The notes beneath the pieces were generated by a model, which was given only the letters and a program-made list of their open reading frames with translations, ran no database searches and was not told the origin of the DNA. This document shows positions 1 to 64,000 of a DNA stretch of 64,000 bases, piece by piece. This DNA is from Sclerotinia nivalis (taxonomy: Eukaryota > Ascomycota > Leotiomycetes > Helotiales > Sclerotiniaceae). Made by a program: the position numbers and the translations under genes. Numbering within the stretch: position 1 is the stretch's first letter; each line of letters opens with the position of its first letter. The stretch covers positions 1,736,001-1,800,000 of the forward strand of contig JAPEIS010000004.1 of the NCBI GenBank assembly GCA_029531795.1, written 5' to 3'.

Positions 1-571
1 AGTAGTATGAATGTAATGTGTGGCCCATGAGGGGTTCGAGAAGGTATGGGAAGGTTTTGTCGAGCCAGGCGTATTTCTTTACCAAAACTCCATTGTTGTG
101 AATATGGTTGTGAAGCATAAGTGTGAACGGTCCGCAGTAAAGAGCCTGCATGATCCAATGGCAGAATCCGTGTATTAACGAGAACCGATTGTATAAAATT
201 ATAGCACTCGGGACCGATGTGGCGAGGTAAAGGATGATATGTGTAAGGAAGACAACGTCTGTTGGCCGACGCACCACCCCTTTCCCCCATTGTATGTATG
301 GCTCAAGTATGTATTGGTATAAAGGACCAGGGAGGCGTTCAAGGTCTTCTTGGTCCCAGCTTGTAAATACTGTAGGTTGGAATTTCTCGTTGTTCTCGTC
401 GTTGAGTGCTTCAAGAATCGAAATTTGTTCGTCGATTTGAGATTGGCTATCTTGACTGGCAGAAGTGCCGGAGGACTTGCCCATGCTCTTTTTTTGTACA
501 TCTTTTAATAGTAACTCGAGTACTCTTCGATCAGGTTGAGTTAGATTGGGATTCATGGCTTGGAGATCCAT
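1..571 (-). CDS. Fatty-acid-desaturase-like membrane protein, N-terminal part (runs off left edge)
   Basis: An uninterrupted minus-strand frame starts at the ATG at 569-571 and is still open at base 1, giving the first 190 residues. The first 95 residues are hydrophilic. From about residue 104 there are hydrophobic segments, then a histidine cluster HNHIHNNG (residues 154-161) and GHTLHSYY (183-190). Closely spaced histidines beside membrane helices are typical of di-iron fatty acid desaturases and hydroxylases, which act in the ER membrane. I recognise the general family but not a named member, and the remaining histidine boxes lie outside the window. A second in-frame ATG at residue 30 could be an alternative start. 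No intron is needed in the visible part. Confidence 0.72.
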   Translation of the reverse strand, partial: MDLQAMNPNLTQPDRRVLELLLKDVQKKSMGKSSGTSASQDSQSQIDEQISILEALNDENNEKFQPTVFTSWDQEDLERLPGPLYQYILEPYIQWGKGVVRRPTDVVFLTHIILYLATSVPSAIILYNRFSLIHGFCHWIMQALYCGPFTLMLHNHIHNNGVLVKKYAWLDKTFPYLLEPLMGHTLHSYY

Positions 572-1785
572 GATTGTAGAAAGAATTGGACGTTAACCAA
601 AAAGATTTGATGTCGTGAAAGACATAAATGAATGAAGAGTATTTGTATTGAAACGAATCTTTTTGGGACCATAATTTTGCGATTGAACTAACAAATTCAC
701 CTACCTGGTTTCGTGCAATACCCTTAATTCTCCATGAAGACCCACTGTGAGAGAGGATCAGGGTCTAAACTGTGCTATTATCATCCATACCGCGCGGTTT
801 CTATTATTGCTTCATCTAGACCTGAAGCCCCTTTATATGCGTAATACACGTGAATCTGATGTCTTTCGCGGAGTTTATGACCCGGGAACAGATGCGAAAG
901 GATTCTAGAAGGATATAAACCTGTAAATCATCATAAGCTCAAGGGCTTGGAAGTTGTCATCCTTATGGAAACAACTGTTGTTTGCAGGTGTTATTGGGTT
1001 GAATGTTATTGGTTATCATTACCTGATAAATCATTGTTCCACAATATCATCTTGGTGAGCTGCTGTTAATTGTATTGAGGTGTGCAGTAAGTATAATCAC
1101 AAGAGTCTAACCACTGAATACCTAAGTAGAAATATGCCATGAAAGCTCTGTATGAGAAGTATTCGAAGAAGTAGATTCCATATCCAAAACTTGGATACAG
1201 TTTGTTGGTAGGGTTGGAGAATGTGATTCTTTGGAAAGATTGCCGAGCTGCCGTAGTAGCTAGTGTACCTGTTGAAGCGTGGCCTAGCTTAGTAAGGCAC
1301 TTAAGAAAACTCCGGTGCTAATGAAGATCTAGCGGGGCAATCGAGTGAAAGTGAAGGAAAGGAGAAAGGGGAATGAATGTTGGGATGTCAAAAACATAAG
1401 GATTCTGAATTTTTATATAATAATACCGAAGTATCATTGATATTTCTGATTCTTAGGGACTCTGATGATCAGTTGTCTGGAAAATTCATACTTAATTAAC
1501 ACTTCCAATCAATCGCAAGGGGATATCCAGTGCATGGTTGTTGATGATATTTATTTTTATGTTCATTTCCGCTCTTCCTATCTCACTAGCTTTCCAAGCA
1601 AATTTCTATGCACATATCCTATGTTTAGCATGATAACGCTTTTACTTGCTCAGCCTGCTCCAACCCATCTATGAGTACCTCGCCACATCCAAAAAAACAA
1701 CAATGTCTAACCATAAATAACGCTCATGTGTGGTATCAATACACCGCTCATCCCATTCCCTACAACTGTTCCCTTCATCTGTCCC
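572..1785. other. Intergenic, no gene seen
   Basis: This 1.2-kb stretch lies between the start of the desaturase-like gene and the 3' end of the fumarase gene, so it should contain the promoter of the first and the terminator region of the second. The short frames in it show no recognisable protein character. I see no repeat or RNA gene. Confidence 0.5.
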
Positions 1786-3550
1786 TTATTTCTTGTAATC
1801 CTCTGGTCCAACCATCAATTCTGGTCTAACCAACTTGTCAAAATCCTCTTCACTGAGAGCCTTCAACTCCATCGCCGATTCCTTCAAGGTCAATCCCTTC
1901 TTGTGCGCGTTCTTCGCTACCTTGCTAGCCATGTCATAACCGATCTTTGGGTTCAGGCAGGTGACTAACATAAGACTGTTGACTTTTGTTAATACTTCAT
2001 ATCTTCAGGCTTTAGGGAGGGATAAAGGTTGGACTAATAAGCAGAAAGGTATACGCACGATTCTTTCAAGATACTTTGGATCTTCTCCTCATTGGCTTGG
2101 AGTCCAACCACCAAGTTCTTCTCAAAGCTTCTCATTCCATCACTCAAGATTCTAATACTGTGTAACAAATTTCTGATAACCAATGGCTTGAAGACGTTCA
2201 ACTCGAACTGTCCGTTCATGCCACCAATAGTGGTAGCAGTACCGTTTCCAATTACTTGGGCACATACCATGGTAATGGCTTCGCATTGAGTTGGGTTAAC
2301 TTTACCCGGCATGATGGAACTTCCAGGTTCATTTTCAGGGAGTGCAAGCTCGCCGAGACCGCATCGAGGACCGGATCCCAGGTATCGGATATCTTGGGCA
2401 ATCTTGAAGAGGGATGATGCAAGGGTAGTAAGGGAGCCAGATGCTTGAACAATGGCATCATGAGCGGCAAGAGCTTCAAATTTGTTAGGTGCAGTAGTGA
2501 ATTGTGTTCCGGTCATCTTGGTGACTTCCTCTGCGATAGCTTCTGCAAATCCCTTGAAAGTATTAATACCAGTACCTACAGCAGTTCCTCCTTGTGCTAA
2601 AAGTCTGAGGTGGGGCAGAGACGATTCGACTCGCTCGATACCATAATCAAGTTGTGCGACATATCCGGAAAACTCCTGGGCGAGGGTAAGGGGTGTTGCG
2701 TCTTGCAAATGGGTTCGTCCAATCTTAATGATGTTCTTTGCTTGAAATTCATCCACTTTAGCTTGGAGAGCGTCTCGTAGTGACTTGGTCGCGGGAATGA
2801 GCTCGTTTTCGATTTCGAGGACCGCAGCAATGTGCATAACAGTTGGGAAGGTATCGTTTGAAGAAGCTGACATGTTAACGTGATCGTTGGGGTGAACTGG
2901 CTTTTTGCTTCCCATGGTTCCGCCCAAGATTTCAATAGCCCGGTTCGAGATAACCTCATTAGCATTCATGTTCGACTGGGTACCGGAGCCGGTTTGCCAA
3001 ACGACAAGAGGGAAATGATCGAGCAACTTCAGATCTGCGACTTCTTTGGCGGCTTGTTGGATAGCTTTTCCGAGCTTTGGGTCTGTCGATATCTCGTCAG
3101 TTCATGCCCTAACGTGTATTTCTTCTTTCATGTCGGCGTACCAAGTCCAAACTGCATATTGACAGTTGCAGCTGCGCCCTTTAAGATACCAAAAGCCTTG
3201 ATAATCGGAGGAGGCATGCGATCTTGAGGCTGGTTGATCTTGAAGTTCTCCAATGAACGCTCAGTTTGAGCTCCCCAGTATTTGTCCGAAGGGACCTCTA
3301 CATTGCCGAAAGCATCTGACTCGGTTCTTGTTTGTGCCATATTGTATGCGGTTTCATGAAAGTTTCTTTGCAGACGGGGAAACGAAGATTGAAAGCTTTT
3401 AAGCTTATATGATGAGGAAGTACGGTTGAGGACCCGAGTCGTGGATTTGCCTGTGATGTTGATGGCATTCGCGGGGAAGGTGGTGGCAGTCGTGAATGTA
3501 CGAGCTATTGCCCGAGGCAACGGAGCTCGAAATGTGGATGTCCGGAGCAT
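1786..3550 (-). CDS. FUM1: Fumarate hydratase (class II fumarase), mitochondrial
   Basis: Fumarase interconverts fumarate and malate in the TCA cycle. Three exons fit in phase: 3142-3550, 2059-3082 and 1786-1975, with introns of 59 and 83 bp, giving 540 residues. Visible family motifs are QTGSGTQSN (about residue 166), HPNDHVNMS (about 200), [11 protein letters not shown] (about 258) and the signature [11 protein letters not shown] (about 390-400), so the active site is complete. The first 70 residues are rich in Arg, Ser and Thr and lack acids, as expected of a mitochondrial presequence. An in-frame ATG opening MAQTRTESD follows directly and would give a protein without presequence; one gene supplying mitochondria and cytosol is known for fungal fumarases. 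Identification is secure; the exon joins rest on phase and conserved sequence. Confidence 0.95.
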
Positions 3551-6500
3551 TTTTAATTGGAAGGTACTTTCAAGACACTACAAAATTGTGCAAAATTGTC
3601 AAATCGTGATCAATTCACTCAATTGAAGTCTTGAGGATACTTGTACTGAAGCCAACTGCAGTTAAGAATTGCTGAGAGTCAATAGTGGGCACGGTGGGTA
3701 TAGCAAGTCGAAAAATTTATGGACTCTAAAAGTTTCACCCGCCATGAAAATCCTCTTGGCGGGAATTATCGGCATCGGGTCATCCCGGTGATCCCGCAAT
3801 GAAAATTGTTCTTACGTAACTACCATTTACTTCAACAAAGTGAAAATTACCCTACTCGGGGATGAAAATGAGGATGTCAAGATATTCCTAAAATTAGGAT
3901 TTCCACAGCACTTCGTAGGATCTAAAAGTCCTTTTGCCCATTGGGTAACGAGAACCTTGACTTTATTCAACATCAATGTCCGTTCTCCCCCCCCCCAATC
4001 GGCCGCTATTTCCCATTAGCGAAGCATTCGATATCCCACGCTACACTACCTAATATCTCCTCCCTCATCTTCAAATTAGATCCCATACATTCTCAATCTC
4101 AAATCAAACATCACCCCTCAGTCCCATCTCATCTTCCTCTCACCGGAAACACTATTCTTCCTTATTCCGAGTTTTGTTGCATGTCTATCGAGTCCTCCAA
4201 GTTTTGCAAATCTAAGTCAAATTCGAATTTGAAAACTGGAAACTAATCTACAAGTGCTTCTCATGATGCTATTAAAGTTTCGGGGCATTTGGAAGAAGAT
4301 TGGGAATGTTGGAAATGGGTGATTTGAAGAAGATTTTGGAGAATGTTTGTTTACTTTTTTATTTACTTGGGATTAAGCCGAGGTACACATGTATGAGATC
4401 AGAATGATGGGATGATGGGATGAGTGAATGTGGAAGTGAATACGGAAACTGTGATGATGTGAATTTGATATCTTAAGGACCTTGTCTCAGCGGACAATTA
4501 GTATCTTGTCATCTGGCCGGTGGAAGTGATGGTGGATATATCCATATTCAGAGTTGAATATACTTTCGATGACTTTGTAAGGATTGCCATTACCTGGGTA
4601 TCAAGCTAATACTAGGGACTCGGGGAATCTGAGGGAGTGCAGGGGGTGGAATAAGTCAGGATGATTTACAAATCGATAGTACCTTTTGTTGCATATCTGA
4701 CCCAATTCTTTGAGAGGTATGAATGGATACCATGGACAATCTAAGTTCTGGTGTCATCACCCTCTTGCCCCCGCTCGAACTTTTTCATTGAGATATTCAG
4801 TGTTGTATGGTCAGATTAGTGTTCTTAACCATTATTTCAGCTCTTAAAATCCAATATTGTCTCGTCGCATCTTGATTATACCATCACGACTAGCTTGCCA
4901 CCAATTTTTAAAAGCCTATCTTGCATCTTCCTCACTGTCGGGACACGTTGGCCAAATATTAGTCAGTATTGGGATTGGAAAACTGCACATCCGCGCGGAG
5001 TCTCTCCAAGCAGTTGCAGGCTGCCGAAGTGTAGCATGACCAGCTGACATGGTATGATGATTGGAATGTGGTATTGTGACATTTGAATGCTGGATTTGCA
5101 ATCTACTACTTCCATCTTATATTCCTCCTGATAACCCCCCCCCCATGGGCTGCGTGGGATTTTTCTTTAGCTCTGTTTGTTTTATATCGGACTACTGTTG
5201 CCAAGTCTCAAGCAATGGAAAGATACTGGACATATCCAACTAATTGTTTGATAGATAATTGAGCGCATGATATATAAGTGGACTGTACCTTCATCAGCTT
5301 CTCTGTTCTCCCTGATTGGCGTTTAACTTTTTTCGGTCGTTATGCTGCCGCCTAACTCTTGAAGCTAGTGAAGCTAGATCTGATGCTCGTGTCGCTCGCG
5401 GAGGGACAGGAGGAGAAGAAGACTGTCAGCATGGGAGTCTCCTGCATATCTGTATGATCCGCCTCTCGACATGAAAGTATACTGTGGATTAAATTAATCC
5501 CTGAGGAAGTCCTTGGCTCTCAAAACACACAATTTTGCAGATTTTATTGTGAGAATTAGCACGCCATATTAATATGGGGGGCGCGGAATTTTCTAATGTC
5601 GTGTGACTCCTGCCGTGGCCTAAATTTCATGATGATAGTGAGGCTTAAATAGGCTTATGCCTAATAGAGTGGAAGTTTACAGTGGTGTAGCATTCGTATC
5701 TGTCTTGGTGATTTAAGCATAGCGAACGGCTCTTCTGTTCCGTGTGGAGAAAACGAGGCTCTTCGTTGAAAACGGATATGTCGGTATCTTTCTCAAGACG
5801 CAAGTAGACTCTCTTCTGTATCGGTAAATCAAGCAGATTTCTTAGTTAATACACATGCGTGCCATAGTTCCAGTCACTACGATGGCATGATGCAGGCGAG
5901 CCCATTGTCTGGTTGTATTTAGCTTTTACGACACGTTCGATTATACCTATGATATGGAGACTCAAGGGTCCGAGCATGCCATGATTCTATCCGCTGGTTA
6001 AGCTTGATATTGACCCTTGACTAGAGATGTTCCGAGAGGTTTAGAGTTCGGATTAGAATACCGCAGTGCATGCGGAAAGACGTGGTCATTACTAGGGTTG
6101 TTGTATCAAGCTGAACATTCAGAGGTATGTGTATGATAGAGTATGATTTATACGATGAAGTTTTGATATTTGAAAGTGATCTATGCAGTAAGGCTTGAAT
6201 ATTTGACAGTGATTTGTACAATGAGCATTCAATACCCAAGAAAGATTTAAATAATAAACCTTCGATATTAAAAAGGTTTAGATAATGAACCTTCAATGTC
6301 CACGAAGGGTATGTACAATTGAAAACATTAATTTCTGGGGTTAAATATGCAACAGAGCCAGAAGATAAAAATACCGCAAGTCCATAAGGCCAAATTGTAA
6401 TTGAGTACCTACTAATAAATAGAGTAGGCCTTGGATCTCGGGGTTAATGTAGGACGTGGAGCAACACCTGTAATGTTATTCATAACAAAACCTGAGGTAT

Positions 6501-6992
6501 GTCTAGAAATGGGTATTGAAGATTTTGAGGTTCCAGTGTTGACTAGGTAGGTAGTTTTCAGAAAGCCTTGGCGCAATTAACCGAAGTTAAGTCAAAAGCA
6601 GTTAAAGGCAGAGACCACCTCCTTTCAACGATACAATGAGACTATTTGAAGTTTGATTGATCACATTGTATTGAGGTTGAATGCTATAGTATGGATGCAG
6701 TCTTACACTCTAATTATTGGCTTCTTTCATAATTCAAATGCTAATAATAAGTGGCCTACCGAGCCAGTTCATGGGTATCATCCTGTACAGAATTTCCCCT
6801 ATACCCAACCGTACGTAAAGCGCCCTTCACCTTACCCCTCCCTTTTATGATCTCTTTATACAATATTCTGATACATAGATACACCCAATATCCGTTGCGC
6901 CAATGCTAAGCCACTACCGCCAAATGGGCCAATGACGCCTCTCAAGACCCAGATTTAAAACTCCGTACCCAGCCGTAAATATCATTTATGAA
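3551..6992. other. Long intergenic region
   Basis: This 3.4-kb gap lies between divergently transcribed fumarase (minus) and the 3' end of the Hfi1 gene. Its open frames (longest 101 codons, at 3941-4246) have no recognisable domain and look like chance. It contains two C-homopolymers (10 bases at 3987-3996, and a similar run near 5139) and a degenerate 33-bp tandem repeat near 6140-6300, listed separately. I see no RNA gene. Confidence 0.5.
6140..6300. repeat. Degenerate 33-bp tandem repeat
   Basis: About four to five diverged copies of a 33-bp unit lie head to tail. They are easiest to see by translating the minus strand, where an 11-residue pattern recurs (KSLSNIQALLH, RSLSNIKTSSY and so on). 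The repeat keeps that frame open over about 90 codons, but nothing suggests a real gene; this is an old minisatellite. Confidence 0.55.
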
Positions 6993-8561
6993 TCAAGCTC
7001 CAATAGCTAGACATGAATCTAGCACCATATCCAACGCAGCTCGATCTTGGTATTCAGCCCCCTCCCATCCCCAATCTTCGATATCACTCATTGGTTCGTC
7101 TATAGCGTGTCCGTTAACACCATTAGTTAAACCATTAACTTCGAGACCACCCATCTCAACGTCGCCATCTTCATCCTCAGTGATGATTCTTCCTTGGGGC
7201 CCAAGTCGAGTAAATGCATTCCAATCTTCTAGTTCGCCCTCTTGGTATCCGAACATAATTTGCTGCACAACGACTGGCATTTGTCCTAAACCACAATCGG
7301 CAATTTCAAGTGCAGTACGTACATCAGCCATGCCTAGAGGGCCTCGTTCGCTTGCTGCACGGGCTTCAGTGGGTAATAAGCCATTTTTGTCTCGAAGGAC
7401 TTCGTTGCGCATCGAGGATTCTTCTTCCCTTTCTAGCTGTCTGCGATATTTGTGTGTTTGAACCCAGGAAGAACCCCCACCAGTTCCGGCGCTACCCATA
7501 GATCCGGGCCCATTGCTTCTCGTTTTGCTAAATATCGATGATAGGACCTCCTTAATAAACGTTTCTGTCGCCACGGACATGAACTGAGCTGCATCTTGGA
7601 CATGGCCATTGACCAATCCTGTTTCGTAGCATATGGGAAGCATTCGCGACTCGATGGTTGTCATATCAGGAAATTCGCCCGATTCCGAGGCCAAAGGTAA
7701 AGTATATCTCTTCCGAATTTCCAGATCCCAATCTTGAACATGTAAGTACTACTAAACTTCCCCGGCTTGGCAATTATATTTGACTCACTTGTTTTATTCA
7801 GACCACCAGCACTGGCAGGTACAGTCTCTGGCTGTCTTGCAGGCTTCGGTCGACGATGCTCTGTAAGCATTGTCGCAAATGCATCGAATGGGTCGAACTG
7901 CAAAGCAATTTAGCACGAGTCCAGTATAATTTCGCATACGCAACATATTGGAAAAATCTCACATCATTTTGAGAAAGATCCTTCAACCTTCTTCTATCAC
8001 GACTCGGCAATTGCATAACTTCTGTTTTGAGTCTTTGTTCCGCCGCATCGCCACTAACCGGCTTGCTCCCAGCTCCTGTTGTAGGTTTATCATTTGCACT
8101 GACCCAGCTCGCCACGCCCTGATCAGGCATTTCACGAGTGGTATTCGCATAAATGGCAGATATGAGTTGATTGTGAAGATGTTCGATTTCACCAGTATTT
8201 GTTATGAGAAAATGATCAATTCGGGACGAGAGTTCAGATTGGTTCATTTGCCCTGAGAAACAAAGAATTAACATAAATTTGGACACGCGTATTTATCGCC
8301 CCTTTCAGGAGACAATGACTTTCATCACATACCCATAAGAAATAAACCAATTGATTCTTTGTATGTCCCCCAGCTATCGCCAATGGCAGACTTGACTGCC
8401 GTGTACAACGGTTCAAGGTCGATGCGGGGCGGAACATGATTGAATTTTGCTGATTTTTGAACTGGAGTTGTCGCTGTAAGTGATTTTGTAGGTAAAACAG
8501 GAGTTGGACTCTTGTTCGTCACACTAGGGCGACTCAAGGCCGCTGGATCGATGTCGGGCAT
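6993..8561 (-). CDS. HFI1: SAGA complex subunit Hfi1/Ada1
   Basis: Hfi1 (Ada1, Tad1) is a structural subunit of the SAGA histone-acetylating coactivator in the nucleus and carries a histone-fold segment. Four exons join in phase: 8333-8561, 7963-8252, 7789-7897 and 6993-7732, with introns of 80, 65 and 56 bp, giving 455 residues. The N-terminus has the family's segment [19 protein letters not shown] followed by the SSRIDHFL region. Exon 4 opens with [21 protein letters not shown], also typical of fungal Hfi1, and continues into the central [14 protein letters not shown] helix region. The acidic C-terminus (EDEDGDVEM) is usual. The 5' exon of the third intron ends AAAACAA before GTGAGT. I am confident of the family; exon ends are inferred. 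Confidence 0.88.
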
Positions 8562-8987
8562 GATGATTGTAGGAGTTATTCAGGCTCGCGCGAGCACGCT
8601 CTCAAGGCGCGAGAACCTTGAATTTTCTATAGCCCATAAATAGAGCAATAGCAGAGGAATCCAGCGACACAAATATAGGATGCCAATTGTTAATTTGATG
8701 CCGTGGCTGATGAATGAATGATGGACGTTTCGCGCAAAAGATAGAGGTGACGTTGTGAGAGTCGGGTTGGCCTTGTAGCCTTATGTAAGAAATCTGGAGT
8801 TTTAGGGTAACCTACCTTGTACTGTCACTAAACTCCCCTCAAAATTGAAGTAAATAAATCATCGCGTATGGTCTTTCTCAACGCGTCCACTCATTTATTT
8901 AATTCTCATGAAAGCTAATGAACTTTTTATGTTTTTCTGAGAAAGAAGGAGGAGTCGCAGATATTCAATTATCGCAACGATGCAATT
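8562..8987. promoter_or_regulatory. Bidirectional promoter region between HFI1 and the GCP3 gene
   Basis: The two genes start head to head 426 bp apart, so this stretch must hold both promoters. A short upstream frame begins at the ATG at 8980 and overlaps the GCP3 start at 8988 in another frame, ending after 18 codons. I could not single out a transcription-factor site. Confidence 0.5.
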
Positions 8988-11863
8988 ATGTCCTCACGAA
9001 GTACTCGTATCTCCACTGCTATTGATAGCTTAGTGCGCCGATTTCAAGTAGATATACCTGGAGAAGATCCTGCAGATGCGGAGGAAAGAGAAAGTAATGC
9101 TGCTGACTTTGTACGGGAAATTTTGGGAAGGTATTGGCTTTGGAAACTATGCGCGGTTTAATGGTATGCTGATTTGGCAATTTATGTAGCTCAAAAACTC
9201 CTGCTGTTGTTGCAGATGTAAACCAAGCTTCGGATTTAATAAAGAAACGATTAATACAAACAAACCCAAGTCCGAATGAAGCTCTTCGATTTACAAACCT
9301 CTATAGCCGGCTCCTTTCTATACCGGTCATTACACAAAAATGGGCAGTGCTTTACTTTCTATATCAGCTAGGAGATCAAGAGCAACTTAGGCCTTCTGGA
9401 TTGACGAGCCCGTTTATGAGTCCAATAAGAAAAAAGAAATCAAAAAGAGCACTCGAAGTTCAAGATACTGCCAGCGCCGCTCCTCTCAGAGATACACGTC
9501 GAAATTTTCAAACAGATGGCACCTTTGATTCCCAAAGTCACACATCGCGAGAGGAAAGGGAATTCGACGATGCTTTTGCGCCTGCCGGGTTGAGGAAATT
9601 ACCGGAACGAGAAGGGGGTCAGAGAGATAGAAAGGAGGAAGAGCAGGCATTTGTGAAGACGCCAGTCAGCCAACGTGAGGGTGTCGCATTGAAAACGGCT
9701 CTACTGGCGGAAAATTATGTCGAAATTGATCCACCGGAAACCGCATTACTTAGGGATTTGCCATTCACATTACAAGGTCTATCTTCATCGAATTTACCAT
9801 TTGATTCCCAATCAAGCCTAAGGCTACCTGATACTTTACCCGTACCAATAATCTCGATCCTCCATACTTTAGCTGAGCCATCGCTACTGTACAGAAGTCT
9901 GTCCAGTTTTGTGCAGACGAGTGACGGTGGTCTACTTGGCCAGAGTCTAAGAGCTGCTATCGCTGGCGAGCTTAGGTCATATCTTGGACTCGTAGCGACA
10001 TTAGAAGGCCAAATTCGACGAGCACTTTCATCATTAGACGAGAACGAGCCGAGAGGAGGCATTGGAAAGGCAGGCGTTACTCTTAAGAGATGCGTAGTGT
10101 GGACTCGAGAAGCTACGATGGGCCTGAGATTAATGAGTTTAATAAGTGAAGAATCGAAAAGCAAAAAGGGTGGCCAGCTCATTACCTTGATCCATGGATT
10201 TTCGTCGTCGCACGGGGACCCAATGGTAGGAGCTTTTGCCGAACGCTTGTTGATTCATGTTACTCGGCCATTTTATGATATGCTTCGACATTGGATATAT
10301 GATGGAGAATTATCTGATCCATATCATGAATTTTTCGTCTCGGAACAAGATCCCAATGCGATTCAAGAGGTCCAAGATGGCAGAAGTCGAGGAGGTGCCA
10401 GTAGTGTATGGGAGGACAAATACAAACTTAATGAAGATATGGTACCAAGTATCATTACACAGGATTTTGCTCAAAAGGTCTTTCTGATCGGAAAATCCTT
10501 GAACTTCATCCGTTATGGCTGTGGAGATTCTCAATGGGTGGAGGCATATTCAAAAGATGCTTCAAAAGAACTACGATATGGTGATACCGCAACGTTAGAG
10601 ACATGGATTGATGAAGCTTATAAGACAACTATGGCTCGACTAATCCACCTAATGTCAGAGAAGTTTCATCTTTTCGAGCATCTTAAGGCTCTCAAGAACT
10701 ATATCCTTCTAGGGCAGGGAGATTTTATTGCTCTACTCATGGAATCCCTCGCATCAAATCTTGATCGTCCCGCAGGTGCCCAATATCGACATACCCTGAC
10801 AGCTCAACTTGAACACGCTATTCGTGGCTCTAATGCACAATACGATTCACCCGAGGTTCTCCGACGTCTTGATGCTCGCATGTTGCAACTTTCTCATGGT
10901 GATATAGGTTGGGATTGTTTCACCCTTGAATACAAAATCGATGCCCCTGTCGATGTCGTAGTAACTGAATGGGGTAATCGACAATACCTTAAAGTTTTCA
11001 ACTTCCTATGGCGTATTAAACGCGTCGAATTTGCCCTCTCTACCACCTGGCGTAAATGTATGACTGGCGCCCGCGGTGTCCTCCTCGGATCTCCTGATCC
11101 CGCCTTCCATCAATCTTGGAAACAAACTCGTGGTGTCCTTGCAGAAATGATTCATTTCATCGCGCAACTCCAATACTATATTCTCTTCGAAGTCATCGAG
11201 TCGTCTTGGGATGAACTTCAATCCGCAATTCACAAAGATGGTTGCACACTTGACGATCTTATCAAAGCGCATACTAAGTACCTCAACGCCATCACACATA
11301 AAGGTCTTCTAGGTGCCAAGAAAAAGTATTCTAATGACCTTGATGATAATACTTTCATGGTTCAGTTAGGCGAGATCCTTAGATTAATGCTTTCATACCG
11401 CGATGCAGTCGATGGTCTCTATTCCTTCAGCGTAACCGAATACTCCAAACGTCAAAACGCCAATTCCCCCTCCATTCCCCCGACAGGCACAACCACCTCC
11501 TCTCGACCTGGAACTCGGTTCGATGATTATCCTCCCTCTCGATCTCCTTTTGAGAATCCCAATCCTGCACTCCTAAATCTCAATCTTTCAAATATTCAGG
11601 GCGAAGAAGAAGAATTTCCTCTATTGGCAGACAGATTGGGTGGATTGGGGACGCAATTCAAAACAAGGATTTCACTGTTACTAGGGGATTTGGCGTATCA
11701 ACCGGATACGGATATGAGATTTTTAGGTGTGGTAATGAATTTTAATGACGTATATACAGGTGTCAGGCGGAAGAGTAACCGAGAAAGGGAAAGGGAAAGA
11801 GAAAAAGGGAAGGGAAAAGCTAGAGAAGGAAGATCTGGTGAATCGAGTGTTAAGGAAAGATAA
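8988..11863 (+). CDS. Gamma-tubulin complex component 3 (Spc98/Alp6/GCP3)
   Basis: GCP3 binds gamma-tubulin and builds the microtubule-nucleating complex at the spindle pole body. Exon 1 is 8988-9130 (MSSRSTRIS...), the intron is 9131-9189 (59 bp, GTATTG..TAG), and exon 2 is 9190-11863, giving 938 residues. The conserved Spc97/Spc98 core runs from about residue 190 to 880. A diagnostic stretch reads LSHGDIGWD, then APVDVV, then QYLKVFNFLWRIKRVEFAL, followed by TWRKCM; this matches GCP3/Spc98 better than GCP2. The C-terminus is a low-complexity basic tail with REREREREKGKGK. The length fits filamentous fungal GCP3 proteins. A GCP2 assignment is possible but less likely. Confidence 0.9.
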
Positions 11864-12831
11864 TTGTGATGATTGATACGTGAATAGAAAGATGGGTCGA
11901 GACAAAGCGGCGTATTGTATTTCCATGGACTTTACTTGTGGCATGGTATGGCATAGTAGGACGGTTTGATAAGGATACCAATGATGGATGGGTGGAAAGC
12001 AGATAGGCTGCTTGTGGCGTTGGTGTGTTGATATATGATGATGACTATACAAATTTAAAGCAATTTTGCTAGTGACAGTTTATTACCTCCCACTTGATCT
12101 CATTCCGTTTACTCTCAATGTGTATTCATATCATCATACTCGAGTAATTCCCCCTTAATTATGAATCCATCATCGCCCTGTCTAGATAATCTCAACCCAT
12201 CTCCACATTTTACCTTGTCCCACCCCACCCCATCCCATCTCATCTCATCTCATCTCATCCGATCCGATCCCATCTCTAGATATTTTCCAACATCCAAACT
12301 CTCACACTAAAAAGATTGAATTACTAAACTACAAATCATCAATATACATTCAATAAATAGATGGATTGGTCTTCTATTCATTTCATTTGTTTTCCTTTTC
12401 TTTTCTTCTCTTTCCTTCTCTTTTATGGAGGGGGTAAAGGGTCCTTGTTAGAAAGGTTGTGATGGTTATTTGTTTTTTTGGGCTTAGGAGTTGTGTTTAG
12501 GGAATTGTGTTTAGAGATTGGAGAGTAGAGGGGAGGGATGGGGAGGGTGGATGGATGTGTTGTTTATGAATTGGATCATGATGAAGAGCAGATAAAATAT
12601 TTTAAATCATAGAAAATTTATTAAAAACTAATTAATCATCCAATATAATCTTAAAAAGTAAAAAGTAAAAACAAAAGCCCAATGCAAATCATGCTAGTAT
12701 TATATTCGTAAATCCCATTCTTTATCCATCCATCCATCCATCCATTAAAAACGCCACGCCATACCATGTTATGCCAAAACTATTGCTTTACTCATCATGT
12801 TCTTTTTATCCCCTTGCGCCTCTAAGCTATC
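11864..12831. other. Convergent 3' intergenic region with microsatellites
   Basis: This lies between the 3' ends of the GCP3 and PAP2 genes. It contains a (CATCT)n-type run around 12230-12265 and a (CATC)n run around 12725-12745. Open frames here are short and composition-driven. Confidence 0.55.
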
Positions 12832-14129
12832 TCAAACTATATGCGCAGCATCACCATTATAATGACCCGCACCTGTTCCTACAGGTTTACGTCCAATACC
12901 TGTGGTTGTGGTACCAGCTCCATGCGAGTACTCCTTATTTCCGATATCACCGCCTTGGACCATCCCCTCATTCATACCATTATGATGACCATGACCATGA
13001 CTATGACCATATCTATGACCATATCCATGATTATAACCACCAAAACCACTCGCACCATAGCCCTCACTTCCCCATCCCACCTGTCTGGTAAAAGTTGCAT
13101 TCTCAAGCTCCGCACCGGCACCGGTACCCGGGAATGGAGTCGCGCGGTTCAATGGAATGTGATTAGTTCTCCAATCCCAAATCGATGCATATACCATTCT
13201 ATAAGCGGAAAATGCCATGACGGTTCCGATAATAGCTCCAGCGAGACAATCATACCAATTGTGATATTCGTCAATGGTAAGTGCACCTGCGATAAGTGTA
13301 GCGCCGAGGATAGGTGCGTATGTTACGATGAGTTTCCACATAGCTGGATGATAGTTTGACCAGACTTTAAGCTTGGCATTAAGATACAAGGATAAGAAAA
13401 CGAAGCCGGCAAATGCAGCAGTGGAGTGACCAGATGGGAAAGATTCAAGAGAATCGTCAATTTCATCTTCATCACCTGTACAGATTGTTCGATCGTACAT
13501 GATGTAGTTGAGACCATTTCCGGTTTCTTGCTGTGTAGTAACTGGAATGTTTGGCTTGCAGACGGTGAGGAAATGAGGACGAAGACCACCTATGAGCCAT
13601 TTGAGGAACACTTGAAAGACGGCGGCGGTGATGAGAGAGTAGAGGAGACCGATTACAGCATTATTCATATCCCAGAAAGAACGGACACGGATTTGGACAA
13701 TGAGGAAGGCGGCGATGGGGACAAGAGAGGCAAGAAGTGCAGCTTCCCAAATAGGAACGATCTCGTTGCGAAGAGGCTGGTGAATGTATGTTAGAACACG
13801 TTCGCACTTTTTAATTAGAAGGTAATTGGAATGAACGGTATACTCACATATGCGAATTGTGGATAAACAATCTCTCCATCCTGAAAATAGACTGGGAAAG
13901 ATCTAGAAGGAGCTGGATGAGCTTCATAAACACCAAGTCCAACAGCACCCATAGCAGCCATAGTAAGAATATCGAGCCAAGTAACTTTAAGCCATTGACC
14001 GAAACTTGGACGTTTGCTCATGGGTAGAACCATTGGTCCTTTACCATGATGTCTCGTATCATGAGTAGCTACGTTGGCTCCAGGTCCAGTAGTAGCAGGC
14101 GCCTGCTGTTTGCGTGAGAACATGCCCAT
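12832..14129 (-). CDS. PAP2-family membrane lipid phosphatase (Dpp1-like)
   Basis: PAP2 enzymes dephosphorylate phosphatidate, diacylglycerol pyrophosphate or related lipids in vacuolar or ER membranes. Exon 1 is 13848-14129 and exon 2 is 12832-13776, with a 71-bp intron, giving 408 residues. Several hydrophobic helices carry the PAP2 motifs. Motif 1 is KWLIGGLRP (residues 153-161, fits Kx6RP). Motif 2 is PSGHS (208-212). Motif 3 has the His and Asp in DEYHNWYD (266 and 270), but the canonical Ser-Arg pair is replaced by Ala-Leu (about 259-260). The C-terminus is cytosol-like and rich in Gly, His and Tyr (GHRYGHSHGHGHHNG). Family is clear; substrate is not, and the altered motif 3 leaves activity open. 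Confidence 0.88.
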
Positions 14130-14334
14130 CCTGAATCAGGTACCTCGTAAATAGGTATAGGATGGGAATTTGATATGTGACTGAAGCAATAAACGGAGAG
14201 ATGAGGAGGAGAAAGTGCCTCAGCAACTTGAAAAGCGACGAATACTCTGGTGGATGAAAAGGGAATTTGAATGAGGATATCACAAGAACTCCAGGACTTT
14301 TTAGTAGAGGAGGGTCAAACTTTAATACCTTTTC

Positions 14335-14410
14335 CCTTGACTTACTTTGGTGAAACTGTTCTAGATTTCACGCCTTGACTTACTTTGGTGAAACTGTTCT
14401 AGATTTCACG
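14335..14410. repeat. 38-bp perfect tandem duplication
   Basis: A 38-bp unit beginning CCTTGACTTACTTTGG occurs twice head to tail with no visible mismatch, and a third partial copy starts at 14411 (CCTTGA). It sits about 210 bp upstream of the PAP2 start codon. Identity of the copies implies a recent event. Confidence 0.85.
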
Positions 14411-14585
14411 CCTTGATTTTTCATGATATCAATAAAGGGATAGCCACGAATCCCACTCACCCAATCCACGAATTATCCAGTGTTTACAAAAATGTAAGTT
14501 GCACCGGCAGTTACCAGAATGGGCCCCTAGCTTTCTCTCACCAAGTGGGAATAAACATGATTGGTTAATTTAATTGAACGGATGA

Positions 14586-14593
14586 TGACGTCA
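14586..14593. promoter_or_regulatory. Palindromic CRE/ATF-type site TGACGTCA
   Basis: A perfect TGACGTCA palindrome lies about 460 bp upstream of the PAP2 start. It is the known target of bZIP ATF/CREB factors, which in fungi act in stress responses. An 8-bp site can occur by chance, so a role is inference. Confidence 0.4.
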
Positions 14594-15200
14594 GCGCATA
14601 ACTAGCCACACATCCCGCAAAAACGACTTCTGGGCGCTCGTCGAAAGCAGGAAATGAATGGTAAGTCTTACATTTGTAAATTCTGCCATATTACATACGC
14701 CAAGATGGTTTAAGGAGGATCCAATTTCCAATTTGCATGTTTTCTTGCCTTTCATCATATTTTAGCTGCTAAAATTTGCGTACGACGACGATAAACTCAC
14801 TTGATCTTTCTCTTGTTTGAGCCCTGGTGTAGTTAATCTTAGCTTCTTGGATGCGACGGGAGCTTGATTGTGTTGGCAAAAGCTTGTCGTGTTTGCACGA
14901 CCCGTTTGAACTTTACATAAACTCATGGCTTGGAAACGCTGTGATCAATTTCCACGTCACTGAAAACATTGAGTCCATCGAGATCTCTCGAAATTTATCG
15001 CAGATTCTTATTTCCAATGTCGTTTCATTCATGATTGAATATTTTTCCACTTCTTCAATTTCTCCGTGGAATGAATCTATATTTATTTAGCCCTCAATAA
15101 ATGCTTTAACTTGATATCTTACTGCGCTAAAATCTGCAACATCGCGAGAGGAAATAATATGCATAAGCACATCGCACGCGTTCTAAAGACATATTTCGCT

Positions 15201-17184
15201 TTAAGATAATCCGGCAACATCCCAAACCTTCAAAGAAGCATCTCCACCAACGGAAGCGACCTTCTTTCCACCATCAATCCAACTAACACCAGTAACACCG
15301 TCCTTATGCGCATTGGGAGCTTTGACTCTCTTTCCTGGTGAGGCAAGACTCCAAACGAAGATGTTGGTATCGAGACTACCACTCGCGGCGTGGGTTCCGG
15401 TTTGATTCCAATCTGCGGAGAAACATTAGTTATGCGGCTTGGGAAATCGAAAAGGCGTCAAGGGCATTTCAGCTTTGGGCAAGACATCCCAAAAGGAAAG
15501 AAACAAAACTTACCAATGCTGGTTATTCTTGCCGTATGACCACCCCATCTATCCGTCTTAATTTCCCAACTTGTTGTATCATAAACATGAATTTTTCCTG
15601 ACGAGTTTCCTGCTGCAAGAAAATCTCCACTAGGCGAGAATTTCAATGCGGAGATTTGGGCTAGAGATTTTGTAAGTTTTGTTTTGGGAGATAAATTGTT
15701 TCCATCAACCGTGTAGATGTGTACAACATTGCCATCATCTCCTACCGCTACACTGTTCCCGTTTGCTGTAATAGATGTTGGAGTAAAGTCCTTGGTTGCC
15801 ACTGTATTTACCAGGCTACCTTGAGAGAAGATATCGATACCGTTGGTGGTAGCAACATATAATCTATCCTCACCCCCAGCTGCTACTCCTTTTGGCTGTC
15901 CGTTCAGTTTAGCTGCCTCACCGATGAAAGTGTTTCCTGGGACATCGATAGTTCGTAAAGTATCATCCCAGGCAACACTATAGGATTTATCTCCAGCGCT
16001 AGCCCAGCTCGATACTTGATTGGTATGCGAAGAGCCTTCGGTAGCAGAGCCGATACCAGTACCGACATCCCAAGAACAGACTCGACCATCAAAACTACCT
16101 GTCCATAATGTTTGACCCTTCTCCGTGTGGCTTGAGCCAATAGCCGTAATAGCTTTACCGTGTCCTTGGACAATTTTTGTTGGTCTATCCGTTCCTTCAG
16201 CCAGATAGTTTAGATCTCCAGCTAAATTCAAACTGATAATCATTCCATCACTGCGTGAAGGCCATACGACACCAACCTGGTGATCTGGAATGCTAACATT
16301 TCCTTCTCCACCGAATCTCCAAGTTTGAACCACCTTACCAGCTTCGACATCCCATAATTTGACTGTTTGATCAGCGCTCGCTGTGACTAGTCTCTTTGAG
16401 TCTTTCGCCCACGAGACACTGAATATGCTCCCCTTATGTTCTCCCTCTCCAAAGTTTGCTTTGGCATCACCAGTCTTTCCGTCATATAATTGAATTCTGC
16501 GATCCGCTCCAACACTTACGAGGTGGTTTCCGTCCGGCGAAAATCCTACTCCATAAATGTAACCTTTATGAAGCTCTCCTAGCTTAGCATTGAATTTAAA
16601 AGGTGCCCCGTGAAGGAACACCATGCTACTATCATCGGAACCAGTAGCAGCTCTGAGGGGTCTTTGCTGGCGAATTGCAACCGAATTGATAACCGCAGTA
16701 TGCCCAACAATTTCTCCTACGGTATTTCCACTATCTGCAGTTATGCAAGCCCCATATCGCTCTCGTCCATCTCCTACCGCAATTATACGTTGAGAATCCC
16801 CATCCCATGCAATATCATTAATTCTGCCATTTATAATATGATAATCTCCCTTGGTGTTAACACCCTCTATAGAGTCCCAGACTTTAACAGTTCCAGAGAC
16901 ATCACCACTGGCTATATAGTAACCGGAAGGAGAAAATCGAGCAACGGTAGTTTGGGTTGTGTGAGATGTGTACTGTTTACTTAACGAAGGATCATCGATA
17001 TTACGAACGAAGACAGATTTGCCAGACTATATACAAAAAGTCAGCAGCTGCACATTGTAAACTCTAAATCTATACGCACGGCATAAGCAATACGCTCCCC
17101 CTTTGGATCACAACTGAGCTGTGAGGGACGACCACGTTGAGTGTCTGGGGAAGCAGCAAGGATCTTGTCAATAACGATAGACAT
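15201..17184 (-). CDS. AIP1: WD40 actin-interacting protein 1 (Aip1)
   Basis: Aip1 works with cofilin to disassemble actin filaments in cortical patches. Three exons join in phase: 17080-17184, 15514-17026 and 15201-15412, with introns of 53 and 101 bp, giving 609 residues, the normal length for the family. The start MSIVIDKILAASPDTQRG followed by SCDPKGERIAYA is typical. WD-type blades can be seen throughout (GTVKVWD, RIQLYDG, QTVKLWDVEAG, RVCSWDVG, KIHVYD, SLKVWDVAG), enough for the two seven-bladed propellers known in Aip1. The last exon supplies SGSLDTNIFVWSLASPGK and the stop. The gene is divergent from the BTB gene that starts 508 bp away. Confidence 0.93.
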
Positions 17185-17692
17185 ATTTCCTCGAGTCAAG
17201 TCAATACCAAGAATTGAAAAATTCGGGAGCTGTGAAAAGTGCTTTAAGAATCAACGTAGTTCACAAAGGAGGTTCTGGTTTATTTACTATTAATGACTTC
17301 GAGAATCTTTGGGGGGGGGGGGGGGGGGGAGACCACGATGAAACAAGGCTGCGGAGCAGAAATTAGTGGGGTTGGCCTTGCCATTTTAGCTAAATTTCAG
17401 CCACAATTAAATCTGGTATGCGTCAGCCTTACAAGTCTTATAGGTTCGTTCCTCTGGAGATCAATGACTTGTCAAATATCAGGCAACAAGGAAAGATACA
17501 TCTATAAAATGATCATGCTTTTCAATATCTCATCACAGATGGATATTTATCTCACATTACTGAGCCTATTGCGAAATATTCATTTTGGTAATTCAATATC
17601 ATTTCCAATCTCCAAACCCATTGGGATGAACTTCTCAAATTAACATACGAGAACAGCAACTAAGACTTAACATCAAAAAGTGACTCAGCAAG
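17185..17692. promoter_or_regulatory. Bidirectional promoter region between AIP1 and BTB gene 1
   Basis: The head-to-head spacing is 508 bp. The region contains an uninterrupted run of 19 G at 17311-17329. The frames within it look like chance. Confidence 0.5.
17311..17329 (+). repeat. G19 homopolymer
   Basis: Nineteen consecutive G bases follow TTT and precede AGACC. Such runs can form G-quadruplexes and are prone to length change; the exact count may also suffer from sequencing error. Confidence 0.85.
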
Positions 17693-18910
17693 ATGGTTGT
17701 TACATATGATCCCGATGGAGATTTAGTCCTAGTCCTCACACAAGAAGCAGAGTTGGAAGACACAGATGAAGGAGAAACTTCGGGAGAATCAAGAGAACCA
17801 GAACCAGAACCACGAGACTACCTGGAGAAGAATGTTCTCACGAATGAAGCTACGGCCGTCAGGGAAGAAGTACATATGTTAGTCTCATCCAAACACATGA
17901 GCCTCGCTTCTCCTGTATTCAAAGCCATGCTTCAAGGCAACAATTTCAAAGAAGGTCGAGAACTAGCTTCTACTGGTAAGGTTGAAATTTCCCTTCCTGA
18001 TGACGACCCTGATGCTTTTGCTATCTTGATGTGTATTATTCATGGTCGGACAAGGAGTGTTCCTCGTGAAATCGATTTAGATCTCCTATCGAGGATTTCT
18101 ACTCTGGTTGATAAGTATCAATTACATGAGGTGGTTGAAATTATGTCTGATAGATGGATATCCCAGCTTGAATTTGAATTGCCGGAGGAATTTACAAATG
18201 ATTTACTCCCATGGCTTAGCATTTCTTGGGTATTTGAAAAACCAAGTATCTTCAAGGAGATTACTCGGATTGCAGAACGACAAAGTAAGGGTAGGATTGG
18301 TGAAGATAGAGATGACATTCCGATTCCAGATCGAGTTCTTGGTAAGAAAGTTCCCGTCTCTTCAAGTGTCAAGCACATGACTAACACTAGTGAAGATGCA
18401 ATCCAAGAACGAAGATTAACCGCGATAACCGACGCCTACTCCATAGTCGAAACTATATTGCATACTGGCAAACACCACTGCAGCGCGCCCCGCAAATCTT
18501 CATTTGAATGCAGTGGCATGGTACTGGGAACCCTTCTCCAAAGTTCCACAAAATTAAGCATATTCCCCGTACTAGATCTTACAAATACAGATCTCACATT
18601 CAATCATGTAGTCAACCAAATTCGAAAAGTTGTAGTTGTCGCTCTTTGTGACAGCTTATCGCCATTCAAGGGTTTTGAGTATCATCATTGGTCTACGCAT
18701 GGTGTCAAACAGGCTATTGATACTGAACTGGCGAATCTTGAAAAGAGATTGTGTGGATTGGAGATAGAGGATTTTAAGAAGGGAAAGAGAGCACAGGCGA
18801 AGCTTAAGCTACCGGCCAGGGCGAAAACGAAATCGAATAATTTGGATATGACACAGTTGTTGTCTCTTATGCCTTCTGGAGACAATGATTTTCCCGAAGT
18901 AGGCTTCTAG
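17693..18910 (+). CDS. BTB/POZ-domain protein (paralog 1)
   Basis: A single-exon frame of 405 residues. The BTB/POZ fold covers roughly residues 55-145: it starts at VHMLVSSKHMSLASPVFKAML, continues through KVEISLPDDDPDAFAILMCIIHG and ends near LVDKYQLHEVVE. This is the fungal BTB type commonly found in large expanded families of unknown function; some BTB proteins are adaptors for cullin-3 ubiquitin ligases. The N-terminus is acidic (EDTDEGETSGES, EPEPEP) and the C-terminus is basic (FKKGKRAQAKLKLPARAK). The next gene downstream is a clear paralog in the same orientation, so this is a tandem duplicate pair. No specific function can be given. Confidence 0.85.
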   Translation: MVVTYDPDGDLVLVLTQEAELEDTDEGETSGESREPEPEPRDYLEKNVLTNEATAVREEVHMLVSSKHMSLASPVFKAMLQGNNFKEGRELASTGKVEISLPDDDPDAFAILMCIIHGRTRSVPREIDLDLLSRISTLVDKYQLHEVVEIMSDRWISQLEFELPEEFTNDLLPWLSISWVFEKPSIFKEITRIAERQSKGRIGEDRDDIPIPDRVLGKKVPVSSSVKHMTNTSEDAIQERRLTAITDAYSIVETILHTGKHHCSAPRKSSFECSGMVLGTLLQSSTKLSIFPVLDLTNTDLTFNHVVNQIRKVVVVALCDSLSPFKGFEYHHWSTHGVKQAIDTELANLEKRLCGLEIEDFKKGKRAQAKLKLPARAKTKSNNLDMTQLLSLMPSGDNDFPEVGF

Positions 18911-19245
18911 GTAGCAAATAAATTCCTTATACGATAATGATCCACCTATACATTACTACTGCTATCCTTTCACATTGACTCTCATTCTTTCATACCTATC
19001 CTAATAAGACCTCGAACACTCAGCTAGCAACGCCAAGTGAATCTCTTCTACCAAATAGGCTAACTATCTAAAAGCAACACTTGCGTTATTTCTCAACTTT
19101 AGACCCAATTTTCTCTTCTATCACCTACAATCGCCCAACTATCAATACCATATTACTTTTTATCTCAACTCCAATCTTCTTCAAGCACTGCAGTCCCTCC
19201 GCCGTTCCTTTCAATTATCTACCTACGACCTTCAATACCAACGCA

Positions 19246-21350
19246 ATGGTATCTAAGGATCCCGGCGCTCCAGAGAAACTCATCTTCGATTCCAAAGGTG
19301 ATGTTCTCCTTATCTTCTCTCGACGTCCCGAGGACAAAGATGAAGGCAAAGACGCACTCGGAAAACCCGCATCGTTGAAGAGGAAAGCGTAAGTGCCCCC
19401 TCAAACACTTTTTAAACGATTCAAAGCTGACTTTGATGTTAGGCCTAATGATGCTCCTGAGACCGTTACTATGCTGGTATCTTCGAAGCATATGACTCTT
19501 GCATCGCCTGTCTTTGAAGCAATGCTTAGCGGTGGCAGATTTAAAGAAGGAGTCGAATTGCTCGCTAAGGGCAAAGCTGAAATCGAGCTGCCTGATAACA
19601 ACCCCGATGCCTTTTCGATAATTGCCCAGATCATCCATGGACGGAACCAGACCGTGCCGCAGCAAGTATCCTTCAAGATACTTCTTGAATTGGCAATCCT
19701 TACAGAGAAGTACCAGACACATGAGATTATAGGTTGCATTTCAGACTACTGGGTCCGTAACCTCTTTGGAGCCACTACTGTTGGCCTCAAAAGACCAGTC
19801 TTCAGAAATGAAATGATATCATACCTTTTCATATCCCTGGTGTTCGGTCATGATGCAAATTTTGAACAACACACAAGACTGGCAATCTTATATAGCGACG
19901 AGACCTTCGGTAGTGATCTGAATAATCGCTTTTATATCCCATCATCACTCATAGGTTGATTGATTGATTGATTTAATTAACGTCCACACTGAGTCAAAGA
20001 CTATCTAGGACGATTAAAAGCTCAATCGAACTCTTAACAAATAGCTATAAGAAGTGCTATCTAAATAGCATACAGATTTGTATATATTTTTGATAAAGGA
20101 AATGAAAACTAATACTGAAGAGCAAAGCCCGACCTCTATACAGCATCGCATATAAAAATAAAAATACCAATCAAAACATTACACTCATAATTTTCCAAAT
20201 CCGATCCCTCTATCAATCAAATCCAAACAACCTTCCTTTACATCAACTCTTTATCCTATTCGTAACTTCCCAACGATCATACCTTGCCTAATATCGACTT
20301 CATAGAACTTTCCAAACCATAAGAATATTAACTCTACAAGATGCCCCAATCCTATATATAATATATCCTCCACCGAATTCTATAACAGATACATCATTAA
20401 CTCGGATCGTTCCACACAACTCCTCCAAGTATATGAATTGTTGTTGTTTTGATTCGAATCGAAAAAAATAAAACCTGAACCTTAAAACCGAATTTGATAA
20501 ATCACACCCGATGCCCCAAAAGGATCTTGGAGATGATTTTGTAGTATATTATTGTAGATGATAATATTATCCTTTATTTCGTAATAAAAGTAATATTATA
20601 AAAAGCACAATCCGATAATACAACTATCAAAAAACCAAAATCTAGCTTTTGCCATCAACCAACTCGGAGACAAAAAACATCGCGATCGGATGCCTCTTCC
20701 TCTTCCAATCACCACGATTCTATCAAATAACTCAAACTTAGCTCTGCAGACTCTAATAATTAAATAAAAAAGCTGGAGGTTCGTAGAGGACACCGCGTAC
20801 AGGTGTTGAGTCTTGTCCTCCATCACTCATAGGTATGGTTAGCAAATCATCAAACCTATCTCATACTAATCGAATTCTAGAAGCCATAAAACTCAAACGT
20901 ACAGAAGCCTTTACCAGTGTATTCGCCGCTCTTAAAAGCTTTTCACAGCGAGGAATTGAGCCTAAATCATATTGCATGGATCCCTTTGACATCTGTGACC
21001 TCATAACTACCGGATCTTTCCTGAAGAGCGCTTCACTCAATGGTTACTGGCCAATTCCCGAAACACCATACATCGGCATGACACTAGAAGCCCTCTTTCA
21101 AAAAGTCTCTAAAATCAAAGCTAGAGGTTGGTGCGACACAACCGCTGAAGATCACCTGGATTACACCGCTGAACTTCCTGATCCTGATTGCATCAACCGA
21201 GAAATGTTCGTTAAGATGAAAGAGGTTCAAATCAAGGGGATTAAAGAGAGCATCGTTGGTTTGGAAATCGAGCAGTTTCAGCATAAACTGAAGGAAAAGA
21301 AAATATCTTTACCGATCTCTCAAGAACACTCTGCTATTAGCCTTGAGTGA
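19246..21350 (+). CDS. BTB/POZ-domain protein (paralog 2), split by an insertion
   Basis: Exon 1 is 19246-19388, then a 54-bp intron (GTAAGT, branch-like GCTGAC, TAG), then exon 2 from 19443. The BTB core (TMLVSSKHMTLASPVFEAML, ELPDNNPDAFSIIAQIIHG) matches paralog 1. The frame stops at 19957-19959, just inside an 864-bp insertion (19957-20820). Beyond it the frame 20833-21350 resumes with sequence that aligns to the C-terminal half of paralog 1, including VGLEIEQFQHKLKEKK. A 14-bp direct repeat (19943-19956, 20821-20834) flanks the insertion. If 19955-20832 were removed as an intron, the frame joins exactly and gives 390 residues, close to the 405 of paralog 1. Without splicing the product is a truncated BTB protein. 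Confidence 0.75.
19943..20834. repeat. 14-bp direct repeats flanking the insertion
   Basis: CATCACTCATAGGT occurs at 19943-19956 and again at 20821-20834. The flanking bases differ (T versus C before, T versus A after), so the duplication is exactly 14 bp. Confidence 0.92.
19957..20820 (-). mobile_element. 864-bp insertion with 14-bp target-site duplication, possibly a non-LTR or introner-like element
   Basis: The segment interrupts the second BTB gene and is bounded by perfect 14-bp direct repeats CATCACTCATAGGT, the mark of a transposition-type insertion. I see no terminal inverted repeats. Its left end is a (TTGA)n-like run, which on the minus strand is a simple-repeat tail of the kind found at the 3' end of LINEs and SINEs; 14-bp duplications also fit that class. 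Its right end holds a hairpin, GAGGACA pairing with TGTCCTC about 20 bases apart. It has no long coding frame (best 76 codons). Because the duplicated site contains AGGT, the copy borders supply GT at the left and AG at the right. Strand is a guess from the tail. Confidence 0.65.
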
Positions 21351-21776
21351 GGACTTGATATCTGGATCGGATAACAATTTGCATTATGGGATTTTACGGC
21401 GCCAGGTTACTACACTACACGCACACATCGCATAGTTTTTGAAAGGCTAGAAAGGATAAGGAATCTCAAAATTTTATAGCTATAGTAGAATATTAATAAT
21501 CTAGGATAGGATGAGAGAGAATAGGATAATAAAACTTCTTATGATTTTCATATTATGTTATATATTTCATTCAATACCATTGGATATCATCCAATATTTG
21601 GTAATCAGATGATATCTACTATATTCTCCTATCAAAATGAGGAGAAATATGGGGTTTTCAAAGGCTAGGCAGGATGAGGATAAACACCAAATCGAGCCTT
21701 CGTGATGGCCTCAGGATAGGATGGGAGAGGAGGAGGATGGGAGGTTTTAAACGCTGGCGTTGTTGACTTCCCATTC

Positions 21777-22262
21777 TTCAATCATGAATCATAAACCACT
21801 TTGGAGAGTCACTCTGGGATTCATTGATGGCGACATAATACGATTATCGGAACTTGACGTCCCATTATTCAATCATGAATCATAAATCACTTTGGAGAAT
21901 CATTTTGGGATTCATTGATAACGATATAATATAATTATCGAAGTTTGATATCTTATTATTCAATTATAAATCATAAACCACTTTGGAAAATCATTCTGGG
22001 ATTCATTGATAACGATATAATACAATTGTTGGAGCTTGATGTTTCATTATTCAATCATGAATCATAAACCACTTTGGAGAGTCACTCTGGGATTCATTGA
22101 TGGTGACATAACACGATTGTCGAAGCTTGACGTCCCATTATTCAATTATGAATCATAAACCACTTTGGAAAATCATTTTGGGATTCATTGATGGTGATAT
22201 AACACGATTGTCGGAGCTTGACGTCCCATTATTCAATCATGAATCACAAACCACTTTGGAGA
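21777..22262. repeat. 91-bp satellite array, five copies plus a partial
   Basis: Units start at 21777, 21868, 21959, 22050, 22141 and 22232 (the last partial), all with period 91. Each begins TTCAATCATGAATCATAAA or a variant. Differences between copies are almost only C/T and G/A transitions, for example GAGAGTCACTCTGGG versus GAAAATCATTTTGGG and GACGTCCC versus GATATCTT. Copies 2 and 3 are the most AT-rich. Confidence 0.92.
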
Positions 22263-22284
22263 TTCACTGATGACTTCGAAGTCA

Positions 22285-22360
22285 TGTCAAGCAACATCAA
22301 AACTCTTCAAGCAACATCAAAACTCTTCGAAGTCATGTTAAGCAACATCAAAACTCTTAT
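22285..22360. repeat. Short tandem repeat of about 20 bp
   Basis: The motif AAGCAACATCAAAACTCTT occurs three times within about 70 bp, with CTTCGAAGTCATGT also repeated. It follows the end of the 91-bp array. Confidence 0.75.
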
Positions 22361-22362
22361 AA

Positions 22363-22967
22363 CCTGTCAAAGGTGTGAAAAATGTGCCATAATACACCAC
22401 ACAAGTACTCCGAATGCGCTTTGCAATGCATAGAACACAGAATCTTGTGTTCCCGTCGGTCATTTCGTCCAGGTTTGCCTTTATGCCACGATCACACTAC
22501 TGTCAAAACTAAGATTGTACCTAGAAGTTGTCCTTATCACCAGAGGCAGATTGATACATCGTCGTAAGTTCCCCTAGTATACAGAAGATTATTTAGAGAT
22601 GCTTATTAGGTGAACTACATTATAGGCCGGGGCAACAACCTTCAGATTCCACACATCAAGACGATGGAGTCCCAATATCGAGGGCGCATGATTCTCATGC
22701 ACCACCAATGCAACCTCCCGAACCCGGACGACCATCTTCAACATCATATCAGCCTCCTCGACCACACATGCATACCAACAATCCCAAAGACCGAGCCCGC
22801 GGTGGAATCATCAAGGCCTGTCAACATCCTATCAACCAGCTCAGGGACACTCAAATCAATATCACCGGCCGGCAGCTAACCAACCAGCCCAGAGATACCC
22901 ACATCAGGAGGATGTATGTATAGCTCCGTATGATCCATCTGAATTTAAGTATCTATCTAACGAATAA
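22363..22967 (+). pseudogene. Decayed coding relic, Cys/His-rich start and Gln/Pro-rich end
   Basis: A frame at about 22382-22565 reads CHNTPHKYSECALQC and RSCPYHQRQID and carries many Cys and His, suggesting a zinc-binding segment. A plausible intron (GTAAGTTCCC..ATTATAG, about 22566-22625) joins it to a Pro/Gln-rich frame (MQPPEPGRPSSTSYQPPRPH). That frame is lost near 22790, while a neighbouring frame continues in the same style (STSYQPAQGHSNQYHRPAA) to a stop at 22967. The repeated STSYQP motif in two frames points to a frameshift. An in-frame TGA lies just before the Cys-rich part. I do not recognise the family. Confidence 0.4.
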
Positions 22968-23790
22968 ACAGCAGCTGCAGGCAGAATTGGCGCCACACTC
23001 CCGATAATTCAAATTAATCGTCTAAGGTCCAATAACCTCGCGAAGCGGAGAACCGTCTCCTTATACCGATATACCCTGGGACTTTGACTCCCGAGGTTCT
23101 CATCGTGATATAAGGAGTTGAGGCGTTGAAGCCCCTTTCACTCGGTGCTTTGTTTGGTAATTGATCGCAGAGATGAGGTTGAGATAAAAATAATGAAGAG
23201 AGATTTGGTATTGGCATTGGTATAATATGTTTTGTTTGTCGAAGATGAAGGGTTGCAGAAGTACTTTTTCAATCATTATCAATAATTATCAATCTTATAA
23301 ATTTTAAAATAATTATACAAAATATAAATTAAAAATGATATTGAAGGGATAAGATACTATACATCAATTGTAGGATATTTTGAGGAAGGCTATAAGGGAT
23401 AGTCACCTGGTCTACATCGAAATGCGATTATTGCAACGATGGTAGAGAAAGCTGAGGTGAAATCAGTGTTCAAATTGACCCGCGGTATAGTTGAGAGACA
23501 AGTACAAGACAGAGGGGCGTTCCCTTAACTTGAAGGTAGCACTTATTGCGTGATTGCCGTGTCTTGCAAGAAAAGATCAATTATTCGTAAGCTGCCAGGG
23601 CTCTTGTTGGTTCCTGTAGCTTGCACAATGTTGATCTCTCGACACGATGCAACGTTCCGATAGCCAAGTGAGGATATCGACAGTTTTGATTCTATTTATT
23701 TGGACGAGATCGTCATTTTCGCAGCTGCTGGTTGTAAATGTCCACTTGGACATTGAATACGCATTAAGCTGGTGGTCCTCGAACCCTGAT
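22968..23790. other. Intergenic, no gene seen
   Basis: Frames here are short and shadow-like. The stretch around 23280-23350 is strongly AT-rich. No repeat or RNA gene recognised. Confidence 0.4.
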
Positions 23791-23794
23791 AGGT

Positions 23795-24190
23795 CCAACC
23801 ACATTTTCCAATCCCGCTCCAAAATCCCCCTCAAGTACAACCCCCTTTTGCAGAATCTCAACGTTATTCTGCCCTCGCATCGCAGACAAAATTGACCGAA
23901 TATCAGGCATGGCATCGCGTCAGGAAGAATGGCCGCATGCTTGAAGCTCAGAATGGGTAAGTGCTCGAGCTACTTCGGAAGGACAGAATATTTTGGGCGA
24001 TTGACGTGCTGCTAGGAAGTGGTTAATATGGGATTCGATTGCTGGAGCAGGATCATCATGTGCAACTTATTCATGGCGAAAACCGAGGTATGTATGTTGT
24101 CAATTGTAGCACTTGGGCATTAACGATTTTGAGTTCCAATGCTGACTTAGAAGAACTCACCGGCCAGCTGAGCGCCTAAGCCTAATTAGT
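23795..24190 (+). pseudogene. Possible decayed gene fragment
   Basis: One frame reads QNPPQVQPPFAESQRYSALA and then TEYQAWHRVRKNGRMLEAQNG before a GTAAGT at 23957. After a TAG acceptor near 24016, a piece reading LLEQDHHVQLIHGENR is followed by GTATGT, and a later piece reads EELTGQLSA then stop. The charged, coiled-coil-like composition looks like coding sequence, but a TAA breaks the middle piece and phases do not all agree. No family is recognised. Confidence 0.3.
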
Positions 24191-24408
24191 CTATAAATCA
24201 GCAGAATTCGAATATCAGAGTATTCCGAATTGGATATAGGCTTTTGAGCACTGAATGCATCAAGGCGGTGACTTAAATAGGTTAGATCGTTCAATTGGCC
24301 AGTGTGTTCAGTTGGCCCGTGAGCTCTTCTACCCAAATATTCCCCACACAGTTCTGCGCAAATTATATCAACAAACATGAATTGCCACCTCAACAACAAG
24401 CTCAAACT

Positions 24409-24565
24409 GGTCGTTTGGCCGAGTGGGTAAGTCACAACTTAATTCAACCGTCAAAAGTCATTACTAATAAAATCAACAGTCTAAGGCGATGGTTTTAAGA
24501 AGCTTCATCTGAAGCAGAAATCACCATTATCGAGAGATGCGAGGGTTCGAACCCCTCAGCGACCA
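24409..24565 (+). tRNA. tRNA-Leu(UAA) with two insertions
   Basis: The ends GGTCGTT and AGCGACC form a full acceptor stem with discriminator A at 24565. GCC and GGC make the D stem. ATGGT (24489-24493) and ACCAT (24523-24527) make the anticodon stem, with loop bases TT-TAA-G and anticodon TAA at 24496-24498. The variable arm has ATC/GAT. GAGGG/CCCTC with loop TTCGAAC form the T arm. A 22-nt insert after G37 (about 24500-24521) sits at the normal tRNA intron position. A second insert of 53 nt (24427-24479) lies in the D loop and has spliceosomal splice signals; without it the D loop is normal. The B box GGTTCGAACCC is intact and a TTTT terminator follows at 24571. Confidence 0.9.
24427..24479 (+). 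other. 53-nt spliceosomal-type intron inside the tRNA D loop
   Basis: The insert starts GTAAGT, contains TTACTAATAA (a near-perfect branch site) about 13 bases before the end, and finishes CAACAG. These are textbook mRNA intron signals. Removing exactly these 53 bases restores the D loop GCCGAGTGG-TCTAAGGC. I see no bulge-helix-bulge structure that would point to tRNA splicing endonuclease. Confidence 0.75.
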
Positions 24566-24570
24566 ATATC

Positions 24571-24586
24571 TTTTGGGCATTTTTTT
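24571..24586 (+). terminator. RNA polymerase III terminator
   Basis: TTTT at 24571-24574, five bases after the tRNA discriminator base, then a run of seven T at 24580-24586. Both fit Pol III termination. Confidence 0.75.
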
Positions 24587-25160
24587 GTCCTTGACTGGAG
24601 TAGTAGTTATTAGCTAGATCAGTAGGAAAGGTAGGCTTTAAAGATCTGCTTTTATGATTACTCGGATAGATTAGATGTCAGATATCTATTTAACAAGACA
24701 GAAGTGTGCTTGGTATGATTAAAACAGTAGTTGAAATGGGACATATTTTGTCATTATTTATTTTGTTCGAATTTTACTTACGTTCCGAAGGTTTACTGCG
24801 ATTGGTAGGAAGTCAAGAAAAACTTACCAATCAAAGCAGATGTTATTGTCGATAACGTTTGCTACCTTTTTTATATTATTAGCTACCACTGCCTGTAGAT
24901 TTTATAAGGACATGCCGCGCCTAAGGGTAATTCTACAATTAGCTTCATGATTCAATTCAAACTTGCAAATTGAATTCTATGGCTTAACTAGCCGTTCGGA
25001 CAATCCCGACGTATTTCGGCTTGAATACTAGGTAGGCTTATCTTATCGATGAGGGGTCATCCGATAAGGAAGGAAATCCATCTATTTCAACTTCATGTCT
25101 TCCCTTGCTACCAAACCTCCATTCTCATAACAATAGCAATCCCCTCAAATATAAACAAAA
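24587..25160. other. Intergenic upstream of the dioxygenase gene
   Basis: This stretch should hold the promoter of the downstream gene. It is AT-rich with no recognisable frame or repeat. Confidence 0.5.
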
Positions 25161-26201
25161 ATGTCATCATCTCCCACACCCCTTGGTCCTGCGGCTTCCA
25201 ATGGTCTCACAAAAGAACAACTCGACACTTTTAACAAAGATGGCTATTTAATAATTCCAGGCGCCCTCTCTCCAGAAACAGTTTCTTCTCTTCTCTCCGA
25301 AACGCATTCTATGTTGAACAATTTCTCATTGGAAGATCATCCTATGACGAAATTTAGTACTGGAGAGGGTGATGAAGTCGAACATGTAGGGGATAGTTAT
25401 TTTTTGGAAAGTGGTGATAAGATACGGTTTTTCTTTGAAGAGGGTATGTTTTCCAGGGCTTTTAATATGCAGTTTCGAGTCTCCGTATCCGTATCTACAC
25501 TTACTAAAGGATATATTTTCATTCTTCTTTACTAATACTCCAAACCAGATGCCCTCTCCCCAAAAGGCGGACTCCTAAAACCCAAACACCTCTCCATAAA
25601 CAAAATCGGACACGCCCTACACACGCTGTCACCCCCCTTCGCCTCACTCCTCTCACCCCAATCAACACATTCCCCGTCCCTCATCGCCAAATCCCTCGGA
25701 TTTCAACAACCCCAATGTCTCCAATCAATGATAATCTGCAAGAATCCTGAAATCGGGGGTGCGGTCCCAGCACATCAAGACAGCACATTTCTATACACTG
25801 ATCCACCCAGCGCAGTAGGTTTTTGGTATGCGCTCGAAGATGCCACGAGGGAAAATGGATGTTTGAGTTTTTGGCCTGGGAGTCATAGGTGGGAGGGGGT
25901 GGGCAAGAGGTTTGTGAGGAAGAGTGGGGGAGGTGGAACGGAGTTTGTGGGGAATGAGGGGGAGAGGTTTCCGAGGGGGTTGGAGAGAAGGGGAAAAGGG
26001 GATGAGGTGGAGGATTATGTGTTGGGTGAAGTTAAGGCGGGGGATTTGGTGCTTATTCATGGGAATTTACTGCATAAGAGTGAGAGGAATACGAGTCAGA
26101 AGGGGAGGATTATCTATACGTTTCATGTTATTGAGGGGGAGGCGGTGTATGATGAGAGGAATTGGTTGCAGCCTCCTGAGGGGGGATTTACTAGGTTATA
26201 G
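25161..26201 (+). CDS. Phytanoyl-CoA dioxygenase (PhyH) family protein
   Basis: PhyH enzymes are Fe(II)/2-oxoglutarate dioxygenases that hydroxylate lipids or small metabolites. Exon 1 is 25161-25443, the intron is 25444-25548 (105 bp, GTATGT..CAG) and exon 2 is 25549-26201, giving 311 residues. The N-terminal segment FNKDGYLIIPGALSPETV is the usual family opening. The iron triad is visible as HQD (His170, Asp172) and a distal His in HGNLLHKSERN (His265/His270), with basic residues following for 2-oxoglutarate. A low-complexity insertion rich in Gly, Glu and Arg (about residues 210-245) lies before the distal His. Length fits the PHYHD1-like branch. The substrate is unknown; no clear peroxisomal targeting signal is seen at the C-terminus. 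Confidence 0.88.
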
Positions 26202-27694
26202 ATTTTGCAATGCATATGAAATATTGTGAAATTTCGTTTTTTGGTGATTTTGAATTTCTGAGGTGAGGGGATGTTGTGTTGTACTGGGCAAATACAGTTA
26301 AGTTGGGTGATATCACGGTGTATGTATGTATTATGTATTATTAGATGAGAATAACCTTTTAAGTTCTATGTCTATGCACCATTCACCTACAATCTTTCAA
26401 CGCTATACCCTTTTTGATAGGAATTCCCTAATTCGGGCTTTTACGCGAAGAAAACTTAAGGATTAAGAATATATACTATATCTATATCTATATCTATATC
26501 TTTGTCTATGTCTAAAAGGAAGAAAAAAAAAGGAAAAAGAAATAATCTCCCCTTCTCTTTTTGTCTTCCCTCATTCCCTTTCTCGAAATTGGAATTTTAC
26601 TATACATGTTTTTTATGTTTTACAGTACGAAATCGTACCTCTTTCCAAATCTATATACTATACAGTTACTTTTCTATACCGAATTCTTTTTTCTGTTTGA
26701 ACTCATTCGTTATTGTTATTGATGACGATGAGGTGAATTATAGTCAATTCCAATCTACAGTTGTATATCTTTATGTAATCTCAATTTTGATAATGAAAAT
26801 TCTGCATTTGATCCATAGATAAACTCTATTCTCCGTATAATAGCTTATTTTCTGTATGTACAACTCATTACGCCCCGTATTTAAGATTGAAATTCGATTT
26901 TAAAGTTCAATGTCACAACACCTATAGAAGGAAGGAAGTAAGAAGATGAATCAGCATATACTCATTATAGCCGGCCATAAAAATAAAGCATATATACTTT
27001 CTTATCCTCCAAACCAACACACATAGCTGTTCTCCCCAATGAATTGTTCCCATATTAAAGTTCCCTTTTGTCCATCTTCCTCCATCCAATCAAGAAGCCT
27101 AAACCCGAGTCTGCCTAGAGATAGTCTCCTCTCCCTATGATCCGCATCGCTCAATACAGACCAAGAAATCCACATACGATAATAATGGAAATCATATTTG
27201 AGGGGTGAGAGATATACAAACTCTCCTACATTATTGAATACCTAGAGCGTCTTCTAGCCCAATAAGATTTTATAAGGAAAATAAGCTATTTTCTTCAAAT
27301 GGACAAGTAGGAAAATTGGAACGGTGCTGATGGATCAAGGAAACCGTAGTCGTGAAGGAAAGAGGCGATTTAAGGAAATAGTGTGGTCGAAGGGAGCGTG
27401 CTGCGAAGGAAGCTGCAAAGAAGTAGTGGTCCCATAAGGAGATATGGTCGGTGGCGTAGAGTATTCTGCTAGTTGTAAAGGCTGACAGGCACTACGAAGT
27501 GGAGGTTGCTGAGGATAAGATTGCTGCGGTAGGGACGAAGTTATTACCTAGTTCTCTTACTTGATGTGTGTAGGTTGATGAATGCTAAGCGGCGTCCAGT
27601 GACTATTACGGTGCCATAAGGTATCAGTCAATGTCTCACAATCAGTGCAACAAAATAAGAAGAGAGTGATGAAATACCTATCATCAGTCATCAG
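26202..27694. other. Intergenic with TATATC microsatellite
   Basis: A 1.5-kb region between two 3' ends. A (TATATC)n run lies around 26465-26505. The 106-codon frame at 26502-26822 starts within this microsatellite and is rich in Phe, Tyr and Ser, as expected from AT-rich DNA; I do not call it a gene. Confidence 0.5.
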
Positions 27695-28486
27695 CTAGTC
27701 CGCCGCCCTCCTCCAAAAATCACTATCGTTATCGATATCATATTCGTCAGCTCTATCATCATGATTATAATCACAAAGAGCACAACCACAATAATAACCA
27801 TGATCGGGGAAATCATATTCATCATCACTGAATGCCTTATCGGAGTCCACGTCTTCCTTCCATTTGTTCATGTGAATTTCCCATCCATGATTCTTCATTT
27901 CCTCTCGTATATAAAATGGGCCCTCCTCGTACACGTTGACAATGATATTTCGTATGGCGGGGATGGCTCTGAAGCGAGCATCGACCAGATCCAACGCCTC
28001 CGCAACAATTTTGAAATTATCAAGTCTATCGAGTCTAACCTCTCCATCATCGGTAGTGACTACTTCTGTTTCAAGCGTAGTCAAACTGGTGCAATAATTC
28101 TGGATTTTCGCTAACATGCGAGAGCTCGCATCTTCAAGGGTAATATTATGAAGCTCCAGATAATCGAAGTATGGGAAAGAGATGTAGATGTGCAGGATGG
28201 AGCTTGCATTTTTACGGCCAATCCGGTGAAGAAAGGACTCCGCGGTCCACGTTAAATCGAAGACATTCTGTGCGTAAAGCACAGAGCTGGCTTCGTCATG
28301 GATAGTCTTGCATGTGAGAAGGAGCGTCGGAGTAAGGCCTTTGGGTCGAAAAGGTCCATATGGGACTATTTCTCCAACCGCCAAGAGCTGCTCATATATA
28401 TTGTTGCGAAGTTCGCTAGGAAGGCTGAGGAAGCTAGTCGACATATCGATGGTGGGTTGTTGTTGATGAGTTCTCCGTTTTGCCAT
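27695..28486 (-). CDS. 2EXR/F-box-like domain hypothetical protein
   Basis: A single exon of 263 residues. I chose the ATG at 28484-28486 (MAKRRTHQQQ); MSTSFLSLPSELRNNIYEQL begins 14 codons later and could be the true start. That segment, followed by LTPTLLLTCKTIHDEASSVLYAQNVFDL, is the pattern of the very large fungal group with an F-box-like or 2EXR N-terminal domain. These proteins have no established function. The C-terminus is acidic and has two CxC-like cysteine pairs (YYCGCALCDYNHDD). Good frame and domain; function unknown. Confidence 0.78.
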   Translation of the reverse strand: MAKRRTHQQQPTIDMSTSFLSLPSELRNNIYEQLLAVGEIVPYGPFRPKGLTPTLLLTCKTIHDEASSVLYAQNVFDLTWTAESFLHRIGRKNASSILHIYISFPYFDYLELHNITLEDASSRMLAKIQNYCTSLTTLETEVVTTDDGEVRLDRLDNFKIVAEALDLVDARFRAIPAIRNIIVNVYEEGPFYIREEMKNHGWEIHMNKWKEDVDSDKAFSDDEYDFPDHGYYCGCALCDYNHDDRADEYDIDNDSDFWRRAAD

Positions 28487-29556
28487 GAGATACAAACGTC
28501 ACCTCTTTCTTCACACGTTCTGCGCAGTGACAACGGATATAGAGATTCGATAGATGTGAGATATGCTGTCGAGAAGTATGAATGGCGATAGAAATGATTC
28601 AGTTGGTTTGTGATTCATCCAAGTCCTTGCTCTTGAGGTTGCAAAACAACCACTAATGCAGTGCAACCCTATCAATCAGGTGATGATTTAACCTGTGACG
28701 AGAAAGCGGTTACCCGCAGTTTGCATGCAACAGCCTCAAGCCTCACTTCCACTTCCTCATTCCGTACAACATCAATCTACCTAGTACCAGCCGCATAAAA
28801 TACTCAAGTGACACAGCAACAAATACCAACCTCCATGCATGAACCCGTACACCTCGGGATTTCCCCTTTCCTCTTTTCTCTATCAAGGTTCCCCATTATC
28901 GTGACCCAAAGCCATCAAGCGAACAAGTAAACAAGCGAACAAGCCAGAAAATAAAAAATTATATTCCGTTCCGTAGCCGTATGTACTACTTGTCGAATAT
29001 TTCAGCCATCATTTTTGAAGAGAGTGCCGAGGAGTGTGTAGTTTGAAACAAGGTAATGAAAACGCAATTACTATAATCCAGGGAATGGCCGAGGCTATCT
29101 GCTTCATCATGTTGGATTTACAGATGACACTTATTACCCTGACATTCTTAGCATGGTAACGTTGTATGGTGATTGACGGGAAGCTGCATATGTTGGTGAG
29201 ATTTTCAGATGAGCCTCGGTGCTATCATGAATCTAATGCAAAACGCAGTGCCAGAGACTAAGTATAAATAAGATGAGAAGCATGCTTTCATTAGCCTAAC
29301 TCCTAAGTTCTAACCATTAATTCAAATTAATTAAATCCAAACCAGTCCATCAGTCGTATACGCGTAGATTCATACAGCCGCTCCAAAAATGCTCCAAATG
29401 CAAAAGAACCACCACCCATATCAAAGCGTCTTGTAAATTTTGCTAAAAGACCAATCAATGTGTTACCAGAAGTATAGATACCGCGGAGAAGTAAAATCGA
29501 AACGTCGTGACCATATTAATTTGTTATGACTTCGTCGTAAATTGGCTGAAGGAGAT
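28487..29556. other. Intergenic, no gene seen
   Basis: A 1.07-kb stretch between the start of the 2EXR gene and the 3' end of the claudin-like gene. A short repeat of AACAAG/CGAACAAG occurs near 28918-28945. Nothing else recognised. Confidence 0.45.
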
Positions 29557-30330
29557 TTATCCGGGAAGCCCTCCGTAACGTTCACTTGGTATCAGTTCGT
29601 AGCCATCTTCAGGAGAGAAGGCAAATGCAGAGATGGCAATACATCCAGCCGACACAATCGAGATACACCAACTAACAGTGCAGAAGATCCATCCCTTATC
29701 CAGCTTCCAGCCCGGAAAGAATTGTTCATCATGGTCATATAGATATGCCTATCAATTGTCAGTATCATCTCGCCCCTCGTCTCATTCATCTCCAAGATAA
29801 TCACAACATACCACAATGCTCATGCTAGCCGCCTGAACTACACCCGCGAGCACCAGCATGAAAACTAGTATCTTCCAGCCCGTTTCTCTCTTCTGTTTGC
29901 CACCAAGTAGCACAACCACATATGCAACCAACGTAACCAATTCTACCACAGCTGCGAAAGACATGAGGAATCCCACCGATCGCCACATAGAACAGAATCC
30001 CCGATCTGGCCCCGCACAATCTTCCGATGTAGGGAAATGAGAAGAGTGGCCTGTCAGCGAACTATAGCTGCGATGAAGTCCTATCGTTTTCGTTATATGA
30101 TTTCCATTCGGCGTCGTCATGTCCCATGTAATCCAATCGGGTATGAAGATTGATACAAAGGTCAATGTTGTTGCTATATATGAAGTAATCAGCTTTTATC
30201 CCAGACAATTTTCGTAATGAATATGGGTGAAGCTCAAGGACAAGACTCTAAAAAAGATAATTGGTATAGAGAATAACATACCAGCGACAAAGGCCGCGAG
30301 AGCGATGCTATAAACAAAAACTCTCGTCAT
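29557..30330 (-). CDS. Claudin/Sur7-like four-transmembrane protein
   Basis: Three exons join in phase: 30282-30330, 29812-30173 and 29557-29748, with introns of 108 and 63 bp, giving 200 residues. Four hydrophobic segments are visible: the N-terminal one (MTRVFVYSIALAAFVAG), one at SVGFLMSFAAVVELVTLVAYVVV, one at LVFMLVLAGVVQAASMSIVV and one near the C-terminus. Between the first and second lies an extracellular-type loop with a GLHRSYSSL segment and two cysteines (EDC..GFC), the arrangement of the claudin/PMP22/Sur7 superfamily. Such fungal proteins sit in the plasma membrane. The role here is not known. The exon joins rest on phase and on the good fit to this topology. Confidence 0.78.
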
Positions 30331-31403
30331 TGTGCTGTAGTAATCCCAAGATTACTTTCGTAACCTTCCTGAATTCCACCTCTCCTTTAACCCTAATGTA
30401 TTTTCCAGTCTCGTCTTCAGGTATTTGGAATATCGTCTTGTTTTGAAGAGAAGAGGTACTGAGATGAGAGACAGTGAAAATCTCTAAAGAAACTTGGAAT
30501 GAGGGGTTCTAGACGTTGAAATTGAATGAAATGGGTCTTAAAAGGAAGGTTATGCAGTATGGTTATGCAGTATGTGCAGTTATGCGCAATATACCTATCT
30601 ATGCATGCCCAGACGCAATGCACAAACGGTGGCCTGCCTGCTTAATCGTGTGATTCGTCAATATTGAAAAGGTCTTCCAAATTATCCCTCACAAATGGCG
30701 GTGAAAGTTTATATCGGGTAAATATCCGATTCCTTCAATTATATTTAAGTCTCAAAATGTTAAGAAGATGGTGTTGTGCATGTTTAAAGTGATGGGATTC
30801 TTTGATTTTAGGGAAGGTGGTGTAATGAGAGAAATGTCTAAATTTGATACAATGATTGGTTGGTTTCAAAAGTGGAGGGTCAGGATGACGTTGATGGCTA
30901 ACGAGTAAACGAAAGGCTTCAGAATATATCATCACGAGGACCGATTTTGACATGATTGCATATACCTGACCTACCTACGTATGCAAACGAGGCGCGCAGA
31001 AAGCGGTACGGTATCACAAAGTTACTGATAAGAAGTAGTTATTGCATGAGAAATGATATTTTATTGGTGAAAGAGCAATGATGTTTGATACCATTGACTT
31101 TCATTTGGGGTATCTCAGTTAATAATGTCGTGGATGATTTGGTTATCGGATGATCCAACCACAACCATTAATTAGCCACCAATATGTATTAATCCTTTCA
31201 GCCATACATGTTAGGCCATCCAAAAGGAAAACATTATGCACTTCCATTCCGTCCCACTTGCTCATTCATTGTCCAGTAAATGTTGGTAGCATGGGAACAT
31301 TGAAGCTGTTCGAACGTCGCCAATTACAACAGCCCTCAAACCCCGTCCGTTGACCGACCGATAAGTATGTAATGAGAGATAACATGTGACGCGTAACCCT
31401 CAT
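30331..31403. other. Intergenic, no gene seen
   Basis: This contains the promoter of the claudin-like gene and the 3' flank of the WKF gene. Short imperfect repeats of TTATGCAGTATG occur near 30549-30590. Frames are short. Confidence 0.45.
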
Positions 31404-32801
31404 TCACTGTTGAATGCCGTCCTCGCTGTCCTCACTTTCACTGCTACTCGACCCGTCTTCACTGGATGAATCATCATCATCACTACCCGAACCAGATGAA
31501 CTGCTTGATGAACTACTTGATGATTCGTCTGTGTCGTCACCATTTGCCATCGATTCGTCTTCGGAGCTGCTGTCATCCGAGTCACTACTTGAGTCCGAGT
31601 CAGAAGAGCTCGAATCATCAGCGGCAAGTGTCCGTTGCTTTCTTTTTCTTCCGAGCTTTTGAGTGATACCGTCGTTCAATCGCAACCGCTTTTCTCCGTC
31701 CGTGGCCACAGATTCTGTTTCTGTAGTTTGCGTATCTGTTGTTTCTTCCGAGGATGAGCCTAATTCAGCAAGAATTTGCTCAGCTCTCATTCTTTTGGCC
31801 ATTCTCGGAGCCATTGCTGCGTCTGATAGCCCCATGAGTACCCCTTCTTCGTATCCCATTTGAGAAGATGCGCCAGCAGCAGTCATTGACGCAACATACT
31901 CGTTCATAGCAAGATTGTACTCTCTTTGTCTTTTGTTACTGTCTGCCATCGTCGCTGGAAAACCGGAAGCGTCTGATTCTCGATCTTTCACCTTGATAGC
32001 TAATGCCTCGTCTCGAAGTCGTTTTCTGACCCCTCCCTGCAAGCCTCTGACGTACTCGTAGAGGAGATAAGCGTGGTCGGAAGGAACGACCTCAACGTCG
32101 AAAGCGTGTTTCAGTAGATGATTTTGATGGTTCTTATTAAACTTCCACGCCTCCCTCGATTCGTGATACTGTCTTAGATACGCTAAGAACGGACGTGGAG
32201 CGGCGGTAGGTTTCGAGACCTTCGACTTCTTTACTGACTTTTGAGGCTTCAAATCCTTCTCGTTTGTACCATTTTGTGGTTTGTCTTCCGATTTTGGCTT
32301 CTTCACTCTTTTCACCCTTCGTTCCTTTTCTGGGAGTGTGGTATCAAACTGTTCTTCGACTATAGGTGGTGCGGGAGTTTCAAAAGCTTGGCTAGTGGAA
32401 GGACCGTAGAAAAAGTCGTCTTGGGCCTTCTGATCTGCTACCCAACCTAAGTATAACTGTTTTATACTATCGCCATCTTGTGATTTCGTCTCTGGAGTGA
32501 ATGTAACTGACTTCTTTAGCGCAGACTTTTTGGGTGTAGTAATTGAATCGGGAGCGAATGGCCGTAGTGGTTCAGAAGTAGGATGAGAGTTGAGATTTTT
32601 CGACTTTTTCGAAGATGTTTCGTGCTCGGACTCGGTGTCTCTTGATCTTTTCCTATTTGCTGTTTCGATTTCTCTAAGAGGTTCGGTAATTGAGGCTTGA
32701 GAATTGATATCTAAGGAATCTTGGGCCGACTTTAACTTTAAGCCTAATCGTTTCCATGAGGGGATTCGTGGCGCACCTCCACTCGCGGAAGAAGGTATCA
32801 T
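31404..32801 (-). CDS. WKF-domain nucleolar-type protein (C7orf50-like)
   Basis: A single exon of 465 residues. The core segment PRPFLAYLRQYHESREAWKFNKN followed by LLKHAFD and LLYEYVRGLQGG is the WKF domain, named for its Trp-Lys-Phe, present in human C7orf50 and fungal homologs linked to ribosome biogenesis. The N-terminal half is rich in Lys and Ser with several nuclear-localisation-like runs (KKSKN, KRVKKPK, KKSKVSK). The C-terminal 100 residues are a long Ser/Asp/Glu tract like that of nucleolar phosphoproteins. The gene is divergent from the proteasome gene SCL1, with 406 bp between starts. Confidence 0.8.
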   Translation of the reverse strand: MIPSSASGGAPRIPSWKRLGLKLKSAQDSLDINSQASITEPLREIETANRKRSRDTESEHETSSKKSKNLNSHPTSEPLRPFAPDSITTPKKSALKKSVTFTPETKSQDGDSIKQLYLGWVADQKAQDDFFYGPSTSQAFETPAPPIVEEQFDTTLPEKERRVKRVKKPKSEDKPQNGTNEKDLKPQKSVKKSKVSKPTAAPRPFLAYLRQYHESREAWKFNKNHQNHLLKHAFDVEVVPSDHAYLLYEYVRGLQGGVRKRLRDEALAIKVKDRESDASGFPATMADSNKRQREYNLAMNEYVASMTAAGASSQMGYEEGVLMGLSDAAMAPRMAKRMRAEQILAELGSSSEETTDTQTTETESVATDGEKRLRLNDGITQKLGRKRKQRTLAADDSSSSDSDSSSDSDDSSSEDESMANGDDTDESSSSSSSSSSGSGSDDDDSSSEDGSSSSESEDSEDGIQQ

Positions 32802-33207
32802 GGCGAAGAATCTGAGAAATTGGAGAGACTGTCAGCCTGCAGATGCATGAACTGAAGATTACACTCCGCAATGTACGGCTTGTTATTAGATAAAAATCCA
32901 AAAAATGATGTTCAGATTGATGTTGATGTGAAGGACCGCAGAGTAACTTTTTTTTTTGATAAGATTTCCCGCCGCTTTAAGTTCCGGCGCTAAACTGTTT
33001 TGAACTAACATCTTAGTCCAGGCTTCAAGCTTCCGCGTGTAAAGGTTGATAGCTACTGTACATAACAACTTTGAAGCTTCATAATCCCCTCAACATCTTG
33101 ATTCCTCATACAAAAAATCAGGATACCTTTTGATTCAGCTCTACCGTCAATCACAATTGCGAGGTACCCCATCCTTCAAATATAGCTACGCAGTCAACTT
33201 CTTCAAA
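32802..33207. promoter_or_regulatory. Bidirectional promoter region between WKF gene and SCL1
   Basis: Two growth-related genes start head to head here. A T10 run lies near 32948. I could not identify a specific factor site. Confidence 0.45.
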
Positions 33208-34330
33208 ATGTCGGGTACGTTTGTTCTCGCGCGCCCGCTCCTTGACAAGCTTCTGGAGAAGCTCAAGCAGATTAAGCTAACAGTTCTAAATAGGTAGCGC
33301 AGGTTACGATAGACATATCACAATCTTTTCTGATCAAGGAAGATTATATCAAGTCGGTACGTAGACACAGACGCAAATAGAACTGTTAGAGCCATGGGAT
33401 TCGTAGGATCTTCAGCTTTATTGATCTATCGAGACCCCAATCCAACGCAACATGCCATGATATTTTACTAACTGTTCTTATGAGGATAGAATATGCTTTC
33501 AAAGCCATCACCGCTGCGAACATTATGTCCGTAGGCATTCGAGGAAAAGATTGTGCCGTTGTTTTGTCTCAAAAGAAGGTCCCTGTACGACACATTGTTC
33601 CAGATTCTATTTCAAATTCAATACTAATATATTGGTGATCCATGTAGGATAAGCTCATCGATCCATCATCCGTCTCCCACATCTTTCAATTGTCACCATC
33701 CGTAGGATGCGTCATGACAGGTTCTATCGCAGATGCAAGAGCCTCCGTTCAGAGAGCTATTGGCGAGGCTGCAGAATTTAGATATAAGTTTGGATACGAG
33801 ATGCCGTGTGATGCCCTGGCAAAGAGGATCGCCAATATCAGCCAAGTCTATACCCAAAGAGTAAGCTTACTTAATGGAACATCCGTTCGGGATCTTGGAT
33901 GGTATTGTATCCCTCTTCATCTTGCTAACCTAATGATTTTTAGGCATACATGAGACCGTACGGTGTTGCAACCACCTTGATATCGTTGGATTCTGAGTTT
34001 GGTCCTCAACTGTACAAATGTGACCCAGCTGGTTACTACACTGGCTACAAAGGCACGGCTTCGGGCCCGAAACAGCAGGAGGCGTTCAACCATCTGGAGA
34101 AGAAGCTCAAGAACAAGGATTGTGCAGAAGGTAGCTGGGAGGATGTGGTGGAACTAGGCATAACAACTTTGAGCACAGTTCTCAGCGTCGATTTTAAGAA
34201 AGGAGAATTGGAGATTGGTATTGTTGGAGGCCCAAGAAAGGACGGAAAGGAGGGTACAGATCCGGGGTTCAGGGCTTTGACAGAAGAGGAGATTGACGAG
34301 AGGTTACAGGCAATTGCAGAGAAGGACTAG
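33208..34330 (+). CDS. SCL1: 20S proteasome subunit alpha-1 (yeast Scl1, human PSMA6)
   Basis: This subunit is part of the outer ring of the 20S proteasome. Five exons join in phase: 33208-33214 (7 nt only), 33294-33356, 33490-33584, 33648-33860 and 33944-34330. The introns are 79, 133, 63 and 83 bp, all GT..AG, giving 254 residues. The N-terminal alpha-subunit signature [21 protein letters not shown] is complete and its exact form is that of alpha-1. Then come [25 protein letters not shown] and the substrate-gate region [12 protein letters not shown]. Length and motifs are normal. The 7-nt first exon contributes Met, Ser and the first base of Gly. Confidence 0.94.
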
Positions 34331-36136
34331 ATGTCGATCATGAGTACAGAGATGAGGCAAGATATCCAGAAGAGGCAATCATGAATTACGTTCGGTGATA
34401 CCAGCGAATGATTGGTCAAGAAATACTATTGCTATGAAATTCCATTTATGATAACAATTGCATTCGATACCGAGAAAACATAGACGAGAAAGCCACATCA
34501 TTTGTGTCATCTCATCAATTAGGCGCAACAATTTGTACTCTACTCGGATGAAAAAAGGAAACGAAACGGAAACATAGCCTCATTGTGGCTTGACTATTGA
34601 TGTACTGAAAATATAGACGATCCATATCTACGACAGTGTGTGCTGTGATAATCTTAGACAGCATTAATGATCTAGCATTACGCAGCCCTACCAGGAGATA
34701 AAGTTTTGGTAGTCAATGTCATTTTTGATCGAATCATCAATCATCTCAAACAAAATATAGGACAGGGAATAGGCAATATTGAATATTGAGGATCCAAGAA
34801 GGGCCCTAAATGGGATTATTGTGTTTACCGAAGTTACGGATATGGAAATATTTGACGTGCGGTGATGAGAATAAATCCCCGAAGAAATCATATCTTGGTA
34901 GTGGGCAAAAGATCGTATGTCCATAAATGATCTACCCCGTAGTTTGTATCAGGACTCAGGAGCTTTCTCCATATACAGGATAGCTATATGATAGTTTTGT
35001 ATGGTACGGAGTATAGTACGGAGTATAGTACATGGTGCGGTATGTAATGATACATATGCGTTGATAGGGTTGGTACCTGGCGCAGTCACCGCTTGTCCAA
35101 TGTGAGTGAGATGCTATCTACAACTTCAGCTATAGTGATGTTATAGTCTGGATCCGAGGTTTCCTATTGGTACCAAGATCAGATGGCAATACAACCTTTG
35201 AGCCATGGTTTTCACTCTGATGGCGTTTTTGCGAGATTGTTATTGGATTAGATGAATTGACTGGTCACTAGGGGTCACTAGGTTTTGAAGGCTGAATATT
35301 TTATCCTTGTTCCCACGCGAGCGAGCAGGTACCGAGGTGAACATCATCACTTTTTAGTTCTTTTTTACTCTACCTAATTGACCAAGAAAACTGAAAAGGA
35401 ACCCAATCCATTATGCACATTTTACGCTCCACGCATACGGATTACACATACATAGATTTGATTGTACATCATGCAGGGGACCCATATCCATTATCCACAA
35501 TCTATCTCTCATGTAATCCTCTCATCATCCTCTACCACTCCTTCCCACGTTTCAATGCCTGCATTCCGTTACTCTGCACTTCTCACCTTCCTCTCCCCAA
35601 ACCTATCTCGGTCCATCTAATCTGAACCCTTGAACATATAGCAAATCACTGCCGTCATACATATCCTGGAAAATACTACAATTGCTTAGTATCCTTGCAT
35701 CCTTACATCCTTACAGCTCGGTAGGGTTTATACTAGCTTTGAGCTCGTCACTCCCGTATCATTAGCATCGGACTTCATTGTGGGGCACAAATGGCTTTCT
35801 ATACCATGAGAGTCACTCAATGGTATCTAATAATTCCAATGGAATCAAAGAATTGGCTTTGCATCAGGCTGAGGTATCCTCCCGTTAGCCAGCCACGTCG
35901 AGGCTCAAAGTGGATGATCAATGTCCAGAGTCAACGTTTGCTCTAGTTAGCCATGATTTGAAAAGCTTCATAAACGGTCGGGATGGCTTCATCTCTCCAA
36001 GACATCAACGGCACAGTCTTTCATTCAGTTCCTCATTGTCACGTCTCCACTTCCTTCCAATTAGCAAGTCGTTCTAGTGTTCATTTTCCCGTTATTTGGA
36101 GTCACAGATTCTCAAACACACCAAACGACATACACA
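34331..36136. other. Intergenic, no gene seen
   Basis: A 1.8-kb AT-rich stretch. A short direct repeat TACGGAGTATAG occurs near 35008-35032. The frames are short; one at 35413-35625 has no protein-like character. It should contain the promoter of the next gene. Confidence 0.45.
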
Positions 36137-37014
36137 ATGGCGGATGGATGTAAGTTGATTGATGTTCCTACTACACAAGACTAATATTTGTTCTCGTCCC
36201 TACAGTGCATTCGGGACGGATGATGCTCAGTTGACTTTATAAACTAACACAACGCCTAGTAAATGATCAAAGAACTGCTCGGGTAGCAGATCTTCTCTCC
36301 GATTTCCGTACTCTCCAATACTACATCGCTGCTGCTCCTACCGACCCGTTAAACATGGATGACTACTATACTGAAGGATATGCCGCTCTTCGTCAATGCT
36401 CCCTAGATGGCCAGCATATCCTAAACTGTGCCGCCGAGACTCGAGTCCCACGAGTTCGAGGTGGTGCAGATGAGCAAGCTAAAGCGGAGTTGCAACAGTA
36501 CGTCTCTCCTTACCCACAAATTCATTCCACGAGACCTGCAGTTGGATCTTGCGTGATTTTCTATGCTAATAGTAAGAAGGGTACACCTTGACGCTTTTTC
36601 CCGCCGTCACGAAGCCCAAAAGATCTACCTCCGCCAAGGTGCGGCACAGCGCTGGATCAGTTACAGAGATCAAGTATTGCAAGGCCAGAGACCTCATACC
36701 GGGCACACGGATCAATTGAACGCATGCGATGCGCAACTCCGAGCTGTAAGTCAAAGGCCTTTTATTCTCCACTCCGAGCCTCCGAGCCGCTCCCCACTTG
36801 CGGATCTTGTGCGCGCGAGCAAGGATCCTGCCAACTTTTGATCTTTCAATACTATTGATTTTAAACGTACTGATTTGGGAAATAGGAATTGGTATCGATC
36901 ACGGATGAGGCCATATACTCGGATCTGAGATCGTCTGATTACGGGATGGGGCGCTGGACGCAAGAAGATCCGAGCTTGAGACAGGTGCAGAGATGGGTTC
37001 GGGCTAGACGTTAA
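36137..37014 (+). CDS. Conserved-looking small protein of unknown function
   Basis: Four exons join in phase: 36137-36149 (13 nt), 36260-36497, 36580-36745 and 36886-37014. The introns are 110, 82 and 140 bp, giving 181 residues. The product starts MADGLNDQRTARVADLLSD and is hydrophilic, largely helical-looking, and rich in Gln, Arg and Ala, with no signal peptide or membrane segment. Readable parts are NMDDYYTEGYAALRQCS, AELQQVHLDAFSRRHEAQ and a Trp-containing end (MGRWTQEDPSLRQVQRWV). Exon phases agree across all joins, which supports a real gene. I do not recognise the family; the helical character could fit a subunit of a nuclear complex, but that is a guess. Confidence 0.65.
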
Positions 37015-37716
37015 GCTGTCAGTGTCAGTGTTCGGAATCGGAGCACGTGGACGGGAAGGAGATGTGACTACCGAGGTTCAGTTTGGTGTTGTAAGAGGGA
37101 GGTTGACGGGGTGGATAAAAATGAAAGGAGGGTTGTAATAATATTGTATGGATGTTTTGAACGTGGGCAATTGGGAGATGGGATGGGTAATGTTTGATGA
37201 CTCGATCAAACTAGGATTGTTTGGGACGATTGGACTTGGCATGGCATGGCTTGGAATTTCCTTGCACATAAAATGGGCTGGCGGTTGGCATGGGTGGCGC
37301 ACAATTGGTTTTCTCCCGGCCCTGGTGGTTAGGGTTTCTTTGGTTAGGTACTTTCTTCCTTACTTATTACACGGGGTTAGACGAGCGATAGTTCGGTTAG
37401 AGCATAGAGCTGCGCTAATGTGTCTAATGTTAATCTTTAAATCAAACTATTGGGACGTGTTACCGAGCTTCCATGTGATATTATTGGCATTGGCTTTTCA
37501 AACTTCAAATATCCAATATCCTGGATCCTATGCTCTTTACATCAATTTGTAAGCAGAAAATATACACTGCAGCCTCCTACGGCGGCTAACCAAAAATCAT
37601 ATGTATACAATTTGCCTGGACCCCACATGATCAATTCCTTCTTTCAACCAATCATTCTATAGAATATCGAATCCCCCACTCCCGAAATCGTGATCCAAAA
37701 ATAACTCACGAAAGAC
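37015..37716. other. Convergent 3' intergenic region
   Basis: This 0.7-kb gap is between two 3' ends. A 134-codon plus-strand frame (37148-37552) overlaps no recognisable domain, and I treat it as chance. Confidence 0.45.
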
Positions 37717-38438
37717 TCATCCTGTCTTACTATGGACACAGAGTGCGATACCACATAATGACAAGATCATACCAATCCAGGTATCTATCGCTAAATCAGC
37801 TCTCGTGCTCGTACCCGGGACCAAAGCACTTCCGAATATTTGTTCTGATCAACAGTGTTGATGTAGAGTGGAGTGGGAGGGAAGGAGAGGGGAAGAGATG
37901 ACAGAACTTACCGCGACTGATCACTTTCCTTTCTACCCACCATTCTCCTAGTACGGTGAAGAGAAAAGCGAGGGAGTTTGTAATGGGGACTGTCAATGAG
38001 AGTTCTATATACAAACTTAGCATCATCTACGTCATCAATTCCACGACCCCATCTTTCTTCAAAACATAACACCAAAAAATCAGACTCACCAGCTTGACCG
38101 ATCAACAGAAAAAACCAAATGCTCCCGGTCAAGTTCACTACCAACGGAATTGCATATCTAGGATTTCTCAAAAGATCCACAACTCCGAAAAACGCGCTGT
38201 ACAGCTTCGATTTGAGAAAAGAGTTCGTGACTGAAGGAGATGAGAGAATGGGGTGAGAGGGTGGTTGATGGGTTCGTGCGGCGGCTCGGATAAAGGGGGT
38301 TGTGAAGCCCCAGGCAATACCGATGAGGAGGAAACTGATAATATAGCGGAGGATTGAAGGAGCCGATGTGTCGGGCGGGGCGGAGGTCACTGGGTCTGAT
38401 AGGAGGGTGGGGGTGGGGGAGGGCGCAATGGAATACAT
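37717..38438 (-). CDS. TMEM234/UPF0546-like small membrane protein
   Basis: Three exons join in phase: 38090-38438, 37912-38004 and 37717-37784, with introns of 85 and 127 bp, giving 169 residues. Four hydrophobic segments can be seen: ILRYIISFLLIGIAWGFTTPF, IPLVVNLTGSIWFFLLIGQA, LTVPITNSLAFLFTVLGEWW and the C-terminal WIGMILSLCGIALCV. The pattern, including the WG..NP/TTPFI-type start and the GEWWVERKVISRDTW link, fits the TMEM234 family, whose members resemble small drug/metabolite transporters and have no settled function. The last exon is short, and I chose its acceptor (GCGATAG) because it restores a hydrophobic helix in frame. Confidence 0.72.
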
Positions 38439-39925
38439 AGTTTGATGGGTTGATGTATAGGTGGATAGGTGAGTGGAGAGCTTGGTTAGTAGATGTTAGG
38501 TTGCAGGTTGGACGTTGGACGTTGGAGGGTGTGATGAAAGGAAGTTGTGCATTTCTTGATGATGTAAGGCGGGGACAAGATAAGGTTTCAACACACCGGC
38601 CGAATATTCGGAAATATCCGAAGAACAAGCAAAAGCGGCGCGTATAGCATTTTTCCATTCAATAACAAACAACCTTAATATGATGAAAACTCTCGATCCC
38701 GGTCGACCTCATCAATTTTTGGTAGTTGGTAGTTAAAACGAAACAGCCACTGATCTTCATAGATCTCTGATAAATGAAGCTAGAATCTTGGAAGGTACCT
38801 GCATCAAATAGACTCCACCAATGGGTATCAATGATTTTCCGATCGATAACATTTACAATTGATTGGAAGAATGAAGAATACTACGAAGTTATTAGCTACC
38901 CTACCTTACTTCAGCCACTCCAGCCACTTAAATGATGGTAACCGCCGTAACCAGATCAATTATCAATTTGGTTTCTATTTTTACTGCCTTTCTTCCCTTA
39001 TGGATTTGTACCTGGATAAGCTGTGCAAACAAGGATTGTTTTATACTGTGGTTCGAGACAAGGGTTAAATTATGTACATACATACCTACCTACATTTATC
39101 CGGACCCAAGCCCCGATTTTCGTCATCAGTTGCAAATCTACGATATCTGAATTTGGATGGGAAAAGAAGTGAGGGAAATACTACGAAAAGTTAAATCAAC
39201 CGACGTAAACAAAAACAATGGTAATTCAATTTACCTATAAATGAGAAGATTCAATACATGTAATTCGGTTAGAACATTTAAATCAATCCTAATTTGATAC
39301 ATTCAACAAATGAATTGAATCCATTTCTTTGTTTCTCTTTGTTTCTCATTGACAATTGACAAAAGGTAAAATAACGACAAGGATAACACCAGCCTTCGCC
39401 ATTCTTTCTCCACGATTTCAGCCACTCCCTTTACGACCTTCTCACAACTTGCATACAGATGAGAGGGAACATTTTGAACAACCTTTGAGTCAATCCACTG
39501 TAGACCCGCTGTATCCCAAGTAAAACGGGCACCATTTCTCTTTTCTCAAATCAATTCTTCGAAATTTCTGGACCGTCAGCTTTTTCTTGATTCATCCTGC
39601 ATAGAACGGTCTGAGATGCAACGGTTCTAACGCGAAGAAGTACCTACTCGGCGTCGACTTGGGGAATATCAGTCGACAAATTGCCAGATACAATGCTCAG
39701 CTAGAGCTGGTGAGGGAAGAAAGAAAGAAGAAAGAAGAGAGAAAGAAGCTACTTACTACACAACATTCGAGACCGAGATCAACTTGACGACTTGGAATAC
39801 GACCTCGACCACGACCTCGACCTTGAGAATCATTATTTACAATCATTGGATTATACATATTAATCTTCCTTTCTTTTTAACCTACATACATACACATACA
39901 TACTGCCTTCCTTCCTTTTTTCATC
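38439..39925. other. Intergenic upstream of the C2-domain gene
   Basis: This 1.5-kb region separates two divergent genes. It includes ACATAC-type simple repeats near 39075-39095 and 39885-39902 and purine-rich GAAAGAAG runs near 39715-39745. No gene recognised. Confidence 0.45.
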
Positions 39926-42900
39926 ATGGCGACGAAACCTAAAATGGCCGGCATGCATACTGCTGGAATCTTTTCAGATATGACGGTTGATGGCCCAATA
40001 ATTGGTACTTTGGTTGTTATCGTTGATCGAGCGAAAAATCTACCAAATAGGAAGACAATTGGAAAGCAGGATCCCTATTGTGCAGCACGACTGGGCAAGG
40101 AAGCAAAGAAAACAGAGACGGACAAGAGGGGTGGACAAACTCCTCGATGGTGAGTACTCAATTGGAAATAATTGTTAGGTTTGTTACTGACAAGGCTATG
40201 TAGGGATCAAGAGCTACGATTTACAGTTCACGATTCGCCGGATTATTATCAATTGAAGGTCTCAGTATTTAATGACGACAAGAGAACGGATCTGATAGGA
40301 GAGACTTGGATTAACTTGCAAGATGTTATCGTTGCGGGAGGTGGACAAAGTGATGTATGGCATAATTTAAATTTCAAAGGAAAATATGCGGGAGAGATCA
40401 GGGTCGAGATCACATATTACGATAAAAGGCCCAAACCGGAAAAATCAGAGAAACCAGAGAGGAAGGAACTGAAACAGAACCCATCGATGATTACTCCATC
40501 TACATCCGCGCAATCGATAACGGATTTCGGAAGTGTGAGTGGAAGTGGAAGTGGAAGTACGAGAGAAGGAGTGGGTGGGCCAAGACAATTGGGGGTGAAA
40601 TCTGTGGTTAAGAGACGACCTCTACCATCTGATCCGATTACTGGAGCTCCAGCGCAACCGCCTGTCGCAGCACCTGCATCGGCTCCGATTCCTGTTGCGG
40701 CACCACCGCCAGCCGAGCTTGTTCATACTCCTTCGCGAGGGTATCGACCACCGTCTGTAGTTGATCATGTGCAAATGACCCCTACTCGTGGATATAGAGA
40801 CCCACCTTCTGCGATACCTGATCATGTTCAAACGCCACCTCGCGGATATCAAAACCCACCCACAGCAATGCCAGATCACATCCAGACGTCGCAAGGGTAT
40901 CAGATGTCTCCGAATGGTATGCCAGATCATGTTCCTCGAGGATATGCGAATCCGCCTGTAATTCAGGATCAACCTTCGCCCCGCGGATATCCAGGTCCTG
41001 CCAATATTTTTGAGCCAATGCAACCGCAGCGTGGATATCATAGCCCTATGGTTGTTCAGGAGCACGCACAAACGCCACCGCGTGGATACCAGAACGGATT
41101 CGCTCCGGATCAGTCGCCTCTCCAAAGAGTGGAATTCAATGCACCTCAAGCCCGATATAATCAACCTCAAGGATATGATGTAAGCCCAGGATCAACACCA
41201 TATGGAGCACCTGAAGATATGATAGCCGCGGCACCACCAAGTTCACAACCAATGCGAAATAATGATAGGTATGAAACTTACGACCCAGTGTCCCGGAATG
41301 ATTACGAACACGGTCACGATATGAATCAATACTTAAACCAGGAAGAGGATCCTCGCGATAGATACAATGGACCTCGTATGCTCAATTATGAGGCCCAACA
41401 GCCAGGCCCATATGAGCTTCCGACGAGCCCTGGTCCTCCACCACCTCCTCCACCAGCTCATGCAAGCAAAAACGTGAGCCCGGCACCACCCCTTGCACAA
41501 CCTAGAGCAGTTCATGGCCGTCCAGTTAGCAGGGGAGATTCGAATCCATACAATACTTCAATGGAAGATATGCACCGTCATTCAATCCCTGCATATACGC
41601 AACCTACTCCAGCTTATCAAGCCTACAGCCCGTCAAAGAATGATGATCAGTCTCGAAGGTCGGGAAATGGAAATCCTCATCATCCTCGACATAACTCTTA
41701 TGATTCGAGAGATTTAAGGTATAATGCTGGTCATGAGGACATGCAGCCAACCGTTGAGGATGCTCCACCCACTCCAGCACCAGGTCCAGGGCCAAACAGT
41801 TATCAGCCAATTATTCCACATAGAGGCAGCGCACCTAGTGCCATGCAACAGCAGACTAATGAGATGTATGACCAAGTACCAGCACCGTTGAATTTAAGGC
41901 ACCGACCTAGTGGAAATAGTATTGCAACAACTGCTCCTAGTCATCAACATTCGAATAGCTCGGGCGGTTATCCGGCCTCTAGTTCTATGTCTTCTATCAG
42001 CCATGGCGCTTCTGTAACCTCGAGAAATTCTTATGGACAACTTCCTTCGTCTCGTCAAGATAGGAGCCATTCTTTAGGTATGCAAAATACTAATGGAGAT
42101 TATGGTTTACCAGAGATGCCACCAACTTTGGTGCCAGGAATGGATCCAATCATTGCTAAGGAAATATCGGATCGAATTTATCATGAGAAGCGAGCAAGTT
42201 ATAGCCAGAATGCTACAAGCTCGCAACGAGGAAGATATCAAGAAAGCCCGAGGCATCAACCACAGCAGATTCAACAACCTATACCTCTTCCCTATCATGA
42301 TAATTCTGCTGTTGTACCATACTCGCCACAAGCAGCTTACGATGATCGCCAGGGTCGATATACTTCTACTGCTATGGTGCCTGTAAAGCCTAGGGGTGCC
42401 TCTCCTAATCCTGCGATGGATAGGCGAGGTGCCTCTCCTAATCCTGCGATGGATAGGCGAGGTGCCTCTCCTAATCCTGCGATGGATAGGCGAGGTGTAT
42501 CTCCTAATCCTATGGATAGAAGAGGTACTTCGCCCAATCCTATGAGCAGAAGAGGAACTTCTCCTAACCCAGCAGTCATGCGAAAACCGGTCAGTCCTGC
42601 TCCTGAACCTAGAAGGTTATCCGGTATTGCATTTGGACCGGATTCGTATGATGTTTTCAACCCAAGCCTAGCGGGATCGAAATCTGCAACATCTTTAAGC
42701 GCTGCTTATGATTCCAAAGATGGCCCGGATGCCAAAATCATTACTTATGATGGTAGAGAAATTGATCCAAGTGATCATATTCCCGAATCCAATTACGCAC
42801 CACTTCTGGAACAAAAAGGACCAAAATACGCATCTCAAATGCCAGGTCGCAATTATCGAGCTCCACAAGCAGCACAGCCAATGCCATCAACTGGTCGCAA

Positions 42901-43372
42901 GCAATTACGTCAAGCAGTGAGACCTCAGTCAATGGTCGTTTCTTCCCCAATTTATTTCAGCGGCGGTACTCCTGATCACCCTCAGGCTACAGGTCATAGA
43001 AAACTTCAAAAGAAATCTAACCGCATGTCCGCACAACCGGCATACCATTCATCCCCAAATGTACCAATCTACAAAGATCAAAATTACGCATCTAGTAGAA
43101 CATCAATGCAGAGACCTTCCACGGCAGAATATGCTAATGAAAATTATCCGCCGAATGGTTATCAATATGGAATTAATCCTGGTAGTGGAGGGTCTGGGAA
43201 TGGATATAGAGGCTCGGTTTTACCGGTTGTACCGGCGAAAATCCCAATGGCGTTACCGGCTCCGGTTAGTAGTGGTACGGGGAGAGGTGGAGGTGGAGAT
43301 GCGTGGGCGCTGTTGGAGGAAATGAAGAATATTGATTTGGGAGCCCCAAGTTCGAGAAGGAGAAGGTATTGA
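39926..43372 (+). CDS. C2-domain protein with long Pro-rich tail, Inn1/Fic1-like
   Basis: Exon 1 is 39926-40149, then a 54-bp intron (GTGAGT..TAG), then exon 2 at 40204-43372, giving 1130 residues. The C2 domain spans about residues 20-145: GTLVVIVDRAKNLPNRK, KQDPYCAARLGKE, TPRWDQELRFTVHD and KYAGEIRVEITYYD. The rest is disordered and rich in Pro, Gln, Ser and Tyr, with recurrent RGYxxPP units in the first half and a tandem RRGxSPNP repeat near residue 730-790. This layout is that of yeast Inn1 and fission yeast Fic1, which act in septation and bind SH3 proteins through their Pro-rich tails. A Pro-rich C2 protein of another role is possible. Confidence 0.8.
42390..42580 (+). repeat. 33-bp coding tandem repeat (RRGASPNPAMD)
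   Basis: Within the C2-domain gene, an 11-codon unit is repeated three times almost without change and then three more times in shorter or altered form (RRGVSPNPMD, RRGTSPNPMS, RRGTSPNPAV). Each unit holds a Ser-Pro dipeptide. It is in frame. Confidence 0.9.
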
Positions 43373-45483
43373 GGTGGAACTTTGGAGTGAGGGTCCAGGT
43401 TGATCATGGATGAGGGGATTGAGTGGGACATGATGTGTTATATTTTTGTATGATTTGAGCTGGTTATTTTTGGTCGGTTGCTTGGTTTCTTTATACCTTT
43501 TTGCGGGATTTTTGCATCCTCTTCCATGTACGTTAGGTTAGATTGGGGACAGGGATTAGGAAGGTCTCGTTTCGTGAAATTTTTATGGGGAAATGGCATG
43601 CATGTATGGCGTTTTTTTTTGGTTTTGGGGCGTGGTTAGTGGTCAGTGGGTAGCGGGGAGAGGACGGTGGACTGTGGATGGTTGGGATAGGGATGGTTAG
43701 GATGGATATTGGAATGCGGAGACGAATGAATTCTGTTGGGATAGGGTGGGTTGGATTGGGATGGAAGGGAAGGGAAGGGAAAGGAAGGGAAGGGAAAATG
43801 GGAGGGCAGATCAAAAACGGGCAGGAAGCGAGGATTAGGGAGGGCATGTGTGGAGGGATGACGGGAAGGCGGGAAGGCCAGTAAAGAATAAAAGAATAAA
43901 ATTAAGACAAATGAACACAACATCAATTATATAAATGCAAGACCTATTTATGAATGTCTACATACTTGTGCATATAAATAAGCGAGGGGTTGAGTGGGTA
44001 AGTGAGTGAAACCAAAGAATTAAATCAAATCGCTTCAACTCGTTTAATTAGGGGGTAAACAAAGGGCTTTGTCTGAATTTGATTTGATATGATAAGATTT
44101 ATATAGAAAGAGTAGATATAATATAACACGGCTTACAGCGGTTAATATAAAAACTCAAGAGTAATATTATATATAATAGATATTTCTGTATATATTATGT
44201 GTAATCTTAATTACTTGGAAGAAGATATATATATATATATATATATAGGTATTGAGTATTGAGTAGATGGAATGTTGTGGATGGGATGGATGGGATGGGA
44301 TGGATGAGATGGATGAGATGGGATGGATGGGATGGGATGGAGAATTTTTTTTTGGTGTTGGGTGTTAAGTGTTGTGTGCTGGATAGGGAAGGATGGAAGG
44401 ATGGAACGAGGGAAGGAGGGAGAGAGGAAAGGAGGGAGAAAGAGGGAAGAAGAAGGGGTAATATAAGTGTTTTTGTGAAGGTGTGATAGTGTAATGTATT
44501 TTGCTTTGTATTGCTTCACTGATTATAAAGTTATAAAATAAAGAACGGCAAATCAGAACCCGTTTAGATCGATCTTTAGAATTATTTGAATATTCAATTA
44601 TTGATTCTATTGTGTCTTGATATCTTCTTAGATTTTAATTTGAAATAAGTAGAATCTAATTTCGTATTACTACTATAGATTCTACCTTTCTACTATACTA
44701 CTCTTCGTTATAAACATCACCGCCCTCGTACTGCAATCATAATTTCTACCCTCCTATCGTAGAGTCCTAAGAGTTGTATAAATTTTCCTGAAAATAGATT
44801 TCATATACTTATTTATAATTAAATCCCCGCACCCCAGAAAATCCTTACCTAGATAGATTTTGATTATTTCAGATTAGATCTTGAATAATATAAAGGTGGA
44901 ACATCTTTAATTCGAGGGGATGAGGGTAATTCATTTGAGATTTGGTGGTATGAAAGTAATTTATCGACTTTTGGTGGTATGAAGAAAGGAAGAGGTGGAG
45001 TGTGAAGGTAGAGAAGAAAGAAAGGAGGGATGTAAATGGTGTAGTAAGTAGTTAGGGGTGGATAGTGGATAGTGGATGGTGGATAGTGGGTTGATTTTAT
45101 TTGTATGGGTGATGTGGTGGTAGAAGGGTGGAATGGTAGAAGGGTGGAATGGATGGTGGTGTGGTTTTTTGGGATGTGAGGGGAGGATGATTATTTGATG
45201 TGATGTGATGTTGGGTTGGGTTGATTGCTGATTTATTGGGGAGGACGGGTTGCATTTGGAGGGCGGTAGATTTGGAGGGTTTTGAATTTGAAGGGTTTTG
45301 GATTGGAGGGGTGATGGATTTGAATAGGGTAGGATTAGTTCTCAAGGTTTTAGAAAGAGCTGTTTTGCTGGATGGTGGGGGTAGGGGGGTTTTGTGATTC
45401 ATATTTGGTCAGATTGGGAATCGAATTTGAAATTCTCGATTTGGAGGTTTGGAAAAAGATTGTGAATTGGAGAATATATTTAT

Positions 45484-45778
45484 TGTCGCGGAGAATGCCA
45501 TGATCCCTGATAGCCTACGCGACGAGGCGCGTGTTCTCCGTCTAGAATGAGGTTCTACTAGATCTTATCGATCCTATTAATCGATAGGTTGATGCTATTC
45601 CCATTTTCATTCGAACCTAGTCTATTCAGGCTACTCATTAGCTAGAGAACAGTTTATTTAGTCTATATAAATATCCCTCCAATCATATAGATCGAAGACA
45701 AGTTAGTCAACTTTCCATAATGTGTACCTTCTATTCTGTAACCCAAAGTGCTCTGTAATCATACTGTCCTCCGTGATA
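45484..45778 (+). mobile_element. Probable solo LTR, 295 bp, degraded
   Basis: The element starts TGTCGCGGAG and ends CTCCGTGATA. These ends are inverted copies apart from two transitions, as is usual for the short inverted repeats of LTRs. Inside are a TATA-like stretch (TCTATATAAATATCC) near 45662 and a polyadenylation-like tail region. The flanking 5 bp are TTTAT and TTTCT, four of five matching. A second LTR and coding parts are not seen. Confidence 0.42.
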
Positions 45779-46146
45779 TTTCTTTTGGGGGATATTTCGA
45801 ATATCTTCTGGAGGTGGCAAGATGTTGGAACAAGTAGAACTTGGTATTAAGTTGTGGTGAGGTGGGGTGTGTGGTTGTATAGGAGTTAGCCGAGAAGTTC
45901 AGGCAAATCATAATGATTGGGTGAGAGGTGATAAGAAAGTTATTTCTGATAAGGGGTGAGAGTCTATGGAATAAAAGCTAAGTCGGTTTGGTGGATAGAA
46001 GAAAAGTGAAGTGTATAGTGATTGGGGTGAATAAAGGGAAGAAGTGAATAAGGAGTGAGAGTGAATAAAGAGAGGAAGTGAATAAGGAGGGGAAGTAGAC
46101 AAGCGAGATACACTAACAAAAAAAGAAAAAAGAAAACTAGAGCAAT

Positions 46147-46395
46147 CTTACTCTGATACCATTTAGAATCTAATCTAAAATAGCTGGATTCTATACTATA
46201 GACTCTGTCTCAAAAATCTAGATTCTAGTCTTATTTTGATATATTCTTGAGGTGGGAAAAGAGAGGGGAGGGGTAGAACTTGTGATGAAAGGGTAGAACT
46301 TATAGTAGAAGAATAGAATCTATAGCGGAAGGATAGAATCTATAATGGGAGAGTAGAGTCTATAGTATAGATTCTAAATAGTATAAGAGTAATTT
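46147..46395. repeat. Imperfect inverted repeat with a retroelement primer-binding-site-like motif
   Basis: The left arm (about 46147-46205) and right arm (about 46340-46395) are inverted copies sharing about 45 positions, with a 21-nt extra piece in the left arm. Read on the minus strand, the left arm ends with TGGTATCAGAG (46161-46151), the motif that primes many copia-type elements with initiator tRNA-Met. The right arm has the same motif with two changes. This suggests two retroelement remnants in opposite orientation. Confidence 0.4.
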
Positions 46396-47551
46396 ATTTC
46401 ACTTTCAGTAATATAAAAGTAATTTACCGATATAAAAAATGAGTATAAAAAAATAAGATTGAATGATAAAAACAATAATCAAGAGAATGAAAGTGGAAAT
46501 AAGTAGAGAATACAAGAATGAAATTGAATAAGGGTAAGAATTGAACAATCAAATGAAAATGAATAAGGATAATAGTTGAATAAAAAAAATACATCAACTT
46601 CATTCCTCCGAACCATTAACTTCTTGGAGCATTTGAGAGATTTCAAATTTTGACTCCCAGTAGAAGTCGGACCCTTAAATCTACAAGAGTGTTTCTAGAA
46701 AAGAATGGAACTAGCTGATAGAAACAAAAGAATATCTTATCCTCTTTGAAGTATATTTTTCTGTAGGCTACTATTTTCTAGGAGGTAGTAGCATATCAAG
46801 GAATAATGGATCCCAATTTTCCCAAATGTATAGACAGTCTTTGGATGATTATCATAATATCAACCATTTCGCATACTTGGTAACAATATCATCATGCCCT
46901 CAAAAGAATAGAGCAAACCACCGACACCACGATCGAATTAGACACCGGAATCGCCCAAACATCGGACCAAAATCTCGCCAGAATCATTAAAGGCTGAATC
47001 AAAAACTCGCATCGCTCAAGCAAACATCGAGGATACCGCACTCCGGGACCATAAAATAAATTTGGTCAGGCTCGCACAAGAGTGGAGTTAAAGCTAGCTC
47101 AGGACGCTCATGACGCTTCGAGAAGAAGTTGCATGAGGAGAGTGCAGCCGGAATCGAAGCTATATGCACTGCTATATACCCGTAAAGTTGCTAAAGCACG
47201 AAGAGATGATGTACAGGGTAAGCTTTGTAGCTAGTGGGGTTTTCTAATTAAATTATGATGTGGCTTCGTGTATCCAAATCTGTCGGATTGATGAGTATTG
47301 ATGGAAATACACACACACATATATAATGATTATCTATAAGGAGTAAATAAATATTGTAAAATACATTTCCTTGTTTTTTTTTTCAGGTTTCTGATAGAAG
47401 TGAATAAGAAAATAAAACAAATGAACGAAATTAAGTGAAGATAAGAAAGAGTGGATAGTTAATAGTCAATAAATTGAATAAATCTCATATCTGTCTTTCC
47501 GTACTTGTACTTTCCTGTACGATCCACTACCGAGACCTCAAATTTCAGTTA

Positions 47552-50500
47552 TCATCGGCCATCGTCATCCTCGTCTTCCTCATCCTCATCCTCATCATCA
47601 TCACTACCGTCATCTTCTTTTGAATCGGCCACATTGCCACTAACACTATTTCCCGTAATGTCATTGCTCGAGATGCTCTCTTCCTCTTCGCTTTCTTCAT
47701 CAGGACTCTCATGGCTTTCGGCATTATTTGTGTTGTCATCATAGTTATGAGTCTTTTCTCTACTGTCAGGAGATGCTTCAGGCTCAGATTCGTATTCTGT
47801 GCCGCGTTCCTCGAATAAACAATCCGGGTGCAAAGCGTCTCTCGAACGATAGCACTTAAAACAGAGATAAAAGTCCCAGCAGGTTTGACATGTAAACCAT
47901 ATTCCCACAATTTTCTGACATTGCAGTGTTAGTGAATAAAACCTAATTACCACTTGAGCACGGTCGAGCACAGATGAGCAAATCATTACTTACAAACAGA
48001 CATCCATCACGGAAATCAGTGGAGAGCATGGAAGCCTTCTTTGAAGTATGAAATCTATGGTCCCACTTCCCGCCATTCAGAGATCGGGCATCAGCCCTCG
48101 GTGTTAAAAGTTCTATGACTTCCTCGCGCGCCCCGTAATATCTAGCGACTCTTAGTGGTGACCATGCTCTATCTAGACCCTCTCCTTTCATCCAAAGATT
48201 TGCACCATTCGACAATAAAAGCTTGATGATTTCGGGCTGTCCATCCATCGTTGTCCCCCACTCCCCACAAGTTCGTACTGCCCACATTATTGGAGTCCAA
48301 TTGTCGCAGTCAGGGTAATTGACAACCGTTGGGCCTAGAACTGCTATTGAGCACTCCAGTACCGCTTTGGCTAAGTCAATTTTGCCACTAACTACAGCAT
48401 AGTGTAGTGGTATCCTTTTTAATTGGTCCTCAGCCTCGAGAAGATTATCCTCAGCCAACAAGTTCCAATGATCAATTGTGCGAAGAGCTGCGAGGTGAAT
48501 TGGCTTTCGCCCCATCCACTGTAAGATCGCTAGAATCAGTACTGTCTATCAGAGAAAGAACTGGAAGGGAAATAAAGAATAAAGCTATATTTGGACGCAG
48601 AAAGAGTACCACATATGAAGAAACAGAAAAAGTAGAGATTGAGATCGGGTAACAGAATTAGATGGTAAGAATAAGAGAGTTAATAAACCGATTGAGCTTA
48701 CATCTGCAACATCAGATTTGGCACCTTTGTCCAAAAGAAACTTAACAAGTGATGAATCACCTTTAAGGCAAGCCTTACTTAGCGCATATCCCATCCATCC
48801 GCCAGATGCATTGATATTAGCCTTGGCATTATCTAGGAGGTATGATACCATGGGGAATTGATCATCGTCTGCACCCTCAGTGCTGCGAGCACAGACAGCC
48901 TGTAAAGCCGTGCCATACCAGTTGGGATTCGTCAAGTTCACGTTGATTCCCGAGCTTTTCTCTACCACGAGTTTCAAGAGTGGTAAGTCACCAAACGAAC
49001 AAGCAGTGAGAAGCGGTCCGCCATATCTTCCACCAGTGAGATTGACTTCCGCGTTCTTGGAGAGGAAGTATTCAACAGCATCAATATTTCGGGTTTTAAT
49101 TGCGATGCCCAAGGGGGTCATGAGATTTTCGTTGCGGATTTCTATATCAGCTCCCGCATTCACCAGAAGTTTGATCCGTGACAATGGCGTGTTTCCATTC
49201 AGACAATGCAGAGCAGTATCCCCATTATCGTCAACTAGATTTAGATCAGGCCGATATTCAAGTATAGCTCGCAAAGGCCCGTCGGAAAGATCCTCGTTTA
49301 TAAATCCATATTGCAAGGGGGAGCTGTTATGGTGGCCTCGCTGATTGATATTTGCACCAGCCTCAAGCAAAGCCTAATAATTTCAGTGTTTCCTTTGTAC
49401 ATCGCAACACCTAATGCTGTATCTCCTTCGTAGGCCCCGGCTTCGGCGTGGTGATATTTGATCTCCAAATCCAGCTTATATTGCAGACAAACCTTGACTA
49501 CTTCAATATGGTTGTATTTACTGGCAAGAAAGAGGATTTTTCCCCCCGAGCAAGTCCGATTAATGTCAGCTCCGTTCTTTAGAAGGATGCGTACAACTTC
49601 AGGAAATTTAAACCCAGCGAGTAAGGGGCCCCACCCGTCATTCAGATTCTCATCCATTTCAATATCCGCTTTTGAATCCATCAGTATCTGAATAATCTCC
49701 GGGTGATTAGCTCTAGCCGCGAAATAAATTGGTGTTCTGCCCTTGGAACCTGCGAGATTAACGTCTGCCTTTCTTTCAGCAAGGTATTTTACGACCTCGG
49801 TAAGACCATATAATGCAGCTGCCGAAATCGCCGAAAGCCTTGTTTTAGAAGACTCGTTCATTATGTTGATATCAGCTCCCTTGTCCAATAGCAATTTCAC
49901 CAACTCGACACTACCACGGCCGAGAACAGCTATGTTCAAAATCGGCTGATGGTCCGACCCAGCTTTCCAGTTAGGATCTGCTCCATTTTCGAGTAAGAGT
50001 TTACACATCTCTTTGTTTAATTCGTAAACTGCCCAAAATAATGGCGGAAGAGAGTTATCTAAAACTGTGGTAGGAGCTCCAGCTTCCAGAAGAACATGAC
50101 AGCAATTTGAGAAACCATCTATCAAGGCTTTGATCAAAAGCTCTCTTCCGTCACCAGGGTAGCTTTTGTAAGCACCGACATTCAGAAGTCTGAAATTGGG
50201 ATCAGCAATCGTGCTTATCCTCCGAAGTATGTTACTACCTACGTTTTAACGATTTCATGTTGGCCAAAATAAGCTGCCGTTTGAAGCAAGGACCAGCCAT
50301 CCTCGATGTTGGCTTTCGCTTCCAAAAGTAGTTTCACCGACTCCAGGCTTCCATAAAAACAGGCTATATCTAACGGCGTGGATTCGCATTGTGCTCGCCA
50401 ATTGATGTCTGCTTTTGCGGATATAAGAATCTTGACAATTCGTTTATAATTTAGTTGTACAGCAAGGTGAAGGGGTGACATCCTCGGCAGTGGTTCGAAA

Positions 50501-53500
50501 TCAACTGCAACACCCTGCACGAAGAACCGGGAATTAGCATTGCCTGGAAAAGTTTCGGAGCAAAAAGAGGAACAAAGGTTGCATTGAATGATAGCGAGGT
50601 TATTTCTGAGGAAGAGGAGAAGAGGAGTTATACATCAAAGAACAGAATTGGCATGAAAGCAGTATGAAATTGTGAACTGACTACGAACCCGTTTGGTGAG
50701 ATATTTAACAGCATCGTCCAATCCTAGCCAAACTTCTCTGCACAAAAGCTCAGTGGAATACTCGTATTGCTCCGAAAATCTAGAAGTGCATTTGAGAATA
50801 GTGAATAAGACACGGTAGTCAGCTGATGAGATTGAAAGTTCTAGCGCAGTCTCGGTAGGCTCGAAAAATTGAAGGAGAATATCTACCGTTGCCTGGTGTC
50901 CACCACGCGCTGCTTCGACCAGGGAAGCAGCATATTCAATATCGAGATCTTGTGAGCAGGCGCTTTTCCCAATCTTTTGAGTAATGAGGGTTTCATGTCC
51001 GAGTGAGCTGAGAATGACAATTTTCGACGATAGAGGGCCTTTGGGCCTAATAATAGGATGCGACAGAATGCGGTAGATCTTTGCCCAAATAGCCACGGTC
51101 TCTGGTTGTCCCAAAAATTTATCAACTTCAGCTACTATGTCACTAGGCTCCAATCCTTCTGAGAGTGCAATTTTGTAATGAATTGGCCAGTGCATCACAG
51201 CGTATTCTACGAGATCATGCCTCAAATTGGACAGGACATATCTGCGGATCTTGTTCCAGACCAACAAGGTAGAATGTTGCTGCTTGTTCTTGTATCTCGG
51301 TTAAGGAAAAGTACTTAAGGCAGAAAACCGCGATGTTTTTGTGAGAATTTCTTCGATTTCCACTGTAAAACCATGAGTTTGAGGGGGCCAAGGTCGTGAA
51401 AACGTCTCGTAGGGACAGGTGACAAAAGGATACTTCATTATTTTTTACAACAAATATGCCACCAAAGGTTTCATAAAGCTTTTCCATAAGTTCCTGGGTC
51501 GTAAATTCTTCTCGATCCGAAATTTCCACATTAATATCAATATCAACTCCTCGAAGTTCCCAGATTGTCAGAGGATAGGCAACCCACTCAATGACCCACT
51601 GAGCCCAGGGATGTCTTCCTGTAGGTATGGAAGCCATGATTGCTGTAACGACATGCTCTGCAGTGGCAGGCGACAAACTTTGCAGTATTCCCTTTATAGA
51701 TAATTTCGTCGTTGGATGAGGCTTGAATTTGAGCCATTTCAAAATTAAATGACATACGTAGTCTTTATTGGATTGATTGAGTATTTCTCTTAGTGGAGCC
51801 TCAAAGTTACAGTATTGTGGGCGCTCTTGAAGTAATTGTGCTAATGCATACCATACCGTTGCGGAACTTGACTTCAACCGAGGGACTGTATCAGACTGGT
51901 GTTGGTACAAGTCTATAGTTAAACATTCAGAGAGAATTTGTTGATAACCAGTGCTCGGGACAATAACCTTGAAGGGGAATTCGGAGTTCTTGGAAATGAA
52001 TGCCAGATCGGCCAAAAACCATTCACAATCTTCCTCACACAGGTCTATTCCGTTGATCACGAACCTTATATTTTTTATTATACTTGGTGGCAGAGAAGCT
52101 ATCAGTTTGTGCAGGTGCTGGCTGGTCCAGCTCTGATATTCGATGAATTTTTCGACACTAGCGTTGAAGAAATATATCCCGCGGCAGTGGCTAATCATTT
52201 GCGCCAAGAACGTGTAAAACATAGACTTTAAATTGTTAAACCGCGAGTCGTGCTTCTTGAACTCGAAATAAAGTACAGAGGTTTCAGTTGGCGCATCTTC
52301 ACCAATCCAGGCTAAATCGGCCTCAGAGCTGAGAATGCCATCGGTTACTTCAAGAGGGTATATAGGAGACGCTTGTGATAGCATAATTTTCAGGTAACGA
52401 GAAAGAGGAGAGGTAATGTCCGAAGAATAGGAAATGAAATCAAGGACGCTGCCACTAATTGAGTTGTAGTCTTCCAAGCTACAAGGAAGCTCTTTTTGTG
52501 GGCGGTTGATTCCTATGCGTTTTTCGAAAGGAACGTTCATGGTTGACATGAACTCATCAAATACCTTCCCAGTCAGCCAGCTGATCAACCTTTGTTCATT
52601 GAGTGAAGTTCTCCAAGAACAAAGATGTTATAAATATCAACTTACTTGCAGTACATGGTCCTCCCACGTCGGAAAAATGTTTATCATTCGCACTTGAACA
52701 AGTATTTTAGAATAGATAAACAAGCTGTTGATGTCGACAATTGTCGGAGAGAGTCTATTCACAGCGGTCATGAAATTCTGTAGATCCGATCTGCCATTTG
52801 TAAAAAGCAGGTTAGCAACAGATTTTTCCATATCCTCAAATGTCCGATGTCGATGCGGTGTACCGAAAGAGACCTAACATCGATCAGCATTTCTGCCACT
52901 GGTTGAAAGCTATAGCCTAATACACATACCATGGCTACAGTCGATGTTCTAATGCTTTCATCATTCGAGAGATCACAGCCGGCAAGAAGTAGTGCCTGAT
53001 AGTAATGTCAGAGCGGCATCAGGGAGCTAGTGTGCAGTGTACCCGTAACACCCACCAGAAATCAAGCGGAAGAGAAAAACAACGAGCCTCACCTGTTTAA
53101 TGATTATAAATCCTAAATCATGCCCAAGGAAAATAAGAGGACGTCTCTTGTCCCGTGATTCGAGGCCGTTGTCCGATTCAGCATCGATAACAACCTAGAT
53201 GTGTAAGCAACGGCTTTTGTGCACATTAACTTTTCAAAGACAAACATTTTCCGATGCAACTGGTTCTCTCAAATTCAAAAGATTCTTCAAAAGCTTTGAT
53301 GCCTCATCAAGAATTCCTTTTCTGGTGTAAATGGTTCCTGGAGTAGCTTCTAGGTCATAGTTATAGGTCATGATCCGCACGTTTGTGTTTGGAAACAATG
53401 CCTCTTTGAACCATGTGCCGTCCCCAAGGGGCTTTCCCCATGTATGTTTGGAATCGCCACCAAGGCCATGTACAGCGACAATACTTGTGTGAAATATGCT

Positions 53501-53669
53501 TAGCGAATGGCGATGACTATTAGATATTTAAGAGAACGCACTCATATTCTGCCGGTGTACTAGAAGAGGCTTCATTGACCATCAAGCCAAACTTCTTCTG
53601 TAACGCGGCTACACCTTTCTCAGCTTCGTTTTCGCCTGAACCGTGGACCGAAAAATCTGGCTCTGGCAT
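47552..53669 (-). pseudogene. Degenerate NLR/STAND-like gene: esterase-like, NACHT-like, ankyrin, ZZ-like
   Basis: Exons 53542-53669, 53246-53483, 53093-53194, 52930-52995 and 52646-52873 encode an alpha/beta-hydrolase-like domain (IVAVHGLGGDSKHTW). The usual nucleophile motif GxSxG reads GHDLGF, so Ser is replaced by Asp. The next piece (about 51250-52589) is NACHT-like: it has a Walker B-like FVINGIDLCEEDC but no P-loop. After that come two helical pieces and an intron at 50515-50688. A run of ankyrin repeats follows, in exons 50243-50514, about 49375-50162 and 48702-49370. The last exons are 47994-48518 and 47552-47914, ending in a ZZ-like zinc finger (CQTCWDFYLCFKCY) and an Asp/Glu tail. 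The frame breaks at 49370-49378 (one base missing in an ankyrin repeat), near 51255-51270, and at the 52590-52646 junction, where phase does not match. It is probably a decayed gene, unless sequencing errors explain the breaks. Confidence 0.7.
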
Positions 53670-54094
53670 GGCTAAAAGTCGTAGTAACCTCTTCAGCTAT
53701 TCAATGTAAATTCGATGAAATAATGTAAATCGCAAGAGTTGTGGTCTCCGGCGATAAAGTTTCTTCGCGAATGAGAGGTGCGGCTAGAGCTATTATCGGA
53801 GACTTGCCTATCTGGAAGACGTTTGAGGCATTAAAGGCTCGAGCAACTTAATGATAAGGATCTGTAACAAAACTGAGGGGCATTGAAGGCTACTCGTGTA
53901 GCATAATTCACAAGAAAAAATGAAGGCTAATTCGTTTCCTCTCGGCCTCAAAAAATTCCAGCATTCATTTTAAACAATTCATTACAACTGTCTCAAAGTG
54001 GCCATTTTCAAGAAAAAAACTCGAACTCACATAATGGCATCAGAAGTTGAAAGTTCCAGTCTCGGAGAGCCCGAGCTGCCATTTTGACATTGAA
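53670..54094. promoter_or_regulatory. Bidirectional promoter region of the NLR-like cluster
   Basis: About 425 bp separate the start of the NLR-like gene from the first ATG in frame with its plus-strand neighbour. A 17-codon frame starts at 54034 (MASEVESSSLGEPELPF) and lies just upstream in another frame; it may be an upstream ORF or the true N-terminus cut off by a frameshift. Confidence 0.45.
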
Positions 54095-54922
54095 ATGTTT
54101 CCCACCGGCGACGAGGAAAGCGGATTTCACACCAGGAATGATCCTTCAGATCCGTTGCAAAGACAGAACATCGTCAACCGGAAGGGGGCTGTTGATGTCA
54201 AATGCACATTGGTTGACGTAGTACACGGGGAATTTGAGCAGAATAACAATACACATGGTACACTTCTCATTCTCCTCTTGCGAATCGATACTCGAAAACG
54301 TTCACGTCGCGTAGCTAGCGCCGATATCTCATTTAAGTTCGCAAGTATGAAGTCAGATGGAGTTCGGCCAGAGGTGGTGCGAATATCTCTTGATGGACGA
54401 TTCGGAATGGTGGAAACGACCCAAAATGAGGAAACTAGTAGAGGAGGTAATACGAGTGTGGGAGGAAGCGCGATAGGCTTGGAAGCAAATGCGGGGCTTA
54501 CGTGGGAGAAGAAGACGATTGCTGATGTAACTGATTTTACCACTGTCGTCGGCTCTATTGATCTGATGGGCTTTGTTTATGGGCCCGATAATTGCGCTTC
54601 TTGGAGCTTGATAGAGAACAGCACCCGAAAAACAGGTGTACCTTCGGCAATGCGGGTAGGAATCCTACTGAAGCGGAAGAATAATGATCGTTTCAAATTT
54701 ATTGTGGAAGTCAAGGCTAAGGCGGACCTTTGGAGTGACTTAGAAACAGTCTTTGGCACAAAGGCAAAGGACAATCCTGTTTTATTCGACCCTAAATTGA
54801 GGCCCACGAATAAATTGATGAATTATGAGACTGCGGCAAAGAATCTTTGCGATTTTGACCTGGACTTGGTCACTGACATCACCTTTGTTACTAAAATGGG
54901 AAGTGTGGTCAAAGAGAAATGA
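54095..54922 (+). CDS. Protein of unknown function next to the NLR-like gene
   Basis: From the first in-frame ATG at 54095 the product has 275 residues (MFPTGDEESGFHTRND). The open frame extends further upstream without ATG to about 54047, so the real start is uncertain. Readable parts are DPLQRQNIVNRKGAV, LVDVVHGEFEQ, RVASADISFKFASM and LDLVTDITFVTKMG. The composition suggests a soluble beta-rich protein, with no signal peptide or membrane helix. I believe similar proteins recur in filamentous fungi, but I cannot name the family. The gene stands head to head with the NLR-like gene and four bases before the start of the subtilisin-like gene, so co-function is plausible but unproven. Confidence 0.7.
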   Translation: MFPTGDEESGFHTRNDPSDPLQRQNIVNRKGAVDVKCTLVDVVHGEFEQNNNTHGTLLILLLRIDTRKRSRRVASADISFKFASMKSDGVRPEVVRISLDGRFGMVETTQNEETSRGGNTSVGGSAIGLEANAGLTWEKKTIADVTDFTTVVGSIDLMGFVYGPDNCASWSLIENSTRKTGVPSAMRVGILLKRKNNDRFKFIVEVKAKADLWSDLETVFGTKAKDNPVLFDPKLRPTNKLMNYETAAKNLCDFDLDLVTDITFVTKMGSVVKEK

Positions 54923-54926
54923 ATGA

Positions 54927-57082
54927 ATGAATGGCAGAGGTAAGCCCGACTATTTCTCGGTTTATGGGTATCATGTGAGTTCCCGGGAAAAATACAAAAA
55001 GAAAAAGAGTGAGAAAAGTACTGGCAAGCGACAGGCGGAGAGAGCCCTACCAATCAAAGAGACCACCTTGCTGAAGATAATAGAGTTGCATAGAGGCACA
55101 AACCAAATGAGTGACCCAAAAAAAATGGCCCAGATGCCAAAGGAGATGCAAACGAGAGAGGATATCGCTCCAAAAAGGCGTAGCATGCATATAAATGCCG
55201 ATCTAAGTGGGAAATTACTTCCTATGCAGAATAAGCTCTTGCAATCGGGTCAAGTTCCGGATAGAATTCTAGCGCCCGATGCAGAAAGCACCTCACCCAC
55301 TTCTGCGCATCTTTCAAAGACCGACGTATCCAGGCAAAGCGAAATGGAATCAAAAGATGGAGAAGAGGCAACTGTCACTGACGAAAGTGCCGAAAAGATC
55401 CGAGAATTTTTGCAGATGCACTACTTGCGCACAAGAAGTCCAGAAATCGCAGCCAGACTTCTCTACGGAAAAAACTCAAAAGAGGGTATGTTCTTGACTT
55501 TCTTATCCGACAAATATGTTTAGACAGTGTGTCCATTTGTCCAGGTCACATGCCAACGATATGGGCCTTTTATCTCTTTAATTCGTTTGAAAGATTCAAA
55601 TTGGAATCATCCTCAAAGGTTTATAGCTTTTCGAATATTGGAAACTTGAGTTTGGTCGGCTATAGTAGTCCACGACATTGAATATTCTGCACGTATATGA
55701 ATTGAGTTACTTCTGGCTAACAAAAATTATAGCAAAACAAATTTGTTTCGACTTTCTGGGTGGCTCCTTGGAAGTTGATCCCGAAGAGTTCAAAGCCAGT
55801 TTTGAGCACGTAGAATTGGATTCGGTGTTGCAATATGTTGCTTTTCCCAATGTTCAAGTGCACCCGGCACCAGATCCCCCATATGCGTTGGATAGGTCTA
55901 CGGGGGGAGGCAAGGGGCGCTGTGACATGATGTTTTTCTTCCAGTGGTTGAGGCAGGATAAAGGGGTGAAACGCATCCTCAAAGTCATAGTCGACGACTC
56001 GGTGGCGCCCGTCCATAGTGATGAAGTGATCGAGAGCGCTCTTCAAGGATTTGATGTCGAAATTTTAGATTGGCGAAAGACAGACCTCTGCCCAGAGGCG
56101 ATATGGAAGTCGAGTGAAAAAATAAGGGAAGTGTATCTCCGATGGAGTGGGAACAATGCTGTTCTTCGAGGGTGGAGCGAGCCGGAAGGGTTGAGAAGGT
56201 TCGAGGATTTGACAAAAGTTCATCTCCACGTCAAACAGGTTAACCTTCCTTTCTTTATTGTCTTGAGTTATGAACTAATTAAGCCGTCTTGATGTAGGAT
56301 CTAGAAAGCCGCAGTCGCATACAAATAAATATTGACGACTTCTGCGCTCGACTCAATGATCGCACATCGATTACTGAACACCCGAGATCTTCCTCCTTGC
56401 TTCCCGAGCAGCCAGCGACACCCCCTGTGCCGGCTAGAACTATCCAAGTAAGACGAAGTGATGAAGACGGCCAAGCTGAACGGCTAGTTACTATGAATAG
56501 CGCAGATTTTGAGATGAAGCAAGAAAACAGCCTACAAGCTCATAGGTGGCTCAGTTGCATGGATGAATTTCAAGATGTGTTCCAGAATGTTTGGTCCTGG
56601 ACAATGAAACAGCAACGGCAGGCTCTAATGGAGCCCATAGAACTCGCGCTAATAGATGACGGTGTAGATCTCCTCGAGCCAATGCTCCGTGGCAAAATAT
56701 CCGGGGGTCAAACTTTTGATCACGGGGACAAGGACGCTAATCTCATACGACAGTACTGGGTCTCGGAAGGAGGTCATGGCACTGTGATGGCGAAGAACAT
56801 TACTCGCATATGTCCGATGGCCAGACTTTACGTGATCAAACTTGAAACACACTTCGATCATGAAGAGAAGAAGGCTAGAATTGGAACAAGAAGCGCAGCA
56901 GGTGTAAGATACGGCAATTTTGTTCCCCATTACACTAAAAATGGGTACTAATCGTTTTGGTTGCAATACAGGCAATCGATGCCGCCGTAGACAGAAAGGT
57001 GCAGACTCTCAATAACACCTTCAATAATCCCTACTTAGGAAATTCAAACTCAGGAATTTGCTATTTTCGTGTCTTCACGTAA
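54927..57082 (+). CDS. Subtilisin-like (peptidase S8) protein, truncated before the serine motif
   Basis: Four exons join in phase: 54927-55485, 55733-56238, 56298-56903 and 56972-57082, giving 593 residues; the start is uncertain (MSDPKKMAQ lies about 60 codons in). The first 150 residues are charged and disordered. A conserved-looking domain follows: EKIREFLQMHYLRTRSPEIAA, DMMFFFQWLRQDKGVKRILKV, VHSDEVIE and YLRWSGNNAVLRGWSEPEGL. The subtilisin part starts near residue 470 with ALIDDGVDLLEP (catalytic Asp475) and GGHGTVMA (catalytic His505). The reading frame then stops after AIDAAVDRKVQTLNN, about 40 residues on, so the Ser segment of the triad is missing. It is either a truncated gene or continues in exons I cannot find downstream. 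Subtilisin-like domains are known partners of fungal NLR-type proteins. Confidence 0.68.
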
Positions 57083-57490
57083 TATTACCTATCCTATGAG
57101 ACACTTGAATCAATGGTGTGGGATTCTTATGGGGGTGGTTGATACATCTCTCTACTAAAGAATAAAGTATATCGCAATAGTCTATCAAATGAATAGTACG
57201 TTATATACTATGCCAGTCACTGGTTTTGATTATCCGATTTCGTTTCAAATGAATGAGAGGACTTGAAGATCTCATAAGAGTTCGTGATCATGTGATAAGA
57301 CCTAGTGCCTAATCACGTGGCTACCATACATTATTGGACCAACATTGACTTTTGTATTGATACTATTACTACCTTCAGAACTATTCTCGAAAGAGCCAGA
57401 ACCGGTCAAGGGAGTGTTGATTGTCCATATTTTGCGTGGACCCAAATGTCTATCATGCCCAGGCCTGGCAGTCGAAAATTCAGATTCGCA
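57083..57490. other. Convergent 3' intergenic region
   Basis: A 0.4-kb gap with no serine-motif exon for the subtilisin-like gene that I can recognise in any frame. Overlapping plus-strand frames from 57305 are antisense to the methyltransferase. Confidence 0.5.
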
Positions 57491-58336
57491 TCATTCACAA
57501 TATGGCTTCCTCGAGATGCAGATAGCAGCTTTTGGTCGATCCAAGTATGACTGCCAATACTTCTTGCCCTTTAATTTATTTATTAGCCAAAAGAACATTT
57601 TATCGAATGGCAAGCTTACCAGCTTTTCCACGTGCTCCTCCCCTGGTAACACCACATTCCATTCGAGCCCACCCATTCCCGCTTCAAGTGCTGCTTTGGA
57701 GTACACATCCTCTCGCAAGAAATAGAATTCCCACTTAAGCTCCGGCTCAGTGAAAGCATGACAACACACCCTATAACCATCATCAACCCTCCCAAGAACC
57801 TCATAGATAGCACCGAGATGTTTCTCGTTCTCATTGAGCGGATCGTCGGGTTGAAACATGTCAATGATTGCCGCGTGAACAGTGAGTCCGATAAATTTTC
57901 CTCCAGGCTTTAAGGCGGAATAAACATTTTCAAACATCCGTTGCATCTCTTCCCCCGTAGGTGCATAATTCAACAGCCATGCCGCAACAACCAAATCAAA
58001 AGTTCCTTTTTGATCTTTGAGTTCGGCACTATCCCAAATATTTGATCGAGCGCAATTCGCAACACAGAAAGTAACATGATCTTTCATCTCGGCCGGAAGA
58101 GCTTTTTGGGCAGTGGATATCATAGCCGGAGAGATATCTAACGCCGTTACGTGAGAAGCGCCCCAGGATACCATCTGGCGTGTATAGAAGCCGGTACCGC
58201 ATGCAAGTTCGAGGACTCGTTTGGGAGAATCGAAAGGACCAATAAGTCTTTTCATAGCTACATGTTGTATCTGTTGAATTGGCATGACACTAAGAGTGTC
58301 ATATTTGGCACCGATTGAATCATATTGTGTTGACAT
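57491..58336 (-). CDS. Class I SAM-dependent methyltransferase
   Basis: A single exon of 281 residues (MSTQYDSIGAKYD). The SAM-binding motif I is VLELACGTGF (residues 41-50), followed by an acidic end of strand 2 in VTALDISP (64-70) and motif IV-like FDLVVAAWLLNYAP. The layout fits the small-molecule methyltransferase group (Methyltransf_25/11). The sequence around the motifs is complete and nothing looks broken. The substrate is unknown. The gene faces the subtilisin-like gene tail to tail, so it is not in an obvious cluster with it. Confidence 0.88.
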   Translation of the reverse strand: MSTQYDSIGAKYDTLSVMPIQQIQHVAMKRLIGPFDSPKRVLELACGTGFYTRQMVSWGASHVTALDISPAMISTAQKALPAEMKDHVTFCVANCARSNIWDSAELKDQKGTFDLVVAAWLLNYAPTGEEMQRMFENVYSALKPGGKFIGLTVHAAIIDMFQPDDPLNENEKHLGAIYEVLGRVDDGYRVCCHAFTEPELKWEFYFLREDVYSKAALEAGMGGLEWNVVLPGEEHVEKLVSLPFDKMFFWLINKLKGKKYWQSYLDRPKAAICISRKPYCE

Positions 58337-59950
58337 TTCTGCATGAAGTTTTGGCGGGGTGTGTAAAGTTTGCTAGAAATAGTGATAGAGGTGCTCGATG
58401 ATATACAAAAACTCCATCTGACTTTAATCTGGAAGCGAGATGGGTGCATGTGTTCCTACTTCCATGCAAGCCAAGGTATAACACGACTTCGTGCTTTCCG
58501 TCGGAGGTCAAACATCACATGCTGATTGGAGTAATAGGAATCATCCGCTAAGTAATGGCTTTTATTCTCGTATCACAGGACCAAACGGCCAGAAAGTATG
58601 CAATATATTCCTTTACAGGCCTAGATTTCGCGGGTAAGGCTATCTGAGGTATCAAAGGGGTATAGGTCCTGCAAATCTATACTAGATAGAGTAAAGTTTT
58701 TGAAGTAGATTGAATACAGGTGAATATTTTACTTGTTTTTTTGTTTCAATCTCCAATTAATAAAGTGGAATTATAAGTGTTGGAAGTTGCTGAGTCAGCA
58801 TCCTGTTCGCCGTATAACCTCATATATAAGCTTTCCATAGAACCTACACTACAATAAGAACTACACACTTGCAACTCTACATTTCGTATTCCAACAATAA
58901 GAAAAACCGATTCCATTCATTCTATTAAGGTTTTTCCCCGCCAAATTTAAGCCTATATAGGAAGGTGTTGTAAGGAGTCCCACGAGTATTTTATAGTGTC
59001 TTTTTGGGACAACTTTTGAGAAATGTATAGTTTCCGGTATTAATATGTGGATTTTAGAACTTGAGTTGTAAATGATTGATTTAGATCTTTTTATTGTGGT
59101 GAATTTTGAAGCTTGCTTTTGAACTTAATAAGAGTTTCAAGACCCTGATTAACGCTCTAATTCCTGGATAGGTTTCAAACTCTTGAATAAGCTTTTTCAA
59201 AGAACCTCCTTTAGAGCCAAGGCCGAGGCTCTAATCCTCTTGGACTGGCAAAACTTTAAATTGTAATTAAAATCATGAATCATAACTTCAATTACACGAC
59301 TTAGCATCTTATGCTCCTTAAGACTATGTATTGTCAAAAATTGCCCCAGAAGAACACGATAAGTTTGCCAAGGTAGTGCAAGTCATGTTCTGTAACAAGT
59401 GAAGAAAAGCCGGCTTGACTCATTTGAGTAAATGTGCAACTGAAAAACCGGAATTTGATGTTACATCTCGAGAAGTGAGAAGAAACAAAGGATATATTTC
59501 TGCAATAATTAGTGTAGCAAACTATGTCTGGTGATGCTCGCTCTGGATTGTATTCTCCGGGGCGACTTTCACCACGACATTTGAAGTCATTTCAGCCTGG
59601 AGAAGATTCCGTTTCCTTCACCTTATGCGTTTTCCATGTGTCAGGGTTTTACTTTGGCTACTCTCAGACACTCTGGATAGCTCTCACTGTCCCTCAAGTA
59701 TCCAATTTGATAATCTGGTAGTTTCGCAAATACACCCACTGTCCATGTGATTCTTACGCCTCTCCATGTTTCTTTCAATCATCCCGAGGTATTAGAGCTT
59801 TCGAGATTCAAAATTATCCTGATACTCTCGGCTGACCAATATTCTGATCCCGAAGTTTGGCATTTCCCAATGTCTTTTATCATCCATATACATCGCATAA
59901 TTCCGTGAGTGAGATGCGACAGATTCATTCCATTTTCTTTCTCTTAGTCT
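58337..59950. other. Long intergenic region with weak frames
   Basis: This 1.6-kb AT-rich region contains the promoter of the methyltransferase. A frame at 59524-59721 (MSGDARSGLYSPGRLSPR) is the most protein-like but ends after 65 codons. I see no recognised gene or repeat. Confidence 0.4.
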
Positions 59951-60397
59951 CTAAAAGTTCCGTGTACACCATGGCGCCTGCCAAGGCTGTTGTGGAAACG
60001 CTCCGGAGCCGAAAAGGGGCGTCTCACGGTTTAGCAACTGCTCAAAACATTTCGATACACTTGTGAGAGAGATGCCATCCATCCTAGAACACAATATCCA
60101 TATGTAAAGGTCCGCCCGTAAACCTTGTGGCGACCGACGTCGAAAGATTCCCGATTGACAAACATGTTTTGATCTCAAGGCCGATATATGGTCCTCGTGT
60201 TCGATCGGCTTGGTGGTTCGCTCATGCGACAAAACCACCACCCCAGGCGGTGGAATACAGATACAGCATTCCCCCACGCGTAGGCGGATATCCCTTGGGA
60301 ATTTGTTGAATTGGGGAAACGAAGCTGGCTGGATCTCCATTCCTGAAGGAAGATATTGTTTTGATCCGATGTAAGGCGATTGTAGGTCATCGGCCAA
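59951..60397 (-). pseudogene. 2EXR-domain gene relic
   Basis: The frame at 59951-60397 has FPQFNKFPRDIRLRVGE, the pattern that opens the 2EXR domain in many fungal proteins, followed by PPPGVVVLSHE, but the later family segments are scrambled and the frame ends at 148 codons. A second frame in the same region gives more 2EXR-like pieces. It looks like a broken copy of the same class as the gene at 27.7-28.5 kb. Confidence 0.4.
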
Positions 60398-60783
60398 GGA
60401 AGCTCAATTCTGACTCAGCGTGTACACCCGATTGAATGACGTCTTTCCAAGATCTTAAGTTTCAGTTCTTTCGCAAAATACCTAAATATTCAAATTCTAC
60501 AATTCAATTTATAATAGATATATCAATCAAATCCAATTAGAATGTAAGTTGAATTATTGAATAAAAAATTAATTAGTCTATGAAAGGTCGAATTTTAATC
60601 GATTCTCAAAGTTCATTATCGAATATGATTATGAAACACCGTAGTAACTCTCCCTTCCGCGCAAAATCCATCCAACATTCGAGGCTGGGAGTCAAATCAC
60701 TCATTTCTGTTTTTGCTTTTATTGACAGTCTTGGAGTGATGAAGAAACAAGGAGGAAGTCTCGGATTTTGGCATTACACCTCC
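60398..60783. other. Intergenic, no gene seen
   Basis: A short AT-rich gap next to the 3' end of the HNH-type gene. Nothing recognised. Confidence 0.4.
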
Positions 60784-61914
60784 TTATTTTTCCTCATCCT
60801 CCTCATCCCTATCTTCATCCTCATCCCTATCTTCATCCTCATCTCCATCTCCATCTTCATCCCCACTTTCGTCTTCATCCCCATTCTCATACTCTTTCTT
60901 TCCCAAGAGAAGCTTCCCGGTTGGTAATTTATGGTCTGCATAGCTCATCATGACCGCGATCATTTCTTCTCTCAAATAACGCCCAGACGTGCCCCAATAT
61001 TGGTTAAATCTTGCCTTTTCCTCCTCAATCCTTGCCAAATTCATTTTTTTCTGCGTTGCAACAGTGATGGATACCAGCCAGTGGTAATAGAGGTATCGTT
61101 TTCTTGGACGATTTGCATTCAAAAATGCCAATTTTTGGCCATGAAGAGATTTAAAATCCGCACCCGTGCAAAAATGTGGTTCATTGAGCAGGTGCTTATC
61201 CAACACTCTCAACTCCAACGCATCTTCATCAGACAAGCACGGGACAATTGCCAATTGGCAATTGTCGAAATGTTTTTCAATTTGCTTTTCTAACATCAAT
61301 CCGTTTTTAACGGAAAATAACTCTTCGGCCGCCTCTTCTCCAAATATGTGCTTCATTGGCAATTGTCTCAGTCTGACAGGCATAATATGTGCGGCAGTCC
61401 GTAGCTTTGAGACACCCCATGCATGAGTAACGACGCACCAGCACTCTTTGATACCATCTCTGATACGTGCCACGCCATAGAAATCCATCAAGTTGTCCCT
61501 AAAAGCCGATTGCTCTGTGCTTGATCTCTTTTCCTTGGTATAAAGCTGTAACACCAGCTCAACATGGGCTCTCCCCGCTAACCCTAACACACTTTCGTTC
61601 TCGCGGTTGGTAGGGTCGGTAGGGTTGGCTTTTCGATGGCGCTTTGAGAGTGCTTCGGCGATCATATCCAGGTATAGGGTTTTTCTTCTGTGCCATGCTC
61701 GTTTACGAGTATGTATTTCGGATATCGGTGTATCTGGAGGTGTATCCAACGCTATCTTCTCTTCCTGCTCATCCATCTCCTTTAGAGCAAACCGCAAAAT
61801 ATCCACATCATTGGGCCATTCCGGGCCGGAGTCTGTCTTATTCTCCTTTCTCTTTCTTTTTTTCTCTTCTTCTTTTGTTCGATCTGGTACTATATTTGGG
61901 TACGAGGTAGCCAT
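60784..61914 (-). CDS. HNH_2-type endonuclease-like protein with acidic tail
   Basis: A single exon of 376 residues. The central segment, residues about 158-226, fits the fungal HNH_2 domain: CWCVVTHAWG, LRTAAHIMPV (AAHI at 174-177), IFGEEAAEELF, KNGLMLEKQIEKHFD (204-217) and LAIVPC. The His and Asn/Asp needed for a metal-binding HNH fold can be seen, though activity is not assured. The N-terminus has a basic nuclear-localisation-like run (KKRKRKENK). The C-terminus is a Glu/Asp/Gly repeat encoded by a hexanucleotide tract (TCATCC on the plus strand). Such proteins are multi-copy in fungi and of unknown role. Confidence 0.8.
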   Translation of the reverse strand: MATSYPNIVPDRTKEEEKKRKRKENKTDSGPEWPNDVDILRFALKEMDEQEEKIALDTPPDTPISEIHTRKRAWHRRKTLYLDMIAEALSKRHRKANPTDPTNRENESVLGLAGRAHVELVLQLYTKEKRSSTEQSAFRDNLMDFYGVARIRDGIKECWCVVTHAWGVSKLRTAAHIMPVRLRQLPMKHIFGEEAAEELFSVKNGLMLEKQIEKHFDNCQLAIVPCLSDEDALELRVLDKHLLNEPHFCTGADFKSLHGQKLAFLNANRPRKRYLYYHWLVSITVATQKKMNLARIEEEKARFNQYWGTSGRYLREEMIAVMMSYADHKLPTGKLLLGKKEYENGDEDESGDEDGDGDEDEDRDEDEDRDEEDEEK

Positions 61915-63326
61915 GATTTCGACAATTATAATATCTCCAGTTGTTCCTCAATAAAAGAATATGTAAGAAAGAATTTGTAAGAAGGAATATGCAATCATAT
62001 ATACTCTCGAAAAAAAAAATTACTGTGTCATAGTTTACGCATCGTCATAGCCCGTCCGTTCACTAATTGGCACTAATATACACTAATCTGTAGTCTAGAT
62101 CACGGCATATGAACGTTCTATCCTAATTAGCAGGGTTACCTGGGAAATCTTCTGACTACCAAGGTAGCTGCAATTTTAAAGGAGATCAAAAGATAACAAT
62201 AGTAAATGCTATATTTATCTATTTTAGTTTAGGTGTCACTAAAGTAGAATAATCGATTTTATGATCTCAAATGGCATAAGGCACATGAAATCCCATAAGC
62301 GACGACCTTTATATATTCGTCGCCCCACAGATTCCATCGAACTCTATGCGCAATATAACCTCTTTTCAATATGCGATCAATCGCGGAGCCCTGCCGGCCT
62401 CATAAAGAGGTGCACCCACTGGTGAATAGCTTCTAATTCATCCTTCCTATGAATCTAACGTTTACTAAGCACACTACAGGCCTTCTGATAAAATGAATAT
62501 TTGAAAATTGGAAATAATATAACTTCATAAAATCCACTTAAGAGATAGATCCCCAAATAGATTATCTTCTAATAAGACTGTTGGTATCACTTCGGTGATA
62601 CTACTCGCATAGTACTATTCTAGTATTGTATTGTATTCATTCTTGATTGCTACACTATGAAAGGAGGGGGCTATTTATCCTAAAGGGGCTAGAACTCGCT
62701 AGTGGTACGGTTCCCTTTGTGAGGTTGGTCACATGACGTTTCAACAAAAACACAAACATGAGATGCCAACTTTGGTTTAATTGTCGCTGATAAACAAGGA
62801 GATGCACTTACTAGAATATTATAAAACACGAATGAGACTTACAGAGAACAACCGACTGTCATCCTGGATGAAGAAAAAGAGTCAAGAGGATCACATGCAT
62901 ATACAGGTTAGACATCATGTAGTGACTATTTTCCATTCCCATTAAATTGATTTGCCTATTTTTAATATACAAGTACGTAAAGTTCATGTCGGAATACTAG
63001 TCCCACCTCGATTTTTTCAATGCTAATGGTTTTGCAAGTGAAATGATTACCGGAATCTGAAAACTCCATGGATCGTTTTGCAATTTAACACCGCAGCTCC
63101 AATTGATAAATGAAAAACCAAAGTAGAAATGTAAATGAGAGAGCAGTCGCCGGAAGTAGTACCAAGGCTTTGCGAATGTGTGATTCTGAAAATATAGAAA
63201 GGATGTGACTGCATCGACGGATCCCAGCTCATCTGTGAAGATGACGCGAGTATAGATTGGATAATTTTTCCCGGGAAACACCGCTGTCCAGCCACATTCG
63301 AAGGAACAAGCAAAAAGAACCATCGT
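61915..63326. other. Intergenic with an LTR-like segment
   Basis: This 1.4-kb gap lies upstream of the HNH-type gene and downstream of the Hrp1-like gene. The frames overlapping 62997-63634 are shadows or 3' UTR of the latter. An LTR-like 168-bp segment is listed separately. Confidence 0.45.
62579..62746. mobile_element. Short LTR-like segment with a UUCG hairpin
   Basis: The segment runs from TGTTGG to TTCAACA, weakly inverted ends. Flanking 5 bp are AAGAC and AAAAC, four of five alike. Inside, GTATCAC-TTCG-GTGATAC (62584-62601) is a perfect 7-bp stem with a UUCG loop, and GGCTATTTATCC looks like a TATA element in reverse. These are consistent with a small copia-type solo LTR, but no full element is present to confirm it. 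Confidence 0.3.
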
Positions 63327-64000
63327 TTATCCCCTAGCATAAGGATGGAAACCTCTGCTACCACCCCTTCCACCTCCCCTATAGTTCGCACCAGGCTTCC
63401 CGGCATTCTTTGGACCCGTTGGCGCACCAGCAGGCGCATTCGGTGCAACGGCTGGTGGAGCAGAACCTCTGTCACTTCCTCCACCTCCACCTCCACGCCC
63501 TCCTCTCCCACCACCAAATCCACCACGTCCGCCACCGCCGCCACCGCCACCACCACTGCTAGTCCCTGGCTGAGGAACATCATCGTACATACCCTCCCAA
63601 GACGTCGGCCCACCTCCACCTCCGCCCATTCCATATCCGCCGCCGCCAGCGCCGTATTGCGATTGCTCGCGCTGAGCTCGTCTCATCTGTTGTTGTTCAT
63701 ACTTTTGTTGCTCGAAAAGCCCTTGTTCATATGCATTGTAACCGGGTGTACCCATTCGACCACCGGGGTTGCTACCACCACCAGCCGCGTAGTTACCTGC
63801 TTGTCCACCCATTGCCTGCTGCATTTGCATTTGTTGCATTTGCTGCATCTGTTGCATCATAGCTGGATTCATTCCTGCCATTGCTGCCATTCCAGCCGAT
63901 GGACTTTGAGGGCTCTGACTGCGTGCACCGCCCCCCCCTCCACCTTGCATTTGCTGCTGCATTTGCTGCATTTGCTGCATCTGAGCCATTTGGGTCATCA
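63327..64000 (-). CDS. Hrp1/Nab4-like RNA-binding protein, C-terminal part (runs off right edge)
   Basis: The frame is open to the right edge and ends at 63327, giving the last 224 or so residues. It is rich in Met-Gln repeats (MQQMQQMQQ), then Gly-rich, and finishes with PTGPKNAGKPGANYRGGGRG and GFHPYARG. The stretch PTSWEGMYDDVPQP followed by the RGG-rich tail is what I know from fungal homologs of Hrp1, the cleavage-factor IB subunit that shuttles between nucleus and cytoplasm. The RRM domains would lie to the right of the window. Another RRM protein with the same tail cannot be excluded. Confidence 0.65.
   Translation of the reverse strand, partial: MTQMAQMQQMQQMQQQMQGGGGGGARSQSPQSPSAGMAAMAGMNPAMMQQMQQMQQMQMQQAMGGQAGNYAAGGGSNPGGRMGTPGYNAYEQGLFEQQKYEQQQMRRAQREQSQYGAGGGGYGMGGGGGGPTSWEGMYDDVPQPGTSSGGGGGGGGGRGGFGGGRGGRGGGGGGSDRGSAPPAVAPNAPAGAPTGPKNAGKPGANYRGGGRGGSRGFHPYARG

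Follow-up and report, generated by a model that had tools for sequence, protein, structure and literature searches.

A spliceosomal-type intron in the D loop of the two tRNA-Leu(UAA) genes found in Sclerotinia nivalis

Introduction

Which machine would free a nuclear tRNA from an insert that interrupts its D loop and has the signals of an mRNA intron? The question is raised by a tRNA-Leu(UAA) gene of the fungus Sclerotinia nivalis, in a 64,000-nt stretch of genomic DNA (the window; G000:C4:1736001-1800000) that we analyzed together with the rest of the assembly (50.3 Mb, 31 contigs). To our knowledge, nuclear tRNA introns are endonuclease introns and spliceosomal introns belong to mRNA-like genes, with U6 as the known exception among genes transcribed by RNA polymerase III (Pol III). 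The D arm is not a usual site for introns of nuclear tRNAs. We know of no precedent for a nuclear tRNA from which the spliceosome removes an intron.

Structure of the window gene

The well-formed tRNA-Leu(UAA) gene at window position 24409-24565 (+) contains two inserts, one in the D loop and one at the canonical position 37/38 (Table 1). Once both are removed, the remaining 82-nt RNA has a TAA anticodon and A73, and its minimum-free-energy fold is a full cloverleaf with a long variable arm. The D-loop insert has GT and AG ends, an extended 5′ splice site and a branch-point sequence near the 3′ end, which is the signal set of a U2-type intron; moving it by one base (24426-24478) yields an identical spliced product. 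A passage of PMC3978253 places the A box at D-arm positions 8-19. These results bear out what the sequence-only reading had described at this locus, namely a structurally perfect tRNA-Leu(UAA) with a 53-nt D-loop insert that starts with GTAAGT, contains a branch signal and ends with CAG, and a further insert of 22 nt at 37/38: the sequence and the cloverleaf fold agree with it, every signal was read in the sequence, and the 37/38 insert was found at 24500-24521.

Table 1. Features of the tRNA-Leu(UAA) gene (window coordinates)
Feature	Position	Strand	Remarks
Exon 1	24409..24426	+	Acceptor 5′ strand GGTCGTT and D arm through G19
A box TGGCCGAGTGG	24416..24426	+	Whole A box lies 5′ of the insert
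Spliceosomal-type intron, D loop	24427..24479	+	53 nt; same place in second gene
5′ splice site GTAAGT	24427..24432	+	Identical in second gene
Branch-point sequence TACTAAT	24462..24468	+	Sequence and spacing identical in second gene
Putative branch A	24467	+	12 nt from intron 3′ end
3′ splice site CAG	24477..24479	+	TAG in second gene
Exon 2	24480..24499	+	D arm 3′ part up to position 37; anticodon TAA
37/38 intron	24500..24521	+	22 nt, canonical place; 12 nt in second gene
Exon 3	24522..24565	+	Anticodon 3′ strand, variable arm, T arm, acceptor AGCGACC, discriminator A73
B box GGTTCGAACCC	24544..24554	+	Intact in both genes
Pol III-type terminators	24571..24586	+	T4 24571-24574, T7 24580-24586; T7 also 3′ of second gene

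Counting both strands, the window has 127,894 53-mers, and only one of them, the D-loop insert itself, combines a GTAHGT start, CTRAY near the end and a YAG end. Among 127,888 56-mers the same signal set passed twice, at 36150 (+) and 52929 (-), and these two are perhaps ordinary introns. With assumed base frequencies, an estimate from composition only gave 2e-6 per random 53-mer for this set and 4e-8 for the strict form GTAAGT/TACTAAT/AG. The insert resembles fungal U2-type mRNA introns in its length of 53 nt, its GT..AG ends and its CTRAY branch site, and an intron in the AIP1-like gene of the window is likewise 53 nt long (GTGCGT, CTGAC, TAG). The difference lies in the host transcript, here a tRNA that is presumably uncapped and lacks a poly(A) tail.

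Standard gene finders were blind to the locus. ARAGORN reported no tRNA in the window, and Rfam none in the window at the gathering score and none at the gene up to E = 1. At the locus of the second tRNA-Leu(UAA) gene, described below, Rfam gave no tRNA up to E = 0.05, and neither gene was among those listed in a tRNA search of the whole genome (62 matches; 63 of 2986 candidates scored). Genes for tRNAs with an interrupted D loop can thus escape such programs.

A second tRNA-Leu(UAA) gene with an insert at the same position

A DNA similarity search of the genome with window positions 24380-24600 returned two places, the window gene and G000:C9:427581-427715 (-), both of them interrupted. The second place is another tRNA-Leu(UAA) gene, with a full extent of G000:C9:427573-427722 (-), an insert of 56 nt at the identical point of the D loop and a 12-nt intron at 37/38. 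Its acceptor stem reads GCTGTGA/TCGCAGC compared to GGTCGTT/AGCGACC in the window gene; all seven pairs form in both genes, and the five pairs that differ have all changed on both sides. This gene strongly supports the core claim of the sequence-only reading, that tRNA-Leu(UAA) has a spliceosomal-type intron in its D loop.

Identical in the two inserts are GTAAGT, TACTAAT, the AG end and the 12-nt distance from branch point to end; the inserts further share CACA, which follows GTAAGT, and AAAAT, which follows the branch site. The stretch from the 5′ splice site to the branch point has diverged so far that its similarity between the genes barely exceeds that of shuffled sequence (z 1.4; 108 of 1000 shuffles scored at least equally well). 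For the middles of the inserts, branch site included, the alignment score was 36, while 500 shuffles averaged 22.1 and reached at most 38.5. The 100-bp flanks of the two genes are weakly alike, with 49 of 300 shuffles as good upstream and 18 of 300 downstream. We believe that the two inserts are probably homologous and were inherited through gene duplication, so they do not count as independent evidence. The preservation of the signals while much of the body changed is the pattern that selection for removal alone would leave.

Genome-wide pattern searches led to the same two genes. Pattern TRGCNNAGNGGGTAHGT matched two places, both tRNA-Leu(UAA) genes, and since the backward control also matched two, the weight of this result rests on both places being tRNAs. 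A looser form gave six matches (control seven), with a T stem and an acceptor stem only in the two genes. The pattern GTAWGT N20-50 CTRAY N50-80 GGTTCGA gave 19 matches (control 20), among which the two Leu genes were the only recognised tRNAs, the others being judged by eye from their first 80 bases. No copies were found in viral contigs and none in prokaryote contigs, as expected for a fungal gene.

Pol III signals and an apparent intron in U6

In each gene the insert begins right after the A box TGGCCGAGTGG; the B box GGTTCGAACCC remains intact, and runs of T lie beyond the 3′ end. By sequence, each gene appears to possess an intragenic Pol III promoter and a terminator. On all the evidence of this study, it is very probable that both are functional Pol III genes from whose transcripts the spliceosome removes the D-loop intron and the tRNA splicing endonuclease (TSEN) the 37/38 intron.

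The genome search for U6 found one gene (47 of 4675 candidates scored), and this gene has an apparent intron of 53 nt, GTAAGT...CTAAC...TAG, at L044:1468-1520 (G000:C1:7073101-7073153). The Rfam U6 match begins inside the apparent intron, into which it is misaligned. The intron lies between ...GGGCATT and TGGTCAATTTG..., and the joined flanks read ...GGGCATT followed directly by TGGTCAATTTGAAACGATACAGAG.... By eye, the bases GCC-UUCG-GGC shortly 5′ of the intron can be drawn as a hairpin, at the place of the 5′ stem-loop in the Rfam consensus; this hairpin was absent from the minimum-energy fold of the whole joined U6 RNA. The signals of the apparent U6 intron look U2-type, like those in the tRNA inserts. 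We also considered, and rejected, that the inserts of U6 and of the tRNA genes descend from one ancestor: their similarity is confined to the signals, and shuffled sequences aligned as well in 759 of 1000 cases for the window gene against U6 and in 191 of 1000 for the second gene.

Splicing by the spliceosome is, as a rule, coupled to Pol II. This favors the possibility that Pol II makes the RNA that is spliced, as a dicistronic or read-through transcript, and that Pol III makes either an RNA that is never spliced or none at all; a PhyH-family gene on the same strand ~600 bp downstream of the window gene also speaks for it. The sequence-only reading had offered a Pol II transcript as one way out, and such a transcript is possible in principle, but nothing requires it. 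T4 and T7 runs lie 3′ of the window gene and a T7 run close behind the second, the A and B boxes are intact in both, and the intron-bearing U6 gene of this genome suggests that Pol III genes can hold such introns. Fission-yeast U6 is a published intron-bearing Pol III gene, according to a passage of PMC10484740 that cites Tani and Ohshima. We consider the Pol II route unlikely. With fission-yeast U6 and the apparent U6 intron found here, the obstacle raised by the sequence-only reading, to which no Pol III transcript was known as a substrate of the spliceosome, falls.

D-loop junctions and the tRNA splicing endonuclease

Removal of the D-loop intron by the spliceosome also has to be weighed against cutting by the tRNA splicing endonuclease, as with ectopic algal D-arm introns, the likeness to an mRNA intron then being accidental. 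Introns in the D arm are known from red algae, nucleomorphs and archaea (passages of PMC4090602, PMC3978253 and PMC9602550), and in the Guillardia theta nucleomorph many ectopic introns lack a defined bulge-helix-bulge (BHB) motif, according to a passage of PMC3978253. At the D-loop junctions examined here, a strict BHB was absent. The centre helix formed 1-3 of 4 pairs, with 3 of 4 in one register, but the outer helix formed 0-1 of 4 and the inner helix 0-2 of 4 in both registers and both genes. The genes' own 37/38 introns, used as a control, failed the same strict test (outer helix 2/4, centre 1-2/4, inner 1-2/4), so the test cannot judge relaxed forms of the motif. This control and the nucleomorph introns without BHB make the endonuclease a slightly better candidate than it would otherwise be. 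Conservation between the two inserts, however, is most evident in the spliceosomal signal set, and we regard accidental likeness combined with endonuclease cleavage as very unlikely.

Search for an uninterrupted gene and need for the tRNA

Pattern and similarity searches of the genome found no intact gene for tRNA-Leu(UAA). Pattern TGGCCGAGYGGTYTAAGGC with up to three mismatches occurred at ten places (control 19). Its sole perfect match was on C31, a contig that looks mitochondrial from its tRNA content, where ARAGORN called a tRNA-Ser(UGA); at the other nine loci ARAGORN, which as run also misses intron-containing genes, called no tRNA. Pattern TGGCCGAGN{4,9}AAGGC occurred at 15 places (control 8), comprising six tRNA-Leu(AAG) genes, the tRNA-Ser on C31 and eight places without a visible tRNA, as judged by eye from the printed bases. 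Pattern TTTAAGN{20,50}GGTTCGA gave 40 matches (control 180), with tRNA stems only at the two Leu(UAA) genes: none of the other 38 matches (37 stretches) had both a T stem of at least 4 of 5 pairs and an acceptor stem of at least 5 of 7 pairs.

Ordinary D loops were present in all six Leu(AAG) and all four Leu(CAA) genes that we read. These two groups, with anticodons assigned by reading, form the leucine comparison set; genes for Leu(UAG) and Leu(CAG) were not located. The similarity search with 24380-24600 missed the Leu(AAG) and Leu(CAA) genes, which shows its limited sensitivity, and a search with a 3′-end pattern found the window gene and missed the second gene. Because of these misses of known Leu genes, a diverged intact UAA gene could have escaped the searches, as could one in unassembled sequence.

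TTA accounted for 66 of the 351 leucine codons in 9 of the 14 mechanically called open reading frames of the window. With TTA in such common use, the cell needs a tRNA that reads UUA, and removal of the insert should therefore be possible. Looking for an intact copy, a check proposed earlier, gave a result in favor of function in that the only other gene found is interrupted as well. That the two genes have died or see hardly any use, leaving the inserts as mere relics, is scarcely credible: a passage of PMC4090602 takes short insertions in the D or T arm, which in eukaryotes mostly affect a single one among many synonymous tRNA genes, as supposed signs of pseudogenes, but here both synonymous UAA genes are interrupted with no other found, TTA codons are common and the stems are kept through compensatory changes. 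The second gene, the covariation in the acceptor stem, the lack of an intact copy in the pattern and similarity searches and the TTA usage together led us to reject the pseudogene reading, and the option of a silent tRNA raised by the sequence-only reading is disfavored with it.

Proposed processing of the precursor

In the processing route that we favor, Pol III would make a precursor with two introns, a U2-type one that follows G19 (53 or 56 nt) and one of the endonuclease type at 37/38. U1 would pair with GUAAGU and U2 with UACUAAU, the AG would serve as the 3′ splice site, and the spliceosome would excise the D-loop intron in the nucleus and thereby restore the D arm. TSEN and tRNA ligase would then excise the 37/38 intron. 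We infer the Pol III transcription, the spliceosomal removal and the order of the steps. Our reason for placing the D-loop intron first is the reported contact of Sen54 with the D arm (a passage of PMC4090602). D- and T-arm introns of Cyanidioschyzon merolae are supposed to be processed before the anticodon intron, by the account in a passage of PMC9602550. The insert lengthens the distance from A box to B box, which might lower Pol III output.

Making tRNA-Leu(UAA) thus probably needs the mRNA-splicing machine in addition to the usual tRNA-splicing enzyme. As far as the sequence can tell, it is likely that a needed tRNA depends on two unrelated splicing machines acting on one Pol III transcript, at both of the genes found for it, in an organism whose U6 would itself have to be spliced.

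Comparison with known systems

Spliceosomal introns in U6 and ectopic D-arm introns in algal and archaeal tRNAs are known. The case of fission-yeast U6 is similar to the present one in that a structured RNA is encoded by a nuclear Pol III gene with a short spliceosomal intron. Unlike U6, the host here is a tRNA with internal A and B boxes and a second intron at 37/38, and the origin by reverse splicing beside catalytic nucleotides that has been proposed for U6 introns is not obviously applicable to the tRNA insert. As in S. nivalis, introns interrupt the D arm of eukaryotic tRNAs in C. merolae and nucleomorphs, and in tRNA-Ile(UAU) of C. merolae the D-arm intron occurs together with a 37/38 intron (passages of PMC4090602 and PMC9602550). 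The C. merolae D-arm introns are reported to be of the BHB/endonuclease type, whereas those described here have full spliceosomal signals in place of a strict BHB. Both genes also have a canonical eukaryotic 37/38 intron (22 and 12 nt), from which the D-loop intron differs in position, length and signals and, by inference, in machinery.

A spliceosomal intron in a nuclear tRNA gene appears to be new. Among the papers listed in our literature search, judged by title and start of abstract and with most subscription journals outside its scope, none was a report of one, and the available text of the tRNA-intron review PMC4090602 contains no word beginning with 'spliceosom'. If our reading is correct, the spliceosome processes a compact, presumably uncapped Pol III tRNA precursor, and spliceosomal introns can invade genes with intragenic promoters. 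UUA decoding would then depend on spliceosome activity, tying the translation of one codon to splicing. The system offers a direct test of whether recruitment of the spliceosome requires Pol II.

Other observations

Two tRNA-like genes at G000:C14:1202473-1202627 (-) and G000:C8:783078-783218 (+) carry inserts of ~70-80 nt in the anticodon region; the spliceosomal signals of the Leu(UAA) genes are absent from these inserts. On contig C24 (57,692 bp) and on C25, a tRNA-Ala(UGC)-like gene is repeated about every 4.48 kb, and the part of C24 that was read (positions 1-9900) has a second tRNA-like match per repeat unit. Translated with code 4, the first 4.7 kb of C24 contained no open reading frame of 150 aa. 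The two contigs are possibly an amplified mitochondrial segment.

Downstream of the window tRNA gene and on the same strand, positions 25536-26198 encode a PhyH (phytanoyl-CoA dioxygenase) domain, in a gene that probably starts near 25155. The AIP1-like WD40 protein of the window is 90-91% identical to Monilinia and 81% to Rutstroemia proteins (the best named ones, among 120 of 1536 matches), which by itself points to Sclerotiniaceae, with a resolution no finer than the family. A tandem array with a 91-bp unit occupies 21763-22266 (5.5 copies, 85% matches), and positions 44001-48000, low in GC (0.368) and strongly skewed (GC skew 0.274), hold several purine-rich tandem repeats.
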